44,128 nt of DNA from Flavobacteriales bacterium (GTDB taxonomy: Bacteria > Bacteroidota > Bacteroidia > NS11-12g > UBA955): positions 74,719 through 118,846 of the forward strand of contig CANHRE010000001.1 in the NCBI GenBank assembly GCA_947463095.1, written 5' to 3'. Under the pieces are notes generated by a model. The model worked only from the letters and a program-made list of their open reading frames with translations, did no database searches and had not been told where the DNA came from. The position numbers and the translations under genes were made by a program. Positions 1 through 44,128 of this stretch are shown piece by piece (position 1 is the stretch's first letter; every line of letters starts with the position of its first letter).

Positions 1-567
1 GACCTCAACGCCTCTGTTCGTTATGCCCGTTGCCTCAGGATATCAGAGCAATACCTTGAAGCTGAATTATACCTGAATCAATGTCTGAAACGCTTCCCTG
101 ATGCAATGGTGCTCTATGAAACAAGGGCAGTTAATTATCACGCGGCGGGTCAATACCAGAGTGCTATTAACGACTATGGTATGTGCATTTTGCTGCAAGC
201 CAACAACCCGGCTTTGTTTGCTGCCCGCGCTGCCTCCAAAACGGAGCTGGGAACCTGGCAGGAAGCCATAGACGACTACAACAGCGCCATTCATCTGGAC
301 AGCCTGAACGGAAACTATTATATGGAACGCGCTTTGCTGAAGTTACAGCAGGATGATTTTGAAAGGGCGGAAATGGATCTTAATCAGGCACTGAAATACC
401 GTTGTGATGATTTGCGTTATGCCTTCATGGCTAGAGGTTTGGTAAGGTTCAATCAAAAAAAAGGGACTTTGGCCTGCTCCGATTGGGATAAAGCAGCGAT
501 GATGGGTTCTGTGGAAGCGGCAGAATACCTGGACAGATTTTGTAAAAAAACTGAACCTCATGAATAG
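1..567 (+). CDS. TPR-repeat protein (5' end outside window)
   Basis: The reading frame is open from base 1, so the 188 residues seen are the C-terminal part of a longer protein. They form several tetratricopeptide-like helix pairs: an alternation of A/Y/L positions with repeated 'Y..AI.DY..AI.L' and 'A..D..QAL' patterns. TPR arrays are protein-docking scaffolds and no enzymatic motif is visible. No signal peptide can be judged because the start is missing. The stop codon overlaps the start of the next gene, a lytic transglycosylase, by 8 bases, so the two are probably co-translated and may act together at the cell envelope. The TPR call is secure; the function is unknown. Confidence 0.8.
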   Translation, partial: DLNASVRYARCLRISEQYLEAELYLNQCLKRFPDAMVLYETRAVNYHAAGQYQSAINDYGMCILLQANNPALFAARAASKTELGTWQEAIDDYNSAIHLDSLNGNYYMERALLKLQQDDFERAEMDLNQALKYRCDDLRYAFMARGLVRFNQKKGTLACSDWDKAAMMGSVEAAEYLDRFCKKTEPHE

Positions 568-1555
568 AACTAAGCTTCTGTTGGCTATGATTGTTCTGCT
601 TTGCAGCGGAATCTCCTTATGTATTCCCCACAGGTCGGTGATGCAGCAGGAACAGTTTACCAGCAACTGCGGCACGGCCAGGGTTATGTGCAAACTCGAC
701 CCCAATGGCAATCAGGTCTGTTTTGTTCAGGTTCCCTGTATAAAAACAGAAGGCTGGGATACCCTAAACCAGGTGTCTTTTTGGAGGCGCATCATGCGCT
801 TAAGTCCGGATAGTGCACTGGTAAATACTTCCTCCTCCAGACATATCTTAGGATCAATCCGGATGAACGATTATTTACGCCTGTCACCGGAAGCCAGAGA
901 CTCGTTTAAACAACTCTGGCGCATCCAGTGCAGTGTTGCAAGCGATGAAAAAATCTTCATCACTGTAGGGAAAAACTGGTTTTATAACCCTCAGCTCATT
1001 GCTCCCAGAATAAAGCGTGCCGTTGAATTGTTCGACAGCATGGGCGTGGATCCTTTTCTGGCGCAATCCGTATTGCTCATTGAAAGCCCGGTGGGCAACT
1101 TGAAAAGTGAATCCGGTGCCTATGGTCAGTTTCAGCTCATGAAAGGCGTAGCCCGGCAATTTGGCCTGAAAGTAGATGCACACCTCGACGAACGGGCCGA
1201 TTTCGATAAAAGCGCCGTTGCTGCTGCAAGGCTATTCAAGGAAATATGCATTCCGTACAGCGCTAAAATGCTGGAAGAACTTGGATACCCGTATCACGAA
1301 CAATCTCTATGGTTCCGGCTATTGGTAATGCATGTTTACCACGCTGGTGCCGGAAACGTGCGCGGCGCTCTGGGTTTCATCCCTGATGTAGCTTCGGGAA
1401 AAGCTATGATCCAGTCACTGTGGTCCGTGGAATCCGGCAATTTCCGCAATGCCGCACAAAACTATTCACAACTGGTGCTGGCTTCCTACCTGGAATTCAA
1501 CCATTACATGATGAATTACGGTATGGACTACCGCTATTTAGCTGGAACCAAATAA
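560..1555 (+). CDS. Lytic transglycosylase, SLT-domain family
   Basis: A 331-residue exported protein. Residues 1-21 form a hydrophobic signal segment. The C-terminal half carries the Slt/MltD-type muramidase fold: 'LLIES' with the likely catalytic Glu at residue 175, 'GAYGQFQLM' at 187-194, an arginine- and aspartate-rich stretch 'DERADFDKSAVAAARL' near 210-225, and 'HAGAGNV' near 261-267, which corresponds to the AYNAG motif. Family members cleave the MurNAc-GlcNAc bond of peptidoglycan and leave a 1,6-anhydro end. The N-terminal region (about 25-140) has several Cys residues and no domain I recognise. The gene overlaps the upstream TPR gene by 8 bases and converges tail-to-tail with the glycosyltransferase gene, with a 22-base overlap. 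Confidence 0.85.
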   Translation: MNRTKLLLAMIVLLCSGISLCIPHRSVMQQEQFTSNCGTARVMCKLDPNGNQVCFVQVPCIKTEGWDTLNQVSFWRRIMRLSPDSALVNTSSSRHILGSIRMNDYLRLSPEARDSFKQLWRIQCSVASDEKIFITVGKNWFYNPQLIAPRIKRAVELFDSMGVDPFLAQSVLLIESPVGNLKSESGAYGQFQLMKGVARQFGLKVDAHLDERADFDKSAVAAARLFKEICIPYSAKMLEELGYPYHEQSLWFRLLVMHVYHAGAGNVRGALGFIPDVASGKAMIQSLWSVESGNFRNAAQNYSQLVLASYLEFNHYMMNYGMDYRYLAGTK

Positions 1556-2283
1556 GGGTATTTGCGCAACCCCCAGCGATGCAAGCGGTATTGCAGACAG
1601 ACCCGCAACACACCCAAACCATATACCACACTACGTTTGAAATTAATGGATGAGGCCTCCTCAAAATAACGCGTAGGACAGGTTATCTCTCCTATTTCAT
1701 ATCCGGCCATGAAAATTTGACCGGTGATTTCATTATCAAATACAAAATCATCAGAATCCAAATCCAGAGCTACAGTTCTCAATACCTCGGCGCTGAAGGC
1801 TCTATAGCCAGTATGGTATTCGCTGAGCTTTTGCCCTAACATGATGTTCTGGAACAAGGTGAGCAACCGATTTGCAACATATTTATATAACGGCATTCCA
1901 CCTCTTAGTGCACCCTTCCCCAGAATTCGAGATGCATAAACCACCGGATAAACATCATTAGCAATAACATATGCCATGCTTTCAATCAATTTTGGGCTGT
2001 ATTGATAATCAGGATGTACCATGATAACGATATCAGCATCCAGCTCCAGAGCTTTGCGGTAACAGGTTTTCTGGTTTCCTCCATAACCCTTATTGTTATC
2101 GTGGCGAATTACGTGATGTATGCCCAGTTTTCGGGCCAAGGCTGATGTGTCATCGCGGCTTGCATCATCAACTAAAACCACTTCATCAACTACTTCCAGT
2201 GGAATTTCATTCCATGTTTGTTCCAGTGTTCTGGTGGCATTATAGGCCGGCATTACCACCACCACTTTCTTATTCTTAATCAT
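1534..2283 (-). CDS. Glycosyltransferase family 2 (DPM/GtrB-like)
   Basis: A 249-residue GT-A fold glycosyltransferase. Visible motifs are 'MPAYNA' near residue 11, 'VLVDDASRDDT' (nucleotide-sugar binding), 'NKGYGGNQK' and 'MVHPDYQYSP', where the D-x-D-like position lies, then 'SEYHTGYRAFS'. This pattern matches family 2 enzymes that transfer a sugar from a nucleotide donor to polyprenyl phosphate or to a cell-surface glycan. There are no obvious C-terminal membrane helices, unlike GtrB. I chose the ATG at 2283 because the family begins just before the hydrophobic first strand; a start 10 codons upstream is open but adds residues not expected in the family. It lies alone, downstream of the OmpA-gene terminator. 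Confidence 0.85.
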   Translation of the reverse strand: MIKNKKVVVVMPAYNATRTLEQTWNEIPLEVVDEVVLVDDASRDDTSALARKLGIHHVIRHDNNKGYGGNQKTCYRKALELDADIVIMVHPDYQYSPKLIESMAYVIANDVYPVVYASRILGKGALRGGMPLYKYVANRLLTLFQNIMLGQKLSEYHTGYRAFSAEVLRTVALDLDSDDFVFDNEITGQIFMAGYEIGEITCPTRYFEEASSINFKRSVVYGLGVLRVCLQYRLHRWGLRKYPYLVPAK

Positions 2284-2342
2284 GGTGCTGCAAAATACGG
2301 GGATGTAACACAATCAATGGTATCAGAATGATATAAAAAAAG

Positions 2343-2367
2343 AAAAGCCCCGATTAACGGGGCTTTT
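2343..2367 (-). terminator. Intrinsic terminator of the OmpA-family gene
   Basis: A perfect 10-bp inverted repeat (AAAAGCCCCG / CGGGGCTTTT) encloses a 5-base loop. On the minus strand it is followed by a T-rich run. It sits 17 bases beyond the stop of the OmpA-family gene. The A/T-flanked arms would also allow termination from the plus strand. Confidence 0.85.
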
Positions 2368-2384
2368 TAAGGATTTTTTTTTTT

Positions 2385-4016
2385 TTATCGGATGGAACGA
2401 CCAGCCGGAGCTATTGGGCGTGGTGTAGCGCTTCTTGGAGCAGCACCGTTCTGGAATCTGAAATCTATCCTGTTTTTGTCAGCAGGTTTGCATGTTTCGT
2501 CAACGATAATCCTGTCTCGGCTCATGCCATATTCGGTAACAAGAATGTTGATGATGTTGTCTACACGACAGGCATTGATACGATCCTGCTCTGTACCGCT
2601 GTACATTTTTTCCTTACCCTTACCGTTCTGACCACAAATGGTCACCTTTTTATCGGGACACTGCTTCATTTTGTTTGCTACTTCAAACAGAATGATGGAG
2701 AATTCTGGATTGATGTTGCAACGATTTGGAGTAAAATACATGCTGGGGAACAACATGTCATCGCAATTACAGCAATTGGCATTGATCGAACGGCCACGGG
2801 CATCTACAAAGGCATTGCGGGCACTGTTGGGTTCCATGTCGCGATGGTTGGGAACACCATCACCATCATTGTCTGCCATGCGACCGTCTGAATCTACCTC
2901 AGCACCGGCATCAGAAAAAATCTCTTTATCGCGGCAATCTGGAATTCCATCACCATCGGTATCAACGGCAAGACCATTGCCATAAACGTGACAGCTATCC
3001 GGAGTTTCGGTTTCCACATCGAAGTAATTGCTTACCCCGTCTTTATCATCGTCCTTCGTCAGGGTGTCAAGCGTTCGCTCTACCTTGGCAATTTTTTCAT
3101 ACATGGACTCAACTGGACTTAACCAATCGTAATGTTGTGTGCTTTTGTTACCAAATTTCCAGGCAAGATTCAAATTCATCATACCATAGCTATCGAAATA
3201 GCGGTTTTGAAAAATTTGGGTATTGTAAACATCAATATCGTCATCGCGAACCCAGGTTTGGCGGTATTCGAATCCAATATCAAACATGCGGCCCAGGTTG
3301 TGTTTGAAACCAAACCCGAAAGGTACTATCGCGTTGCGACTTTCAGCTTTTTCTTCAACAGGTTTACCAAGATTTGGGTTTTTCTTACCTTGACCAAAGT
3401 AATGCGTAAGATAATAATCGCCACCAACAAACAGGCGTTGGTCAATAAATGTAGCTTTTGATCTGTAAGCCATAACCCCCATTCCCACAAAGAAGAACAT
3501 TTGGGTCTTGCGCAATGGCCTCAGGAATGAAATATTCCCAATGGTAAAGACCATCTGAACATTCATATCCTGAAAACGACTTCTGAACTCGAAATAATCT
3601 TTGAAGTTAGTAGGAGCCTGGTAATCACGCGCTCCACGTAGAAAACCGTAGTTGTATTCCCCACGCAATCCAAAAGTCTGAGAAATGGAGTACTTCACGA
3701 ATGGCCTGATGTGCCAACTTGGAATAATTTTATCTGCATCTCCAAAAAACACTGTAGGCCCCCCTCCAAAGCCCAAAGACCATTTTTTGGCCCTGCGATC
3801 CACAAAATAACTTGTAACAGAATATTGGCCGGAATCTTTAACACGGTCGGCCTGTTTTTTGCCCGCAGGCCATTTCGGGTCTGCGGTGGGATGCCATTTA
3901 ACGCCGGCCTGTCCCGAGACAGGAGCAGCGCTGGCTGTTGAGTCAACACTCTGGGCTTGGGCAGAGAGCGTTACAACAGCGGCAAGGCAGAGGGACAACC
4001 TTTTCAGCTTTTTCAT
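2385..4016 (-). CDS. OmpA-family outer-membrane protein with TSP3-like repeats
   Basis: A 543-residue protein. It has a signal peptide (residues 1-22, cut near 'SAQAQS') and a putative N-terminal beta-barrel of about 80-290 with many aromatic-ended strands. A calcium-binding thrombospondin type 3-like stretch (about 320-395) contains 'DDDKDGVSN', 'DTDGDGIPD' and 'DNDGDGVPN'. The C-terminal OmpA/MotB-like domain (about 425-522, ending 'NRIDFRFQ') would bind peptidoglycan. This layout is common in Bacteroidota proteins that tie the outer membrane to the cell wall. A Cys-rich patch, 'NCCNCDD' at 414-420, lies between repeats and OmpA domain. It has its own promoter and terminator. A specific name is not supportable. 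Confidence 0.85.
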   Translation of the reverse strand: MKKLKRLSLCLAAVVTLSAQAQSVDSTASAAPVSGQAGVKWHPTADPKWPAGKKQADRVKDSGQYSVTSYFVDRRAKKWSLGFGGGPTVFFGDADKIIPSWHIRPFVKYSISQTFGLRGEYNYGFLRGARDYQAPTNFKDYFEFRSRFQDMNVQMVFTIGNISFLRPLRKTQMFFFVGMGVMAYRSKATFIDQRLFVGGDYYLTHYFGQGKKNPNLGKPVEEKAESRNAIVPFGFGFKHNLGRMFDIGFEYRQTWVRDDDIDVYNTQIFQNRYFDSYGMMNLNLAWKFGNKSTQHYDWLSPVESMYEKIAKVERTLDTLTKDDDKDGVSNYFDVETETPDSCHVYGNGLAVDTDGDGIPDCRDKEIFSDAGAEVDSDGRMADNDGDGVPNHRDMEPNSARNAFVDARGRSINANCCNCDDMLFPSMYFTPNRCNINPEFSIILFEVANKMKQCPDKKVTICGQNGKGKEKMYSGTEQDRINACRVDNIINILVTEYGMSRDRIIVDETCKPADKNRIDFRFQNGAAPRSATPRPIAPAGRSIR

Positions 4017-4041
4017 TGAATCTATGCAGATATAATCTTGG

Positions 4042-4072
4042 CAATATTACACCGTGTTTGTGTTTTATGCAA
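4042..4072 (-). promoter_or_regulatory. Probable promoter of the OmpA-family gene
   Basis: On the minus strand, TTG (4070-4072) is followed by exactly 20 bases and then TAATATTG (4042-4049). The latter matches 7 of 8 positions of the Bacteroidota -7 consensus TAnnTTTG, counting the two free positions. The start codon lies about 25 bases downstream. Confidence 0.5.
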
Positions 4073-4091
4073 GAATTCCAAGATGAAAAAT

Positions 4092-5666
4092 TCATTGGCT
4101 TTCCAGTAAAAGGTACATTGAACCATATTCGCCAATAAACGATGAAGTTATGAAATCAAGCAACAACGTATGATTCAGCAAAAAACCTGCAACAAACTCC
4201 CGTCTTTCTTGTGGATGTTTCGTGGAAAAATACCTTCCGGCGATTTTCAGATAACGACGAACGTCAGAAAGTTGATCTGCATGCTCAACAGCTTGATTTT
4301 CATAGTCTTTACGGGCTTTTTCAAAGATTTTGATGTAGGAAGCACCGGAGGCGCGCAAATCCTTCAGCGAAGAGCTTTTCCACCCGTGCAGCATCAATGC
4401 ACTTTTTTCCATGGAATCATACAATGACATCACCAATTGTGGATAATCATCAAGCGCTAAAAAATGATCGAGTAATGCGCTTTTAAGGTTTGATTCTTCG
4501 AGCCATAACTTGTTGATATCAAAGCTGTTACTATTTATAACATCAGCACTTTTTACATCGGGTATGACAAAACTATTGCGCCTGATAAGGCCAGGCCGCG
4601 GCATTCCAGCATTATCCATGGCCAGGGCCGTTTGTTGCCAGTATAAGTACTCTGAGGGTCCACAGATGTAGGCAAGGTTCGGCAATACTGCCTCCTGATA
4701 CAAAGGTCTCATGAGTACATTCGGACTGAATAATTCCGGTTGATTATTAACCATAGCCAAGGCATCTTCGCGACTCCAGTATTCGGTTCCAACGCGATAG
4801 GCTCCCGATTCTTGTTGCTGTTCTATGCGCTTACGGAGCCCATCGGTTGGGTCCAAATAAAATAGGTTAGGATTGCGCACCAAGGCTTCAGGTTTTAACC
4901 CCAAGGCCTCCAATTGAGCTCCCTGTTCCTTAAAAAGTGTGGCATAAGTTCCATTGAGTAATTCAGCCTTCAGGTGTGGTTGAAAAACCTGTTTCAAGGC
5001 AATTTCATCTGGATTAATACACACCAGTCCTTTTTCCGAAAACAGATAATGGATAAAGTTCCTTGAAGCCTCACATAAGCTAATCCCGGGCTTATAGCAT
5101 TCCCGAAAGGCCTTCCATTTATCCAGTTCATCCGGACGGTGCAGGGAAGCGGTAATTTCATCCAGCAATGGTTGTAGCCCATCAGTTTGCAGGCGGCCCA
5201 CCGGACCTCCCCGGGCGGCTTCCCAGTGGTACGTTTTTCCAAAAAACTGAAAAGAGGAAATCTCCTCAAAATCGTGATCCTCTCCAGCCATCCAGAATAC
5301 CGGCACAAAATGATATTGGGGATATTCCTGCTTCAGCCGGGCAGCCAGCCTGATGGTATCGGCTATTTTATACAGCACATACAAAGGACCCAACATGATG
5401 TGCAATTGCTGCCCTGTTGTAACCGTATAGGTATTGGGGCTTCTGAGCGCTTCAATGTTTTTCTGTGTCAAAGAACCCGAAAACAGCGGTGTTGTTTTAT
5501 ACTGATTCAAGAGTACATCTGCGAGCACTTGCCGCTGATGTTCAGGAAAAACACGTTGTTCTATCTGCTGCAGCGAAACGTTTACAGGAAATGCAGCATG
5601 TTGCTCAGCCCGCATTAATGCGGCAGGATAAAATCCCTCCGGCGGCTGCAAGGCAACGCACTTCAT
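4092..5666 (-). CDS. bshC: Bacillithiol biosynthesis cysteine-adding enzyme BshC
   Basis: A 524-residue protein of normal BshC length. BshC joins cysteine to glucosaminyl-malate, the last step of bacillithiol synthesis in the cytosol. Family hallmarks are visible: 'TGQQLHIMLGPLYVLYK' near residue 83, 'PVFWMAGEDHDFEE' near 122, 'LRKRIEQQQESGAYRVG' in the middle and 'IRRNSFVIPD' near 365, followed by a helical, probably coiled-coil C-terminal segment. The start codon overlaps the rimO stop by 4 bases (ATGA type), so translation is probably coupled. Neither bshA nor bshB is in the window. Confidence 0.95.
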   Translation of the reverse strand: MKCVALQPPEGFYPAALMRAEQHAAFPVNVSLQQIEQRVFPEHQRQVLADVLLNQYKTTPLFSGSLTQKNIEALRSPNTYTVTTGQQLHIMLGPLYVLYKIADTIRLAARLKQEYPQYHFVPVFWMAGEDHDFEEISSFQFFGKTYHWEAARGGPVGRLQTDGLQPLLDEITASLHRPDELDKWKAFRECYKPGISLCEASRNFIHYLFSEKGLVCINPDEIALKQVFQPHLKAELLNGTYATLFKEQGAQLEALGLKPEALVRNPNLFYLDPTDGLRKRIEQQQESGAYRVGTEYWSREDALAMVNNQPELFSPNVLMRPLYQEAVLPNLAYICGPSEYLYWQQTALAMDNAGMPRPGLIRRNSFVIPDVKSADVINSNSFDINKLWLEESNLKSALLDHFLALDDYPQLVMSLYDSMEKSALMLHGWKSSSLKDLRASGASYIKIFEKARKDYENQAVEHADQLSDVRRYLKIAGRYFSTKHPQERREFVAGFLLNHTLLLDFITSSFIGEYGSMYLLLESQ

Positions 5667-6970
5667 ATCAGGGTGCCGTAAAGATCGTATGGGGTACTTT
5701 CGGTGATCCTTACCCTGGCAAAATCGCCAACGCGAACATAATTCCCGGCTGCGGGAACAAGCACTTCATTATCTACCTCTGGTGAGTCATATTCTGTTCT
5801 TCCCACAAAATATTCGCCATCAAGTCGATCAAACATCACCTTTAATTCCTTGCCTATCAATTCGCGGTTCAGTTCATCGGAAATTTCACGCTGCAGTTCC
5901 ATGATGGATGCGGCCCTTTCCTCTTTAAGTTCCTGCGGAACATCATCAGCCAAGTTGTGGGCATGAGTGTTTTCCTCGTGTGAATAGGTGAATACACCCA
6001 GACGGTTGAACCTGAAGCGCTTCACAAAGTCATATAATTGTTGGAAATCATCATCGGTTTCCCCTGGATGTCCAACCAATAAGGTCGTTCTTAGCGCTAT
6101 TCCTGGAACCGATTCTCTGATTTGCTGAAGCAATTCCTCACTACGGCGCTTGGTTATGCCCCTGCGCATCAGTTTGAGCATGCGGTCACTGTGGTGTTGA
6201 ACAGGAATATCCAGATAGTTACAGATATTAGAACGTTCGGCCATAACTGGCAGCACGTCCATGGGAAACTGTCCTGGAAAAGCATAATGCAGCCTCAACC
6301 ATTCAACACCGGGTACATCACTAACCCGCTGAAGCAATTCTGCCAACTTACGGGTACCATAAAGGTCTAAACCATAGTAGGTACTGTCCTGAGCAATGAG
6401 CATAAACTCAGAGGTTCCATGCTTCACGCGGTTGCTTATTTCAGCCACAACCTGTTCGATGGGCTTAGAAACATGACCGCCGCGCATGAGCGGAATGGCA
6501 CAGAAAGAACAGGGCCTGTCACAACCTTCAGAAATTTTGATGTACGCATAATGACGCGGGGTAACCTGCATGCGCTCACCCAATAAGTCGTGTCGGTAAT
6601 CAAGGCCAACCTTTCTGAGCAATTGAGGTAATTCCAGGGTTCCAAACCAGGCATCTACCTCAGGAATCTCGTTTTGTAAATCATCGCGGTAACGTTGTGA
6701 GAGGCAGCCTGTAACGTAGAGTTGCTCTATATTACCTTGTTTCTTTGCTTCGGCGTAGCGCAAAATAGTTTCTATACTCTCTTGCTTAGCATTGTCAATA
6801 AAACCGCAGGTGTTGATAATAACGATATCGGATGCACCGGCCTGTTCATGAGACACTTGATAATCACCGGCGCGAAGCTGCCCCATCAACACCTCGCTAT
6901 CCACCAAGTTCTTAGAGCAGCCCAAGGTAATTACATTCACTGAGGCTTGTTTATGTGCGCGGGTTTTCAT
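5663..6970 (-). CDS. rimO: Ribosomal protein S12 methylthiotransferase RimO
   Basis: A 435-residue radical-SAM methylthiotransferase, which adds a methylthio group to the conserved Asp of ribosomal protein S12. The N-terminal UPF0004 domain carries the three cluster-binding cysteines (C18 in 'LGCSKN', C55 in 'INTCGF', C89 in 'TGCLSQ'). The radical-SAM motif is C150-x3-C154-x2-C157 in 'SEGCDRPCSFCAIP'. The C-terminal TRAM domain ends the protein. The 'LGCSKNLVDSE' signature separates RimO from MiaB. It overlaps ftsY upstream and bshC downstream by 4 bases each. Confidence 0.96.
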   Translation of the reverse strand: MKTRAHKQASVNVITLGCSKNLVDSEVLMGQLRAGDYQVSHEQAGASDIVIINTCGFIDNAKQESIETILRYAEAKKQGNIEQLYVTGCLSQRYRDDLQNEIPEVDAWFGTLELPQLLRKVGLDYRHDLLGERMQVTPRHYAYIKISEGCDRPCSFCAIPLMRGGHVSKPIEQVVAEISNRVKHGTSEFMLIAQDSTYYGLDLYGTRKLAELLQRVSDVPGVEWLRLHYAFPGQFPMDVLPVMAERSNICNYLDIPVQHHSDRMLKLMRRGITKRRSEELLQQIRESVPGIALRTTLLVGHPGETDDDFQQLYDFVKRFRFNRLGVFTYSHEENTHAHNLADDVPQELKEERAASIMELQREISDELNRELIGKELKVMFDRLDGEYFVGRTEYDSPEVDNEVLVPAAGNYVRVGDFARVRITESTPYDLYGTLI

Positions 6971-7929
6971 TCTTTCTTTCCAAACATGGCATCTACAAAT
7001 TCATGAGCATCAAAAGGCTTCAGATCATATATTCCTTCACCTACGCCCAGATACTTCACGGGGACTCCAAATTTATGGCTGATGCCTAACACTACGCCTC
7101 CACGGGCGGTACCATCAAGTTTTGTCAGTGCAAGGGCATTAACTTCGGTAGCCTCAGTAAATGCCTTGGCCTGTTCGAATGCGTTCTGGCCGGTGCTGGC
7201 ATCAAGCACCAGAAGTACCTCATGCGGAGCATCATCCTTAAAGCGTTGCATTACTCTTTTCACCTTCGCCAATTCGTTCATCAGGCCCACTTTATTATGC
7301 AACCGACCTGCGGTGTCCAGGATCACCACGTCATAATGCTCTTCTACGCCTTTCCTGAGGGTATCATGAGCCACGGTTGCGGGCTCAGCCTGACTGCCGA
7401 GACTGAGCATATCGGCACCGGAGCGTTCCGACCAGGTTCTTAGTTGTTCCACCGCGGCTGCGCGGAAGGTATCACCTGCACCGAGCAGCACTTTCAGACC
7501 CTGAGCATGGAACTGCGCTGCCAGTTTCCCGATGGTGGTTGTTTTACCAACTCCATTTACTCCAACCACCATTATCACATAAGGCTTAGGTATGGATTGC
7601 CCTGATGGATTATTTGGCACTGGCATGATTGAAGAAACAACCCTGCTGAGCAATACCTTGAGTTCATCGGCTCCATTCACGCCTTCTTTGGAAGCCAGTT
7701 CACGGAGTCTGGCAATAATATCAAGTGTTGTCTCAACACCCACATCAGAAGTGATCAGAATTTCTTCAAGCTCATCGAGGAAGTCTTCATCAAGCTTGTT
7801 TTTGCCTAGGAATGCACGTGTAATCTTTCCGAGCAGTGATTCCCGGGTTTTAGCAACAGCCTGATCCAGCGATGACTGTTCCCCGGGTTGCTGTTGCTGT
7901 TTCTTGCTAAAAAAATTGAATAAAGACAT
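6967..7929 (-). CDS. ftsY: Signal recognition particle receptor FtsY
   Basis: A 320-residue SRP-type GTPase that docks SRP-ribosome complexes at the inner membrane. A short N-terminal helix (1-15) is followed by the four-helix N domain (about 20-105). The G domain has P-loop 'GVNGVGKT' (123-130), 'DTFRAAA' (153-159), 'DTAGR' (205-209) and 'TKLDGTARGG' (269-278). The long acidic A domain of enterobacterial FtsY is absent, as is usual outside Proteobacteria. It heads the ftsY-rimO-bshC operon. Only about 20 bases separate its start from the terminator of the upstream ribosomal operon, so its own promoter is not obvious. Confidence 0.97.
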   Translation of the reverse strand: MSLFNFFSKKQQQQPGEQSSLDQAVAKTRESLLGKITRAFLGKNKLDEDFLDELEEILITSDVGVETTLDIIARLRELASKEGVNGADELKVLLSRVVSSIMPVPNNPSGQSIPKPYVIMVVGVNGVGKTTTIGKLAAQFHAQGLKVLLGAGDTFRAAAVEQLRTWSERSGADMLSLGSQAEPATVAHDTLRKGVEEHYDVVILDTAGRLHNKVGLMNELAKVKRVMQRFKDDAPHEVLLVLDASTGQNAFEQAKAFTEATEVNALALTKLDGTARGGVVLGISHKFGVPVKYLGVGEGIYDLKPFDAHEFVDAMFGKKE

Positions 7930-7950
7930 CGCTGCTGTTTAAACAAAAAA

Positions 7951-7975
7951 AGCTCCCTAAATAAATCAGGGAGCT
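7951..7975 (-). terminator. Intrinsic terminator after the rpmB-rpmG-DUF4295 operon
   Basis: An 8-bp inverted repeat (AGCTCCCT / AGGGAGCT) has a 9-base loop and is followed on the minus strand by seven T. It lies 22 bases beyond the DUF4295 stop and just upstream of ftsY, so ftsY may depend partly on readthrough. Confidence 0.8.
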
Positions 7976-7996
7976 GTTCTTGGGAAATGGCATTTA

Positions 7997-8152
7997 TTAC
8001 CCTTTGAAAATATCTTTAAGCGCCTCGTTGGTAACGATTTCTTCTTTGAACGTATAAGCGCCGGATTTGGCAGAACGTATGGTACGGATTACTTTCACAT
8101 AATCCTTACCTTGACCTTCTTTCTTCAGTGTTGCAACTACCTTCTTAGCCAT
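7997..8152 (-). CDS. DUF4295 family small protein
   Basis: A 51-residue, strongly basic protein beginning 'MAKKVVATLKKEG' and ending 'NEALKDIFKG'. It matches the DUF4295 family, which in Bacteroidota is encoded directly after rpmB and rpmG. Its biochemical role is not established; size, charge and position suggest a ribosome-associated protein (inference). The start lies only 2 bases after the rpmG stop and it is the last gene of the operon, just before the terminator. Confidence 0.9.
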   Translation of the reverse strand: MAKKVVATLKKEGQGKDYVKVIRTIRSAKSGAYTFKEEIVTNEALKDIFKG

Positions 8153-8154
8153 GA

Positions 8155-8337
8155 TTATTTAATTTCTTTGTGAACGGTAACCTTGCGCAGGTAAGAATTG
8201 TATTTCTTCTTCTCAATACGCTCAGGAGTATTTTTCTTGTTCTTGGTGGTTATGTATCGGCTTATGCCGGGAACTCCCGAAGTTTTTTGCTCGGTACATT
8301 CCAAAATCACCTGCACCCTGTTTCCTTTTTTTGCCAT
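8155..8337 (-). CDS. rpmG: 50S ribosomal protein L33
   Basis: A 60-residue L33 protein beginning '[16 protein letters not shown]' and containing '[24 protein letters not shown]'. It lacks the CxxC zinc pairs of the zinc-dependent L33 form, with a single Cys at residue 14, so it is the zinc-independent type. It starts 3 bases after rpmB and precedes the DUF4295 gene by 2 bases, the usual order in this phylum. Confidence 0.96.
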
Positions 8338-8340
8338 ACC

Positions 8341-8574
8341 TTAAATAGTTCCTTTCTTGAACAGACGATCAAGGGCTGCGATAATACCAATTTTATCGAT
8401 GGTCTTAATGGCTGAGGTGCTTACCTTAAGGGTAATCCACTCACCAGTATCGGGAAGGAAAAAACGCTTGGATTGCAGGTTTGGATTAAACCTACGCTTG
8501 GTTTTCCTGTTGGAATGGGAAACCCGGTTTCCCTTCAAGGGTTTTTTCCCGGTCAGATCGCAAACACGTGACAT
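8341..8574 (-). CDS. rpmB: 50S ribosomal protein L28
   Basis: A 77-residue L28 protein of standard length. It begins 'MSRVCDLTGKKPLKGNRVSHS' and carries 'TKRRFNPNLQSKRF', both diagnostic of bL28. The zinc-binding cysteines of other bL28 forms are mostly missing (only Cys5 remains). It is the first gene of the rpmB-rpmG-DUF4295 operon. Confidence 0.96.
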   Translation of the reverse strand: MSRVCDLTGKKPLKGNRVSHSNRKTKRRFNPNLQSKRFFLPDTGEWITLKVSTSAIKTIDKIGIIAALDRLFKKGTI

Positions 8575-8592
8575 AGTTCAGATTTGGGGCTG

Positions 8593-8623
8593 CAAATATG
8601 GGTATTTTTATTTACCGATGCAA
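8593..8623 (-). promoter_or_regulatory. Possible rpmB promoter
   Basis: On the minus strand TTG (8621-8623), a 20-base spacer and CATATTTG (8593-8600) resemble the Bacteroidota promoter with one mismatch in the -7 element. The -33 part lies inside the 3' end of the neighbouring O-antigen-ligase-like gene. The start codon lies 18 bases downstream. Confidence 0.35.
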
Positions 8624-9850
8624 GGGTTCATCACGCTTATTCTGCTGTAAATCAGAATAAAAAGCCAAAATGGGCAGCAGCGTGCACAACATCACCCCGG
8701 ATTGTTGCTCCAGTAAACTCTCAAAAACAAAGGCGGTAACTGCCATTCCAGCCATAGCGAGCAGGAAAAGATGCGCATTTTTTAAGGCCGTTCGCACCCA
8801 AAGGAAAAGACTTATCAACAGCAATACCATGGCCAATAGCCCTCCCTGGATCCCCGTTTCCAAATATTGATTGTGCGGTAGTTTTCTGTTCCAGGGCAAT
8901 ACCTTGCTTCCAGTTGATTCATGTGCAGCCGACATCACGGTGGCCAGTTCCTTCATACCCAAACCCATTAAAGGATGTTCCATAATGAGTAACTTTGCCG
9001 CCTTCCAAGCTTCCCAGCGTTGAGCAAAGGATTTATCATTAGGATCCTGATTTTGGGTCACTGTATTAAAATCTTCAACCGTATTAACCAATCGGTTCCG
9101 CAAACTGGGCACCAGCAATCCGCCCATAAGAAGCATCAGTAATAAGGTTAATGCGCTCCATATCATCCGCTTCCATTGGTGCCTGAATGCCCACAGCATC
9201 CACAACGTAGATCCTGCATAAAAGGCGAGCAGTCCTGTCCTTGCCGACAAGAGGTGCAGCATGACCAGGTTAATACCGGCGGCTGCCAGGGTAAACCACC
9301 GCAACTGATTCATCCATTTTGGCCCTAGGTCCAGGCGCCACAAAGCAAATCCTGCCCAAACGGAAGCAGCCAGATACAAGCTGAATTCAATGTGATGCAT
9401 CCGGGCCAGCACAGGCATAGGCTTTGATTCAAGCACCAACTGATGATACCAGGCTGCATCGCCTAGATAAATCCAAAAGCTAGCCACTGCAGCAGCATAC
9501 AACAACCATACCCAGGCTGTCAGCGCCCAGTAAATATGCACACGGTGCAGATTTTTCAAGGCTATAGCCAGCAAAGGCAGCAGCAGCAAAGGAAGCTTTA
9601 ACAGAAGCAGTCTGGTGGAATCAGTGGTCCAGTGGTTCAATAAAGAAGCACATACCAACCAGAGCACCAATAAGGCCCCCGGAACCAACGACAGGTATTC
9701 TTCCCGTTGTGCGTGCTTTAAGGATAAAACTCCACAAAACAGACAAAGGATCATTCCCAGGGAAGCCAGTGCCGGAGCAAACAGGATTCCTGCCAATGAA
9801 AGCAGCACTCCTGCAAGGCAAAGGGATGGAATCAGCTTTTTGAACTTCAC
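8612..9850 (-). CDS. O-antigen ligase-like / Wzy-type membrane protein
   Basis: A 412-residue integral membrane protein with about ten to twelve hydrophobic segments. The long periplasmic loop before the last helices contains 'LPHNQYLETGIQGGLLAM', the motif typical of the O-antigen ligase/polymerase (Wzy_C) superfamily. Members transfer or polymerise polyprenyl-linked glycans on the periplasmic side. In this phylum such proteins also serve capsule or O-antigen of unknown structure, and T9SS cargo can be attached to such a glycan, but nothing here proves that link. No other glycan-cluster gene is adjacent. Confidence 0.8.
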   Translation of the reverse strand: MKFKKLIPSLCLAGVLLSLAGILFAPALASLGMILCLFCGVLSLKHAQREEYLSLVPGALLVLWLVCASLLNHWTTDSTRLLLLKLPLLLLPLLAIALKNLHRVHIYWALTAWVWLLYAAAVASFWIYLGDAAWYHQLVLESKPMPVLARMHHIEFSLYLAASVWAGFALWRLDLGPKWMNQLRWFTLAAAGINLVMLHLLSARTGLLAFYAGSTLWMLWAFRHQWKRMIWSALTLLLMLLMGGLLVPSLRNRLVNTVEDFNTVTQNQDPNDKSFAQRWEAWKAAKLLIMEHPLMGLGMKELATVMSAAHESTGSKVLPWNRKLPHNQYLETGIQGGLLAMVLLLISLFLWVRTALKNAHLFLLAMAGMAVTAFVFESLLEQQSGVMLCTLLPILAFYSDLQQNKRDEPLHR

Positions 9851-9872
9851 GGTGCCGGTTGCCCGGCAAATA

Positions 9873-10838
9873 TCAGCGTGCGTAGTTAATCTTTACCGGA
9901 AATTCTGACGAACCTCCAGAAAGTACGTCGGCAACGACTTTGGTAACCTGCACAGCGGATCCGGGACTTTCAGCTGAGCGATAGTTACCTACTACTCGGG
10001 CAAAAACCCGAACATTATTGGAAGGATTGGTCAACATCACTATAGTTCCTACCCTGGCCGTTGGATGTATGATGAAGTTTCTGGTTTGATCCAATCCCTC
10101 TTTGTTGGTGATGATGGCCTTTCCTTCTTCATTCACATCTACACCGGGTTCATAAACCGTTTTTCCTGTATTCGCGCCTGCCATACCTGGATCACGTGAT
10201 TCGCCGCTTCTAACGGAATTGGGAGGCGCCACCAGCACTTGTGCCGGTTCGGTGTTGCTTGCTTTGGGAAGGGGGTCAGTGCTTCCTCCGGAAGTTGTAG
10301 CAGCATTATTTACCGCCGTGGTTGGATTGTTGGCAATGCTGGCGGAGGCTCCACTGGGAATCCTCAACACCTGTCCAATCCGTACATTATCGCTGCTTAG
10401 TTGATTTTCTTCCTTAATGGCGGAAATACTCACACCGTATTTACGGGCGATGATGCCCAGTACCTCACCTCTAACCACCTCATGCTTGATGATTTGCGCG
10501 GTGTTGATGCGCGGGGTGGCTGGATTAGAAGCAGGCACAGTTGGCGTAGAGGTATTACTCACCGTATTTGAGGCGGATGACGAAGTAACGCCCCATTTGC
10601 GGGGAATCATGATTACTTTATCAATTTGGAAAGAGGAACCTATGCCGGGGTTGGCGGCAGTGACTTCTCCTGCAGTGGTTCCGTATTTACGGCACAATCC
10701 ATAAAGGGTTTCGCCACTGCTTATTTTGTGCAACAGATAGTATTTTCCTCCGGAAATTTTACGACCTACCGAATCGGACGGCATGGCATATGCTGCTCCT
10801 GCAGACAACAACAGAGCGCTTATTATTAGTTGTTTCAT
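9873..10838 (-). CDS. LysM-domain cell-wall protein, RlpA-like C-terminus
   Basis: A 321-residue exported protein. It has a signal peptide (1-18, cut near 'AYAMPS'), a first LysM (about 30-80: 'HKISSGETLYGLCRKYG ... VIMIPRK') and a second LysM (about 120-165: 'HEVVRGEVLGIIARKYG ... VLRIPSG'). A Ser/Thr/Asn-rich linker follows. The C-terminal domain (about 240-318) resembles the double-psi barrel of RlpA/peptidoglycan-associated proteins ('GTIVMLTNPSNNVRVFARVVG'). LysM binds GlcNAc in peptidoglycan. I chose the ATG at 10838 because it starts the signal peptide; the frame stays open 49 codons further upstream. Confidence 0.8.
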   Translation of the reverse strand: MKQLIISALLLSAGAAYAMPSDSVGRKISGGKYYLLHKISSGETLYGLCRKYGTTAGEVTAANPGIGSSFQIDKVIMIPRKWGVTSSSASNTVSNTSTPTVPASNPATPRINTAQIIKHEVVRGEVLGIIARKYGVSISAIKEENQLSSDNVRIGQVLRIPSGASASIANNPTTAVNNAATTSGGSTDPLPKASNTEPAQVLVAPPNSVRSGESRDPGMAGANTGKTVYEPGVDVNEEGKAIITNKEGLDQTRNFIIHPTARVGTIVMLTNPSNNVRVFARVVGNYRSAESPGSAVQVTKVVADVLSGGSSEFPVKINYAR

Positions 10839-10861
10839 CCCCTTAATTGACTTCTCAATTT

Positions 10862-10869
10862 CAAATGTA
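10862..10869 (-). promoter_or_regulatory. -7 promoter element of the LysM gene
   Basis: On the minus strand TACATTTG is a full match to TAnnTTTG. It lies 23 bases before the chosen start codon. No good TTG element sits 19-21 bases further upstream, so only the -7 part is supported. Confidence 0.4.
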
Positions 10870-11000
10870 AGATAGGCAATAAACGATAAAGCCCTGTTAA
10901 GATTGTTCATTTTCCACAACATGGTAAAATGTTTTAAATAAAGGACACATAGCACCCTGCCAATCATTCGATGAAAAACGGGCATCTTCGCAGTACCTGC

Positions 11001-12464
11001 ATGAAAAAAATCCTGAACATCCTATTGGGCCTTGGAATGCCCTTACTGTTTTTCATCGCCGTGCTGGCATGGTTTCTAGATGCGCCACTTTGGTTTCGCG
11101 ACCCGATAAGGTGGGCAGCCGAAGCGCTGTTGCTTCTTTATGCCATTAGAAAAAAGAGCATAACGGTATGGATTGGTGTTTCCATGTTATTGGGTGGCGA
11201 ATTGGGTTATTTATGGCCTGAGGTAGGAAAACACCTGAATTTACTGGGTAAAATATTCATTCAACTCATCAAAACCGTTATTGCACCGCTGCTGTTTGCC
11301 ACCCTGGTGGTTGGTATTGCCGGACACAGTGAAATAAGGCAAGTAGGTCGTTTAGGCTGGAAATCACTGCTGTATTTCGAAGTGATTACCACTGCGGCGT
11401 TATTCATCGGCCTGGCAGCCATCAATCTAAGCGGCGCAGGAAAAGGCATCCTCCAGCCGGTGGTGCAACAACGCGTTCATGTTGTTCCCAACGACAGCCT
11501 GAAGGTTGTAACCAATAAAGACCAGCAACTGGTGTTCAAGGTTGGTGACCAGGCAAAAGACATTCAGGCCAGGCCAAATCCGGAAAAACAAAGCTGGGAA
11601 AAGATTTTGCTTCACACCTTCCCAGAAAACATAGCCAAATCAGTGTCTGAAGGTCAAATTCTTCAGGTGGTGGTGTTCAGCATTTTATTTGGTCTTGCTC
11701 TGGCCCTGCTTCACGGACATCAGAAGGCTGCGATGCTTGAGTGGTGTGAAGGGTTAAGTTCAGTGATGTTCAAGTTCACGCACATTGTGATGTATTTCGC
11801 CCCATTTGGCGTGTTTGGTGCTGTGGCGCATACCATTGCTACCATGGGCTTTGATGTGGTTGCTCCACTGTTGAAGTTGGTCGCCACGCTATATCTGGCG
11901 TTGGGCGTATTTATCCTGCTGGTATTTGTACCTATGGCCTGGCTGATTCGCCTGCCTTTGCGCAGTTTCATACGTGCCGTTGCCGAACCGGTGGGTATTG
12001 CCTTTGCTTCTGCCAGCAGCGAAGCAGCGCTCCCCAAGGCCATGGAAAACATGGAAAAGTTGGGCGTACCAAGAAAAATAGTTTCGTTTGTTTTACCCAC
12101 CGGTTACAGCTTTAACCTGGATGGAACCACCCTGTATCTGTCGCTGGCCTCCATATTCCTGGCTCAGGCGGGCGGAATCGAACTGAGTCTGGGACAACAG
12201 CTGATCATTGTATTTACGCTGATGCTTACATCAAAAGGTGTTGCAGGCGTTGCCCGTGCTTCCCTGGTAATCCTGAGCGGAACAGCAGCTACATTTAACC
12301 TTCCGGAATGGCCCATTGCCATGATTCTGGGTGTAGATGTGTTGATGGATATGGCCCGCACAGCCGTAAATGTGGTGGGTAACTGCCTGGCAAGCTGTGT
12401 AGTTGCCCGCTGGGAGGGCGAATTTGAACCAGTCGAATGGAATAAGGATTCTGACGCCGGATAA
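11001..12464 (+). CDS. Dicarboxylate/amino acid:cation symporter (GltP/DctA family)
   Basis: A 487-residue inner-membrane protein of the DAACS family, which imports glutamate, aspartate or C4-dicarboxylates with sodium or protons. The re-entrant hairpin HP1 'SASSEAALPKAM', the TM7 motif 'PTGYSFNLDGTTLY' and the TM8 motif 'DMARTAVNVVGN' are all present. It is longer than typical members (about 420) because of an extra N-terminal helix pair and a polar insert of about 60 residues after TM4. I chose the ATG at 11001, ten codons inside the longest frame, since it starts the first helix. Substrate cannot be deduced. It ends before a strong terminator. Confidence 0.9.
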   Translation: MKKILNILLGLGMPLLFFIAVLAWFLDAPLWFRDPIRWAAEALLLLYAIRKKSITVWIGVSMLLGGELGYLWPEVGKHLNLLGKIFIQLIKTVIAPLLFATLVVGIAGHSEIRQVGRLGWKSLLYFEVITTAALFIGLAAINLSGAGKGILQPVVQQRVHVVPNDSLKVVTNKDQQLVFKVGDQAKDIQARPNPEKQSWEKILLHTFPENIAKSVSEGQILQVVVFSILFGLALALLHGHQKAAMLEWCEGLSSVMFKFTHIVMYFAPFGVFGAVAHTIATMGFDVVAPLLKLVATLYLALGVFILLVFVPMAWLIRLPLRSFIRAVAEPVGIAFASASSEAALPKAMENMEKLGVPRKIVSFVLPTGYSFNLDGTTLYLSLASIFLAQAGGIELSLGQQLIIVFTLMLTSKGVAGVARASLVILSGTAATFNLPEWPIAMILGVDVLMDMARTAVNVVGNCLASCVVARWEGEFEPVEWNKDSDAG

Positions 12465-12481
12465 ACTGGTAAGGACTATAA

Positions 12482-12517
12482 AAAAAGAGCCGCTTCCTGA
12501 TGGAAGCGGCTCTTTTT
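12482..12517. terminator. Bidirectional intrinsic terminator
   Basis: A perfect 16-bp inverted repeat has arms AAAAAGAGCCGCTTCC and GGAAGCGGCTCTTTTT and a 4-base loop TGAT. The A-tract and T-tract at its ends allow termination in both directions. It lies between the converging symporter and M16 protease genes. Confidence 0.93.
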
Positions 12518-12535
12518 ATTTAAGGTTATCCGGGT

Positions 12536-15424
12536 TTACTTACCCTTCATTGTCCATTTCCCCTGTCCGAAGGCATCGAGCATCTGCACTTTGCCATAGC
12601 CAAGCTTCTCCAGCCTGGGCTTCAGTGTAGCCGCATCGCCAACCACCAGAATCACCATGCGGTCGGTGCTGAGGTATTTGGCCGCCAACTGATTCAGTTC
12701 ATCCATGGTGATGCCTTTCAGCACTTGCTCCTGCTGGCGGGTATAATCATCAGGAAGGTTGCGGTTCAGGATGTTATAAATGAAACCGCTCTTCTGCATG
12801 TTCGATTCAAACTCCAGGGCCTGATTTGCCAATACAGAGTTGCGTGTGAAGTTAAACTCCTCTGCAGTCATACCACCTTGTTTGAAATTATTGATCTCCT
12901 TCACCACCTCAACAATGGCACTGTCGGTAGCTGAAGCGCGCACACTGGAAGAAAAAATCCAGTTGCCGGGCAGATTTTTATACGCCGGTGTAAAGCCCCC
13001 ACGACTCCCATAGGTCCAGGCTTTTTCTTCGCGCAGGTTCAGGTTGATGCGGGAGTTGAAATTGCCGCCCAGTGGAAAGTTCATCAGCGTGCTGCGAAAG
13101 AATTCTCCGCTGGCATCATAAGGCAAGGCATTGAAGCCAATTCGAATTTCAGATTGCTCTGAATTAGGGAAGTCAACCATAAAAACATGGTTACTTTCCC
13201 ATTTCGGCAAGGTGGGAACAGCAGGTGCTGCGGCGCCTGTTGTCTTCCATTTGTTCAGGAAGGACAGGGCCTTCATGGCCTCTTCTTGGCTTACGTTTCC
13301 TACCACAACCACTTTAGTCAATTCAGGAGCATAATATTTGGCATGAAAAGCCTTCAGGTCTGCGATGGTCAGCTTCTCTACATCTTTCTGCATGCCGGAA
13401 GCCATCGTGGCCAAGGGCGTGCCGGCATTCATCAGTGCACTCCAAGCATTGGATGCCGCCTGTGAGCGGTTGTTCTTAATGAAATTGAATTGTTCCAGAG
13501 ACTGTTTCTTATTTCGATCGAATTCTGTTTTAGGGAAGGCTGGGTTGAACAGCATGTCTTCCAGAATTTCCATGGTTTTATCCAGGTTTTCGCGGAGGCA
13601 GGCAACAGAAATATTAGTTCCTGTATTTCCGGCGCCGAAGTTTATTCTGGAACCCAGCTTTTCCAGTTGCTGACTGATTTTCTCCGAACTGCGTGAAGTG
13701 GTTCCTTCACTCATCATTTCAGCAGTCATGCTTGCAGTGCCGTTCTTAACGATACTGCCTTCCAATAGATGCCCGCCATCAATATTAAACGACATAAACA
13801 CCAGGGGCGACTCTGTTGACTGCGAAACGGCTATTTCGAGGCCATTAGACAATTTCTCACGGCTCAGGCTAGGAATAGTTACAGGCTTAGCCGCAGTTGC
13901 CGCCGGCATTAAAGCCCTGTCGAACGCATCTACAGGACGTTTGTAGGTAAGCCCTGCATACTCTGCATCGGCAGAAGTGCTCTTCACGTTGGCATTGGGG
14001 TTCACACTCTGGTAAGAAGTAGGCTTAAAGTTCGGATCGGTAAATTTGCGCGGATCGGGTTCAATAATGACCACGCTGGCGCCCCTGTTTTTCAGGTAGC
14101 GGCGGTACACACGCAACACATCCTCGCGGGTAACCCTGCGGTAGCGGTCAATATCGTCCTGAAGATTGAAGGCTTTCCCTTCCTGGATATAAGTGTATTC
14201 ATTAATCAGACTTGCCTTCGATTCAACGCTTTCAAATACACCGTAGTAACTGCTCACAATGTCATTTTTAACGCGCTCCAGATCATCATCGCTGAAGCCA
14301 ATGATGTCGAAGCTGTCCACCAGAGCAAACATTTTCCTTCTCAGAAAATTCACATCACTCATCGGATAGCCTGCCAGAGTGATGGAAAATTCACCTGCCA
14401 GTTCATGATTCATGGCCCCCATGGGATTGTTGCTGGCATTGGCCTGAAGGGCAATTTCAGCTTCAACAAAACGCTTATAAAACAAACTGCTCTTGCCGCC
14501 ACCAAGCAACTGGCTAAGGACATATAGGGGCGCTTCATCATTGGAATAAGCGGGTGAGGCGGGCCAGCTGGTGTAAAGCACAGGTACCGACGCCTTGCCG
14601 TCATAAAAGTTGGCAAATCGATTTTCCGGGATGCTCACAGGAGCCACACGCTGCTTTTTTACTTCAGGACAAGGGGCAAAACTTCCAAAGTATTTCTCAC
14701 ACCATTGAACCACCTGCTTTGCATCGGCATCGCCGCTCACAATAACGGTGGCATTGTTGGGGCCGTACCAGCGCAAAAAGAAGTTGCGCAGATCATTGGA
14801 ATCCACACGATCAAGATCATCTACGTAGCCAATCACCGGCCAGCTATAAGGGTGAGTAGGCGGATACAGATTCTGGTCCTTCACCTCCATGAGGAAACCG
14901 TAAGGCACTGTGTAACGCTGATCTTTTTCGTTCTTCACCGTGCTGCGCTGGATTTCATATTTTTTCTGGGTAAATGCACCCAGCAGGAAACCCATACGGT
15001 CGGCTTCCATCCATAAACCGGTTTCTGTGAAGTTGCTCGGGAAGGTCTGGATGTAAACTGTACGGTCGCGGGTGGTATTGCCGTTTACTTCTCCACCGGC
15101 ATTAGAAATGATTTTAAAATGTTCCTCATCACCTACATGCTCAGAGCCCTGAAACAGCATATGCTCAAAAAAGTGTGCGAAGCCGCTCTTCCCGGGAAGT
15201 TCCCGAGCTGAGCCTACATGGTAGGAAACCATAAGGTGCACCAGCGGATCGCTGTGGTCTTCATGGACGATGATGGTTAAGCCGTTGGGAAGTTTATACT
15301 TCTCATAAGCAATGATGGCCTTGCCTTGTTGTGGTTCTACCTTTTCCACCAGGGTGGCTGTCTGAGCCATTACCTGGAAGGCGAAAAGCAAGGATAAGAT
15401 TGTGATAGCGTAGCGCTTGTTCAT
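12536..15424 (-). CDS. M16-family zinc metalloprotease (fused double unit)
   Basis: A 962-residue exported protein with a signal peptide (1-20, 'FQVMAQ'). The active N-terminal M16 unit carries the inverted zinc motif H84-x2-E87-H88 ('HFFEH') and a downstream acidic helix with the third ligand near residue 165 ('STVKNEKDQRY'). The second, inactive M16 half (about 520-940, starting 'EKLSNGLEIAVSQ') closes the chamber. The fusion equals the PqqL/pitrilysin arrangement. These enzymes degrade small unfolded peptides in the periplasm. It is monocistronic, with its own -7 element. Confidence 0.93.
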   Translation of the reverse strand: MNKRYAITILSLLFAFQVMAQTATLVEKVEPQQGKAIIAYEKYKLPNGLTIIVHEDHSDPLVHLMVSYHVGSARELPGKSGFAHFFEHMLFQGSEHVGDEEHFKIISNAGGEVNGNTTRDRTVYIQTFPSNFTETGLWMEADRMGFLLGAFTQKKYEIQRSTVKNEKDQRYTVPYGFLMEVKDQNLYPPTHPYSWPVIGYVDDLDRVDSNDLRNFFLRWYGPNNATVIVSGDADAKQVVQWCEKYFGSFAPCPEVKKQRVAPVSIPENRFANFYDGKASVPVLYTSWPASPAYSNDEAPLYVLSQLLGGGKSSLFYKRFVEAEIALQANASNNPMGAMNHELAGEFSITLAGYPMSDVNFLRRKMFALVDSFDIIGFSDDDLERVKNDIVSSYYGVFESVESKASLINEYTYIQEGKAFNLQDDIDRYRRVTREDVLRVYRRYLKNRGASVVIIEPDPRKFTDPNFKPTSYQSVNPNANVKSTSADAEYAGLTYKRPVDAFDRALMPAATAAKPVTIPSLSREKLSNGLEIAVSQSTESPLVFMSFNIDGGHLLEGSIVKNGTASMTAEMMSEGTTSRSSEKISQQLEKLGSRINFGAGNTGTNISVACLRENLDKTMEILEDMLFNPAFPKTEFDRNKKQSLEQFNFIKNNRSQAASNAWSALMNAGTPLATMASGMQKDVEKLTIADLKAFHAKYYAPELTKVVVVGNVSQEEAMKALSFLNKWKTTGAAAPAVPTLPKWESNHVFMVDFPNSEQSEIRIGFNALPYDASGEFFRSTLMNFPLGGNFNSRINLNLREEKAWTYGSRGGFTPAYKNLPGNWIFSSSVRASATDSAIVEVVKEINNFKQGGMTAEEFNFTRNSVLANQALEFESNMQKSGFIYNILNRNLPDDYTRQQEQVLKGITMDELNQLAAKYLSTDRMVILVVGDAATLKPRLEKLGYGKVQMLDAFGQGKWTMKGK

Positions 15425-15450
15425 AGTGCTGTGCGGTATGTTGAATTTGG

Positions 15451-15458
15451 CAAAAGTA
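15451..15458 (-). promoter_or_regulatory. -7 promoter element of the M16 protease gene
   Basis: On the minus strand TACTTTTG is a full match to TAnnTTTG, 26 bases before the ATG. The -33 region lacks a clear TTG at the right distance. Confidence 0.4.
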
Positions 15459-15528
15459 CACGGAAACGTTATTCTTTAGGGTATGTTGGGATGTACATAC
15501 AATTTCTTGCGATGAACATATGGCTTAT

Positions 15529-15562
15529 TTTGTGTCCTGTAACGGGGTGCTGACTACCTTTG
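15529..15562 (+). promoter_or_regulatory. Probable promoter of the T9SS type B protein gene at 15567
   Basis: TTTG (15529-15532) and TACCTTTG (15555-15562) are separated by 22 bases; the second element is a full TAnnTTTG match. It ends only 4 bases before the ATG, so transcription would begin at or next to the start codon, giving a leaderless message. Confidence 0.5.
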
Positions 15563-15566
15563 TGCC

Positions 15567-17639
15567 ATGGTGAGCCGGGCCATATCGCTACTGTTGTGCA
15601 TCGGTATCTGCCTACCTGAGCCGGTTTTGGCCCAGCGCAACAACAACCTGGGAACGGAGTTCTGGTGTGCTTTTCTGGAGAACATCAGTTCGCCGGGCAA
15701 TGTACAAATTCACCTCAGCGGGCCGGAATCCTGTAAGGGTACGGTATCCATTCCCCAGATAGCATATTCGCAGTCGTTCAGCATCGGTGCCAATGGTGCT
15801 GCCGTAGTGAATATTCCCTCTGTGATTGCCTGTCCAGACCCGTCCAATGCCATCCAGGACCGCGGCATTTATATAAAATCTGACAGGCCCGTGGCGGCTG
15901 TAGCTTTCAGCCAGGGCGCCGGCAGTGCAGGTGCATCGGCCCTGATACCGATGAACGACATTCCCAAAGCGCCGGAGTACATCATCAATGATGTACCGGT
16001 AAGCAAAGGCTTCGGCACGATGGCCGTAATTGTAGCCCTGCAAAACGGAACCCAGGTTGAAATTACACCCTTTCGCACGCTGGCTACCGGCAGACCTGCG
16101 GGAGTTCCATTCACCATCACGCTGAACCGCGGCGCCTCCTACCCCATCCGCGGGCTGGATTCACAGCAGCTGTGCGGCACGCGCATCCGCGTGGTACAAT
16201 CCTGCAAGCAGATCGTGGTGTTCCAAGGTGCCAACGGAATGCGCTGGCGCAGGGATGACCCTGGCTGCACCTCTGCCGACCATGTATATGAACAGGCAGT
16301 TCCGGTTTCTCACTGGCAGGATCAATACTATGTTCCAGCCCAGCCTGCACAAACCGTGCCCGGCTCCTATGTTATCAGCCCATGGCTTGACAATACTCAG
16401 GTGAAACTTTCAGGGAGCATTCCAGGTGTAATCACCCTGAACCGCGGAGGCACCGTAACGGCTTCTCCCGGGGCATCAGATCGCTGTATCAGCGGCGATA
16501 AAGCCCTCCAAGCACTCCTGCTGAGCCGCAGCGGCTCCTGCAACGGACATCCGCAAAAACTGGGCGACGCTTCCATTCTGACTCTTTCTTCGGATGAAGG
16601 AGCCGTGAAAGCCTGTTGGTGGTTCGTACCTACCCTGATAAGCAAGTATGAACATTACGTCAGCATAATCATCAGCGCCGGCGGCCTGCCCAGCTTAAAA
16701 ATGGATGGCATTCCCCTGAATCAGTCCTTATTTCAGAGCAGTTCCTGCGATACCCGGAAAATCGGATTTGTACAAGTGCTTCCCGGCGCACACCGTCTGG
16801 AATGCGACAGCCCTTTTCTGGCCTATGCGCAGGGTCTGGGCGACGGAGAAGCTTATGCTTTTTCACTGTGCCGCATGGCCGGGAAGAACCGTTACCTGAG
16901 CATGAACCTGAACACCGAATTGATCTGCCATCCTGATTCCTGGCTGAACATGCAGGCGGAAGGCGACAGCCTGCGCTCGGTGCGTTGGGAAATCAGCGAT
17001 GGTTCAGGCTATTCCGGGAACAGCGCCCGGCACCGCTTCGGCAGCAATGGCCGCTACCGCATACGCATGATTGCTTCTGTGGGTGGCTTCTGCCCTACTG
17101 ACACTATAGAGCGATTCGTGGTGGTCACCCGCGCTCCTGTGGCGCAACTGGGCCCTGACACCCTGTTGTGCGAAGGCACCCTGTTTCGAACGTCCTATCA
17201 GGCGCTTCCCGGACAAAAAGCCATTTGGAACCGCCCCGCTGGAGGTGGCTTTATCACCCTGAGCGCGACCGATACCCTGGTATTACGCGTAAGCGACAGC
17301 CTGGGCTGCAGCAGCAGCGATACCCTTCAGGTGCGTTTTGCCCCCTGCTTTAACGAGAAACTGGAAATACCCAATGTGTTCACTCCCGGACGCGACGGCA
17401 TCAACGACGTGTTCACCGTGAACTACAGCGGATACCGCACGGTGCAGATTTCGGTGTACAACCGCTGGGGGCAGTTAATGCATCGCTTCACCCTGCCCAA
17501 CGATGCGCCCTGGAACGGAAAGTTGAACAACAGCTTCAGCGATTGCCCCGAAGGCGTATACTACTACCTGCTGGAGGCCACAAAAGCCCGCAATGGCGAA
17601 CAAATGCGCAGCCACGGAACCATTAGCCTGATACGATAA
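15567..17639 (+). CDS. Secreted T9SS type B protein with IgGFc-binding-like N-terminus
   Basis: A 690-residue protein with a signal peptide (1-22, 'PVLAQ'). The region of about 25-300 matches the IgGFc-binding-protein-type N-terminal domain often seen in Bacteroidota ('GTEFWCAFLEN', 'PDPSNAIQDRGIYIKSDRPVAAVA', repeated Asn/Gly-rich strands). A PKD-like segment lies near 440-520. The gliding-motility-associated (CHU_C) C-terminal domain occupies about 605-690 ('NVFTPGRDGINDVFTV', 'VYNRWGQLMHRF', ending 'GTISLIR'). That domain is the type B signal for export by T9SS and retention at or release from the surface. The ligand is unknown. The codon use is more GC-rich than that of the genes near 19 kb. 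Confidence 0.88.
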   Translation: MVSRAISLLLCIGICLPEPVLAQRNNNLGTEFWCAFLENISSPGNVQIHLSGPESCKGTVSIPQIAYSQSFSIGANGAAVVNIPSVIACPDPSNAIQDRGIYIKSDRPVAAVAFSQGAGSAGASALIPMNDIPKAPEYIINDVPVSKGFGTMAVIVALQNGTQVEITPFRTLATGRPAGVPFTITLNRGASYPIRGLDSQQLCGTRIRVVQSCKQIVVFQGANGMRWRRDDPGCTSADHVYEQAVPVSHWQDQYYVPAQPAQTVPGSYVISPWLDNTQVKLSGSIPGVITLNRGGTVTASPGASDRCISGDKALQALLLSRSGSCNGHPQKLGDASILTLSSDEGAVKACWWFVPTLISKYEHYVSIIISAGGLPSLKMDGIPLNQSLFQSSSCDTRKIGFVQVLPGAHRLECDSPFLAYAQGLGDGEAYAFSLCRMAGKNRYLSMNLNTELICHPDSWLNMQAEGDSLRSVRWEISDGSGYSGNSARHRFGSNGRYRIRMIASVGGFCPTDTIERFVVVTRAPVAQLGPDTLLCEGTLFRTSYQALPGQKAIWNRPAGGGFITLSATDTLVLRVSDSLGCSSSDTLQVRFAPCFNEKLEIPNVFTPGRDGINDVFTVNYSGYRTVQISVYNRWGQLMHRFTLPNDAPWNGKLNNSFSDCPEGVYYYLLEATKARNGEQMRSHGTISLIR

Positions 17640-17795
17640 GTTCACGCGTTTGCTGAGGCTCTCGAAGCAAACATTAACGAAAATTACCCCAACATCCCGC
17701 CGGGTGTACTTCAAGAACTTCAACGACCCGGGGGCGCAATTGATTTCCAGTTTTTTTGATTATATTGATGGCAGACAACTGTCAATATTTTTAAC

Positions 17796-19010
17796 ATGGA
17801 ACATCAGATTGCACATATGGACCTTGATTCCTTTTTTGTGAGTGTGGAACGCCTGCAGGACAGTCGTCTGGATGGCCGACCTGTGATTATCGGGGGGCAG
17901 AGCAACCGGGGGGTGGTGGCCAGTTGCAGCTATGAGGCCCGGGCCTATGGCATCAGCAGTGCCATGCCCATGAAAACGGCCCGGCAGCTGTGTCCGCACG
18001 GCGTATTCATCCGGGGCGACAGCGGCTTGTACAGCAAGTATTCCAACGTGGTAACGGAGGTTATCGGTGAAAGTGTGCCTTTGTATGAGAAGGCCAGCAT
18101 TGACGAGTTTTACCTAGACCTGACGGGGATGGATCGCTTTTTTGGCTGCATGAAACTGGTTGGGGAATTAAAGCAAAGGATCCACAAGGAGGTGGGCCTA
18201 CCCATTTCTTTCGGCCTGTCCACCAACAAAACGGTGAGCAAGGTAGCCACGGGCGAAGCCAAGCCTGCAGGGCAGATGCAGGTGATACAGGGGCAGGAGA
18301 AGGGATTTCTGGCGCCTTTGTCGGTACGGAAAATACCCGGTGTGGGGGCAGAAACATACAGAACCCTGCGCGGGCTGGGCATTGAGCAAATCCGCAGCAT
18401 CCAGGAACTGCCCAGGGAACTGATGGAAAAGACCCTGGGAAAGAACGGTGCGGAAATATGGAAAAAATCCAACGGTATAGACCCCAGCCCGGTGATTGCC
18501 TGGCATGAGCGCAAGAGCCTGAGCATGGAGCGCACCTTCGACCGCGATACCATTGACATTGCCAAGCTGAAGGGCATCCTGACAGCCATGACCGAAAGCC
18601 TGGCCTATCAACTGCGAAAGGGACAGAAGCTCACCCAGTGTGTGGCGGTGAAGATTCGCTACAGCGACTTCAATACCCATACCCTGCAGCAAAGGATTGC
18701 CTATACCAGTGCCGATCATATACTCATCCCGCAGGTGCAGGAATTGTTTGAGCGCCTGTACCAGCGGCGCATCCTGATACGGCTTATCGGGGTGCGTTTC
18801 AGCGAGTTGGTAGGCGGCGGGCATCAGATGGACCTGTTTGAAGACCGGGCGGAGATGATGCAGTTGTACGAAGCCATGGACCGCATCCGCAACCGCTACG
18901 GCGACCGTTCGGTGATGCGGGCGGCCGGTATGCTGGCTAAAAGCATCGGCCGCAATGACAATCCCTTCGACGGCAGCGCCCCCCTCCTTCTGGCCAACCG
19001 GAGAAGTTGA
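17796..19010 (+). CDS. dinB: DNA polymerase IV (Y-family)
   Basis: A 404-residue translesion polymerase. The catalytic carboxylates are D9 ('HMDLDSFF'), D103 and E104 ('SIDEFYLD'). The steric and nucleotide-binding region 'YEARAYGISSAMP' is at 47-58 and the HhH thumb at about 178-200 ('KIPGVGAETYRTLRGLG'). The little-finger domain covers about 235-345. A good beta-clamp-binding motif, 'QMDLF' (344-348), is followed by 56 more residues, so it is not at the extreme C-terminus. Bypass of damaged bases is the family role. No SOS box is recognisable, but LexA sites in this phylum differ from the E. coli consensus. Confidence 0.94.
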   Translation: MEHQIAHMDLDSFFVSVERLQDSRLDGRPVIIGGQSNRGVVASCSYEARAYGISSAMPMKTARQLCPHGVFIRGDSGLYSKYSNVVTEVIGESVPLYEKASIDEFYLDLTGMDRFFGCMKLVGELKQRIHKEVGLPISFGLSTNKTVSKVATGEAKPAGQMQVIQGQEKGFLAPLSVRKIPGVGAETYRTLRGLGIEQIRSIQELPRELMEKTLGKNGAEIWKKSNGIDPSPVIAWHERKSLSMERTFDRDTIDIAKLKGILTAMTESLAYQLRKGQKLTQCVAVKIRYSDFNTHTLQQRIAYTSADHILIPQVQELFERLYQRRILIRLIGVRFSELVGGGHQMDLFEDRAEMMQLYEAMDRIRNRYGDRSVMRAAGMLAKSIGRNDNPFDGSAPLLLANRRS

Positions 19011-19232
19011 TGCCGGATACTTTTTATAAAATTAACGCCTGCGGTGTTTAATTCGTTCCAGTAATATATCAACACTGCGGGAATGCTATTGGGGTCAATC
19101 CGGGTTTTGTGCGGTCTGTTGATTATATGCAGGCCTCCGGCTATAAAATATAAAATACTACAGCATGCTTCTTTTTGTATTTATACGAATAAAACTTATA
19201 ATCGCAACTTAATAAATTAATTATATTAAGCA

Positions 19233-19979
19233 ATGAACAGACATTTATTATCTCTGAGTATCGCATTCCTGACTGGTATGAACGGCTTCGCTCAAGACAA
19301 TTCCGGGCATAAAATGTTCACAATGAATATGGGCCTGAGCATTCCCACCGGGGCTTACGGTAGTAAAAACTTCGACAATACACTGGCCGGATATGCCATG
19401 CCCGGTTTTCTCATTGACCTGACCTATCAACATGAATTTCACCCTAATCTTGGATTTACGGCCATGGGACGAAGCATGGCCCATAGCATGAATGATTTTC
19501 TCTTTGAGTATGACTTCGCCAATTATCTGAAAAAAAATAGCGCCGGAAGCAACCCCATTGTATATATCGGACCAACAGTCTATTCAATTGGGGGACTTAT
19601 GGCCGGTATGTATGGTGACTTTTCATGGAATCAAAAAATTCAGTTTGAGCCCCGGATGCTCATTGGTTTTTCCGTCGCTACCCTGCCGGGCATGATTACC
19701 GATGCTTATAATTCCACAACGCTGGTCACTACGACAGTGCGGGAAACTGCCAGCACATTTTGCTTTAGCTACCTGATTGGCATGGGTTTTAAAATGAATC
19801 TGGGTACCCATTCCTTTTTACATATCAATCTAGACACATACGGCGCTAATGCCCGCTGGAATGATGTGCGATATATCAGCGCCGGCTATGCGAGCAGTAC
19901 GATTCAAAACCGCAAATTCGATTACTTCATGAATTTCCGCACCCTCAACTTAAGCGCCGGCTTCGGGTTGAAGTTCTGA
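19233..19979 (+). CDS. Putative outer-membrane beta-barrel protein
   Basis: A 248-residue protein with a signal peptide (about 1-20, 'GMNGFAQD'). It is rich in alternating aromatic and glycine strands and ends 'LNLSAGFGLKF', with the terminal Phe typical of outer-membrane barrels. The pattern suggests an 8- to 10-strand barrel without a plug or periplasmic domain. No family is recognised. It follows an AT-rich intergenic stretch of 222 bases, and its own codon use is less GC-rich than that of dinB, so horizontal origin is possible but unproven. Confidence 0.6.
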   Translation: MNRHLLSLSIAFLTGMNGFAQDNSGHKMFTMNMGLSIPTGAYGSKNFDNTLAGYAMPGFLIDLTYQHEFHPNLGFTAMGRSMAHSMNDFLFEYDFANYLKKNSAGSNPIVYIGPTVYSIGGLMAGMYGDFSWNQKIQFEPRMLIGFSVATLPGMITDAYNSTTLVTTTVRETASTFCFSYLIGMGFKMNLGTHSFLHINLDTYGANARWNDVRYISAGYASSTIQNRKFDYFMNFRTLNLSAGFGLKF

Positions 19980-20147
19980 TTGGATTTAGCTTATCATTTT
20001 AGGTTTATAGCCTATTTTCCCCATTCCAAATCATTTCAGCACTGAACCCATTTATCGGCAGCTCTTGTTTCTATACTCGATAAATTACAGCAATTTCATA
20101 ACCGCATCAATACGGCATATCAGGGCAACCGTAATTTATGGACAGCC

Positions 20148-20276
20148 ATGAAAAACAACAGTCAGGCCACACAATTACTTGTCCAACTGGAGCATAGCCT
20201 GCGCTTTCGCGATGCGGAAAATGAACGCATGAAACAGGGTATTCCCATAGACAGGATGTTCAAGAGTCGTGTATGA
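20148..20276 (+). CDS. Small ORF (42 aa), possibly a gene remnant
   Basis: An ATG-started frame encodes 42 residues ('MKNNSQATQLLVQLEHSLRF...' to '...DRMFKSRV'), polar and probably helical. The same frame is open for another 34 codons upstream, back to a stop at 20043, without any ATG, and the translated upstream part ('LDKLQQFHNRINTAYQGNRN') looks protein-like. This could be the 3' end of a decayed gene or a short standalone peptide. It fills the 306-base gap between the barrel protein and the HAD gene, in which I see nothing else. I do not recognise the family. Confidence 0.35.
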   Translation: MKNNSQATQLLVQLEHSLRFRDAENERMKQGIPIDRMFKSRV

Positions 20277-20285
20277 GTGGGCGGC

Positions 20286-20750
20286 TCAGGGGTTCAGGAT
20301 TACATGATGCAGCAGTTCCCTTAGGGATTGCATGTGTTGCACGTTCAGGCCAATCATCGGGCTTGTCAGCAGTAAGCGTTCCTTGAATGCAGCAGGAAGA
20401 TCATTGAGGGATTTATCGTCGTCAATGATGATAAAATTTTCACCGGACGGCCGTGACACAAGCCAGTGAATCACTTCTTCTCTTCTGCTCCTGAGCTGTG
20501 TATTCGAATCAGTGCACAAAAGCTTCGACACCTCTATCCCCCTGTTGCGGAAAATGCTTTTCCACTGTTCCACATTAAACCTTGACCTATGGGATGTGGT
20601 AAGCACAATGGTATCAGCTTCTGTAAGAATTTCCTGAAGCACTTGAACGGCCCCGGAGGCAAAAACGGGAAATCCATCCTGTAACAATTCAGGCTTTTGC
20701 CAGCTTTTAGCCGGAAGCATAACACCATCTATGTCCAAGAGGATAAACAT
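20286..20750 (-). CDS. HAD-superfamily protein (SAK RNA-repair type)
   Basis: A 154-residue compact HAD fold without a large cap. Motif I is 'LLDIDGVML' with the nucleophile Asp6 and acid/base Asp8, motif II 'VLTTSHRSRF' near 49, and motif IV 'IIIDDDKSL' near 107-115. It resembles the HAD domain described in 'Swiss Army Knife' RNA-repair proteins, where it is proposed to process nucleic-acid or sugar-phosphate ends. The biochemical substrate is unknown. It lies 17 bases downstream of the ParB-like gene on the same strand, so the two are probably one transcript. Confidence 0.75.
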   Translation of the reverse strand: MFILLDIDGVMLPAKSWQKPELLQDGFPVFASGAVQVLQEILTEADTIVLTTSHRSRFNVEQWKSIFRNRGIEVSKLLCTDSNTQLRSRREEVIHWLVSRPSGENFIIIDDDKSLNDLPAAFKERLLLTSPMIGLNVQHMQSLRELLHHVILNP

Positions 20751-20767
20751 GGATGCAAAGGTAGGAA

Positions 20768-21151
20768 TTACTTGAGTAATGCACAGAATGACGCTATATC
20801 AAGTCCATTGTGCAAGGCATCCTCTTCATTCAACATTTGAATCTTCGCTTCTGTGTCCCAGTCCTCAAGAACCAGCGAGACATTATGCCAGGAGACTGGT
20901 AAAGTGGCCGATGTACTTTTCCAGGGCACTATTTCCATTTTTGCACCAGCGAGCAAAGATGCTATATAGCGGTGATGTCCATCAATAATTAAATCTCCAC
21001 TAACTTTTATACCCTTAAATCTGATACCTACCAGCATTTTCCTGTGTATCCTTTGCACTATGGGAAAACAGAGTTTGTCTTGGGTTGATTTTAAATTCTG
21101 ATTGCGCTCCTTAAGCAGATGATGAACAATTTCTAAAGTCAAGTTTACCAT
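20768..21151 (-). CDS. ParB/sulfiredoxin-fold small protein
   Basis: A 127-residue protein. Its core motif 'LIIDGHHRYIASLLAG' (55-70) is the ParB/Srx signature, as in ParB N-terminal domains and related CTP/ATP-using enzymes. The N-terminal part contains 'LCFPIVQRIHRKMLVGIRF'. No helix-turn-helix follows, so it is not a chromosome-partition ParB. The ATG at 21151 was chosen; longer open frames continue antisense to the VOC gene and are unlikely to be translated. Pairing with the HAD gene suggests a two-gene module; no function is known to me. Confidence 0.65.
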   Translation of the reverse strand: MVNLTLEIVHHLLKERNQNLKSTQDKLCFPIVQRIHRKMLVGIRFKGIKVSGDLIIDGHHRYIASLLAGAKMEIVPWKSTSATLPVSWHNVSLVLEDWDTEAKIQMLNEEDALHNGLDIASFCALLK

Positions 21152-21283
21152 AATTAAGATTATTTTATAATTCAAAGTAGAACTAATTTTTCTTTTGCTG
21201 AAAAGAACGAATGCACAAATGTAAGAGCCGTCTGTCATCGTTCGCTCTTCAAACAGCGAATTACAGTCATTACAATTGACCTG

Positions 21284-21291
21284 TATCTTTG
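21284..21291 (+). promoter_or_regulatory. -7 promoter element of the VOC/SRPBCC operon
   Basis: TATCTTTG is a full match to TAnnTTTG and lies 43 bases before the VOC start codon. A weak TTA sits 20 bases upstream in the -33 position. Confidence 0.4.
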
Positions 21292-21334
21292 ATGCCACCG
21301 TTCCCGATTTCATCACAATATTATTCCCTAACCC

Positions 21335-21742
21335 ATGAAGGCCCAAACCCTGTACATTAACCTTCCCGTGAAAGACCTGAACAAAACTCGGAACTTCTGG
21401 ACCCGGCTCGGATGCCGCTTCAACGAGCAGTTTTCCGACGACAAAGCGCTTTGCCTGGTACTGCGGGAAGAGCTGATGTATGTTATGTTGGTCACCCATG
21501 AATTGTTCCGGACCTTCACCAACAGGCCCATTGCAGATGCCTCTTCCACGCAGGTGCTGACCGCATTGCAGGTGCATGGTCGCGAGGAAGTAGATCAGCT
21601 CGTGACCCTGGCTCTGGACATGGGTGCCACGCGCTACAGAGAGGCTGCTGACCACGGCTGGATGTACTACGACAGCTTTGCCGACCTCGATGGCCACCAA
21701 TGGGAAATCATGTGCATCAACCCCACGCAACTTCCTCAATAA
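21335..21742 (+). CDS. VOC-family (glyoxalase/bleomycin-resistance fold) protein
   Basis: A 135-residue protein with two beta-alpha-beta3 units. It starts 'TLYINLPVKDLNKTRNFWTRLG', and its second half ends 'DLDGHQWEIMCINP', where the Glu is a typical metal ligand. The family covers lactoylglutathione lyases, dioxygenases and antibiotic-binding proteins; the exact reaction cannot be told from the sequence. The stop codon is 3 bases before the next gene, an SRPBCC-fold protein, a frequent pairing in Bacteroidota genomes. Confidence 0.85.
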   Translation: MKAQTLYINLPVKDLNKTRNFWTRLGCRFNEQFSDDKALCLVLREELMYVMLVTHELFRTFTNRPIADASSTQVLTALQVHGREEVDQLVTLALDMGATRYREAADHGWMYYDSFADLDGHQWEIMCINPTQLPQ

Positions 21743-21745
21743 ACC

Positions 21746-22159
21746 ATGAACTTGGATAAAATCACCGTAGAAGTCCTGATTGCCGCCGACAGGCAGAAGG
21801 CATGGAACTACTATACCGACCCGGCCCATATCACAGGCTGGAACTTTGCAGACCCAAGCTGGCATTGCCCTGCCGCGAGCAACGACCTGAGCATCGGAGG
21901 GCGTTACTTCGCCAGGATGGAAGCGAGGGACGGAAGTTTCGGCTTTGATTTTGAAGCAGTTTATTCCGACATCCAACCCGGTGAATCCTTCAGCTATGAA
22001 TTTGGCGGCAGACAGGCTGCGGTTTCATTCCGCGCACAGGGCCAAATGACCGAAGTACGGGTTGTATTTGACCCGGAAACCGAAAATTCCATTGAATTAC
22101 AACAGCAGGGATGGCAGGCTATTCTGAATAATTTCAAGACTTATGTAGAAGGTATTTGA
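21746..22159 (+). CDS. SRPBCC (AHSA1-like) domain protein
   Basis: A 137-residue START/Bet v 1-like fold. It shows 'ITVEVLIAADRQKAWNYYTDPAHITGW', 'ASNDLSIGGRYFARMEARDGSFGFDFEAVY' and the closing helix 'QQGWQAILNNFKTYVE', all typical of the Hsp90-ATPase-activator-like (AHSA1) branch. Such proteins hold hydrophobic ligands in a cavity. The true ligand is unknown. It is co-transcribed with the VOC gene. Confidence 0.88.
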   Translation: MNLDKITVEVLIAADRQKAWNYYTDPAHITGWNFADPSWHCPAASNDLSIGGRYFARMEARDGSFGFDFEAVYSDIQPGESFSYEFGGRQAAVSFRAQGQMTEVRVVFDPETENSIELQQQGWQAILNNFKTYVEGI

Positions 22160-22255
22160 TTGTCATTCCCATAAGCGTTTCTCCCTTACATTGTTGCCGT
22201 AGCTCATAATGCCTCTACTTATGCTTTAACCATTCCGTGATTCATGTCACCTAAA

Positions 22256-22286
22256 TTGCCATTCAGTTATTTTTAATGTACTTTCG
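22256..22286 (+). promoter_or_regulatory. Promoter of the six-gene surface operon
   Basis: TTG (22256-22258), a 20-base spacer and TACTTTCG (22279-22286) give a near-consensus Bacteroidota promoter with one mismatch in the -7 element. The ATG of the first gene is only 6 bases downstream, so a leaderless transcript is predicted. Confidence 0.55.
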
Positions 22287-22292
22287 TAATGC

Positions 22293-23216
22293 ATGAGGGT
22301 GCGAGTTTTCATAATCTGGATGGGTCTACTAGGACTAATATCCTTACAGGCCTGTGAGCAAAATGAAGATGTGCTCATCCCCGGCAATAAGCAGCCTGAC
22401 TACAGCGGTGTACCAACCATCAAGGTCGAGAATTATGTAAATAGACTGTTTATTGATTTACTGGGCAGGGAGGCTACCGACAGCGAGCGCATCCGCAGTG
22501 TGGTGTCGCTGCGCAGCGGAACGCTTTCTTTTGCGACCCGCGACAGCCTGATTCGTCGCCTGCAGCGAGATACGATCTACCGCGAAGGTGATTCAAGCTA
22601 CAGCCATGCCTGGCATGAACGTATGTATAATCTGCTCAAGGCACGCTTCCTGGAAGGCGCCGATGAAGCCGAACTTTACCTGCGCATGGGCAATGCCCAA
22701 TTCGCACAAACCATAGCCCGTCTAAACGGGGACTCCGTAGGTGTGTTCTCCGCCCAGGAGCAGATGGACAAGTACAAAAATGTGCTGAACAGTCGCTGGA
22801 AATACCGCAAGGGCCAGATCAGCCTGGGCGAAATGTGTTCCTTCATGATGAACAACGGCATCTATGACCAGATCAACATGAACAGCTTCAACTTTGTGAA
22901 TGCCAGTTTTGACGATTTATTCCGCCGCTTCCCGGTGCGCGACGAGTTTGACCAGGCCTATCAGGTTATCGAATACAATAAGCCCGGAACAGTATTCGGC
23001 AGGGTTTGTACCAACAAGAACGAATACTGCAGGTCGCTTACCGAATCAGTGGAATTTTACGAGGCGCAAATTCGCTGGGCATTTTATATCCTGCTGCAAC
23101 GCGAGGCAAGCACCCCGGAAGTGTTAAATTTACTTAGCCCCTACCGCAACAGCGGTGATTTCAAAAACGTGCAATTAGCCATCCTGAAAACCGATGAGTA
23201 TGCTCAGTTCCAATAA
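22293..23216 (+). CDS. Lipoprotein with DUF4214-like helical repeats
   Basis: A 307-residue protein. Its signal peptide ends in a lipobox ('SLQAC', Cys21). After it, 'YVNRLFIDLLGREATDSE' (about 48-65) resembles the start of DUF4214/DUF1549-type helical units, and a second unit near 250 ('AFYILLQREASTPE') ends in 'ILKTDEYAQF'. The mature protein is expected to be anchored in the outer membrane facing the periplasm or the exterior. It is the first gene of a compact six-gene operon and overlaps the next gene by 23 bases. A precise function is not supportable. Confidence 0.65.
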   Translation: MRVRVFIIWMGLLGLISLQACEQNEDVLIPGNKQPDYSGVPTIKVENYVNRLFIDLLGREATDSERIRSVVSLRSGTLSFATRDSLIRRLQRDTIYREGDSSYSHAWHERMYNLLKARFLEGADEAELYLRMGNAQFAQTIARLNGDSVGVFSAQEQMDKYKNVLNSRWKYRKGQISLGEMCSFMMNNGIYDQINMNSFNFVNASFDDLFRRFPVRDEFDQAYQVIEYNKPGTVFGRVCTNKNEYCRSLTESVEFYEAQIRWAFYILLQREASTPEVLNLLSPYRNSGDFKNVQLAILKTDEYAQFQ

Positions 23217-23697
23217 ACTTTTCTATGGCCTTGGCCTTTTGTTGCTGCTGTTCGCCGGAGCCTGCACTAAGAATGAACGGCTCAGCTACGGCCTTCTGGA
23301 TCAGGAACTGTATGAAGACAAAACCCTAAAAACCAAGAACAAGAGCGAAAGTGAATACATTAGCATTTTGTACACCAACCTCTACCAGAAGCCCATATCG
23401 CCCAACGAACTATACAAAACACAGAATGTGGTGTACAGCATCGGCGACCGCACACTGGCTTATGAAATGCTGCTGAGTAACTATTTCAATCAGGGCAGTG
23501 TGGTGATGCCTTCCAACAGCAATATGCGTGGAAGGCTGGACAGTTTTATGCTGGACACCTACAAACGTTTTTACCTGCGTTATCCCAGTGAAGCTGAAAA
23601 AACCTGGTTCCGCAACTACATCCAAGCCAACCCAGACGCCAGTGTGGAGATGGTATATACCGCTTTTGCGGCCAGTGATGAATATTCATTTTACTAG
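23194..23697 (+). CDS. Short lipoprotein, apparent paralogue of the preceding gene
   Basis: A 167-residue lipoprotein with lipobox 'FAGAC' (Cys24). The mature part has two units, 'YISILYTNLYQKPISPNE' and 'MLDTYKRFYLRYPSEAE', and ends 'AASDEYSFY'. The spacing, the 'L(L/Y)x(R/K)xxSxxE' pattern and the closing 'DEY' mirror the preceding gene, so the two probably arose by duplication. It overlaps that gene by 23 bases and is 2 bases from the next. An internal ATG at 23200 is also possible as the start. Confidence 0.65.
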   Translation: MSMLSSNKLFYGLGLLLLLFAGACTKNERLSYGLLDQELYEDKTLKTKNKSESEYISILYTNLYQKPISPNELYKTQNVVYSIGDRTLAYEMLLSNYFNQGSVVMPSNSNMRGRLDSFMLDTYKRFYLRYPSEAEKTWFRNYIQANPDASVEMVYTAFAASDEYSFY

Positions 23698-23699
23698 AC

Positions 23700-25040
23700 A
23701 TGAAGCGTAAAGAATTTATAAAGAAAGCGGGTCTGCTTGCAGCGGGCGGAGTAGCTGCACCCTATATTTTACCGAGCGGACGATTATTTGCGCGCAGCAA
23801 TACCCCGCTGGCAGATCATGTGGTGCTGGTGATGTTTGCCGGAGGGGTGCGGCAGCAGGAGGCCGTGTTGCAGCGCTATCTCGACGACAGTCAGGGCGTG
23901 AACTCTGCGGGCAACATCATGTACAACCTTATGGAAGGTGCTCCGCCGGTTTCCAAGATAGCATACGGCACTACGGCCGCGGGCGGCACTGCCGGCGGGC
24001 AACCCATCCCAAGGCTTCTGAGCCAGACGCTGCAGCAGCAGGGAACCCTGTTCCGTGAAATGCGCGCCCAGAGCGCCGGGCACTATGTGGGGCTCAACAC
24101 CCTGGTGACCGGCAATCCCGGAACTGCGCAAGGGCTGAAAGTGCGGCCGAACTTTCCCACCATTTTCGAATACCTTAGGAAACACGCCGGCTACAAGGCA
24201 TCCGACTGTTGGTTTATCGGCAATACCATTGGCAATTCCACGCCCCTGCTGAATTCTAGCGAGCATGAAACTTACGGGCTGCAATACGGAGGTAATTTCT
24301 TCGCCGCACCACTCACCTTCGGCTCCGCAGGGCGGGATGTGCTGAGCAATGCCAAACCATATTCCGACGAAGAACTGGCGCCGATGTACGCCATGAAGAA
24401 CTTCCTGGACCAGAACTTCGGCCTCAACCCGGAACAGTTTCTCAGCGTTCGTAACAGCCCTGAAGAGCGAACACGTATCAAAGAGTGGATGCGCGATGTG
24501 TACATCAGGCTGGCCAACGGGCAGATTTCCTTCCCACCCGTAAACGGCGGCGGCGACAGCTTCAACATCGGTATGGCTGCCGAAGTGCTGCGGGCCTTTA
24601 AACCTAAAGTACTTGTGGTGAACATGAGCGCCGTAGACGGCTGCCACAGCAACTTCACAGGTTACCTGCAAAGCCTGCACCGGGCCGACCACGCCACCGG
24701 CTGGCTCTGGGATCAGATACAGCGCAACATCCCTGAGATGAGCGGTAAGACCATGATGATTGTTGCTCCGGAATGCGGCCGCAACCTGAAACCCAATCCC
24801 ATCCAGGATGAAAACGATTGGTATGCCTACGACCATAGTGATGCCAATGCCCTGCGCGTTTGGGGGCTCATGGCCGGCCCGAATGTCCCCCAGAACCTGG
24901 TGGTGGGCAGCGAAATCAGTCCCAGTGGCAGACTTACCGACATCGTACCTACCATCGCCCATGCATTGGGCATCAAGGATGAAGTGATGAACTCAGGGCT
25001 ACTAGACCCGCTGGCCCGCTCCTTATTCGACAGGATATGA
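23700..25040 (+). CDS. Exported alkaline-phosphatase-superfamily protein (DUF1501-like)
   Basis: A 446-residue protein. The N-terminus 'MKRKEFIKKAGLLAAGGVAAP' looks like a twin-arginine signal with the second Arg replaced by Lys, followed by a hydrophobic core. Sulfatase/phosphatase-superfamily features are 'HVVLVMFAGGVRQQEAV' (about 40-56), 'VVNMSAVDGCHSNFTGYLQSLHRADHATGWLWD' (about 300-335), 'MMIVAPECGRN' and the late 'DHSDANALRVWGLMAGP'. The usual metal-binding Asp in the first strand is replaced here by Gly/Ala, so activity may differ. DUF1501 proteins are known mainly from gene pairs of unknown role. Tightly packed: 2 bases after one gene and overlapping the next by 4. Confidence 0.7.
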   Translation: MKRKEFIKKAGLLAAGGVAAPYILPSGRLFARSNTPLADHVVLVMFAGGVRQQEAVLQRYLDDSQGVNSAGNIMYNLMEGAPPVSKIAYGTTAAGGTAGGQPIPRLLSQTLQQQGTLFREMRAQSAGHYVGLNTLVTGNPGTAQGLKVRPNFPTIFEYLRKHAGYKASDCWFIGNTIGNSTPLLNSSEHETYGLQYGGNFFAAPLTFGSAGRDVLSNAKPYSDEELAPMYAMKNFLDQNFGLNPEQFLSVRNSPEERTRIKEWMRDVYIRLANGQISFPPVNGGGDSFNIGMAAEVLRAFKPKVLVVNMSAVDGCHSNFTGYLQSLHRADHATGWLWDQIQRNIPEMSGKTMMIVAPECGRNLKPNPIQDENDWYAYDHSDANALRVWGLMAGPNVPQNLVVGSEISPSGRLTDIVPTIAHALGIKDEVMNSGLLDPLARSLFDRI

Positions 25041-25969
25041 AACAGTTATGGATTTATCTGCTGATTGGCGTAAGCGCCCAGGCCTGTACTAAAGAGGGCA
25101 AAAGGCCTGAAAACCCCTTTAACAGCGGCAACAACCAGCAGCCCAAAGACACCACCACGGCGCCGGACCCCTACACCATCCAAGGCATCCATTACAACAT
25201 CCTGAAGCCAACCTGCGCCAACAGCGGTTGCCACGACGGCACATTTGAGCCCGACTTCAGAACCATTTCAAGTTCCTACAACACGCTGTTGTATCGCAAA
25301 CCCATCAAAAACGACGGCACAGGTAGTTTTGCAGCCAGGGTCGTGCCAGGCAATGCAGACCTGAGCATGTTGTGGTACCGCATGACGGTAGATCTGGGAG
25401 GAAACTCCGGCATCATGCCACTGGTGGTAGACCCCGGCAGCAAGTGGCCTTCCAAAAAGGTTGAATATCTGAACCATATACGCACCTGGATCAACAATGG
25501 TGCGAAAGATCAATTCGGAAATCCCCCTTCCCTTCCCGACCAGCTTCCGCAAGTGCTGGGCATGACCGTTATGGTGAATGGTACAGAAGCCTCGCGCCCC
25601 GGGCGCTACGAACCCATCCAGGTTCCTTATGGCAGCATTGCAGAGGTATGGATTTGCTTTGCCGACGATAAGAGCGCACAGGATGCGCTGAGCAACGCGC
25701 GCATCAACTTCAGCCTTGACCCAGGGAAATACAATCCTGCTTCCGCTCAAACCCTCTTGCAGGCAACGCCAGCAAGGGTTTTTAAATCAGTCTATGGTCA
25801 GAATGAAAGCTTTCTGTATCGCTTCAGCCTGAACACCAATACCTGGAAACTGGGCGATGTTATATGGTTGCAGCTGGGCATCAGCGACGGGGTAAACGGA
25901 AACTCCTTGATTCCAAACAGCGATGCCCTTTTTTATCTTAAGAAATACCTTGCCATCCGTTTGATATGA
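25037..25969 (+). CDS. Cytochrome-c-like lipoprotein with C-X4-C-H motif
   Basis: A 310-residue protein with a signal peptide ending 'SAQAC' (Cys17, a loose lipobox) and a Pro/Asn/Gln linker. A domain (about 45-160) resembles planctomycete-type cytochrome c: 'ILKPTCANSGCHDG' (Cys60, Cys65, His66) and, near 130, 'GIMPLV' as a candidate distal Met ligand, then 'IRTWINNGAKD'. The C-X4-C-H spacing differs from classical C-X2-C-H, so covalent heme is likely but unproven. The C-terminal half (about 175-310) looks like a beta-sandwich ('YEPIQVPYGSIAEVWICFADD'). Start and stop overlap the neighbouring genes by 4 bases each. Confidence 0.7.
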   Translation: MKQLWIYLLIGVSAQACTKEGKRPENPFNSGNNQQPKDTTTAPDPYTIQGIHYNILKPTCANSGCHDGTFEPDFRTISSSYNTLLYRKPIKNDGTGSFAARVVPGNADLSMLWYRMTVDLGGNSGIMPLVVDPGSKWPSKKVEYLNHIRTWINNGAKDQFGNPPSLPDQLPQVLGMTVMVNGTEASRPGRYEPIQVPYGSIAEVWICFADDKSAQDALSNARINFSLDPGKYNPASAQTLLQATPARVFKSVYGQNESFLYRFSLNTNTWKLGDVIWLQLGISDGVNGNSLIPNSDALFYLKKYLAIRLI

Positions 25970-26409
25970 ACCTGCGCGACTTACCTGCACTTTTGCTCCT
26001 GGCCGGTCTGGCATCATGCGGGAAAGAGGCGCCCTATGTGCCCAACCCGGTTCCTTTTCTAAGCTTGGACAGTGTGAGCAGCACCAGCGTTATTCAGTTT
26101 AAAGACAGCCTGCGCATCTACCTGAAATTTGACGACGGCGACGGCGACCTAGGTGCGCTTAACCCGGACAGCAACAGCTTGTCGGTGCAGGATGCCCGCT
26201 TCAACCGTCCGGATTACTATTTCGTGCCTCCTCAGGCACCGGCCACTGCCAAAGTTCGCGTAAAGGGACGCTTCGTGCTGCGAATGAAGAACCTGTTTCT
26301 CCTGGGCAGTGGCAATGCTGAACCCACCTCGTTCACCCTGCGCATCAAAGACCGCAGCGGAAACTGGAGCAATACGGTAAGCACACCTTTAATCACCATC
26401 AAGCGCTGA
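25966..26409 (+). CDS. Small Ig-like lipoprotein
   Basis: A 147-residue protein with a clear lipobox ('LASC', Cys18). The mature part contains 'LRIYLKFDDGDGDLG', a motif of Bacteroidota lipoproteins with a calcium-loop-like DDGDGDLG segment, and ends 'FTLRIKDRSGNWSNTVSTPLITIKR', consistent with a single immunoglobulin-like sandwich. It overlaps the cytochrome-like gene by 4 bases and is 1 base from the next gene. Role unknown; a structural partner of the other surface proteins is a fair inference. Confidence 0.7.
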   Translation: MNLRDLPALLLLAGLASCGKEAPYVPNPVPFLSLDSVSSTSVIQFKDSLRIYLKFDDGDGDLGALNPDSNSLSVQDARFNRPDYYFVPPQAPATAKVRVKGRFVLRMKNLFLLGSGNAEPTSFTLRIKDRSGNWSNTVSTPLITIKR

Positions 26410-26410
26410 G

Positions 26411-29400
26411 ATGAAGGGCCTTATTTATATAACCATGATGTTTCCTCTGGCCGTTGCTGCCCAGAATACTTATTACATGAGCAACGGCAGGGTGCGGGCA
26501 TGTTCGGGCATCTTCAAAGACAGCGAAAAAGGCAAAACCCCCGGCGATTACGACCATAACGAGGCCTACATATTCACCATCAGCGTACCGGGAGCCAGTA
26601 GTATCAGCATCAACTTTAAGAGTTTCTGTACAGAAAAAAACAACGACTTCCTGCAGATTTACAATGGGAAAGACACCTTTGCCCCCAAGCTGGGGCCACG
26701 ATATTCGGGCAGTGCAGGTCCCGGGGTGGTGACCAGCACCGACAGCTTCATCACCTTCTTCTTCAAAAGCGACAAAAACATTGCCTGTTCGGGCTGGGAA
26801 GCCACCTGGAACGCGAAGATGCGGGTGATTACAGCACCTACCCTCACCCTTCAAATGGCACCGAAATGCAAGCAACAAAGCCTGAGCCTGTTGTTGGGTC
26901 GGGCCTTCCCCTGTGATTCAGTGAAACCAGGCAGTTTTTTGCTATCAGGACCGGTGAGCAGCAGTGTTACCACAGTCACCCCCGTGAATTGCAGCGGCGG
27001 AAGCACAGCCACCTATACCCTGCAGCTATCCAATCCGCTGAACATGAGTGGAACTTATACCTTGGATGCCATATTGTATTTTAAAGATTACTGCGACAGC
27101 ATCTGGACGTTAAAAAGCAGGTTAACCTTCACCATCAGCGATTGCCCCCTGAAGGTACAGCTTACCGCTGATAGCGACACCTTATGCAGGGGCAGTTGCA
27201 CCTGGCTGCGCGCCACGGTATCAGGAGGAACACCCTCGCGATATGTATATTCCTGGACACCAGGCGGTTTAACGGGTGCAGGACCTCACCGGATTTGCCC
27301 CACCTCCTCCACACGTTATATCCTGCGCGTTACCGACGGACTTTCGGTACCTTCTTCCGACACAGTGGATATTGCCGTTTTAGCTCCGCCGAATGCCCAG
27401 CCGGACACCATGGTATGTTACCTGTCGGCACCTTTCCGTCTCAGGGCAACACCGGCTGGGGGCTTTTGGCAGGGAAAGGGAATCACCGATGCAGCGAACG
27501 GCATCTTTAGTCCTGCGGCGAGTGGTGGTGGTACGTTTAAAGTCTGGTATCAGATAGGCAACTGCGCCGACACGGTGCTGGTAACCTCCACTGGCATTTG
27601 GAATGGCGACAACCTGTTTTGTCCGAAAACACCTCCTGCTGCCTTATACCATATTTACCCGACAGGAGGCACCTGGACCGGCCCTAAGGTTACAACCGGC
27701 GGCATGTTTAATCCCGACAGCGCAGGCACCTATAAACTCACCTATACCTGGAAAGGCTGCGTTTCTACCAAAACCGTGCGGGTTACCCCGATTTGGGCCA
27801 AACCCTTTGATACGGTCTGTGAGAGCAGTACGTATCATCAACTTCAATTTAACCCTATTGGTGTTTATTTCAACTGGTTCCCCGGCTTGTTGAACGGCTA
27901 TTACGGAACGGTAAACCCATCGCTGATGGGCGGTCCAGGCACTAAAACCATCATCTATTATGCTGGTGGATGCAAGGACACTACCCTGCTCACTTTGCTT
28001 CCCATTTACGCCGGCAAGCGATTTGACACCATTTGTCCCCAGGCCGGTGTTTATACCCTAAGCGGATTCAGACCCGGCGCGGGCTATTCATGGAGGGGCA
28101 GAGGCATTCTGGATACCACGAAAGCCCAGTATAATCCAGCTTATTTTGCTTCGCTGGGTAAAACCAGCTTCACCGATACGCTGACCATTCGCAACGGACG
28201 CTGCACGGACATTAAATTCATGACCTTGTTGCCCACAAGAGTTGGTAAGCGCGACACGCTGTTTCTATGTGCCCAGGATACCGGTATCTGGCTGAGCAAG
28301 GCACTAACCCAATTCACTCCTTCAGGAGGAAGTTGGAGCGGCAAGGGAATTACCAATGCCAAAGGATTGTTTAGGCCCTCCGCGGCAGGATATGGAACAC
28401 AACTGGCCTTTTACAACGTTAATGGCTGTAGGGACAGCCTGAGGATTTGTGTACGACCTAAAACGGGCATCCAAAAAGACACCTCCGTTTGCCGCAGTTC
28501 CGGAACCTTTAAACTAAAAACCACCTTGAGTGGAGGAAACTTTTATGGCACTGGCATCAGCAACAGCGCACTGGGACTATTCAATCCGGCCATTGCCCTA
28601 AAAGGGAAAAACCGCATCATCTACGTAAGCAGGTTCGGATGTTACGATACGGTATTCATTACTGTAGATACCGTCCCGGTGCTAAGCTGGCTGAGCGTAC
28701 CTGCAACGCCCTGCCTTAAAGACACTTCATACCAGCTCAGGGCGGCCCCTGCCGGAGGTAGTTTCAGCGGACCCGGCATCAGCGGAACGATATTCAATCC
28801 ACGCAAAGCCGGGTCGGGCAGCAAGCTTATTGTTTACCGGCTCAATCAGGGTGCTTGCTTGGGAAGTCTTCAACAAAACATTAGCGTTGCAGACACCCTG
28901 CGGGTGCGATTTTCCGGCAGTGGCGACAGCATATGTCCGGGCGCTACCGCCTTACTTACAGCCCAGCCAACCGGTGGAAACCGCTTCGGGTATCGTTTCT
29001 GGTGGTCAAACGGACTCACCGGCGCCAACCAGGCCTATTTCAGTCCCAGCAGCAGCACCACCATCAGAGTGGCAGTAAACGACGGCTGTTCGGATCCAGA
29101 TACGGCCGTGCAGTTATTGTATGTGCACCCCCCTGTTTGGTTCAGGGTGCGTACCAGTCCGCCAGCCTGCTATGGATTGCCGGGCTTTATCAAGGTAACG
29201 ATGAGCAATCCAGGAACTTACCGCTATTTGTGGAACAGCCAACCTGCGCAACAAAGCGACAGTATGCGCGGATTTGCGGGCTCGCGTTACCGTGTGAGCG
29301 TAGAAAACAAAAACAGCGGCTGCAAGAACGACACTACTATAGAATTGCCAGGATTCAGGAAGCTCAATGCAGGATTCATCACCAATCCGCCAAAGGGAAT

Positions 29401-29899
29401 ATGCCTGAGCAACATAAACCCCAGGATGTATTTCCTGGACATGAGCAGCGGAGGTCTGAACGGCACCTGGCACTTCGGGGATGGCAGCACCGAGCCCTAC
29501 ATACCCGGCAACAATCCGTCACACGTATACCAAACGGATACCAATCGGTATATGGTTCGGCTGATCATCGGCAACAGCGGCGGATGCGCCGATTCATCAG
29601 CTTTGTTGATTTGTGTTACCGATACCGTTTTGCTCTATGTACCCACGGCGTTTACCCCAAACCGCAATGGGCTCAACGAGCTGTTTCTACCCTCCATCAC
29701 GGGAGCGCGTGAATACCGCCTGGACATTTATAACCGCTGGGGAGAGAAGGTATTCAGCAGTTCCGACCCGCTGATTGGCTGGGATGGCACTTACCTGGGT
29801 GCGGAATGTCCAGCAGGATGTTATGCTTATACCATCCACTATAAGGGTAAGAAAACCTACCGACAGATCAACAGTGGCTTGCTGAACCTGATACGCTGA
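26411..29899 (+). CDS. Large secreted CUB-repeat-PKD protein, T9SS type B
   Basis: A 1162-residue protein with a signal peptide (1-18, 'AVAAQN'). A CUB domain (about 19-135: 'CSGIFKDSEKG', 'FKSFCTEKNNDFLQIYNGKD', 'ITFFFKSDKNIACSGW') is followed by beta-sandwich segments. Seven degenerate repeats of about 70 residues come next. A PKD domain (about 1000-1065, 'GTWHFGDGSTEP') precedes the CHU_C type B sorting domain (about 1075-1162: 'VPTAFTPNRNGLNELF', 'IYNRWGEKVFSSS', ending 'LLNLIR'). It is the last gene of the six-gene operon, and its size suggests a long surface filament or adhesin that carries or receives the other products. Confidence 0.85.
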   Translation: MKGLIYITMMFPLAVAAQNTYYMSNGRVRACSGIFKDSEKGKTPGDYDHNEAYIFTISVPGASSISINFKSFCTEKNNDFLQIYNGKDTFAPKLGPRYSGSAGPGVVTSTDSFITFFFKSDKNIACSGWEATWNAKMRVITAPTLTLQMAPKCKQQSLSLLLGRAFPCDSVKPGSFLLSGPVSSSVTTVTPVNCSGGSTATYTLQLSNPLNMSGTYTLDAILYFKDYCDSIWTLKSRLTFTISDCPLKVQLTADSDTLCRGSCTWLRATVSGGTPSRYVYSWTPGGLTGAGPHRICPTSSTRYILRVTDGLSVPSSDTVDIAVLAPPNAQPDTMVCYLSAPFRLRATPAGGFWQGKGITDAANGIFSPAASGGGTFKVWYQIGNCADTVLVTSTGIWNGDNLFCPKTPPAALYHIYPTGGTWTGPKVTTGGMFNPDSAGTYKLTYTWKGCVSTKTVRVTPIWAKPFDTVCESSTYHQLQFNPIGVYFNWFPGLLNGYYGTVNPSLMGGPGTKTIIYYAGGCKDTTLLTLLPIYAGKRFDTICPQAGVYTLSGFRPGAGYSWRGRGILDTTKAQYNPAYFASLGKTSFTDTLTIRNGRCTDIKFMTLLPTRVGKRDTLFLCAQDTGIWLSKALTQFTPSGGSWSGKGITNAKGLFRPSAAGYGTQLAFYNVNGCRDSLRICVRPKTGIQKDTSVCRSSGTFKLKTTLSGGNFYGTGISNSALGLFNPAIALKGKNRIIYVSRFGCYDTVFITVDTVPVLSWLSVPATPCLKDTSYQLRAAPAGGSFSGPGISGTIFNPRKAGSGSKLIVYRLNQGACLGSLQQNISVADTLRVRFSGSGDSICPGATALLTAQPTGGNRFGYRFWWSNGLTGANQAYFSPSSSTTIRVAVNDGCSDPDTAVQLLYVHPPVWFRVRTSPPACYGLPGFIKVTMSNPGTYRYLWNSQPAQQSDSMRGFAGSRYRVSVENKNSGCKNDTTIELPGFRKLNAGFITNPPKGICLSNINPRMYFLDMSSGGLNGTWHFGDGSTEPYIPGNNPSHVYQTDTNRYMVRLIIGNSGGCADSSALLICVTDTVLLYVPTAFTPNRNGLNELFLPSITGAREYRLDIYNRWGEKVFSSSDPLIGWDGTYLGAECPAGCYAYTIHYKGKKTYRQINSGLLNLIR
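27436..28880 (+). repeat. Seven degenerate protein repeats inside the CUB/T9SS gene
   Basis: The translated region shows seven related units of about 65-75 residues. The pattern is (P/S)GG-x-(W/F)-x-G-x-GI ... G-x-F-x-P ... AG-x-G ... V-x-Y ... GC-x-DT. Clear examples start near 27455, 27660, 28325, 28530 and 28745; the units near 27850 and 28070 are more divergent. DNA identity is low, so these are old duplications under protein-level selection. Confidence 0.65.
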
Positions 29900-29948
29900 A
29901 CATGTCAGGCATAACCTAAAGCCGCCGGTGGATGCTGATATTCGCGGC

Positions 29949-31505
29949 ATGGATCACTATCAGAGCAGTTTTGCGGTGCGGGCCATTGCCCGGTATCTGG
30001 CGGAAAAGCTGCCCGGATATTTCCTGACAGAATCCTACAGCACCGGAAAAGATGAGTTGCTGCTGGAGTTTGAATCCAAAGACTGTAGCTTCAACCTGAA
30101 ACTCAACTGGGCTGATGGTCAGTTATTCATCAGCATGCCGGAACAAGGTGGTCAAGCGGGAAAGAATACCATCAACCAATTCCGGGACGCCATAGGCAAA
30201 CAGGTTGCTGCGGTGCACGACTGTGGTTTCGACCGCAGCTTCCGCATAGTATTCAATGATCAGTCCCAGCTGGTATTTAAGTGCTGGGGCAGACACAGCA
30301 ATATATTGTTGTATGAAGCAGGGGCCAATTCCTGCAGTCAGCACTTCAGGCTGCACCATAAAGGCGACACACAGCTGGCAGCGTCAACGTTCACAGGACA
30401 GCGTGACTTTGAATACAATCTTGCTGCATGCAGCGACCCTGAGTTGTTTCAGCAGGCTTATCCATTTGTAGTACCCTCTCTGCTCGATTATCTGGTCAGG
30501 CATGGCTTTTTCAAGTTGCCTGAATCCGAACGGCGGGCCATGTTTCACATCTTCAAACAGCAGTTGGAGCAGCCCCAGTGGTATATCGGCGAAGTTGAAG
30601 GAATACCTTATTTCAGCTTTTTTCCGGAAGCCGGAGCAGATGCGATTACTGTCCTGCCAGAAGCACTCAACCGATATGCCAAAGCCTACCTCAGCCGCTT
30701 TCACTTTCGTTCAAAGAAGCAGCAGCTGCGCAGCTTCTGGCAGCAAGATGCCATCCGTCTGGGCAGAATGCTGGAAGAACTGCGAAAGGAGCAAAAACGT
30801 CTGTTGGAACGGCCCGGTTACAAGCTTATGGGCGACCTGATTATGGCCCATCTGCAGCAAATTAAAAGCGGCACCAAAGATATTGCCCTTCCCGATTTCG
30901 AGGAAAAGAACATCATTCAGATCAAGCTAAACAGCACGCTCAGCGCCATTCAGAATGCCGAGGCCTTTTACCGGAAAGCAAGGAATGAATCAAAGGAAGA
31001 GGAACTGGTTCAGGCGCGGCTTGCTGCAACCATTGCAGGACACCAACGGGCCTTGCATTGGCTTGAGGTGCTCGATGCGGCGGAACAGTCAAGAGCATTG
31101 AGGGATATACCCCTACCTGAAAAGAAAGGCAAGGCACAGCATAGCGACCTGCCCTTTCACGAGTTCAATATTCAGGGGTATGTGGTTTGGGTAGGTAAAC
31201 ATGCCAAAGCTAATGAGCTGCTGTTGAACAGTTACAGCCGAAAGAATGATGTTTGGCTGCATGCCCGGGATGTTAGCGGAAGCCATGTGCTGGTGCGCTG
31301 CAACAGCGGCATCAGCGGAATTTCAAAGGCGGTGCTGGAACAAGCAGCGTCCCTGGCCGCCTGGTTTTCAAAAGGCAAAACACAAGGATGGTTGCCAGTG
31401 CAGTACACAGAACGCAAGTACGTGAGGAAGAAAAAAGGCGGCGCTCCGGGTGAGGTGCTGGTGGAAAAGGAAAAAGTGTTGGTGGTGCAGCCGGGTTTGC
31501 CATAG
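29949..31505 (+). CDS. NFACT-family ribosome quality-control protein (RqcH-like)
   Basis: A 518-residue cytosolic protein of RqcH/Tae2/NEMF type. The N-terminal NFACT-N part shows 'GKDELLLEFESKDCSFNLKLNW' and 'FDRSFRIVFNDQSQLVFKCWGRHSNILLYE'. The central coiled coil covers about 260-370. The C-terminal NFACT-R (DUF814) domain carries 'NDVWLHARDVSGSHVLVRC' near 430-448. In bacteria with RqcH the protein binds stalled 50S-nascent-chain complexes and directs C-terminal Ala tailing. Bacteroidota homologues are poorly studied. I chose the ATG at 29949; a GTG seven codons upstream is open. It begins 49 bases after the surface operon. Confidence 0.85.
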   Translation: MDHYQSSFAVRAIARYLAEKLPGYFLTESYSTGKDELLLEFESKDCSFNLKLNWADGQLFISMPEQGGQAGKNTINQFRDAIGKQVAAVHDCGFDRSFRIVFNDQSQLVFKCWGRHSNILLYEAGANSCSQHFRLHHKGDTQLAASTFTGQRDFEYNLAACSDPELFQQAYPFVVPSLLDYLVRHGFFKLPESERRAMFHIFKQQLEQPQWYIGEVEGIPYFSFFPEAGADAITVLPEALNRYAKAYLSRFHFRSKKQQLRSFWQQDAIRLGRMLEELRKEQKRLLERPGYKLMGDLIMAHLQQIKSGTKDIALPDFEEKNIIQIKLNSTLSAIQNAEAFYRKARNESKEEELVQARLAATIAGHQRALHWLEVLDAAEQSRALRDIPLPEKKGKAQHSDLPFHEFNIQGYVVWVGKHAKANELLLNSYSRKNDVWLHARDVSGSHVLVRCNSGISGISKAVLEQAASLAAWFSKGKTQGWLPVQYTERKYVRKKKGGAPGEVLVEKEKVLVVQPGLP

Positions 31506-31583
31506 AGTGGTCCATGCCCATGTCCTTAGCGCGTATCGGATTCGAGCTGAACTGCAGCTGGACTGACACTGTTCCCCCGGAGA

Positions 31584-32474
31584 TTATACGCGGAAGAGTT
31601 TGGTTTGAATTTCGGGCAATAGCTCGTCCATACGGCTGAAGGCAAAACACTTGTTCCCCAGGTCTTTCAGCGATGCGCCGATGTGGTAGAGTCGTATATC
31701 GTCAATGATCAGAAAGCGGTCGTGGCTGCTGTTGTTAGCCAACACTTCAATGGCAGGATACTGCAGGTTGTGCTTTTCCAGATCTTTTTGTAATGCAGGC
31801 CTGAGGAGGGTATGGAGGATGCAGCCCACGCCCCTTTAGCGTTTGCTGAGCAAGAGCAAAGTGGTTTCGTTGGCGTAATTGTCCAGCAGCACAATTCGCT
31901 TGTTGGCCTGCCTGATGAGCGCGCTGACAAACACATGGGCGTCGAACAACTGCCCTTCGAAGAACACACCCTGACGGGGAGTTTCACCTTTCTCGAGGGC
32001 CTGCGGCACCTGCTCCAGCTTGCTGTCGGTTTGCTATTGCCTGATTTCCACACCTTCCAGGCGTTGGATGATGCCATGTAGGTTGTTCAGCGTTTTGCGC
32101 ATGGCTACAAAGGCCTGCATGATTTGGATGCTGACTTGAATGGCTTTGTCACTGCTTAGTACTGCAGATAACATTGATACCCCTTGCTCAGTAAACACAA
32201 ATGGCGGCGTTCTGCGTTTTGCGGTCGCAGTTTGAGACTCCACATCTTCAGTGCCCGCTGTTCTGGTCGCAGTTTGCGACCGCAAAACCTCCCATTCCTG
32301 CATACTAAGCTGAAACATAAAGGAAACTGGAAATCGTTTTGGATTTCATTTCACTTGCTCATTCAGCCTTTTTGTTTCAACGCTGTAAAGGGCTGCCAAA
32401 TGATAATCAAACATCACCTGCACGCCTCTTACCGTGAATATCCTGTTTTCAATATGAGCCAATGTCAATTCCAT
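31584..32474 (-). pseudogene. ORF6N / PLD-like protein gene with three in-frame stops
   Basis: A single 297-codon frame without any frameshift is interrupted by TGA (codon 43, 32346-32348), TAG (codon 147, 32034-32036) and TAA (codon 213, 31836-31838). The N-terminal ORF6N domain reads 'MELTLAHIENRIFTVRG', 'FDYHLAALYSVETKRLNEQVK', then stop, then 'NPKRFPVSFMFQLS' and 'TPPFVFTEQGVSMLSAVLSSDKA'. The C-terminal part reads 'GQLFDAHVFVSALIRQANK', 'LLDNYANETTLLLLSKR', stop, 'HDRFLIID' (a PLD-like HxRx4D) and 'YHIGASLKDLGNK'. ORF6N proteins are phage/plasmid-type accessory regulators, common and mobile in Bacteroidota. The fragments are too short to work alone. It is either a fresh pseudogene or, less likely, a recoded gene. 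Confidence 0.9.
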
Positions 32475-32608
32475 GTGAACCTCATTTTCATCAGGTGGGC
32501 ATTCACGTTGGTTTCAATAAGCACGGTATTGCTCAATGTTCCGTCTTGAGTCAAGGTCGGTGCGTCGGCAATAGCCCGGAGGCAGGAATAGGATTCAGAT
32601 TTATTCAT
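32465..32608 (-). CDS. Small ORF (47 aa) just upstream of the ORF6N pseudogene
   Basis: An ATG at 32608 opens a 47-residue frame ('MNKSESYSCLRAIADAPTLT...' to '...LMKMRFTWN') that overlaps the ORF6N start by 10 bases in another frame. It could be a leader peptide, a remnant of another gene or chance. No family is recognised and no promoter is evident. Confidence 0.25.
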   Translation of the reverse strand: MNKSESYSCLRAIADAPTLTQDGTLSNTVLIETNVNAHLMKMRFTWN

Positions 32609-32864
32609 GAACATATACATCTAAGTAAATAACGAACGTGGGCTTACCTCAGCAAATACGCAGTGCGGCATGCGTAAACTTAAACTTCACTCAAAGATGT
32701 TGGATTTATCCAAATCATGCATGAGAAAAAATGCACGATTTATTTAAGCTCTTAACCCTAATAACGAATTTCTAATGCATCATCCGGGTTTAACGAATGC
32801 TTGCTGAACAGCTACAGCTGTAATTATGACCTATGGATGCATGCCCACGGTATTGCCCGGCTGA
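32609..32864. other. AT-rich intergenic segment with an NFACT-like relic
   Basis: This part of the 390-base gap between the ORF6N pseudogene start and the next gene is AT-rich and has no credible gene. Within it, 32792-32848 on the plus strand translates to a 19-residue stretch ('NECLLNSYSCNYDLWMHAH') that matches 12 of 19 residues of the intact NFACT gene at 31212-31268 ('NELLLNSYSRKNDVWLHAR'). By hand count 39 of 57 bases agree. No other structure is seen. Confidence 0.5.
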
Positions 32865-33680
32865 TTACTTCATGTACATGTTGACCGTGAGCTCGGTTTT
32901 TCCTTCCATGTCCATCACCATTTCACCGATGGTGCTTTTTATATCCATAAAAAGTTCACTGCTCATAAAATCCACCATCTGTTCCTGAATCAGAAAGGTC
33001 ATTTTTCCGGGCCCCTTTGCTTTGCCTTTCATGTCCATCTGCGCAATCTTCATATCAATATCCATGTTCTGGTCCAGCGTAAAGTAGGCCTTATTGCCCG
33101 CGATGGAATCCAGGTGATAACGCATCATTAGTTTACCTGAAAACTGGTCCATACTAAAGGGAACTTCATGACTGATGCTGCTGCCCACCTTTACCATCTT
33201 GTTGGGCAGTTGCATATTTTTTGTGAAGTTGTTGATGGTGGTTTTCAATTGCTGCAGGTTGTCGGCACCATTGATTACAGAATCCAAGGAAACACTCCCC
33301 AGCGAGTCGAAATGACCTTTATAAGAAAAACTCATGAGATCAGCCTGTCCAGGAACTTTTTGCTGCTCGTCGTTCACCTTGATGGTGATACGCTGCTCCA
33401 AACCTGCCGTATAATGAAGATTGCCATTGCTGTTCCTGTTGGACGTGGTTAATACATGTTTACCCTTCACGGTTACGAGGGTGAGCACTTTATCGGGTGT
33501 GGAACCGGCCATGCCTTCCGGCATTTTCACAAAGTGCACCTGCATTTTTGTTGCCTGCGAAGTTTGCTGGGTATAGGTTTTATTTGGCTGATAGCGCTGC
33601 ACCAAGAGCACTTCACCGGTGGATTGTGCCCGAATATTGCATGCAAAGCAGAAAATCAAGCCCTGTAGAATTTTCATCAT
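32865..33680 (-). CDS. Secreted protein of unknown function (DUF6263-like)
   Basis: A 271-residue protein with a signal peptide ('MMKILQGLIFCFACNIRAQS', residues 1-19). The mature part is beta-rich and Met-rich, with repeated amphipathic strands, 'FSYKGHFDSLGSVSLDSVING' and a C-terminal 'MEGKTELTVNMYMK'. This resembles uncharacterised Bacteroidota periplasmic proteins such as DUF6263, but I am not sure of the family. I chose the first of two adjacent ATG codons; the open frame extends 9 codons further. It lies 42 bases downstream of the large SBBP protein gene on the same strand and is perhaps co-transcribed with it. Confidence 0.6.
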   Translation of the reverse strand: MMKILQGLIFCFACNIRAQSTGEVLLVQRYQPNKTYTQQTSQATKMQVHFVKMPEGMAGSTPDKVLTLVTVKGKHVLTTSNRNSNGNLHYTAGLEQRITIKVNDEQQKVPGQADLMSFSYKGHFDSLGSVSLDSVINGADNLQQLKTTINNFTKNMQLPNKMVKVGSSISHEVPFSMDQFSGKLMMRYHLDSIAGNKAYFTLDQNMDIDMKIAQMDMKGKAKGPGKMTFLIQEQMVDFMSSELFMDIKSTIGEMVMDMEGKTELTVNMYMK

Positions 33681-33722
33681 CACTTTTTGGGAAGGTGCAT
33701 AAACCATAGAGTCAAAGTTAAC

Positions 33723-36700
33723 TCATTCCAGCACATGTACCACGCCTGTTTGAGTATAGCGGCGGTTGTCCCAGCCCATATACACGACCATCCAGGCAAA
33801 CACGTTATCGAAGGGTTTTCCCTGTCCCATAATGCCGGGCCACTGCAGCTTCTTGTTTTTAGAATCAAAAACCTTTTCACCCCAGCGGTTAAACACCATC
33901 ATGTGGTAGTCGCGCACAAATACCGGCACAGTGCCCCAAACATCGTTCATTTCATCGCCGTTGGGTGTAAAGGCGTCGGGTACATACAATTCCGGGGGCT
34001 GGAACAGGTAAATTTCATTGCTGTTGCTTTCGGCATTGTACCCCCCGGAGGCTTCGCGGGCTTTGACGCGATAGAAATAGCCGCCCCAGTCATAGTTGAG
34101 TTTATTGTCGCGGTAATCAAAGCCCGGATGCGGCAGCGCAACAAGTGGGCGCAAAGTTCCTGTGTCCACTCGCCGTTCCAACACATAATCAGAAACCCCT
34201 CCTTTCCAGTAATCGTACTCCATCCACGAAAGGTCAAAATAATATTGGGGCTTGCCCGTAGCATCACCTTTCAACACGATGGTACAAGCGCGGTTCGACC
34301 TATTGCTCACGTGACCGCAACGGTCCAGAACACGCACTTTATAACAATAGCTTTCAAGGTCAACAAGCACATCGCGGTCGGTATAGAAACTGTCGTCGCG
34401 GTTGGTGATTGTGGCAATAATCTTATAGGGCTGCTTACCGTCGCGGCTGGCACGGTACAGTTCATAACTGCCAAAATCCGCTTCTCCGCTCCGCAACCAT
34501 ATCACTTGTACTTCTTTATCATCAACAACAGTTGCAGTGATGATGTAGGTGCTGTCTATTGGCGCGTTCAATTCCTTTTGGGTGCATACCCTGAAACCCC
34601 GGTCGGTAAATACGTTGCAAGTGTTCACGCCTATAAAAAAGTAGCAATAATTGCGCACTCTGGGATTCATGGCATTACGGTCTGTAAAACTGCCTCCACT
34701 GGCGTTGCGTATGGTATCAAGTGTAATGACATTCGCCCCTTCCTGCCTTTTGAGAATCAGGCACTTCCAGTATTGATGCGCGGGGGAAGCGGGCCATTGA
34801 AGGGTTACCACACCGGTAGTTTCGTTTAACAGCAGACATATCTCCCCAGGCGGCTCCACAACAGGCGGAGGGTCTACAAGAATTTTTATGGTATTCCAGG
34901 TGGTATCCATTTTAGGACAGCCCTGATCGTGCACCCGCACGCGGAGCAAGAAGGTATCCTTTCCGGAATGGTTGCAGTTGGTATTCCATTGCACATTAGC
35001 CACGGAACGTCCCGCTCCCTTGTTGAGGCTAAGCACGGGATAAGGCCCCTGAACAGAATCCCAAGCCTTGCCGATTCGTTCAATTTCAAGGTAGACCGTA
35101 TCCTGCTCGTCGGGATCTGTACCCACGATATTGAAATTGAGCACCTCGGTGGCCGTGATGCGATAGATGGTATCTCTGGAAACAGGTTTCTGGTTCAGAT
35201 TTTCAAAATCTATCTTGAAAATAGCATTGTTGCAGTTATCGCTGTTGTTGGTTCGGCTGTATGCCCCTGGCGTGGTTGGGAACAATCCATTCTGACCACA
35301 ACCCGCACAAACGGCTTGGTAGATGATGCCCTTCTTGTCGAAACGCGAGGTGCCGCCGTCCACGTGCTCATCGGCATCGATGGTTCTGGTCGAAATGCCG
35401 CCGAAGTAGGTTCCGTATAACAGTTTGCTGAAGTTCCTTCCCAGAACGGCGATGTAAAAATCGCTGCCGTCTGTAGTGCGTTGCACGGCATTCGGTGTTA
35501 TAGGCATGTTTCTGGTATTGCCCCTATTTTTCTGGCTCTTAGGTACATTGCTGTTGGTTGATCCGCCCCAGCCGGAAACAAAAATTCGGTCGCAGCGATC
35601 TACCAGAAAAGCAGAAGGCGAAATATTGGGAACCTGTCCTCCGCTGCCAAAGGCGGTGCTCAGGTCAATGGCGCTCAAATCGGATCTGAATCGCGTGATG
35701 AACTGACCACCACCGGCATTACCGAACACCCCCGGGCTAATGTACCAAGAGCCTTCAGTTTGACCGAAAACATAGGGTCTTCCTTTGGTATCTGTTTGCA
35801 CGAAATAGCACTGGTCGTAAGCGGGCGTTCCGACAAATAAACCCGACTGAAAGACGCCGGTATAACGGTTCAGCCTTACAAGAAATCCGTCGGCCATACC
35901 CCCCCTGTTGGTGTTAGCAAAGGATTGAAAAGGCAAAGGGAACCGGGTACTGTTGGTTCCTCCGCTGATGAAAATATCCTGATTCAATCCCAGCGCCAGG
36001 CCATATCCGGCATCGTAACCGGTACCGCCCAGGCAGGTACTCCATTTCAACTGGTTGAGGCTGTTGTCCATACACATCACCACGGCATCCTGGTTACCAG
36101 CAAAGGTCTGCACCTGGTTTTTCAGCGGAAAATCAGCACTGTAACTGGTGGATGACAGGTAGATATTGCCCAGGGAATCGCACAGCACTTCACCGCGGAA
36201 CTCATCGGCGTAGTTGTACATCAGGGGAATACCGTTGGCATCGGGAAGAGGTTCGCGATCTCCGAGCATGCCATCAATACCTGAGCCGCCCGCAAAAGTT
36301 GCCGCCATCAAGCCCGTACCGGAGGCATTAAGCTTGGCCAGTACTATGTCATAGTCGCCGTTATGGCTTAAATCCCATCCTTTACCGGTATTGGGGAAAT
36401 CGGCGCTGCGGGTGGAGCCCAGGATAACCAGGTTTCCTGCAGGGTCAACAATCATCGAATGTGGCTGTTCATTGCTGCTGCCGCCCAGGTAGGTAGCATA
36501 GAGCAGGCGTTTACCATCGGGAGAGAATTTCAGAATGCCCATATCCCTGCTTCCACCATAACCGGTGCGCGATTCAGGATCGCCACCGCCAAATCGAGGC
36601 TGATAGCTACCCATGCTGGTGGGAAAGCCAAAATCAAACACCGTTCCCCCGGCATAGGCATTGCCAAAATCGTCGTAAGTGCCTGTGCAGCCAAAGTTGT

Positions 36701-37436
36701 CGGCAAAGGACCCTGAGTAGGTGGAAAAAACCAATACAGGGTCTATCACCAGGGGCCCTTTGAAGCGCTGTGGCAATTCAATATGAAACTTCACCGTATC
36801 ACCCTTCAGCACATATGCAGCTTCGTAGGCATCTCCGGTACCTTGTTCTGGGTCATATACCAGCGGGATGTGTTCCTGAACAGCACCCAGAGCCGTTTCA
36901 ATATGCAGACGGCCTTTAAATATTGTGGGCAAACCAACGCCTTCATAAAGAATACCGATGCGGGAGGGATCTACCCCTGCCTGAAGGTGTAGATTATATT
37001 TAAGAGAATTACCCTCGGCGCTCAGTTCCAGATCCACTCCGGGGTACAAACCGCGCAACCATATTGACGCATAAGCTTGAGCCTTAAAGGCCCATTTAGC
37101 AGGATTATTGCCATGAAGGAAATTATAAAATTCAGGTGCCGGATGCTCCCCTTCGGCCTGCAGCTTTGGAGCAGCGTTACAAAAACGCATACGGTACGCA
37201 TGCATGAGCAGTGAATCACCTTCGGCAACATCATGATGCCATAATTGGGCCTTAGCTCGATCATAGCGTTGAAACACCAGCGCATCGCGTTCCACATACA
37301 ACTTTCCACCTTGTAAATCTGCCCGGAACAATACCTGAGAAGGCCATTGTCCTAGATTTTCCACAAAACGCAATTGTGCGTTCAGCGCTCCGCAGAAAAA
37401 AATGCCTAGGAAAGTGGTGAGCAGTTTAAAAAACAC
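33723..37436 (-). CDS. Large SBBP-repeat surface protein, T9SS type B
   Basis: A 1237-residue protein with signal peptide 'FFCGALNAQ' (1-20). The N-terminal domain (about 22-230, 'RFVENLGQWPSQVLFRADLQGGKLYVERDALVF') matches the DUF7948-type domain that precedes SBBP beta-propeller repeats. The propeller repeats (about 230-700) show motifs such as 'ILKFSPDGKRLLYATYLGGSS' and 'KWSTCLGGTGYDAGYGLALG'. Fibronectin III-like modules (about 800-1140) follow, then the CHU_C sorting domain ('VPDAFTPNGDEMNDVWGT', 'VFNRWGEKVFDSKN', ending 'GVVHVLE'). The apparent start is GTG; the frame is closed by TAA 11 codons upstream and no ATG lies between. It is divergent from fmt. Confidence 0.85.
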   Translation of the reverse strand: MFFKLLTTFLGIFFCGALNAQLRFVENLGQWPSQVLFRADLQGGKLYVERDALVFQRYDRAKAQLWHHDVAEGDSLLMHAYRMRFCNAAPKLQAEGEHPAPEFYNFLHGNNPAKWAFKAQAYASIWLRGLYPGVDLELSAEGNSLKYNLHLQAGVDPSRIGILYEGVGLPTIFKGRLHIETALGAVQEHIPLVYDPEQGTGDAYEAAYVLKGDTVKFHIELPQRFKGPLVIDPVLVFSTYSGSFADNFGCTGTYDDFGNAYAGGTVFDFGFPTSMGSYQPRFGGGDPESRTGYGGSRDMGILKFSPDGKRLLYATYLGGSSNEQPHSMIVDPAGNLVILGSTRSADFPNTGKGWDLSHNGDYDIVLAKLNASGTGLMAATFAGGSGIDGMLGDREPLPDANGIPLMYNYADEFRGEVLCDSLGNIYLSSTSYSADFPLKNQVQTFAGNQDAVVMCMDNSLNQLKWSTCLGGTGYDAGYGLALGLNQDIFISGGTNSTRFPLPFQSFANTNRGGMADGFLVRLNRYTGVFQSGLFVGTPAYDQCYFVQTDTKGRPYVFGQTEGSWYISPGVFGNAGGGQFITRFRSDLSAIDLSTAFGSGGQVPNISPSAFLVDRCDRIFVSGWGGSTNSNVPKSQKNRGNTRNMPITPNAVQRTTDGSDFYIAVLGRNFSKLLYGTYFGGISTRTIDADEHVDGGTSRFDKKGIIYQAVCAGCGQNGLFPTTPGAYSRTNNSDNCNNAIFKIDFENLNQKPVSRDTIYRITATEVLNFNIVGTDPDEQDTVYLEIERIGKAWDSVQGPYPVLSLNKGAGRSVANVQWNTNCNHSGKDTFLLRVRVHDQGCPKMDTTWNTIKILVDPPPVVEPPGEICLLLNETTGVVTLQWPASPAHQYWKCLILKRQEGANVITLDTIRNASGGSFTDRNAMNPRVRNYCYFFIGVNTCNVFTDRGFRVCTQKELNAPIDSTYIITATVVDDKEVQVIWLRSGEADFGSYELYRASRDGKQPYKIIATITNRDDSFYTDRDVLVDLESYCYKVRVLDRCGHVSNRSNRACTIVLKGDATGKPQYYFDLSWMEYDYWKGGVSDYVLERRVDTGTLRPLVALPHPGFDYRDNKLNYDWGGYFYRVKAREASGGYNAESNSNEIYLFQPPELYVPDAFTPNGDEMNDVWGTVPVFVRDYHMMVFNRWGEKVFDSKNKKLQWPGIMGQGKPFDNVFAWMVVYMGWDNRRYTQTGVVHVLE

Positions 37437-37491
37437 AAACAGCGGGGTTTTTACACAAATTTAGGGAAATTTGCCCTCCCATATTCCTTTG

Positions 37492-38403
37492 ATGCGGATC
37501 CTGTTTTTCGGTACCCCTGAGTTTGCGGCGTGCAGCCTTCGGCAGATTATAGACCACGGCTTCCAGGTGGTTGGCGTGGTAACGGCCCCGGACCGACCCG
37601 CCGGCCGAGGCCTCAATTTAAAGGAAAGTGCCGTGAAGCAGGTTGCGCTGGCAGCTAGGATTCCGGTTTTACAACCTGTGAACCTGAAAGCCGCTGAATT
37701 TCAGGAACAACTGCGCACCCTCGCTCCGGATTTAGGGGTGGTTATTGCTTTCCGCATGTTGCCTCAATCGGTTTGGAATATGCCTCCAATGGGCACCTTC
37801 AACCTGCACGCCTCCCTCCTTCCCGATTATCGCGGCGCAGCTCCTGTAAACAGGGTCTTAATGAATGGTGAAAAAAAGACTGGTGTGAGCACCTTTTTCC
37901 TGCGCCATGAGATTGATACAGGAGATATTTTACTGCAGGAATCGCTGGATATAGATCCCGAGGACAATGCAGGAAGCCTCCACGATCGCCTGATGCATCT
38001 GGGCGCAGCGCTGGTATTGCGCACCCTGGAAGGCATTCAGCAACAAAGCCTGACGCCAAAACCGCAGATGGTTAAAACACAACTTCATGCTGCGCCCAAA
38101 ATTTTCCCAGACGATTGCCGGATCCATTGGGACCAGGATTGCGAAGCAGTGCACAACCTGATACGCGGATTGTCGCCAGTACCCGGTGCTTTCACCACCT
38201 TTCAGGGTAAAACGGTGAAAATTCTGGAAAGCCGTCCATGGGCGGAATTAGATTTTTTGCCCGGAAGTTGGCATAAGCTGGAACACAACCGCGTGGTGAT
38301 TGGTTGTTCTAAAGGCGCCGTTGAGGTGCTAACATTGCAGCCGGAAGGGAAGAAGAAGATGGCCGCTGCCGATTTTGCCAATGGCTGGATGCATCGCGTC
38401 TGA
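37492..38403 (+). CDS. fmt: Methionyl-tRNA formyltransferase
   Basis: A 303-residue enzyme that formylates initiator Met-tRNA with 10-formyl-THF. Visible are 'MRILFFGTPEFAA' (1-13), the 'GRGLNLKESAVKQVA' loop, the catalytic 'FNLHASLLPDYRGAAPVNRVLMNGE' (Asn, His, then 'LLPxYRGAAP') and 'RHEIDTGDIL' with the catalytic Asp. The C-terminal OB-fold domain begins near 205. I used the ATG at 37492, as the seven upstream codons begin with TTG and add no conserved residues. The CTTTG just before the ATG resembles the end of a -7 promoter element. Confidence 0.96.
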   Translation: MRILFFGTPEFAACSLRQIIDHGFQVVGVVTAPDRPAGRGLNLKESAVKQVALAARIPVLQPVNLKAAEFQEQLRTLAPDLGVVIAFRMLPQSVWNMPPMGTFNLHASLLPDYRGAAPVNRVLMNGEKKTGVSTFFLRHEIDTGDILLQESLDIDPEDNAGSLHDRLMHLGAALVLRTLEGIQQQSLTPKPQMVKTQLHAAPKIFPDDCRIHWDQDCEAVHNLIRGLSPVPGAFTTFQGKTVKILESRPWAELDFLPGSWHKLEHNRVVIGCSKGAVEVLTLQPEGKKKMAAADFANGWMHRV

Positions 38404-38593
38404 ATTGCCCTTGAAGTACATCGCTCCGACGCGCAATGCCAAGTATTTTCGATTTTTTCAACTTTTCCTATGATGAAATTTGGATTTGTGAAAGCTTTCT
38501 TTCTAAATTGCTGATTACAAATCGCTGAAAGCCTATAGATAAACCCTTACCACAGAAGCTTTACGAAGAAGTTCGTCTGTAATTACACCAACC

Positions 38594-38602
38594 AAAGGAG
38601 GG
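38594..38602 (+). promoter_or_regulatory. Strong Shine-Dalgarno sequence of the ECF sigma gene
   Basis: AAAGGAGGG lies 7 bases before the ATG at 38610 and could pair with eight or nine bases of the 16S 3' tail. I found no comparable element in front of any other start in this window, in line with the general lack of Shine-Dalgarno use in Bacteroidota. Confidence 0.8.
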
Positions 38603-38609
38603 TTTAACT

Positions 38610-39188
38610 ATGCAAAAAAACTTGATTCCCGACCAAAGTCTTGTTGTTTCCTATCTGGAAGGAAATGAGGCTGCGCTTGAAATGTTAATCAGGCGTTACA
38701 AACAGAAGGTATTAACCTCCATTTACATGCTGGTGCATGATCGTTATCTGGCGGAAGATATTTTCCAGGAAACGTTCATCAAGGTGATTCATTCACTCAG
38801 GCAGGGTAAGTATCAGCATGAAGGCAAGTTTCTTCCCTGGGTTATACGCATTGCCAGGAATTTGAGCATCGACCACATCAGGAGGCGCAAGAAAATGCCC
38901 GCCATCACCGACAGTGAGGGAAGAGATGTTTTTGGCTACATCAAAGTTGAAGAACCCAACGCTCAGGACCGCATGGAGTTGAATCAAACCAATGGCCTGT
39001 TGTTCGAACTAATAGAGAAGTTGCCTGAGGAACAAAGGGAGGTGTTGATTTTACGACATTACGGCGACCTGAGCTTCAAAGAAATAGCAGAGCTTACCGG
39101 TTGCAGCATCAACACGGCGCTGGGCAGAATGCGCTATGCCATCCTAAACCTCAGAAAAATGATGGTTTTTGTCGAACAAAGGCAATAA
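38610..39188 (+). CDS. RNA polymerase sigma factor, ECF type
   Basis: A 192-residue sigma-70 family factor with only regions 2 and 4. Region 2 covers about 20-95 ('LIRRYKQKVLTSIYMLVHDRYLAEDIFQETFIKV', then 'WVIRIARNLSIDHIRRRK'). Region 4 covers about 130-188 ('LPEEQREVLILRHYGDLSFKEIAELTGCSINTALGRMRYAILNLRK'). It directs RNA polymerase to a special promoter set, which cannot be inferred here. The following gene is a small, probable anti-sigma partner, 36 bases downstream. Translation is probably under unusual control because of the strong Shine-Dalgarno sequence. Confidence 0.93.
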   Translation: MQKNLIPDQSLVVSYLEGNEAALEMLIRRYKQKVLTSIYMLVHDRYLAEDIFQETFIKVIHSLRQGKYQHEGKFLPWVIRIARNLSIDHIRRRKKMPAITDSEGRDVFGYIKVEEPNAQDRMELNQTNGLLFELIEKLPEEQREVLILRHYGDLSFKEIAELTGCSINTALGRMRYAILNLRKMMVFVEQRQ

Positions 39189-39200
39189 CGGCAAGATTTC

Positions 39201-39223
39201 GGCGTTACCACTTTTTTAACGCC
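39201..39223 (+). promoter_or_regulatory. Hairpin just upstream of the small partner gene
   Basis: A perfect 7-bp inverted repeat (GGCGTTA / TAACGCC) with a 9-base pyrimidine-rich loop ends one base before the ATG at 39225. It could fold in the mRNA and limit ribosome access. It is not a terminator, since no T-run follows. Confidence 0.4.
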
Positions 39224-39224
39224 T

Positions 39225-39461
39225 ATGCATCCAACTATTACCCAAAACGACATCCTGCGCTATGCCTATGGTGAAACCACCACTGAAGAAACGGTGCTTA
39301 TTGAAGCCGCACTGGCTTCAGACGAGCAGCTTCAGGATTTCTATATCCTCCTGAAGCAGGTGGGTGATGACCTGAATCAGAAGATGTATGCCCCGCATCC
39401 AACGTCTGTCAATATCATCATGGAAGAATCGCAGGACAGTTCCCTGGAAATCAGCAACTGA
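39225..39461 (+). CDS. Small acidic partner of the sigma factor (putative anti-sigma)
   Basis: A 78-residue acidic protein ('TQNDILRYAYGETTTEETVLIEAAL', 'LQDFYILLKQVGDDLNQKMY'). Its helical N-terminal half resembles the sigma-binding part of short Bacteroidota anti-sigma-like proteins. It has no zinc motif and no membrane segment, so if it is an anti-sigma factor it is soluble. The evidence is mainly its position 36 bases after the sigma gene. Confidence 0.6.
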   Translation: MHPTITQNDILRYAYGETTTEETVLIEAALASDEQLQDFYILLKQVGDDLNQKMYAPHPTSVNIIMEESQDSSLEISN

Positions 39462-39558
39462 CCATCGTTTTATGGCAACAACGAAAACGGAATCTTCTTA
39501 AAAAATGCCATAGTTCAGCAAAAAAGACTTCTTTTGATGTTTGAATTGCAGCAACACT

Positions 39559-40524
39559 ATGGTCAATCAAAACGCCCTTGCTTCCATCCCTAAGCTCGAT
39601 CTTTCGGATTTTTTGAGTAATGACACTGCGCTGAAAACGCGATTCATTCAGGATTTAGGTAAGGCTTATGAAGACATCGGTTTTGTAGCCATCCGAAACC
39701 ACGGCGTAGACGCTATGCTTCTGGATCAGTTGTACGCAGATGTAAAGGCATTTTTCGCCTTACCGGAAACAGTGAAGATTAAATATGATGACACTGCCGG
39801 AGGCGGACAGCGCGGCTATACCGGATTTGGAAAGGAACACGCAAAAGACCGGAATGCCGGCGATCTGAAAGAATTCTGGCATTTTGGGCAGTACGCACCG
39901 GAAAGTGACCCACTTTATTCATTTTATCCAGCTAACAAAACCGTAACTGACGTACCCCGATTCAACGAAAGCGGCAAGGCCATTTACCAGGCCCTCGAGC
40001 ATTGTGGGGTCCAGATATTGCGCGCCATTGCCCTGCACCTGAATTTACAGGAAGATTATTTTGATGACAAAGTGCGCTGCGGAAACAGCATCCTTCGTCC
40101 TATACACTATCCTCCGATCACCGGTGAGCCTAAAGATGCCATCCGCGCAGGTGAGCACGAAGACATCAACCTGATTACGCTGCTGGTTGGTGCCAGTGCC
40201 GATGGATTGGAAGTTTTGGATCGAAGCGGCAGCTGGGTTGCGGTAACAGAAGTAGAAAACCACATCGTGGTCAATGTTGGCGATATGCTCCAAAGGTTAA
40301 CCAACGACAGATTGAAAAGTACTACGCATCGGGTGGTGAACCCGCCACGGGAACTATGGAATACCCCGCGCTACAGCATACCGTTCTTCCTGCATCCCAG
40401 GCCGGAAACGCGTTTGGATTGTCTGCCCTCCTGTATTGACCAGACGCATCCAAAAAAATACGCCGATTGTTCCGCCAACGAATTCCTGATGGAACGCCTG
40501 CGGGAAATTGGTTTGATTAAATAA
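39559..40524 (+). CDS. 2-oxoglutarate/Fe(II) dioxygenase, isopenicillin N synthase family
   Basis: A 321-residue double-stranded beta-helix oxygenase. The N-terminal DIOX_N part is 'IPKLDLSDFLSNDTALKTRFIQDLGKAYEDIGFVAIRNHGV'. The iron triad is His and Asp in 'GEHEDINLITLLV' and the distal His in 'KSTTHRVVNP'. The 'RYSIPFFLHP' motif contains the Arg and Ser that bind 2-oxoglutarate. The substrate cannot be inferred; bacterial members oxidise small molecules of many kinds. I used the ATG at 39559, six codons inside the longest frame, which begins with TTG. Confidence 0.9.
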   Translation: MVNQNALASIPKLDLSDFLSNDTALKTRFIQDLGKAYEDIGFVAIRNHGVDAMLLDQLYADVKAFFALPETVKIKYDDTAGGGQRGYTGFGKEHAKDRNAGDLKEFWHFGQYAPESDPLYSFYPANKTVTDVPRFNESGKAIYQALEHCGVQILRAIALHLNLQEDYFDDKVRCGNSILRPIHYPPITGEPKDAIRAGEHEDINLITLLVGASADGLEVLDRSGSWVAVTEVENHIVVNVGDMLQRLTNDRLKSTTHRVVNPPRELWNTPRYSIPFFLHPRPETRLDCLPSCIDQTHPKKYADCSANEFLMERLREIGLIK

Positions 40525-40530
40525 GGTTCA

Positions 40531-41049
40531 TCAGGGAAGAAACATATTTTTCAACTCCTGAGCTTCATCGGGCTTCATCTTCCCTGCCAGAATTAAACGC
40601 ACCTGTCTGCGCCTTAGGGCCCCGTCAAAACGCTGCTTTTCCACTTCTGTTTCAGGCTGAAGATCCGGCACCCTGACCGGTTTGTTCCTGCTGTCCAACG
40701 CAACGAAGGTGTAATATGCTTCATTGCAACGAACAATTTCATTTCGTGGAATATTTTGGGCAAAAACCTCCAGGTACACTTCCATGCTGGAGTTAAAGGC
40801 ACGTGAAACCTGAGCCTGAAGGGTAACAACATCGCCCAGGTGAATGGCTTCTTTAAAAGAAACACTGTCTACGGATGCTGTAACTACAATCTGGTTGCTG
40901 TGCTTTTGGGCTGCAATGGCCGCACAAATATCCATCCAGTGCAGCAAACGCCCTCCCATCAAATTCCCAAGGGTATTGGTATCGTTGGGCAAAACAATCT
41001 CATTCATAATGGTGAAGCTTTCGGCAGATTTGCGGGTTTTGTTGCTCAT
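40531..41049 (-). CDS. Acyl-CoA thioesterase, hotdog fold
   Basis: A 172-residue hotdog-fold thioesterase of the YciA/BACH type. It has 'NEIVLPNDTNTLGNLMGGRLLHWMDICAAIAAQKHSN', with the conserved catalytic Asp and Gly-Gly turn, then 'SVSFKEAIHLGDVVTLQAQV'. It hydrolyses acyl-CoA to free acid and CoA; chain-length preference cannot be told. A C-terminal tail (about 140-172) extends beyond the minimal domain. It converges with the dioxygenase gene 6 bases away. Confidence 0.9.
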   Translation of the reverse strand: MSNKTRKSAESFTIMNEIVLPNDTNTLGNLMGGRLLHWMDICAAIAAQKHSNQIVVTASVDSVSFKEAIHLGDVVTLQAQVSRAFNSSMEVYLEVFAQNIPRNEIVRCNEAYYTFVALDSRNKPVRVPDLQPETEVEKQRFDGALRRRQVRLILAGKMKPDEAQELKNMFLP

Positions 41050-41069
41050 AGTCTCTAGGGTACAAAAAT

Positions 41070-41094
41070 AAAGACCGGCTGTAGGCCGGTCTTT
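41070..41094 (-). terminator. Intrinsic terminator of rplU-rpmA
   Basis: A perfect 10-bp inverted repeat (AAAGACCGGC / GCCGGTCTTT) with a 5-base loop lies 26 bases beyond the rpmA stop. On the minus strand it is followed by the T-rich TTTATTTTTG. Confidence 0.88.
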
Positions 41095-41120
41095 GGAACT
41101 TTTACGAATGGTAGAGGTTT

Positions 41121-41381
41121 TTATGCCTCGGCATGAACTACCGACACAAAAGACCTGTTTTTGGCCCCTTTGTGGAATTTCACCACACCAGGGATGAGTG
41201 CAAACAAGGTGTGATCCTTGCCAATGCCCACATTGGTGCCGGGGTGATGTTTGGTACCGCGTTGGCGAACAATGATGTTGCCGGCGATTACTTTCTGACC
41301 TCCGAAGATTTTCACCCCAAGCCTTTTGCTATGGGATTCGCGTCCGTTTTTACTACTGCCTGCGCCTTTTTTATGTGCCAT
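41121..41381 (-). CDS. rpmA: 50S ribosomal protein L27
   Basis: An 86-residue bL27 beginning '[24 protein letters not shown]', with the family motif '[27 protein letters not shown]'. The N-terminal tail reaches towards the peptidyl-transferase centre. No cleavable pre-sequence is present, unlike in Firmicutes. It follows rplU by 19 bases and shares its promoter. Confidence 0.97.
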
Positions 41382-41400
41382 GTCTGTTCGTATTTAAACG

Positions 41401-41712
41401 TTAAGCCTTAATGGATTCAATCTGAATGCGGGTGAACTGCTGGCGGTGGCCGCGTTTTACAGCATAGCCTTTGCGCCTTTTCTTTTTAAACACCAGTACT
41501 TTATCGCCCTTTACATGGCTAAGCACTTTAGCTTCCACGCTTCCGCCACTGATGAGGGGCGTTCCTACCTGGGTTTTGCCGTTATTTTCCACAAGCAACA
41601 CCCGGTCGAAGGAAACTTTAGAACCTTCTTCCGCTGCCAGCCTGTGTACATAAATGGACTGATTCTCAGCCACTTTGAACTGCTTGCCTGCTATTTCTAC
41701 AACTGCGTACAT
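41401..41712 (-). CDS. rplU: 50S ribosomal protein L21
   Basis: A 103-residue bL21 beginning 'MYAVVEIAGKQFKV'. The conserved tail is 'KKRRKGYAVKRGHRQQFTRIQIESI'. It binds 23S rRNA and is the first gene of the rplU-rpmA operon. Confidence 0.97.
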   Translation of the reverse strand: MYAVVEIAGKQFKVAENQSIYVHRLAAEEGSKVSFDRVLLVENNGKTQVGTPLISGGSVEAKVLSHVKGDKVLVFKKKRRKGYAVKRGHRQQFTRIQIESIKA

Positions 41713-41729
41713 GTCCGAAAAATGAGGCG

Positions 41730-41761
41730 CAAACTTAGCACTTTTTTATCCAAAGTCCAAA
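41730..41761 (-). promoter_or_regulatory. Promoter of rplU-rpmA
   Basis: On the minus strand TTTG (41758-41761), a 20-base spacer and TAAGTTTG (41730-41737) form a full consensus Bacteroidota promoter. The rplU ATG lies 17 bases downstream, so the leader is short. Confidence 0.7.
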
Positions 41762-41876
41762 GCTTCCCTGCAAAATGCCCTATTTCCATGCAAATAAAAC
41801 TGGCAGGAGGTTCGTTTACCATACATAAAGCCGCAAATTGTGGAAACATTCACGTTCCTGAACATGAGCGGAGTTT

Positions 41877-41884
41877 TACTTTTG
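41877..41884 (+). promoter_or_regulatory. -7 promoter element of the barrel gene at 41892
   Basis: TACTTTTG is a full TAnnTTTG match ending 7 bases before the ATG, so transcription would start very near the start codon. The -33 element is weak (TTC, 19 bases upstream). Confidence 0.45.
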
Positions 41885-41891
41885 AACTGCA

Positions 41892-43505
41892 ATGACATTC
41901 CGTCGAATCTTCATATTGCTCGCCGGGCTTCCTTCCCTGCTCAATGCTCAGGATACCATCAACAGGATAGACCCTATCGGTGTGCAGGTTACCTATGAAC
42001 CTAACCTGCGCGATGCCAGGAAGATTGACCTGACCCCGGAAACCGAAAAGCGGAAGTTTGATGTACAGCGACTGGACTACTCCATTTATCCTGTCCAATG
42101 GGATGCCCGAAGGGTGGTGAAAGTTCAGCCTCCATCTAAAATAAAAGTAAACGGAGATAGTTCCGGAACACCCAATTATGCCAAAGCTGGTTACGGGCAA
42201 TACAACTTCAAGCACCTGGGCGTTTACCTTGCAAACCGTCCCAATGCTCGCTTCAGTTACGGCGTGAAACTGCATCACCTCAGCGCTGACCAGAACAAAA
42301 GCAGCAGGGATTTTTCTGACAATGCAGTGCTGCTGAGCGGAAGTCGCTTTTTCAATAGGAGCAGCTTCACTGGTATCGTATCCTACGACCGCAACATGGT
42401 ACGCTTTTACGGCATGGATACGGCTTTTAAGGCGGAAGGCATGGAAACTAAAAAGATTACCGACGCATGGAAGTTCTCCACCAAATACGAAAACAAGGAA
42501 CTTGGCAAGAAACCGGGCTTTTATGCAGGGTTTTCCTTCCAGCAATACGGAACCAACCTGGACCAGAGCGAAGCGGAAGTGTCGGCAGAAGCCGGTGCCC
42601 ACAAGAACCTGAAAAATGGCCGGATTTCCGGCGATTTTGGCCTGAGCACCTTGCAGGTGCGCCAGGACACCAACGAGCAGCGCTACCTGTTTTTTGATGT
42701 GCGTCCATCCTATCGCTTTCAGAAAAAGAAAACTCAGTTAAGTGCCGGTTTTAATGCCACCTATTTGGTTGAGGGTTCAAACCAGGATTTTTACATCAAT
42801 CCGGTGGTGCATGCAGAATATCAGTTAATGCCGGACGCAGTGCGGGTTTTTGCCGGAATTTCAGGGGGGGTGCAACGCAATTCCCTGAGCCGCATGAACC
42901 AGATCAATCCCTTTTTATACGACAGTATACCGCTCCGCCAAACATATGAGAACTTCTCCATTTATGGCGGTGCCAAGGGTAAAATCACCAACAACAGTGA
43001 ATTTAAGGTAACCCTCTCCCACCGCAACCTGGTAAACATGCCCCTTTTCATCAACTCTGGTGATTCATTAAACAGCTTCCTGCCCATCTACGACAATGTG
43101 GGCATTACCAGGCTGAATCCTGAAGTGCGTTTTGGAGTGGGTGAAAAATTCAAGTTGTCGCTCAGCGGAATGTTAAACGCGTACAACCTGGAATCTGGTG
43201 ACAAAGCATGGCAACTGCCGAATACGGAATTTATCATCAATGCCAGTTACCAGATTGGGAATAAAATCCGCATCAGCTCCTACATTCACGGTATGGGCAT
43301 GAGGTATCAGCAAATTTTTCAGAAACAAAACAACCTTAAAGTGAAGGGATTCATAGACGCCAATCTGATGTCGGAATACATGTTGAGCGAGCGTTTCAGG
43401 ATTTGGCTTACCCTGGCCAACATGACCAGCAACAACTACCAGTACTGGTATCGTTACCCACGTTACGGATTTACGGCTCTTGGGGGACTGGCCATTTCAT
43501 TTTGA
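41892..43505 (+). CDS. TonB-receptor-like outer-membrane barrel protein
   Basis: A 537-residue protein with a signal peptide (1-19, 'SLLNAQ'). The rest is made of many amphipathic strands of the type seen in the barrel half of TonB-dependent receptors ('ARFSYGVKLHHLSAD', 'YRFQKKKTQLSAGFNATYLVEG') and ends 'YGFTALGGLAISF' with the terminal Phe required for barrel insertion. No plug domain or TonB box is visible, so it is a plug-less barrel or a non-transport member. It is 21 bases upstream of the HU-CCDC81 gene; this pairing is recurrent in Bacteroidota. Confidence 0.7.
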   Translation: MTFRRIFILLAGLPSLLNAQDTINRIDPIGVQVTYEPNLRDARKIDLTPETEKRKFDVQRLDYSIYPVQWDARRVVKVQPPSKIKVNGDSSGTPNYAKAGYGQYNFKHLGVYLANRPNARFSYGVKLHHLSADQNKSSRDFSDNAVLLSGSRFFNRSSFTGIVSYDRNMVRFYGMDTAFKAEGMETKKITDAWKFSTKYENKELGKKPGFYAGFSFQQYGTNLDQSEAEVSAEAGAHKNLKNGRISGDFGLSTLQVRQDTNEQRYLFFDVRPSYRFQKKKTQLSAGFNATYLVEGSNQDFYINPVVHAEYQLMPDAVRVFAGISGGVQRNSLSRMNQINPFLYDSIPLRQTYENFSIYGGAKGKITNNSEFKVTLSHRNLVNMPLFINSGDSLNSFLPIYDNVGITRLNPEVRFGVGEKFKLSLSGMLNAYNLESGDKAWQLPNTEFIINASYQIGNKIRISSYIHGMGMRYQQIFQKQNNLKVKGFIDANLMSEYMLSERFRIWLTLANMTSNNYQYWYRYPRYGFTALGGLAISF

Positions 43506-43526
43506 TCGCTTACCTTCGCGTATTGC

Positions 43527-44128
43527 ATGAGTTTGTCAGAAGTTAACCTGGTTTCGTTTGTTGAAAAACTGGTCCGCTCTCAGGAGTGTGTGGTTGTTCC
43601 AGGCCTGGGAGGCTTCATCACCAGAGACCACAGCGCCTCGCTGAATAGGTTCAATGGGCAGTTGAAACCCCTGAGCAGAACCATTTTTTTCAATGACATT
43701 TTGAGACAAGATGACGGCCTTCTGCTGGCATGTATTGTCGCTGAAACCGGAATGAGCCAGGCGGATGCAGAACAATGGATTCAGCGTGAAGTGCAGCAAT
43801 TGCTCCAGCGGTGTGCGAGCCATGAACAGCAAATCTTTGGCACCTTGGGTTCTTTTTATCTGAACCAGCACGACAAACTATTTTTCCTCCCTTCCGTTGC
43901 GCTAAATCTGGCTGATGGTTCCTTTGGATTGCAGCCGGTACAACTGGAAGCCGTGGTAGAAACCCTTACCAGGGAAATACGCAAGCCTCTTGCAGGAAAA
44001 GTTGTTCCCGAAGTGGCTACGGTCTCTGTAGAACCCATATCCATTTCTACCGAAACCAGTCGCGTGGCTAGTCGGCCCAATACATGGAAGGTGGCTGCAG
44101 CTATTGCCATCCTCAGCCTCAGCACAGC
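43527..44128 (+). CDS. HU-CCDC81 / SPOR-type protein (3' end outside window)
   Basis: The frame opens at an ATG and runs off the window after 200 residues. The N-terminal part carries the prokaryotic HU-CCDC81 domain pair ('FVEKLVRSQECVVVPGLGGFITR', 'FNDILRQDDGLL', 'GTLGSFYL') covering about 1-130. It is followed by a linker and the start of a hydrophobic segment ('WKVAAAIAILSLS') near 188. Full-length homologues end in a SPOR domain that binds denuded septal peptidoglycan, so a cell-division role is likely. A -7-like TACCTTCG lies 8 bases before the ATG. The frame is not disrupted within the window. Confidence 0.8.
   Translation, partial: MSLSEVNLVSFVEKLVRSQECVVVPGLGGFITRDHSASLNRFNGQLKPLSRTIFFNDILRQDDGLLLACIVAETGMSQADAEQWIQREVQQLLQRCASHEQQIFGTLGSFYLNQHDKLFFLPSVALNLADGSFGLQPVQLEAVVETLTREIRKPLAGKVVPEVATVSVEPISISTETSRVASRPNTWKVAAAIAILSLST

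Follow-up and report, generated by a model that had tools for sequence, protein, structure and literature searches.

An apparently undescribed envelope gene system of Bacteroidia resembling PSCyt1/DUF1501 gene sets

Gene organization and promoter region

The window (the whole stretch of DNA analyzed, 44,128 nt) carries six closely packed genes preceded by a putative promoter:

22256-22286, + strand: putative Bacteroidetes-type promoter before gene A, TTG-N20-TACTTTCG (pattern scan, consensus match only)
22293-23216, + strand: gene A, 307 aa (ORF calling)
23194-23697, + strand: gene B, 167 aa (ORF calling)
23700-25040, + strand: gene C, 446 aa (ORF calling)
25037-25969, + strand: gene D, 310 aa (ORF calling)
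25966-26409, + strand: gene E, 147 aa (ORF calling)
26411-29899, + strand: gene F, 1162 aa (ORF calling)

ORF calling reproduced exactly the six genes, coordinates, overlaps, and gaps of a preliminary description of this DNA; the A-F junctions are, in order, -23, +2, -4, -4, and +1. A/B overlapped or lay ≤10 nt apart in 69 of 74 loci (-20 being commonest), C/D in 65 of 77 (-4 commonest), and D/E in 67 of 73 (-4 commonest). Because it recurs across loci, this packing is far beyond chance.

The pattern TTG-N20-TACTTTCG matched only twice on the + strand of the 44 kb, one match being the site before A. In a 96%-related locus (L063), the putative promoter is retained as TTGCC...TAGTTTCG. Strict TAnnTTTG was present ≤150 bp upstream of A in 35 of 71 relatives; the corresponding counts were 0/76 for B, 1/79 for C, 3/71 for E, 4/66 for F, and 19/77 for D. 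The motif before D lies within the C reading frame and may be a coding sequence effect. No E. coli-type promoter was found by scanning the + strand inside the operon, and matches in E. coli-type promoter and terminator scans were no commoner than in shuffled sequence. An Rfam scan of the window gave no match.

Conservation of the gene cluster

All six genes occurred in identical order in 65 of 80 loci of an independent collection, where most loci short of six genes were interrupted by contig ends, and in 26 of 32 host-family loci read at length. Among 396 Bacteroidia genomes, 81 had A and full-length C jointly, 1 had A only, and 1 had C only; the preliminary description had named homologues occurring without each other in most genomes as evidence against a system, and these counts do not show that. 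The cluster is present in about 15 Bacteroidia families, its members almost never separate, as expected of the one system proposed, and roughly one-fifth of the sampled Bacteroidia genomes carry it. Recurrence of at least four of the six genes in several orders had been anticipated; all six recurred in the same order, with breadth judged by family counts, orders being unnamed for these genomes. No strong C match was found outside Bacteroidia.

A second cluster (type II) has the order A-B-C-D-E and lacks F; ABCDE is therefore the core, and F is an addition of type I. The idea of the T9SS protein F as the defining scaffold was abandoned, since a whole paralogous branch does without it. Type II sequences grouped apart as their own clade in trees of A, C, and D (support 0.998-1.0) and of B (0.94), a pattern that looks as if the cluster had been duplicated as one unit. 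Tree distances within type I were correlated (C-D, r=0.87; A-D, r=0.92). A stand-alone short C was left at the type I site in loci L056-L060 and at the type II site in L183 and L184; survival of C alone in such reduced loci fits C as the functional core.

An NFACT gene was located downstream in 18 of the 32 host-family loci read, 5 of these 18 being C-only loci. Flanking genes vary outside the host family. An M20-type peptidase gene, identified by eye, was seen upstream of some type II loci. Deducing function from these neighbors was dropped, as neither informs on the role of the system.

Features of the encoded proteins

Single-sequence Pfam and NCBIfam searches gave no usable match for A-E, and alignments were required; local-mode hhalign comparisons used 103-114 rows for each own family. 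Most proteins of families A, B, D, and E carried a lipobox, which bears out the lipoproteins named in the preliminary description. A is predicted to be all-helical (AlphaFold pLDDT 92.6). Window A matched no family model; its relatives did so at E≤0.05 for DUF4214 (26/44, best 6e-7), PBS_linker (PBS_linker_poly; 14/44, best 1e-8), and PSCyt2/DUF1549 (11/44, best 4.5e-5). Foldseek aligned part of the A model with PBS-linker domains (probability 0.97-0.99, E>0.5). Values of hhalign for A against known families were weak (48-65%), and its C-terminal half aligned with DUF1800 (65%). B is a DUF4214-like lipoprotein (16 of 26 B proteins matched DUF4214) and, given an hhalign value of 89% with A over a stretch that includes the signal peptide, is probably a distant relative of A. 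Judged by the matches of their relatives, A and B appear to have a helical motif in common with DUF4214/phycobilisome linkers (PBS_linker_poly); unlike those linkers, A and B are lipoproteins without phycobilisome context, and the Foldseek match covers part of A. B was rejected as a DUF1553 homologue (hhalign 2%; Pfam 2/26, best 0.021), as was a DUF4214 link to the S-layer protein RsaA, which was a low-ranked fold match only, the Caulobacter search being negative for DUF4214.

The lipoprotein surface-export signal is K-(D/E)2 or a related sequence following the +1 Cys (PMC5080379), and it varies between species. K[DE] followed the +1 Cys in 40/90 A, 63/92 B, 36/83 D, and 45/80 E proteins, and in 2/18 controls; the full K(D/E)2 was a minority.

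Three C motifs were aligned with DUF1501 proteins:

24636-24647, + strand: C residues D313-H316 (DGCH), equivalent to GWDQH/GFDTH of DUF1501 (alignment)
24771-24785, + strand: C residues E358-N362 (ECGRN), equivalent to EFGRT of DUF1501 (alignment)
24831-24836, + strand: C residues D378-H379, equivalent to the DH pair of DUF1501 (alignment)

C appears from sequence and model to be an exported, divergent DUF1501-like protein of the alkaline-phosphatase/sulfatase superfamily. Its N-terminus, KRKEFIKK, is a Tat-like start, and a Tat-like motif was present in 43 of 80 C proteins. PF07394 (DUF1501) did not match window C or 41 type I members; 3 of 18 type II C proteins matched it weakly (best 0.0032), and 8 of the 18 weakly matched a sulfatase model. 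By hhalign, C matched DUF1501 sets at 79-92% (92% on the core), the shared motifs being, in order, GG, GH (H..TG), D..H, E.GR, and DH; D313 and H316 were invariant in alignment A6. The predicted fold matched sulfatases at Foldseek E 1e-10, and sulfatases and alkaline phosphatases led 441 PDB matches at E≤1e-3. The earlier DUF1501-like assignment was thus missed by single-sequence Pfam and recovered by profile, motif, and fold. Searching PDB sequences with C and D turned up no convincing relative. C shares its predicted fold and conserved D..H and DH motifs with sulfatases/alkaline phosphatases; however, it lacks the sulfatase CxPSR signature, its first strand (FAGGVR) is without the acidic metal ligand expected for the superfamily, and no nucleophile was recognised in the motif alignment.

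D is probably a lipoprotein whose PSCyt1-like cytochrome domain is accompanied by a C-terminal extension. A single-sequence scan gave no Pfam PSCyt1 match; hhalign aligned D with the PSCyt1 region (96.4%, E 1.1e-9), similarity after the heme motif following V.PGN..S.L..R ... MP ... I..WI..GA. The candidate heme site is:

25214-25234, + strand: D residues 60-66, CANSGCH (CX4CH, heme-attachment-like motif)

CX4CH, an unusual heme motif, was found in 112 of 112 D proteins of types I and II, and CXXCH in none of the 112. M127, invariant in alignment A7, is a candidate axial ligand. E, with the core DGDGDLG ... DRSGNWSN, matched no Pfam family; the lipoprotein part of its earlier designation stands, and E may be beta-rich or Ig-like, although no Pfam match backs the Ig-like part.

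F is a secreted Cys/Gly-rich repeat protein restricted to type I clusters, and the CUB and T9SS type B domains attributed to it were both verified:

26537-26806, + strand: F residues 43-132, CUB domain (Pfam E 4.7e-10)
29639-29863, + strand: F residues 1077-1151, CHU_C/T9SS type B sorting domain (Pfam E 1.2e-13)

CUB was present in 14 of 15 F proteins and CHU_C in 15 of 15; F matched TIGR04131 at 43.6 bits (cut-off 35). By its C-terminal domain and a signal peptide judged by eye, F can be classed as predicted T9SS type B cargo. Among the genes of the host genome are those for TatC and cytochrome c assembly, as well as PorP-family T9SS genes.

Relation to known systems and possible function

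A literature search, with subscription papers and preprints outside its scope, found no paper describing the operon; ABCDE(F) is apparently an undescribed envelope system. The preliminary description knew of no system combining these families; however, DUF1501 beside a PSCyt1-DUF1549/DUF1553 fusion protein is a described pairing (PMC5615132), and such neighbors were also seen here. The function of PSCyt genes was stated to be entirely unknown (PMC5615132). Judging from the alignments, the operon is very probably a split, Bacteroidia-only counterpart of this PSCyt1-DUF1549-DUF1553 + DUF1501 gene pair. Like the planctomycete-type PSCyt1-DUF1549(PSCyt2)-DUF1553(PSD1) + DUF1501 system, it has an exported DUF1501-type protein, a helical protein that is putatively of DUF1549 type, and a PSCyt1-type domain. 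In contrast to that system, each part has its own gene (four encode lipoproteins), D has CX4CH instead of CXXCH, window C is too diverged for PF07394 detection, E and F are added, and it was found only in Bacteroidia among the genomes searched.

We consider it somewhat probable (roughly 0.55) that the operon forms one envelope-anchored system, a split PSCyt1/DUF1501 counterpart with a hydrolase and a cytochrome. C would be exported via Tat, probably folded, and would be the catalytic part, a metal-dependent hydrolase of the sulfatase/phosphatase superfamily as its model suggests. D would be a membrane-anchored cytochrome-like protein with a putative single heme. A and B, as helical linker-type lipoproteins, and the small lipoprotein E would jointly anchor C and D to the outer membrane. 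F, in type I clusters, would be secreted to the surface by the type IX system, and its CUB domain may bind substrate or partner. Outward-facing lipoproteins and a periplasmic C would be incompatible with a single complex, and the surface-export signature is only partial. The fixed stoichiometry that the preliminary description drew from the packing found no support in this analysis.

The mechanism, an envelope hydrolase acting on a surface polymer and redox-linked via D, is more tentative and somewhat less likely than not. Its most likely activity would be ester hydrolysis or remodelling on a cell-surface or extracellular polymer, and D might couple hydrolysis to redox state or gate it accordingly; activity is extrapolated from the fold because no system member with known biochemical function was found. 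The full version, in which a Tat-exported alkaline-phosphatase-superfamily C and a CX4CH monoheme lipoprotein perform surface-polymer hydrolysis that electron transfer controls or is coupled to, is possible but doubtful.

A biosynthetic role, in which the products assemble or modify cell wall or exopolysaccharide instead of degrading it, is rather unlikely. DUF1501-DUF1800 genes accompany bacterial chitin synthase genes (PMC5122149), a comparison weakened by C being only distantly related to that chitin-associated DUF1501. The host family has small genomes, in which C is single-copy and near-universal (61/70), and the scanned window flanks are without SusCD or glycoside hydrolase genes; however, they are equally without glycosyltransferase or polymer export genes.

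That C has neither the acidic ligand usual on the first strand nor a recognisable nucleophile would also suit an outer-surface electron-transfer or redox-sensing module, in which D works and C is a non-catalytic structural superfamily member. We regard this as unlikely: the universal CX4CH, invariant Met, and cytochrome c assembly genes agree with it, but C is the most conserved protein (mean column identity 67% vs 43% for D) and sole survivor in reduced loci, and a single heme in an operon without multiheme partner or porin would be a poor conduit. An ordinary nutrient-scavenging sulfatase/phosphatase cluster of polysaccharide-utilisation type, to which the sulfatase-like fold of C, the lipoproteins, and the CUB + T9SS protein would be suited, is improbable, since the conserved unit is without SusC/SusD, CAZyme, or transporter, its gene content is rigid across families instead of variable, and C lacks CxPSR.

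PSCyt/DUF1501 and DUF1800/DUF1501 sets are numerous in some bacteria. If the full redox-coupled version is true, ABCDE(F) would be the tractable model through which to study PSCyt/DUF1501/DUF1800 genes as a group. Its parts are separate, conserved, mostly single-copy genes, so that roles are separable by deletion and interactions testable. In the DUF1800 + DUF1501 pair, as in the operon, a helical partner adjoins a Tat-type DUF1501 protein; however, the pair consists of two genes without a cytochrome, and sequence similarity of its DUF1501 to C is limited to the core motifs. One pair of this kind occurs in the host genome, and its DUF1501 protein carries a probable T9SS tail.

Operon layout and recurrence

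The preliminary description had proposed a compact six-gene operon, and its gene junctions (overlaps and gaps) were reproduced for genes A to F. These encode helical lipoproteins (A and B), a DUF1501-like protein (C), a PSCyt1-like lipoprotein (D), a further lipoprotein (E) and a T9SS type B protein (F).

Operon and nearby genes in the window
22293-29899, + strand: genes A to F, six genes
29928-31505, + strand: NFACT gene, directly 3′ of F
15567-17639, + strand: IgGFc_binding/CHU_C protein, T9SS type B, near the operon
33723-37436, − strand: DUF7948/SBBP/CHU_C protein, T9SS type B, near the operon

Pattern matching revealed a Bacteroidetes-type promoter-like sequence 5′ of A; no comparable sequence was found on the + strand inside the operon. 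Lipoprotein signal peptides were present in A, B, D and E. The N terminus of C is MKRKEFIKKAGLLAAGG, without a lipobox, and 43 of 80 C proteins had a Tat-like start. F has a CUB domain in its N-terminal region and a C-terminal type IX type B domain.

The host, an uncultured bacterium of the class Bacteroidia, has a 2.6-Mb genome (96% complete). A C homologue was present in 61 of 70 host-family genomes, nearly always as a single copy, with identities of 60-70% in most cases. All six genes occurred in the same order in 26 of the 32 host-family loci read at length; in L061, a host-family locus, the contig ends after E, and five of the 32 contain just a short C. The NFACT gene had the same place in at least 18 of these 32 loci, a place not kept in the wider set. 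In an independent contig collection, 65 of 80 loci contained all six genes on one strand and in order, and most of the remainder were truncated by contig ends. One locus of that collection, L128, had C alone: a full-length type I C (8626-9963; 666 bits), with A, B, D, E and F absent from the 12.6-kb contig.

Among 396 Bacteroidia genomes, full-length C (match better than 1e-40) was found in 82, A in 82 and both in 81, as tallied by hand from two result tables of scans in which scoring was confined to the top few first-look candidates from each genome. In the single genome with C but not A (G446), C sits at a contig end; in the single genome with A but not C (G168), A is a 145-residue frame. 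A phylum-wide genome draw gave no strong C match outside class Bacteroidia, and no published description of this operon was found in the open-licence literature searched.

Type I and type II clusters and loci reduced to C

Clusters with F, including the window operon, were termed type I. Full-length C proteins that matched less strongly (about 270-340 bits) marked type II clusters, about 20 loci, with A-B-C-D-E in the same order; F was absent 3′ of E in all five type II loci read. Type II formed one clade in the A, C and D trees (support 0.998 or more) and the B tree (0.94); its support in the E tree was 0.26. Pairwise tree distances within type I correlated between genes (r = 0.54 to 0.92), and some genomes had both types. 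The simplest reading is a single duplication of the entire five-gene set, F having been gained or lost with the type. Many type II D proteins (L163-L180, e.g. L163:7827-8798, alignment A8) have an extra TNCCF...DDRMP segment, absent from type I, which puts a Cys pair just N-terminal to the conserved Met.

Loci reduced to C numbered about seven. In five genomes from two host-family genera (L056-L060), a short, diverged C lay directly 5′ of NFACT, at the type I site, with A, B, D, E and F absent beside it. In genomes G100 and G222 (loci L183 and L184), a short stand-alone C lay 3′ of an M20-type peptidase, as read by eye. A peptidase of the same kind precedes the type II clusters of loci L163 and L172, so reduction to C alone may have affected type II as well. 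L186 likewise has a stand-alone short C, in a neighbourhood unlike that of L183/L184. C was retained alone, and A, B, D and E without C were never seen among the loci examined, which suggests that the system centres functionally on C; loss of the other genes could also mean a changed function.

Protein families and proposed role

Window C searched singly against Pfam gave no match. In hhalign comparisons, which give pairwise values without database calibration, the C profile scored 92% and 79% against two DUF1501 sets, versus 0.1% for an unrelated control. The DUF1501 core motifs (GG, GH..TG, DGCH/GWDQH, ECGRN/EFGRT and DH) were all paired in C. Its AlphaFold model (pLDDT 85) matched sulfatases and alkaline phosphatases, with 441 PDB hits at E ≤ 1e-3. 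The usual acidic residue is absent from the first strand of C, and no nucleophile was recognised in the motif alignment.

Residues 4-157 of D aligned with the PSCyt1 region at the N terminus of PSCyt1-DUF1549-DUF1553 proteins (hhalign, 96.4%, E 1.1e-9) across V.PGN..S.L..R, MP and WI..GA; the aligned stretch takes in signal peptides, and the domain makes up most of it. CX4CH replaced CXXCH in 112 of 112 D proteins of both types. Pfam matches among 44 A relatives were DUF4214 (26), PBS_linker_poly (14) and PSCyt2/DUF1549 (11); DUF4214 also matched 16 of 26 B proteins. The AlphaFold model of A is all-helical (pLDDT 92.6), and its best coherent fold matches, judged by Foldseek probability rather than E-value, were PBS linker domains. 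The same family was recovered weakly (E 0.012-0.7) by PDB sequence search. E has conserved DGDGDLG and DRAGNWSN motifs, and Pfam found no family for it. F proteins had CHU_C (15/15) and CUB (14/15) domains and many conserved Cys and Gly/Pro residues.

In the proposed scheme, C would be an exported metallohydrolase acting with cytochrome-like D. A, B and E would hold C and D at the outer membrane, and F would lie on the cell surface in type I. The analysis showed the co-conservation, export signals and family relationships that this scheme uses, and the predicted fold of C; the assembly of a complex, the side of the membrane involved, a heme on D, a catalytic C and its substrate are inferred. 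Envelope maintenance or polymer remodelling is favoured over nutrient scavenging, since C is near-universal and single-copy in a family of small genomes and the flanking genes scanned in the window include no SusCD or CAZyme genes; this is an argument from absence.

Relation to described gene pairs

Genes encoding PSCyt2 and PSCyt3 adjoin two families of unknown genes, and their function is said to be unknown (PMC5615132). We observed the pair of a PSCyt1/DUF1549-type gene and a DUF1501 gene directly in the Bacteroidota genomes sampled. The window operon shares its DUF1501-type, DUF1549-type helical and PSCyt1-type content but encodes these parts in separate genes; the most fitting description is a split form of this uncharacterised pair. 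Another relative of the group is the DUF1800 + DUF1501 pair of the host genome.

Related pair in the host genome (contig C92)
L254 (G000:C92) 3530-6789, − strand: DUF1800 + DUF1501 pair

DUF1501/DUF1800 pairs have been linked with bacterial chitin synthases, DUF1501 bearing a twin-arginine signal (PMC5122149). The C92 DUF1501 protein (568 aa) has an apparent type A T9SS tail at its end, which suggests that DUF1501 proteins can be surface-exported in the host.
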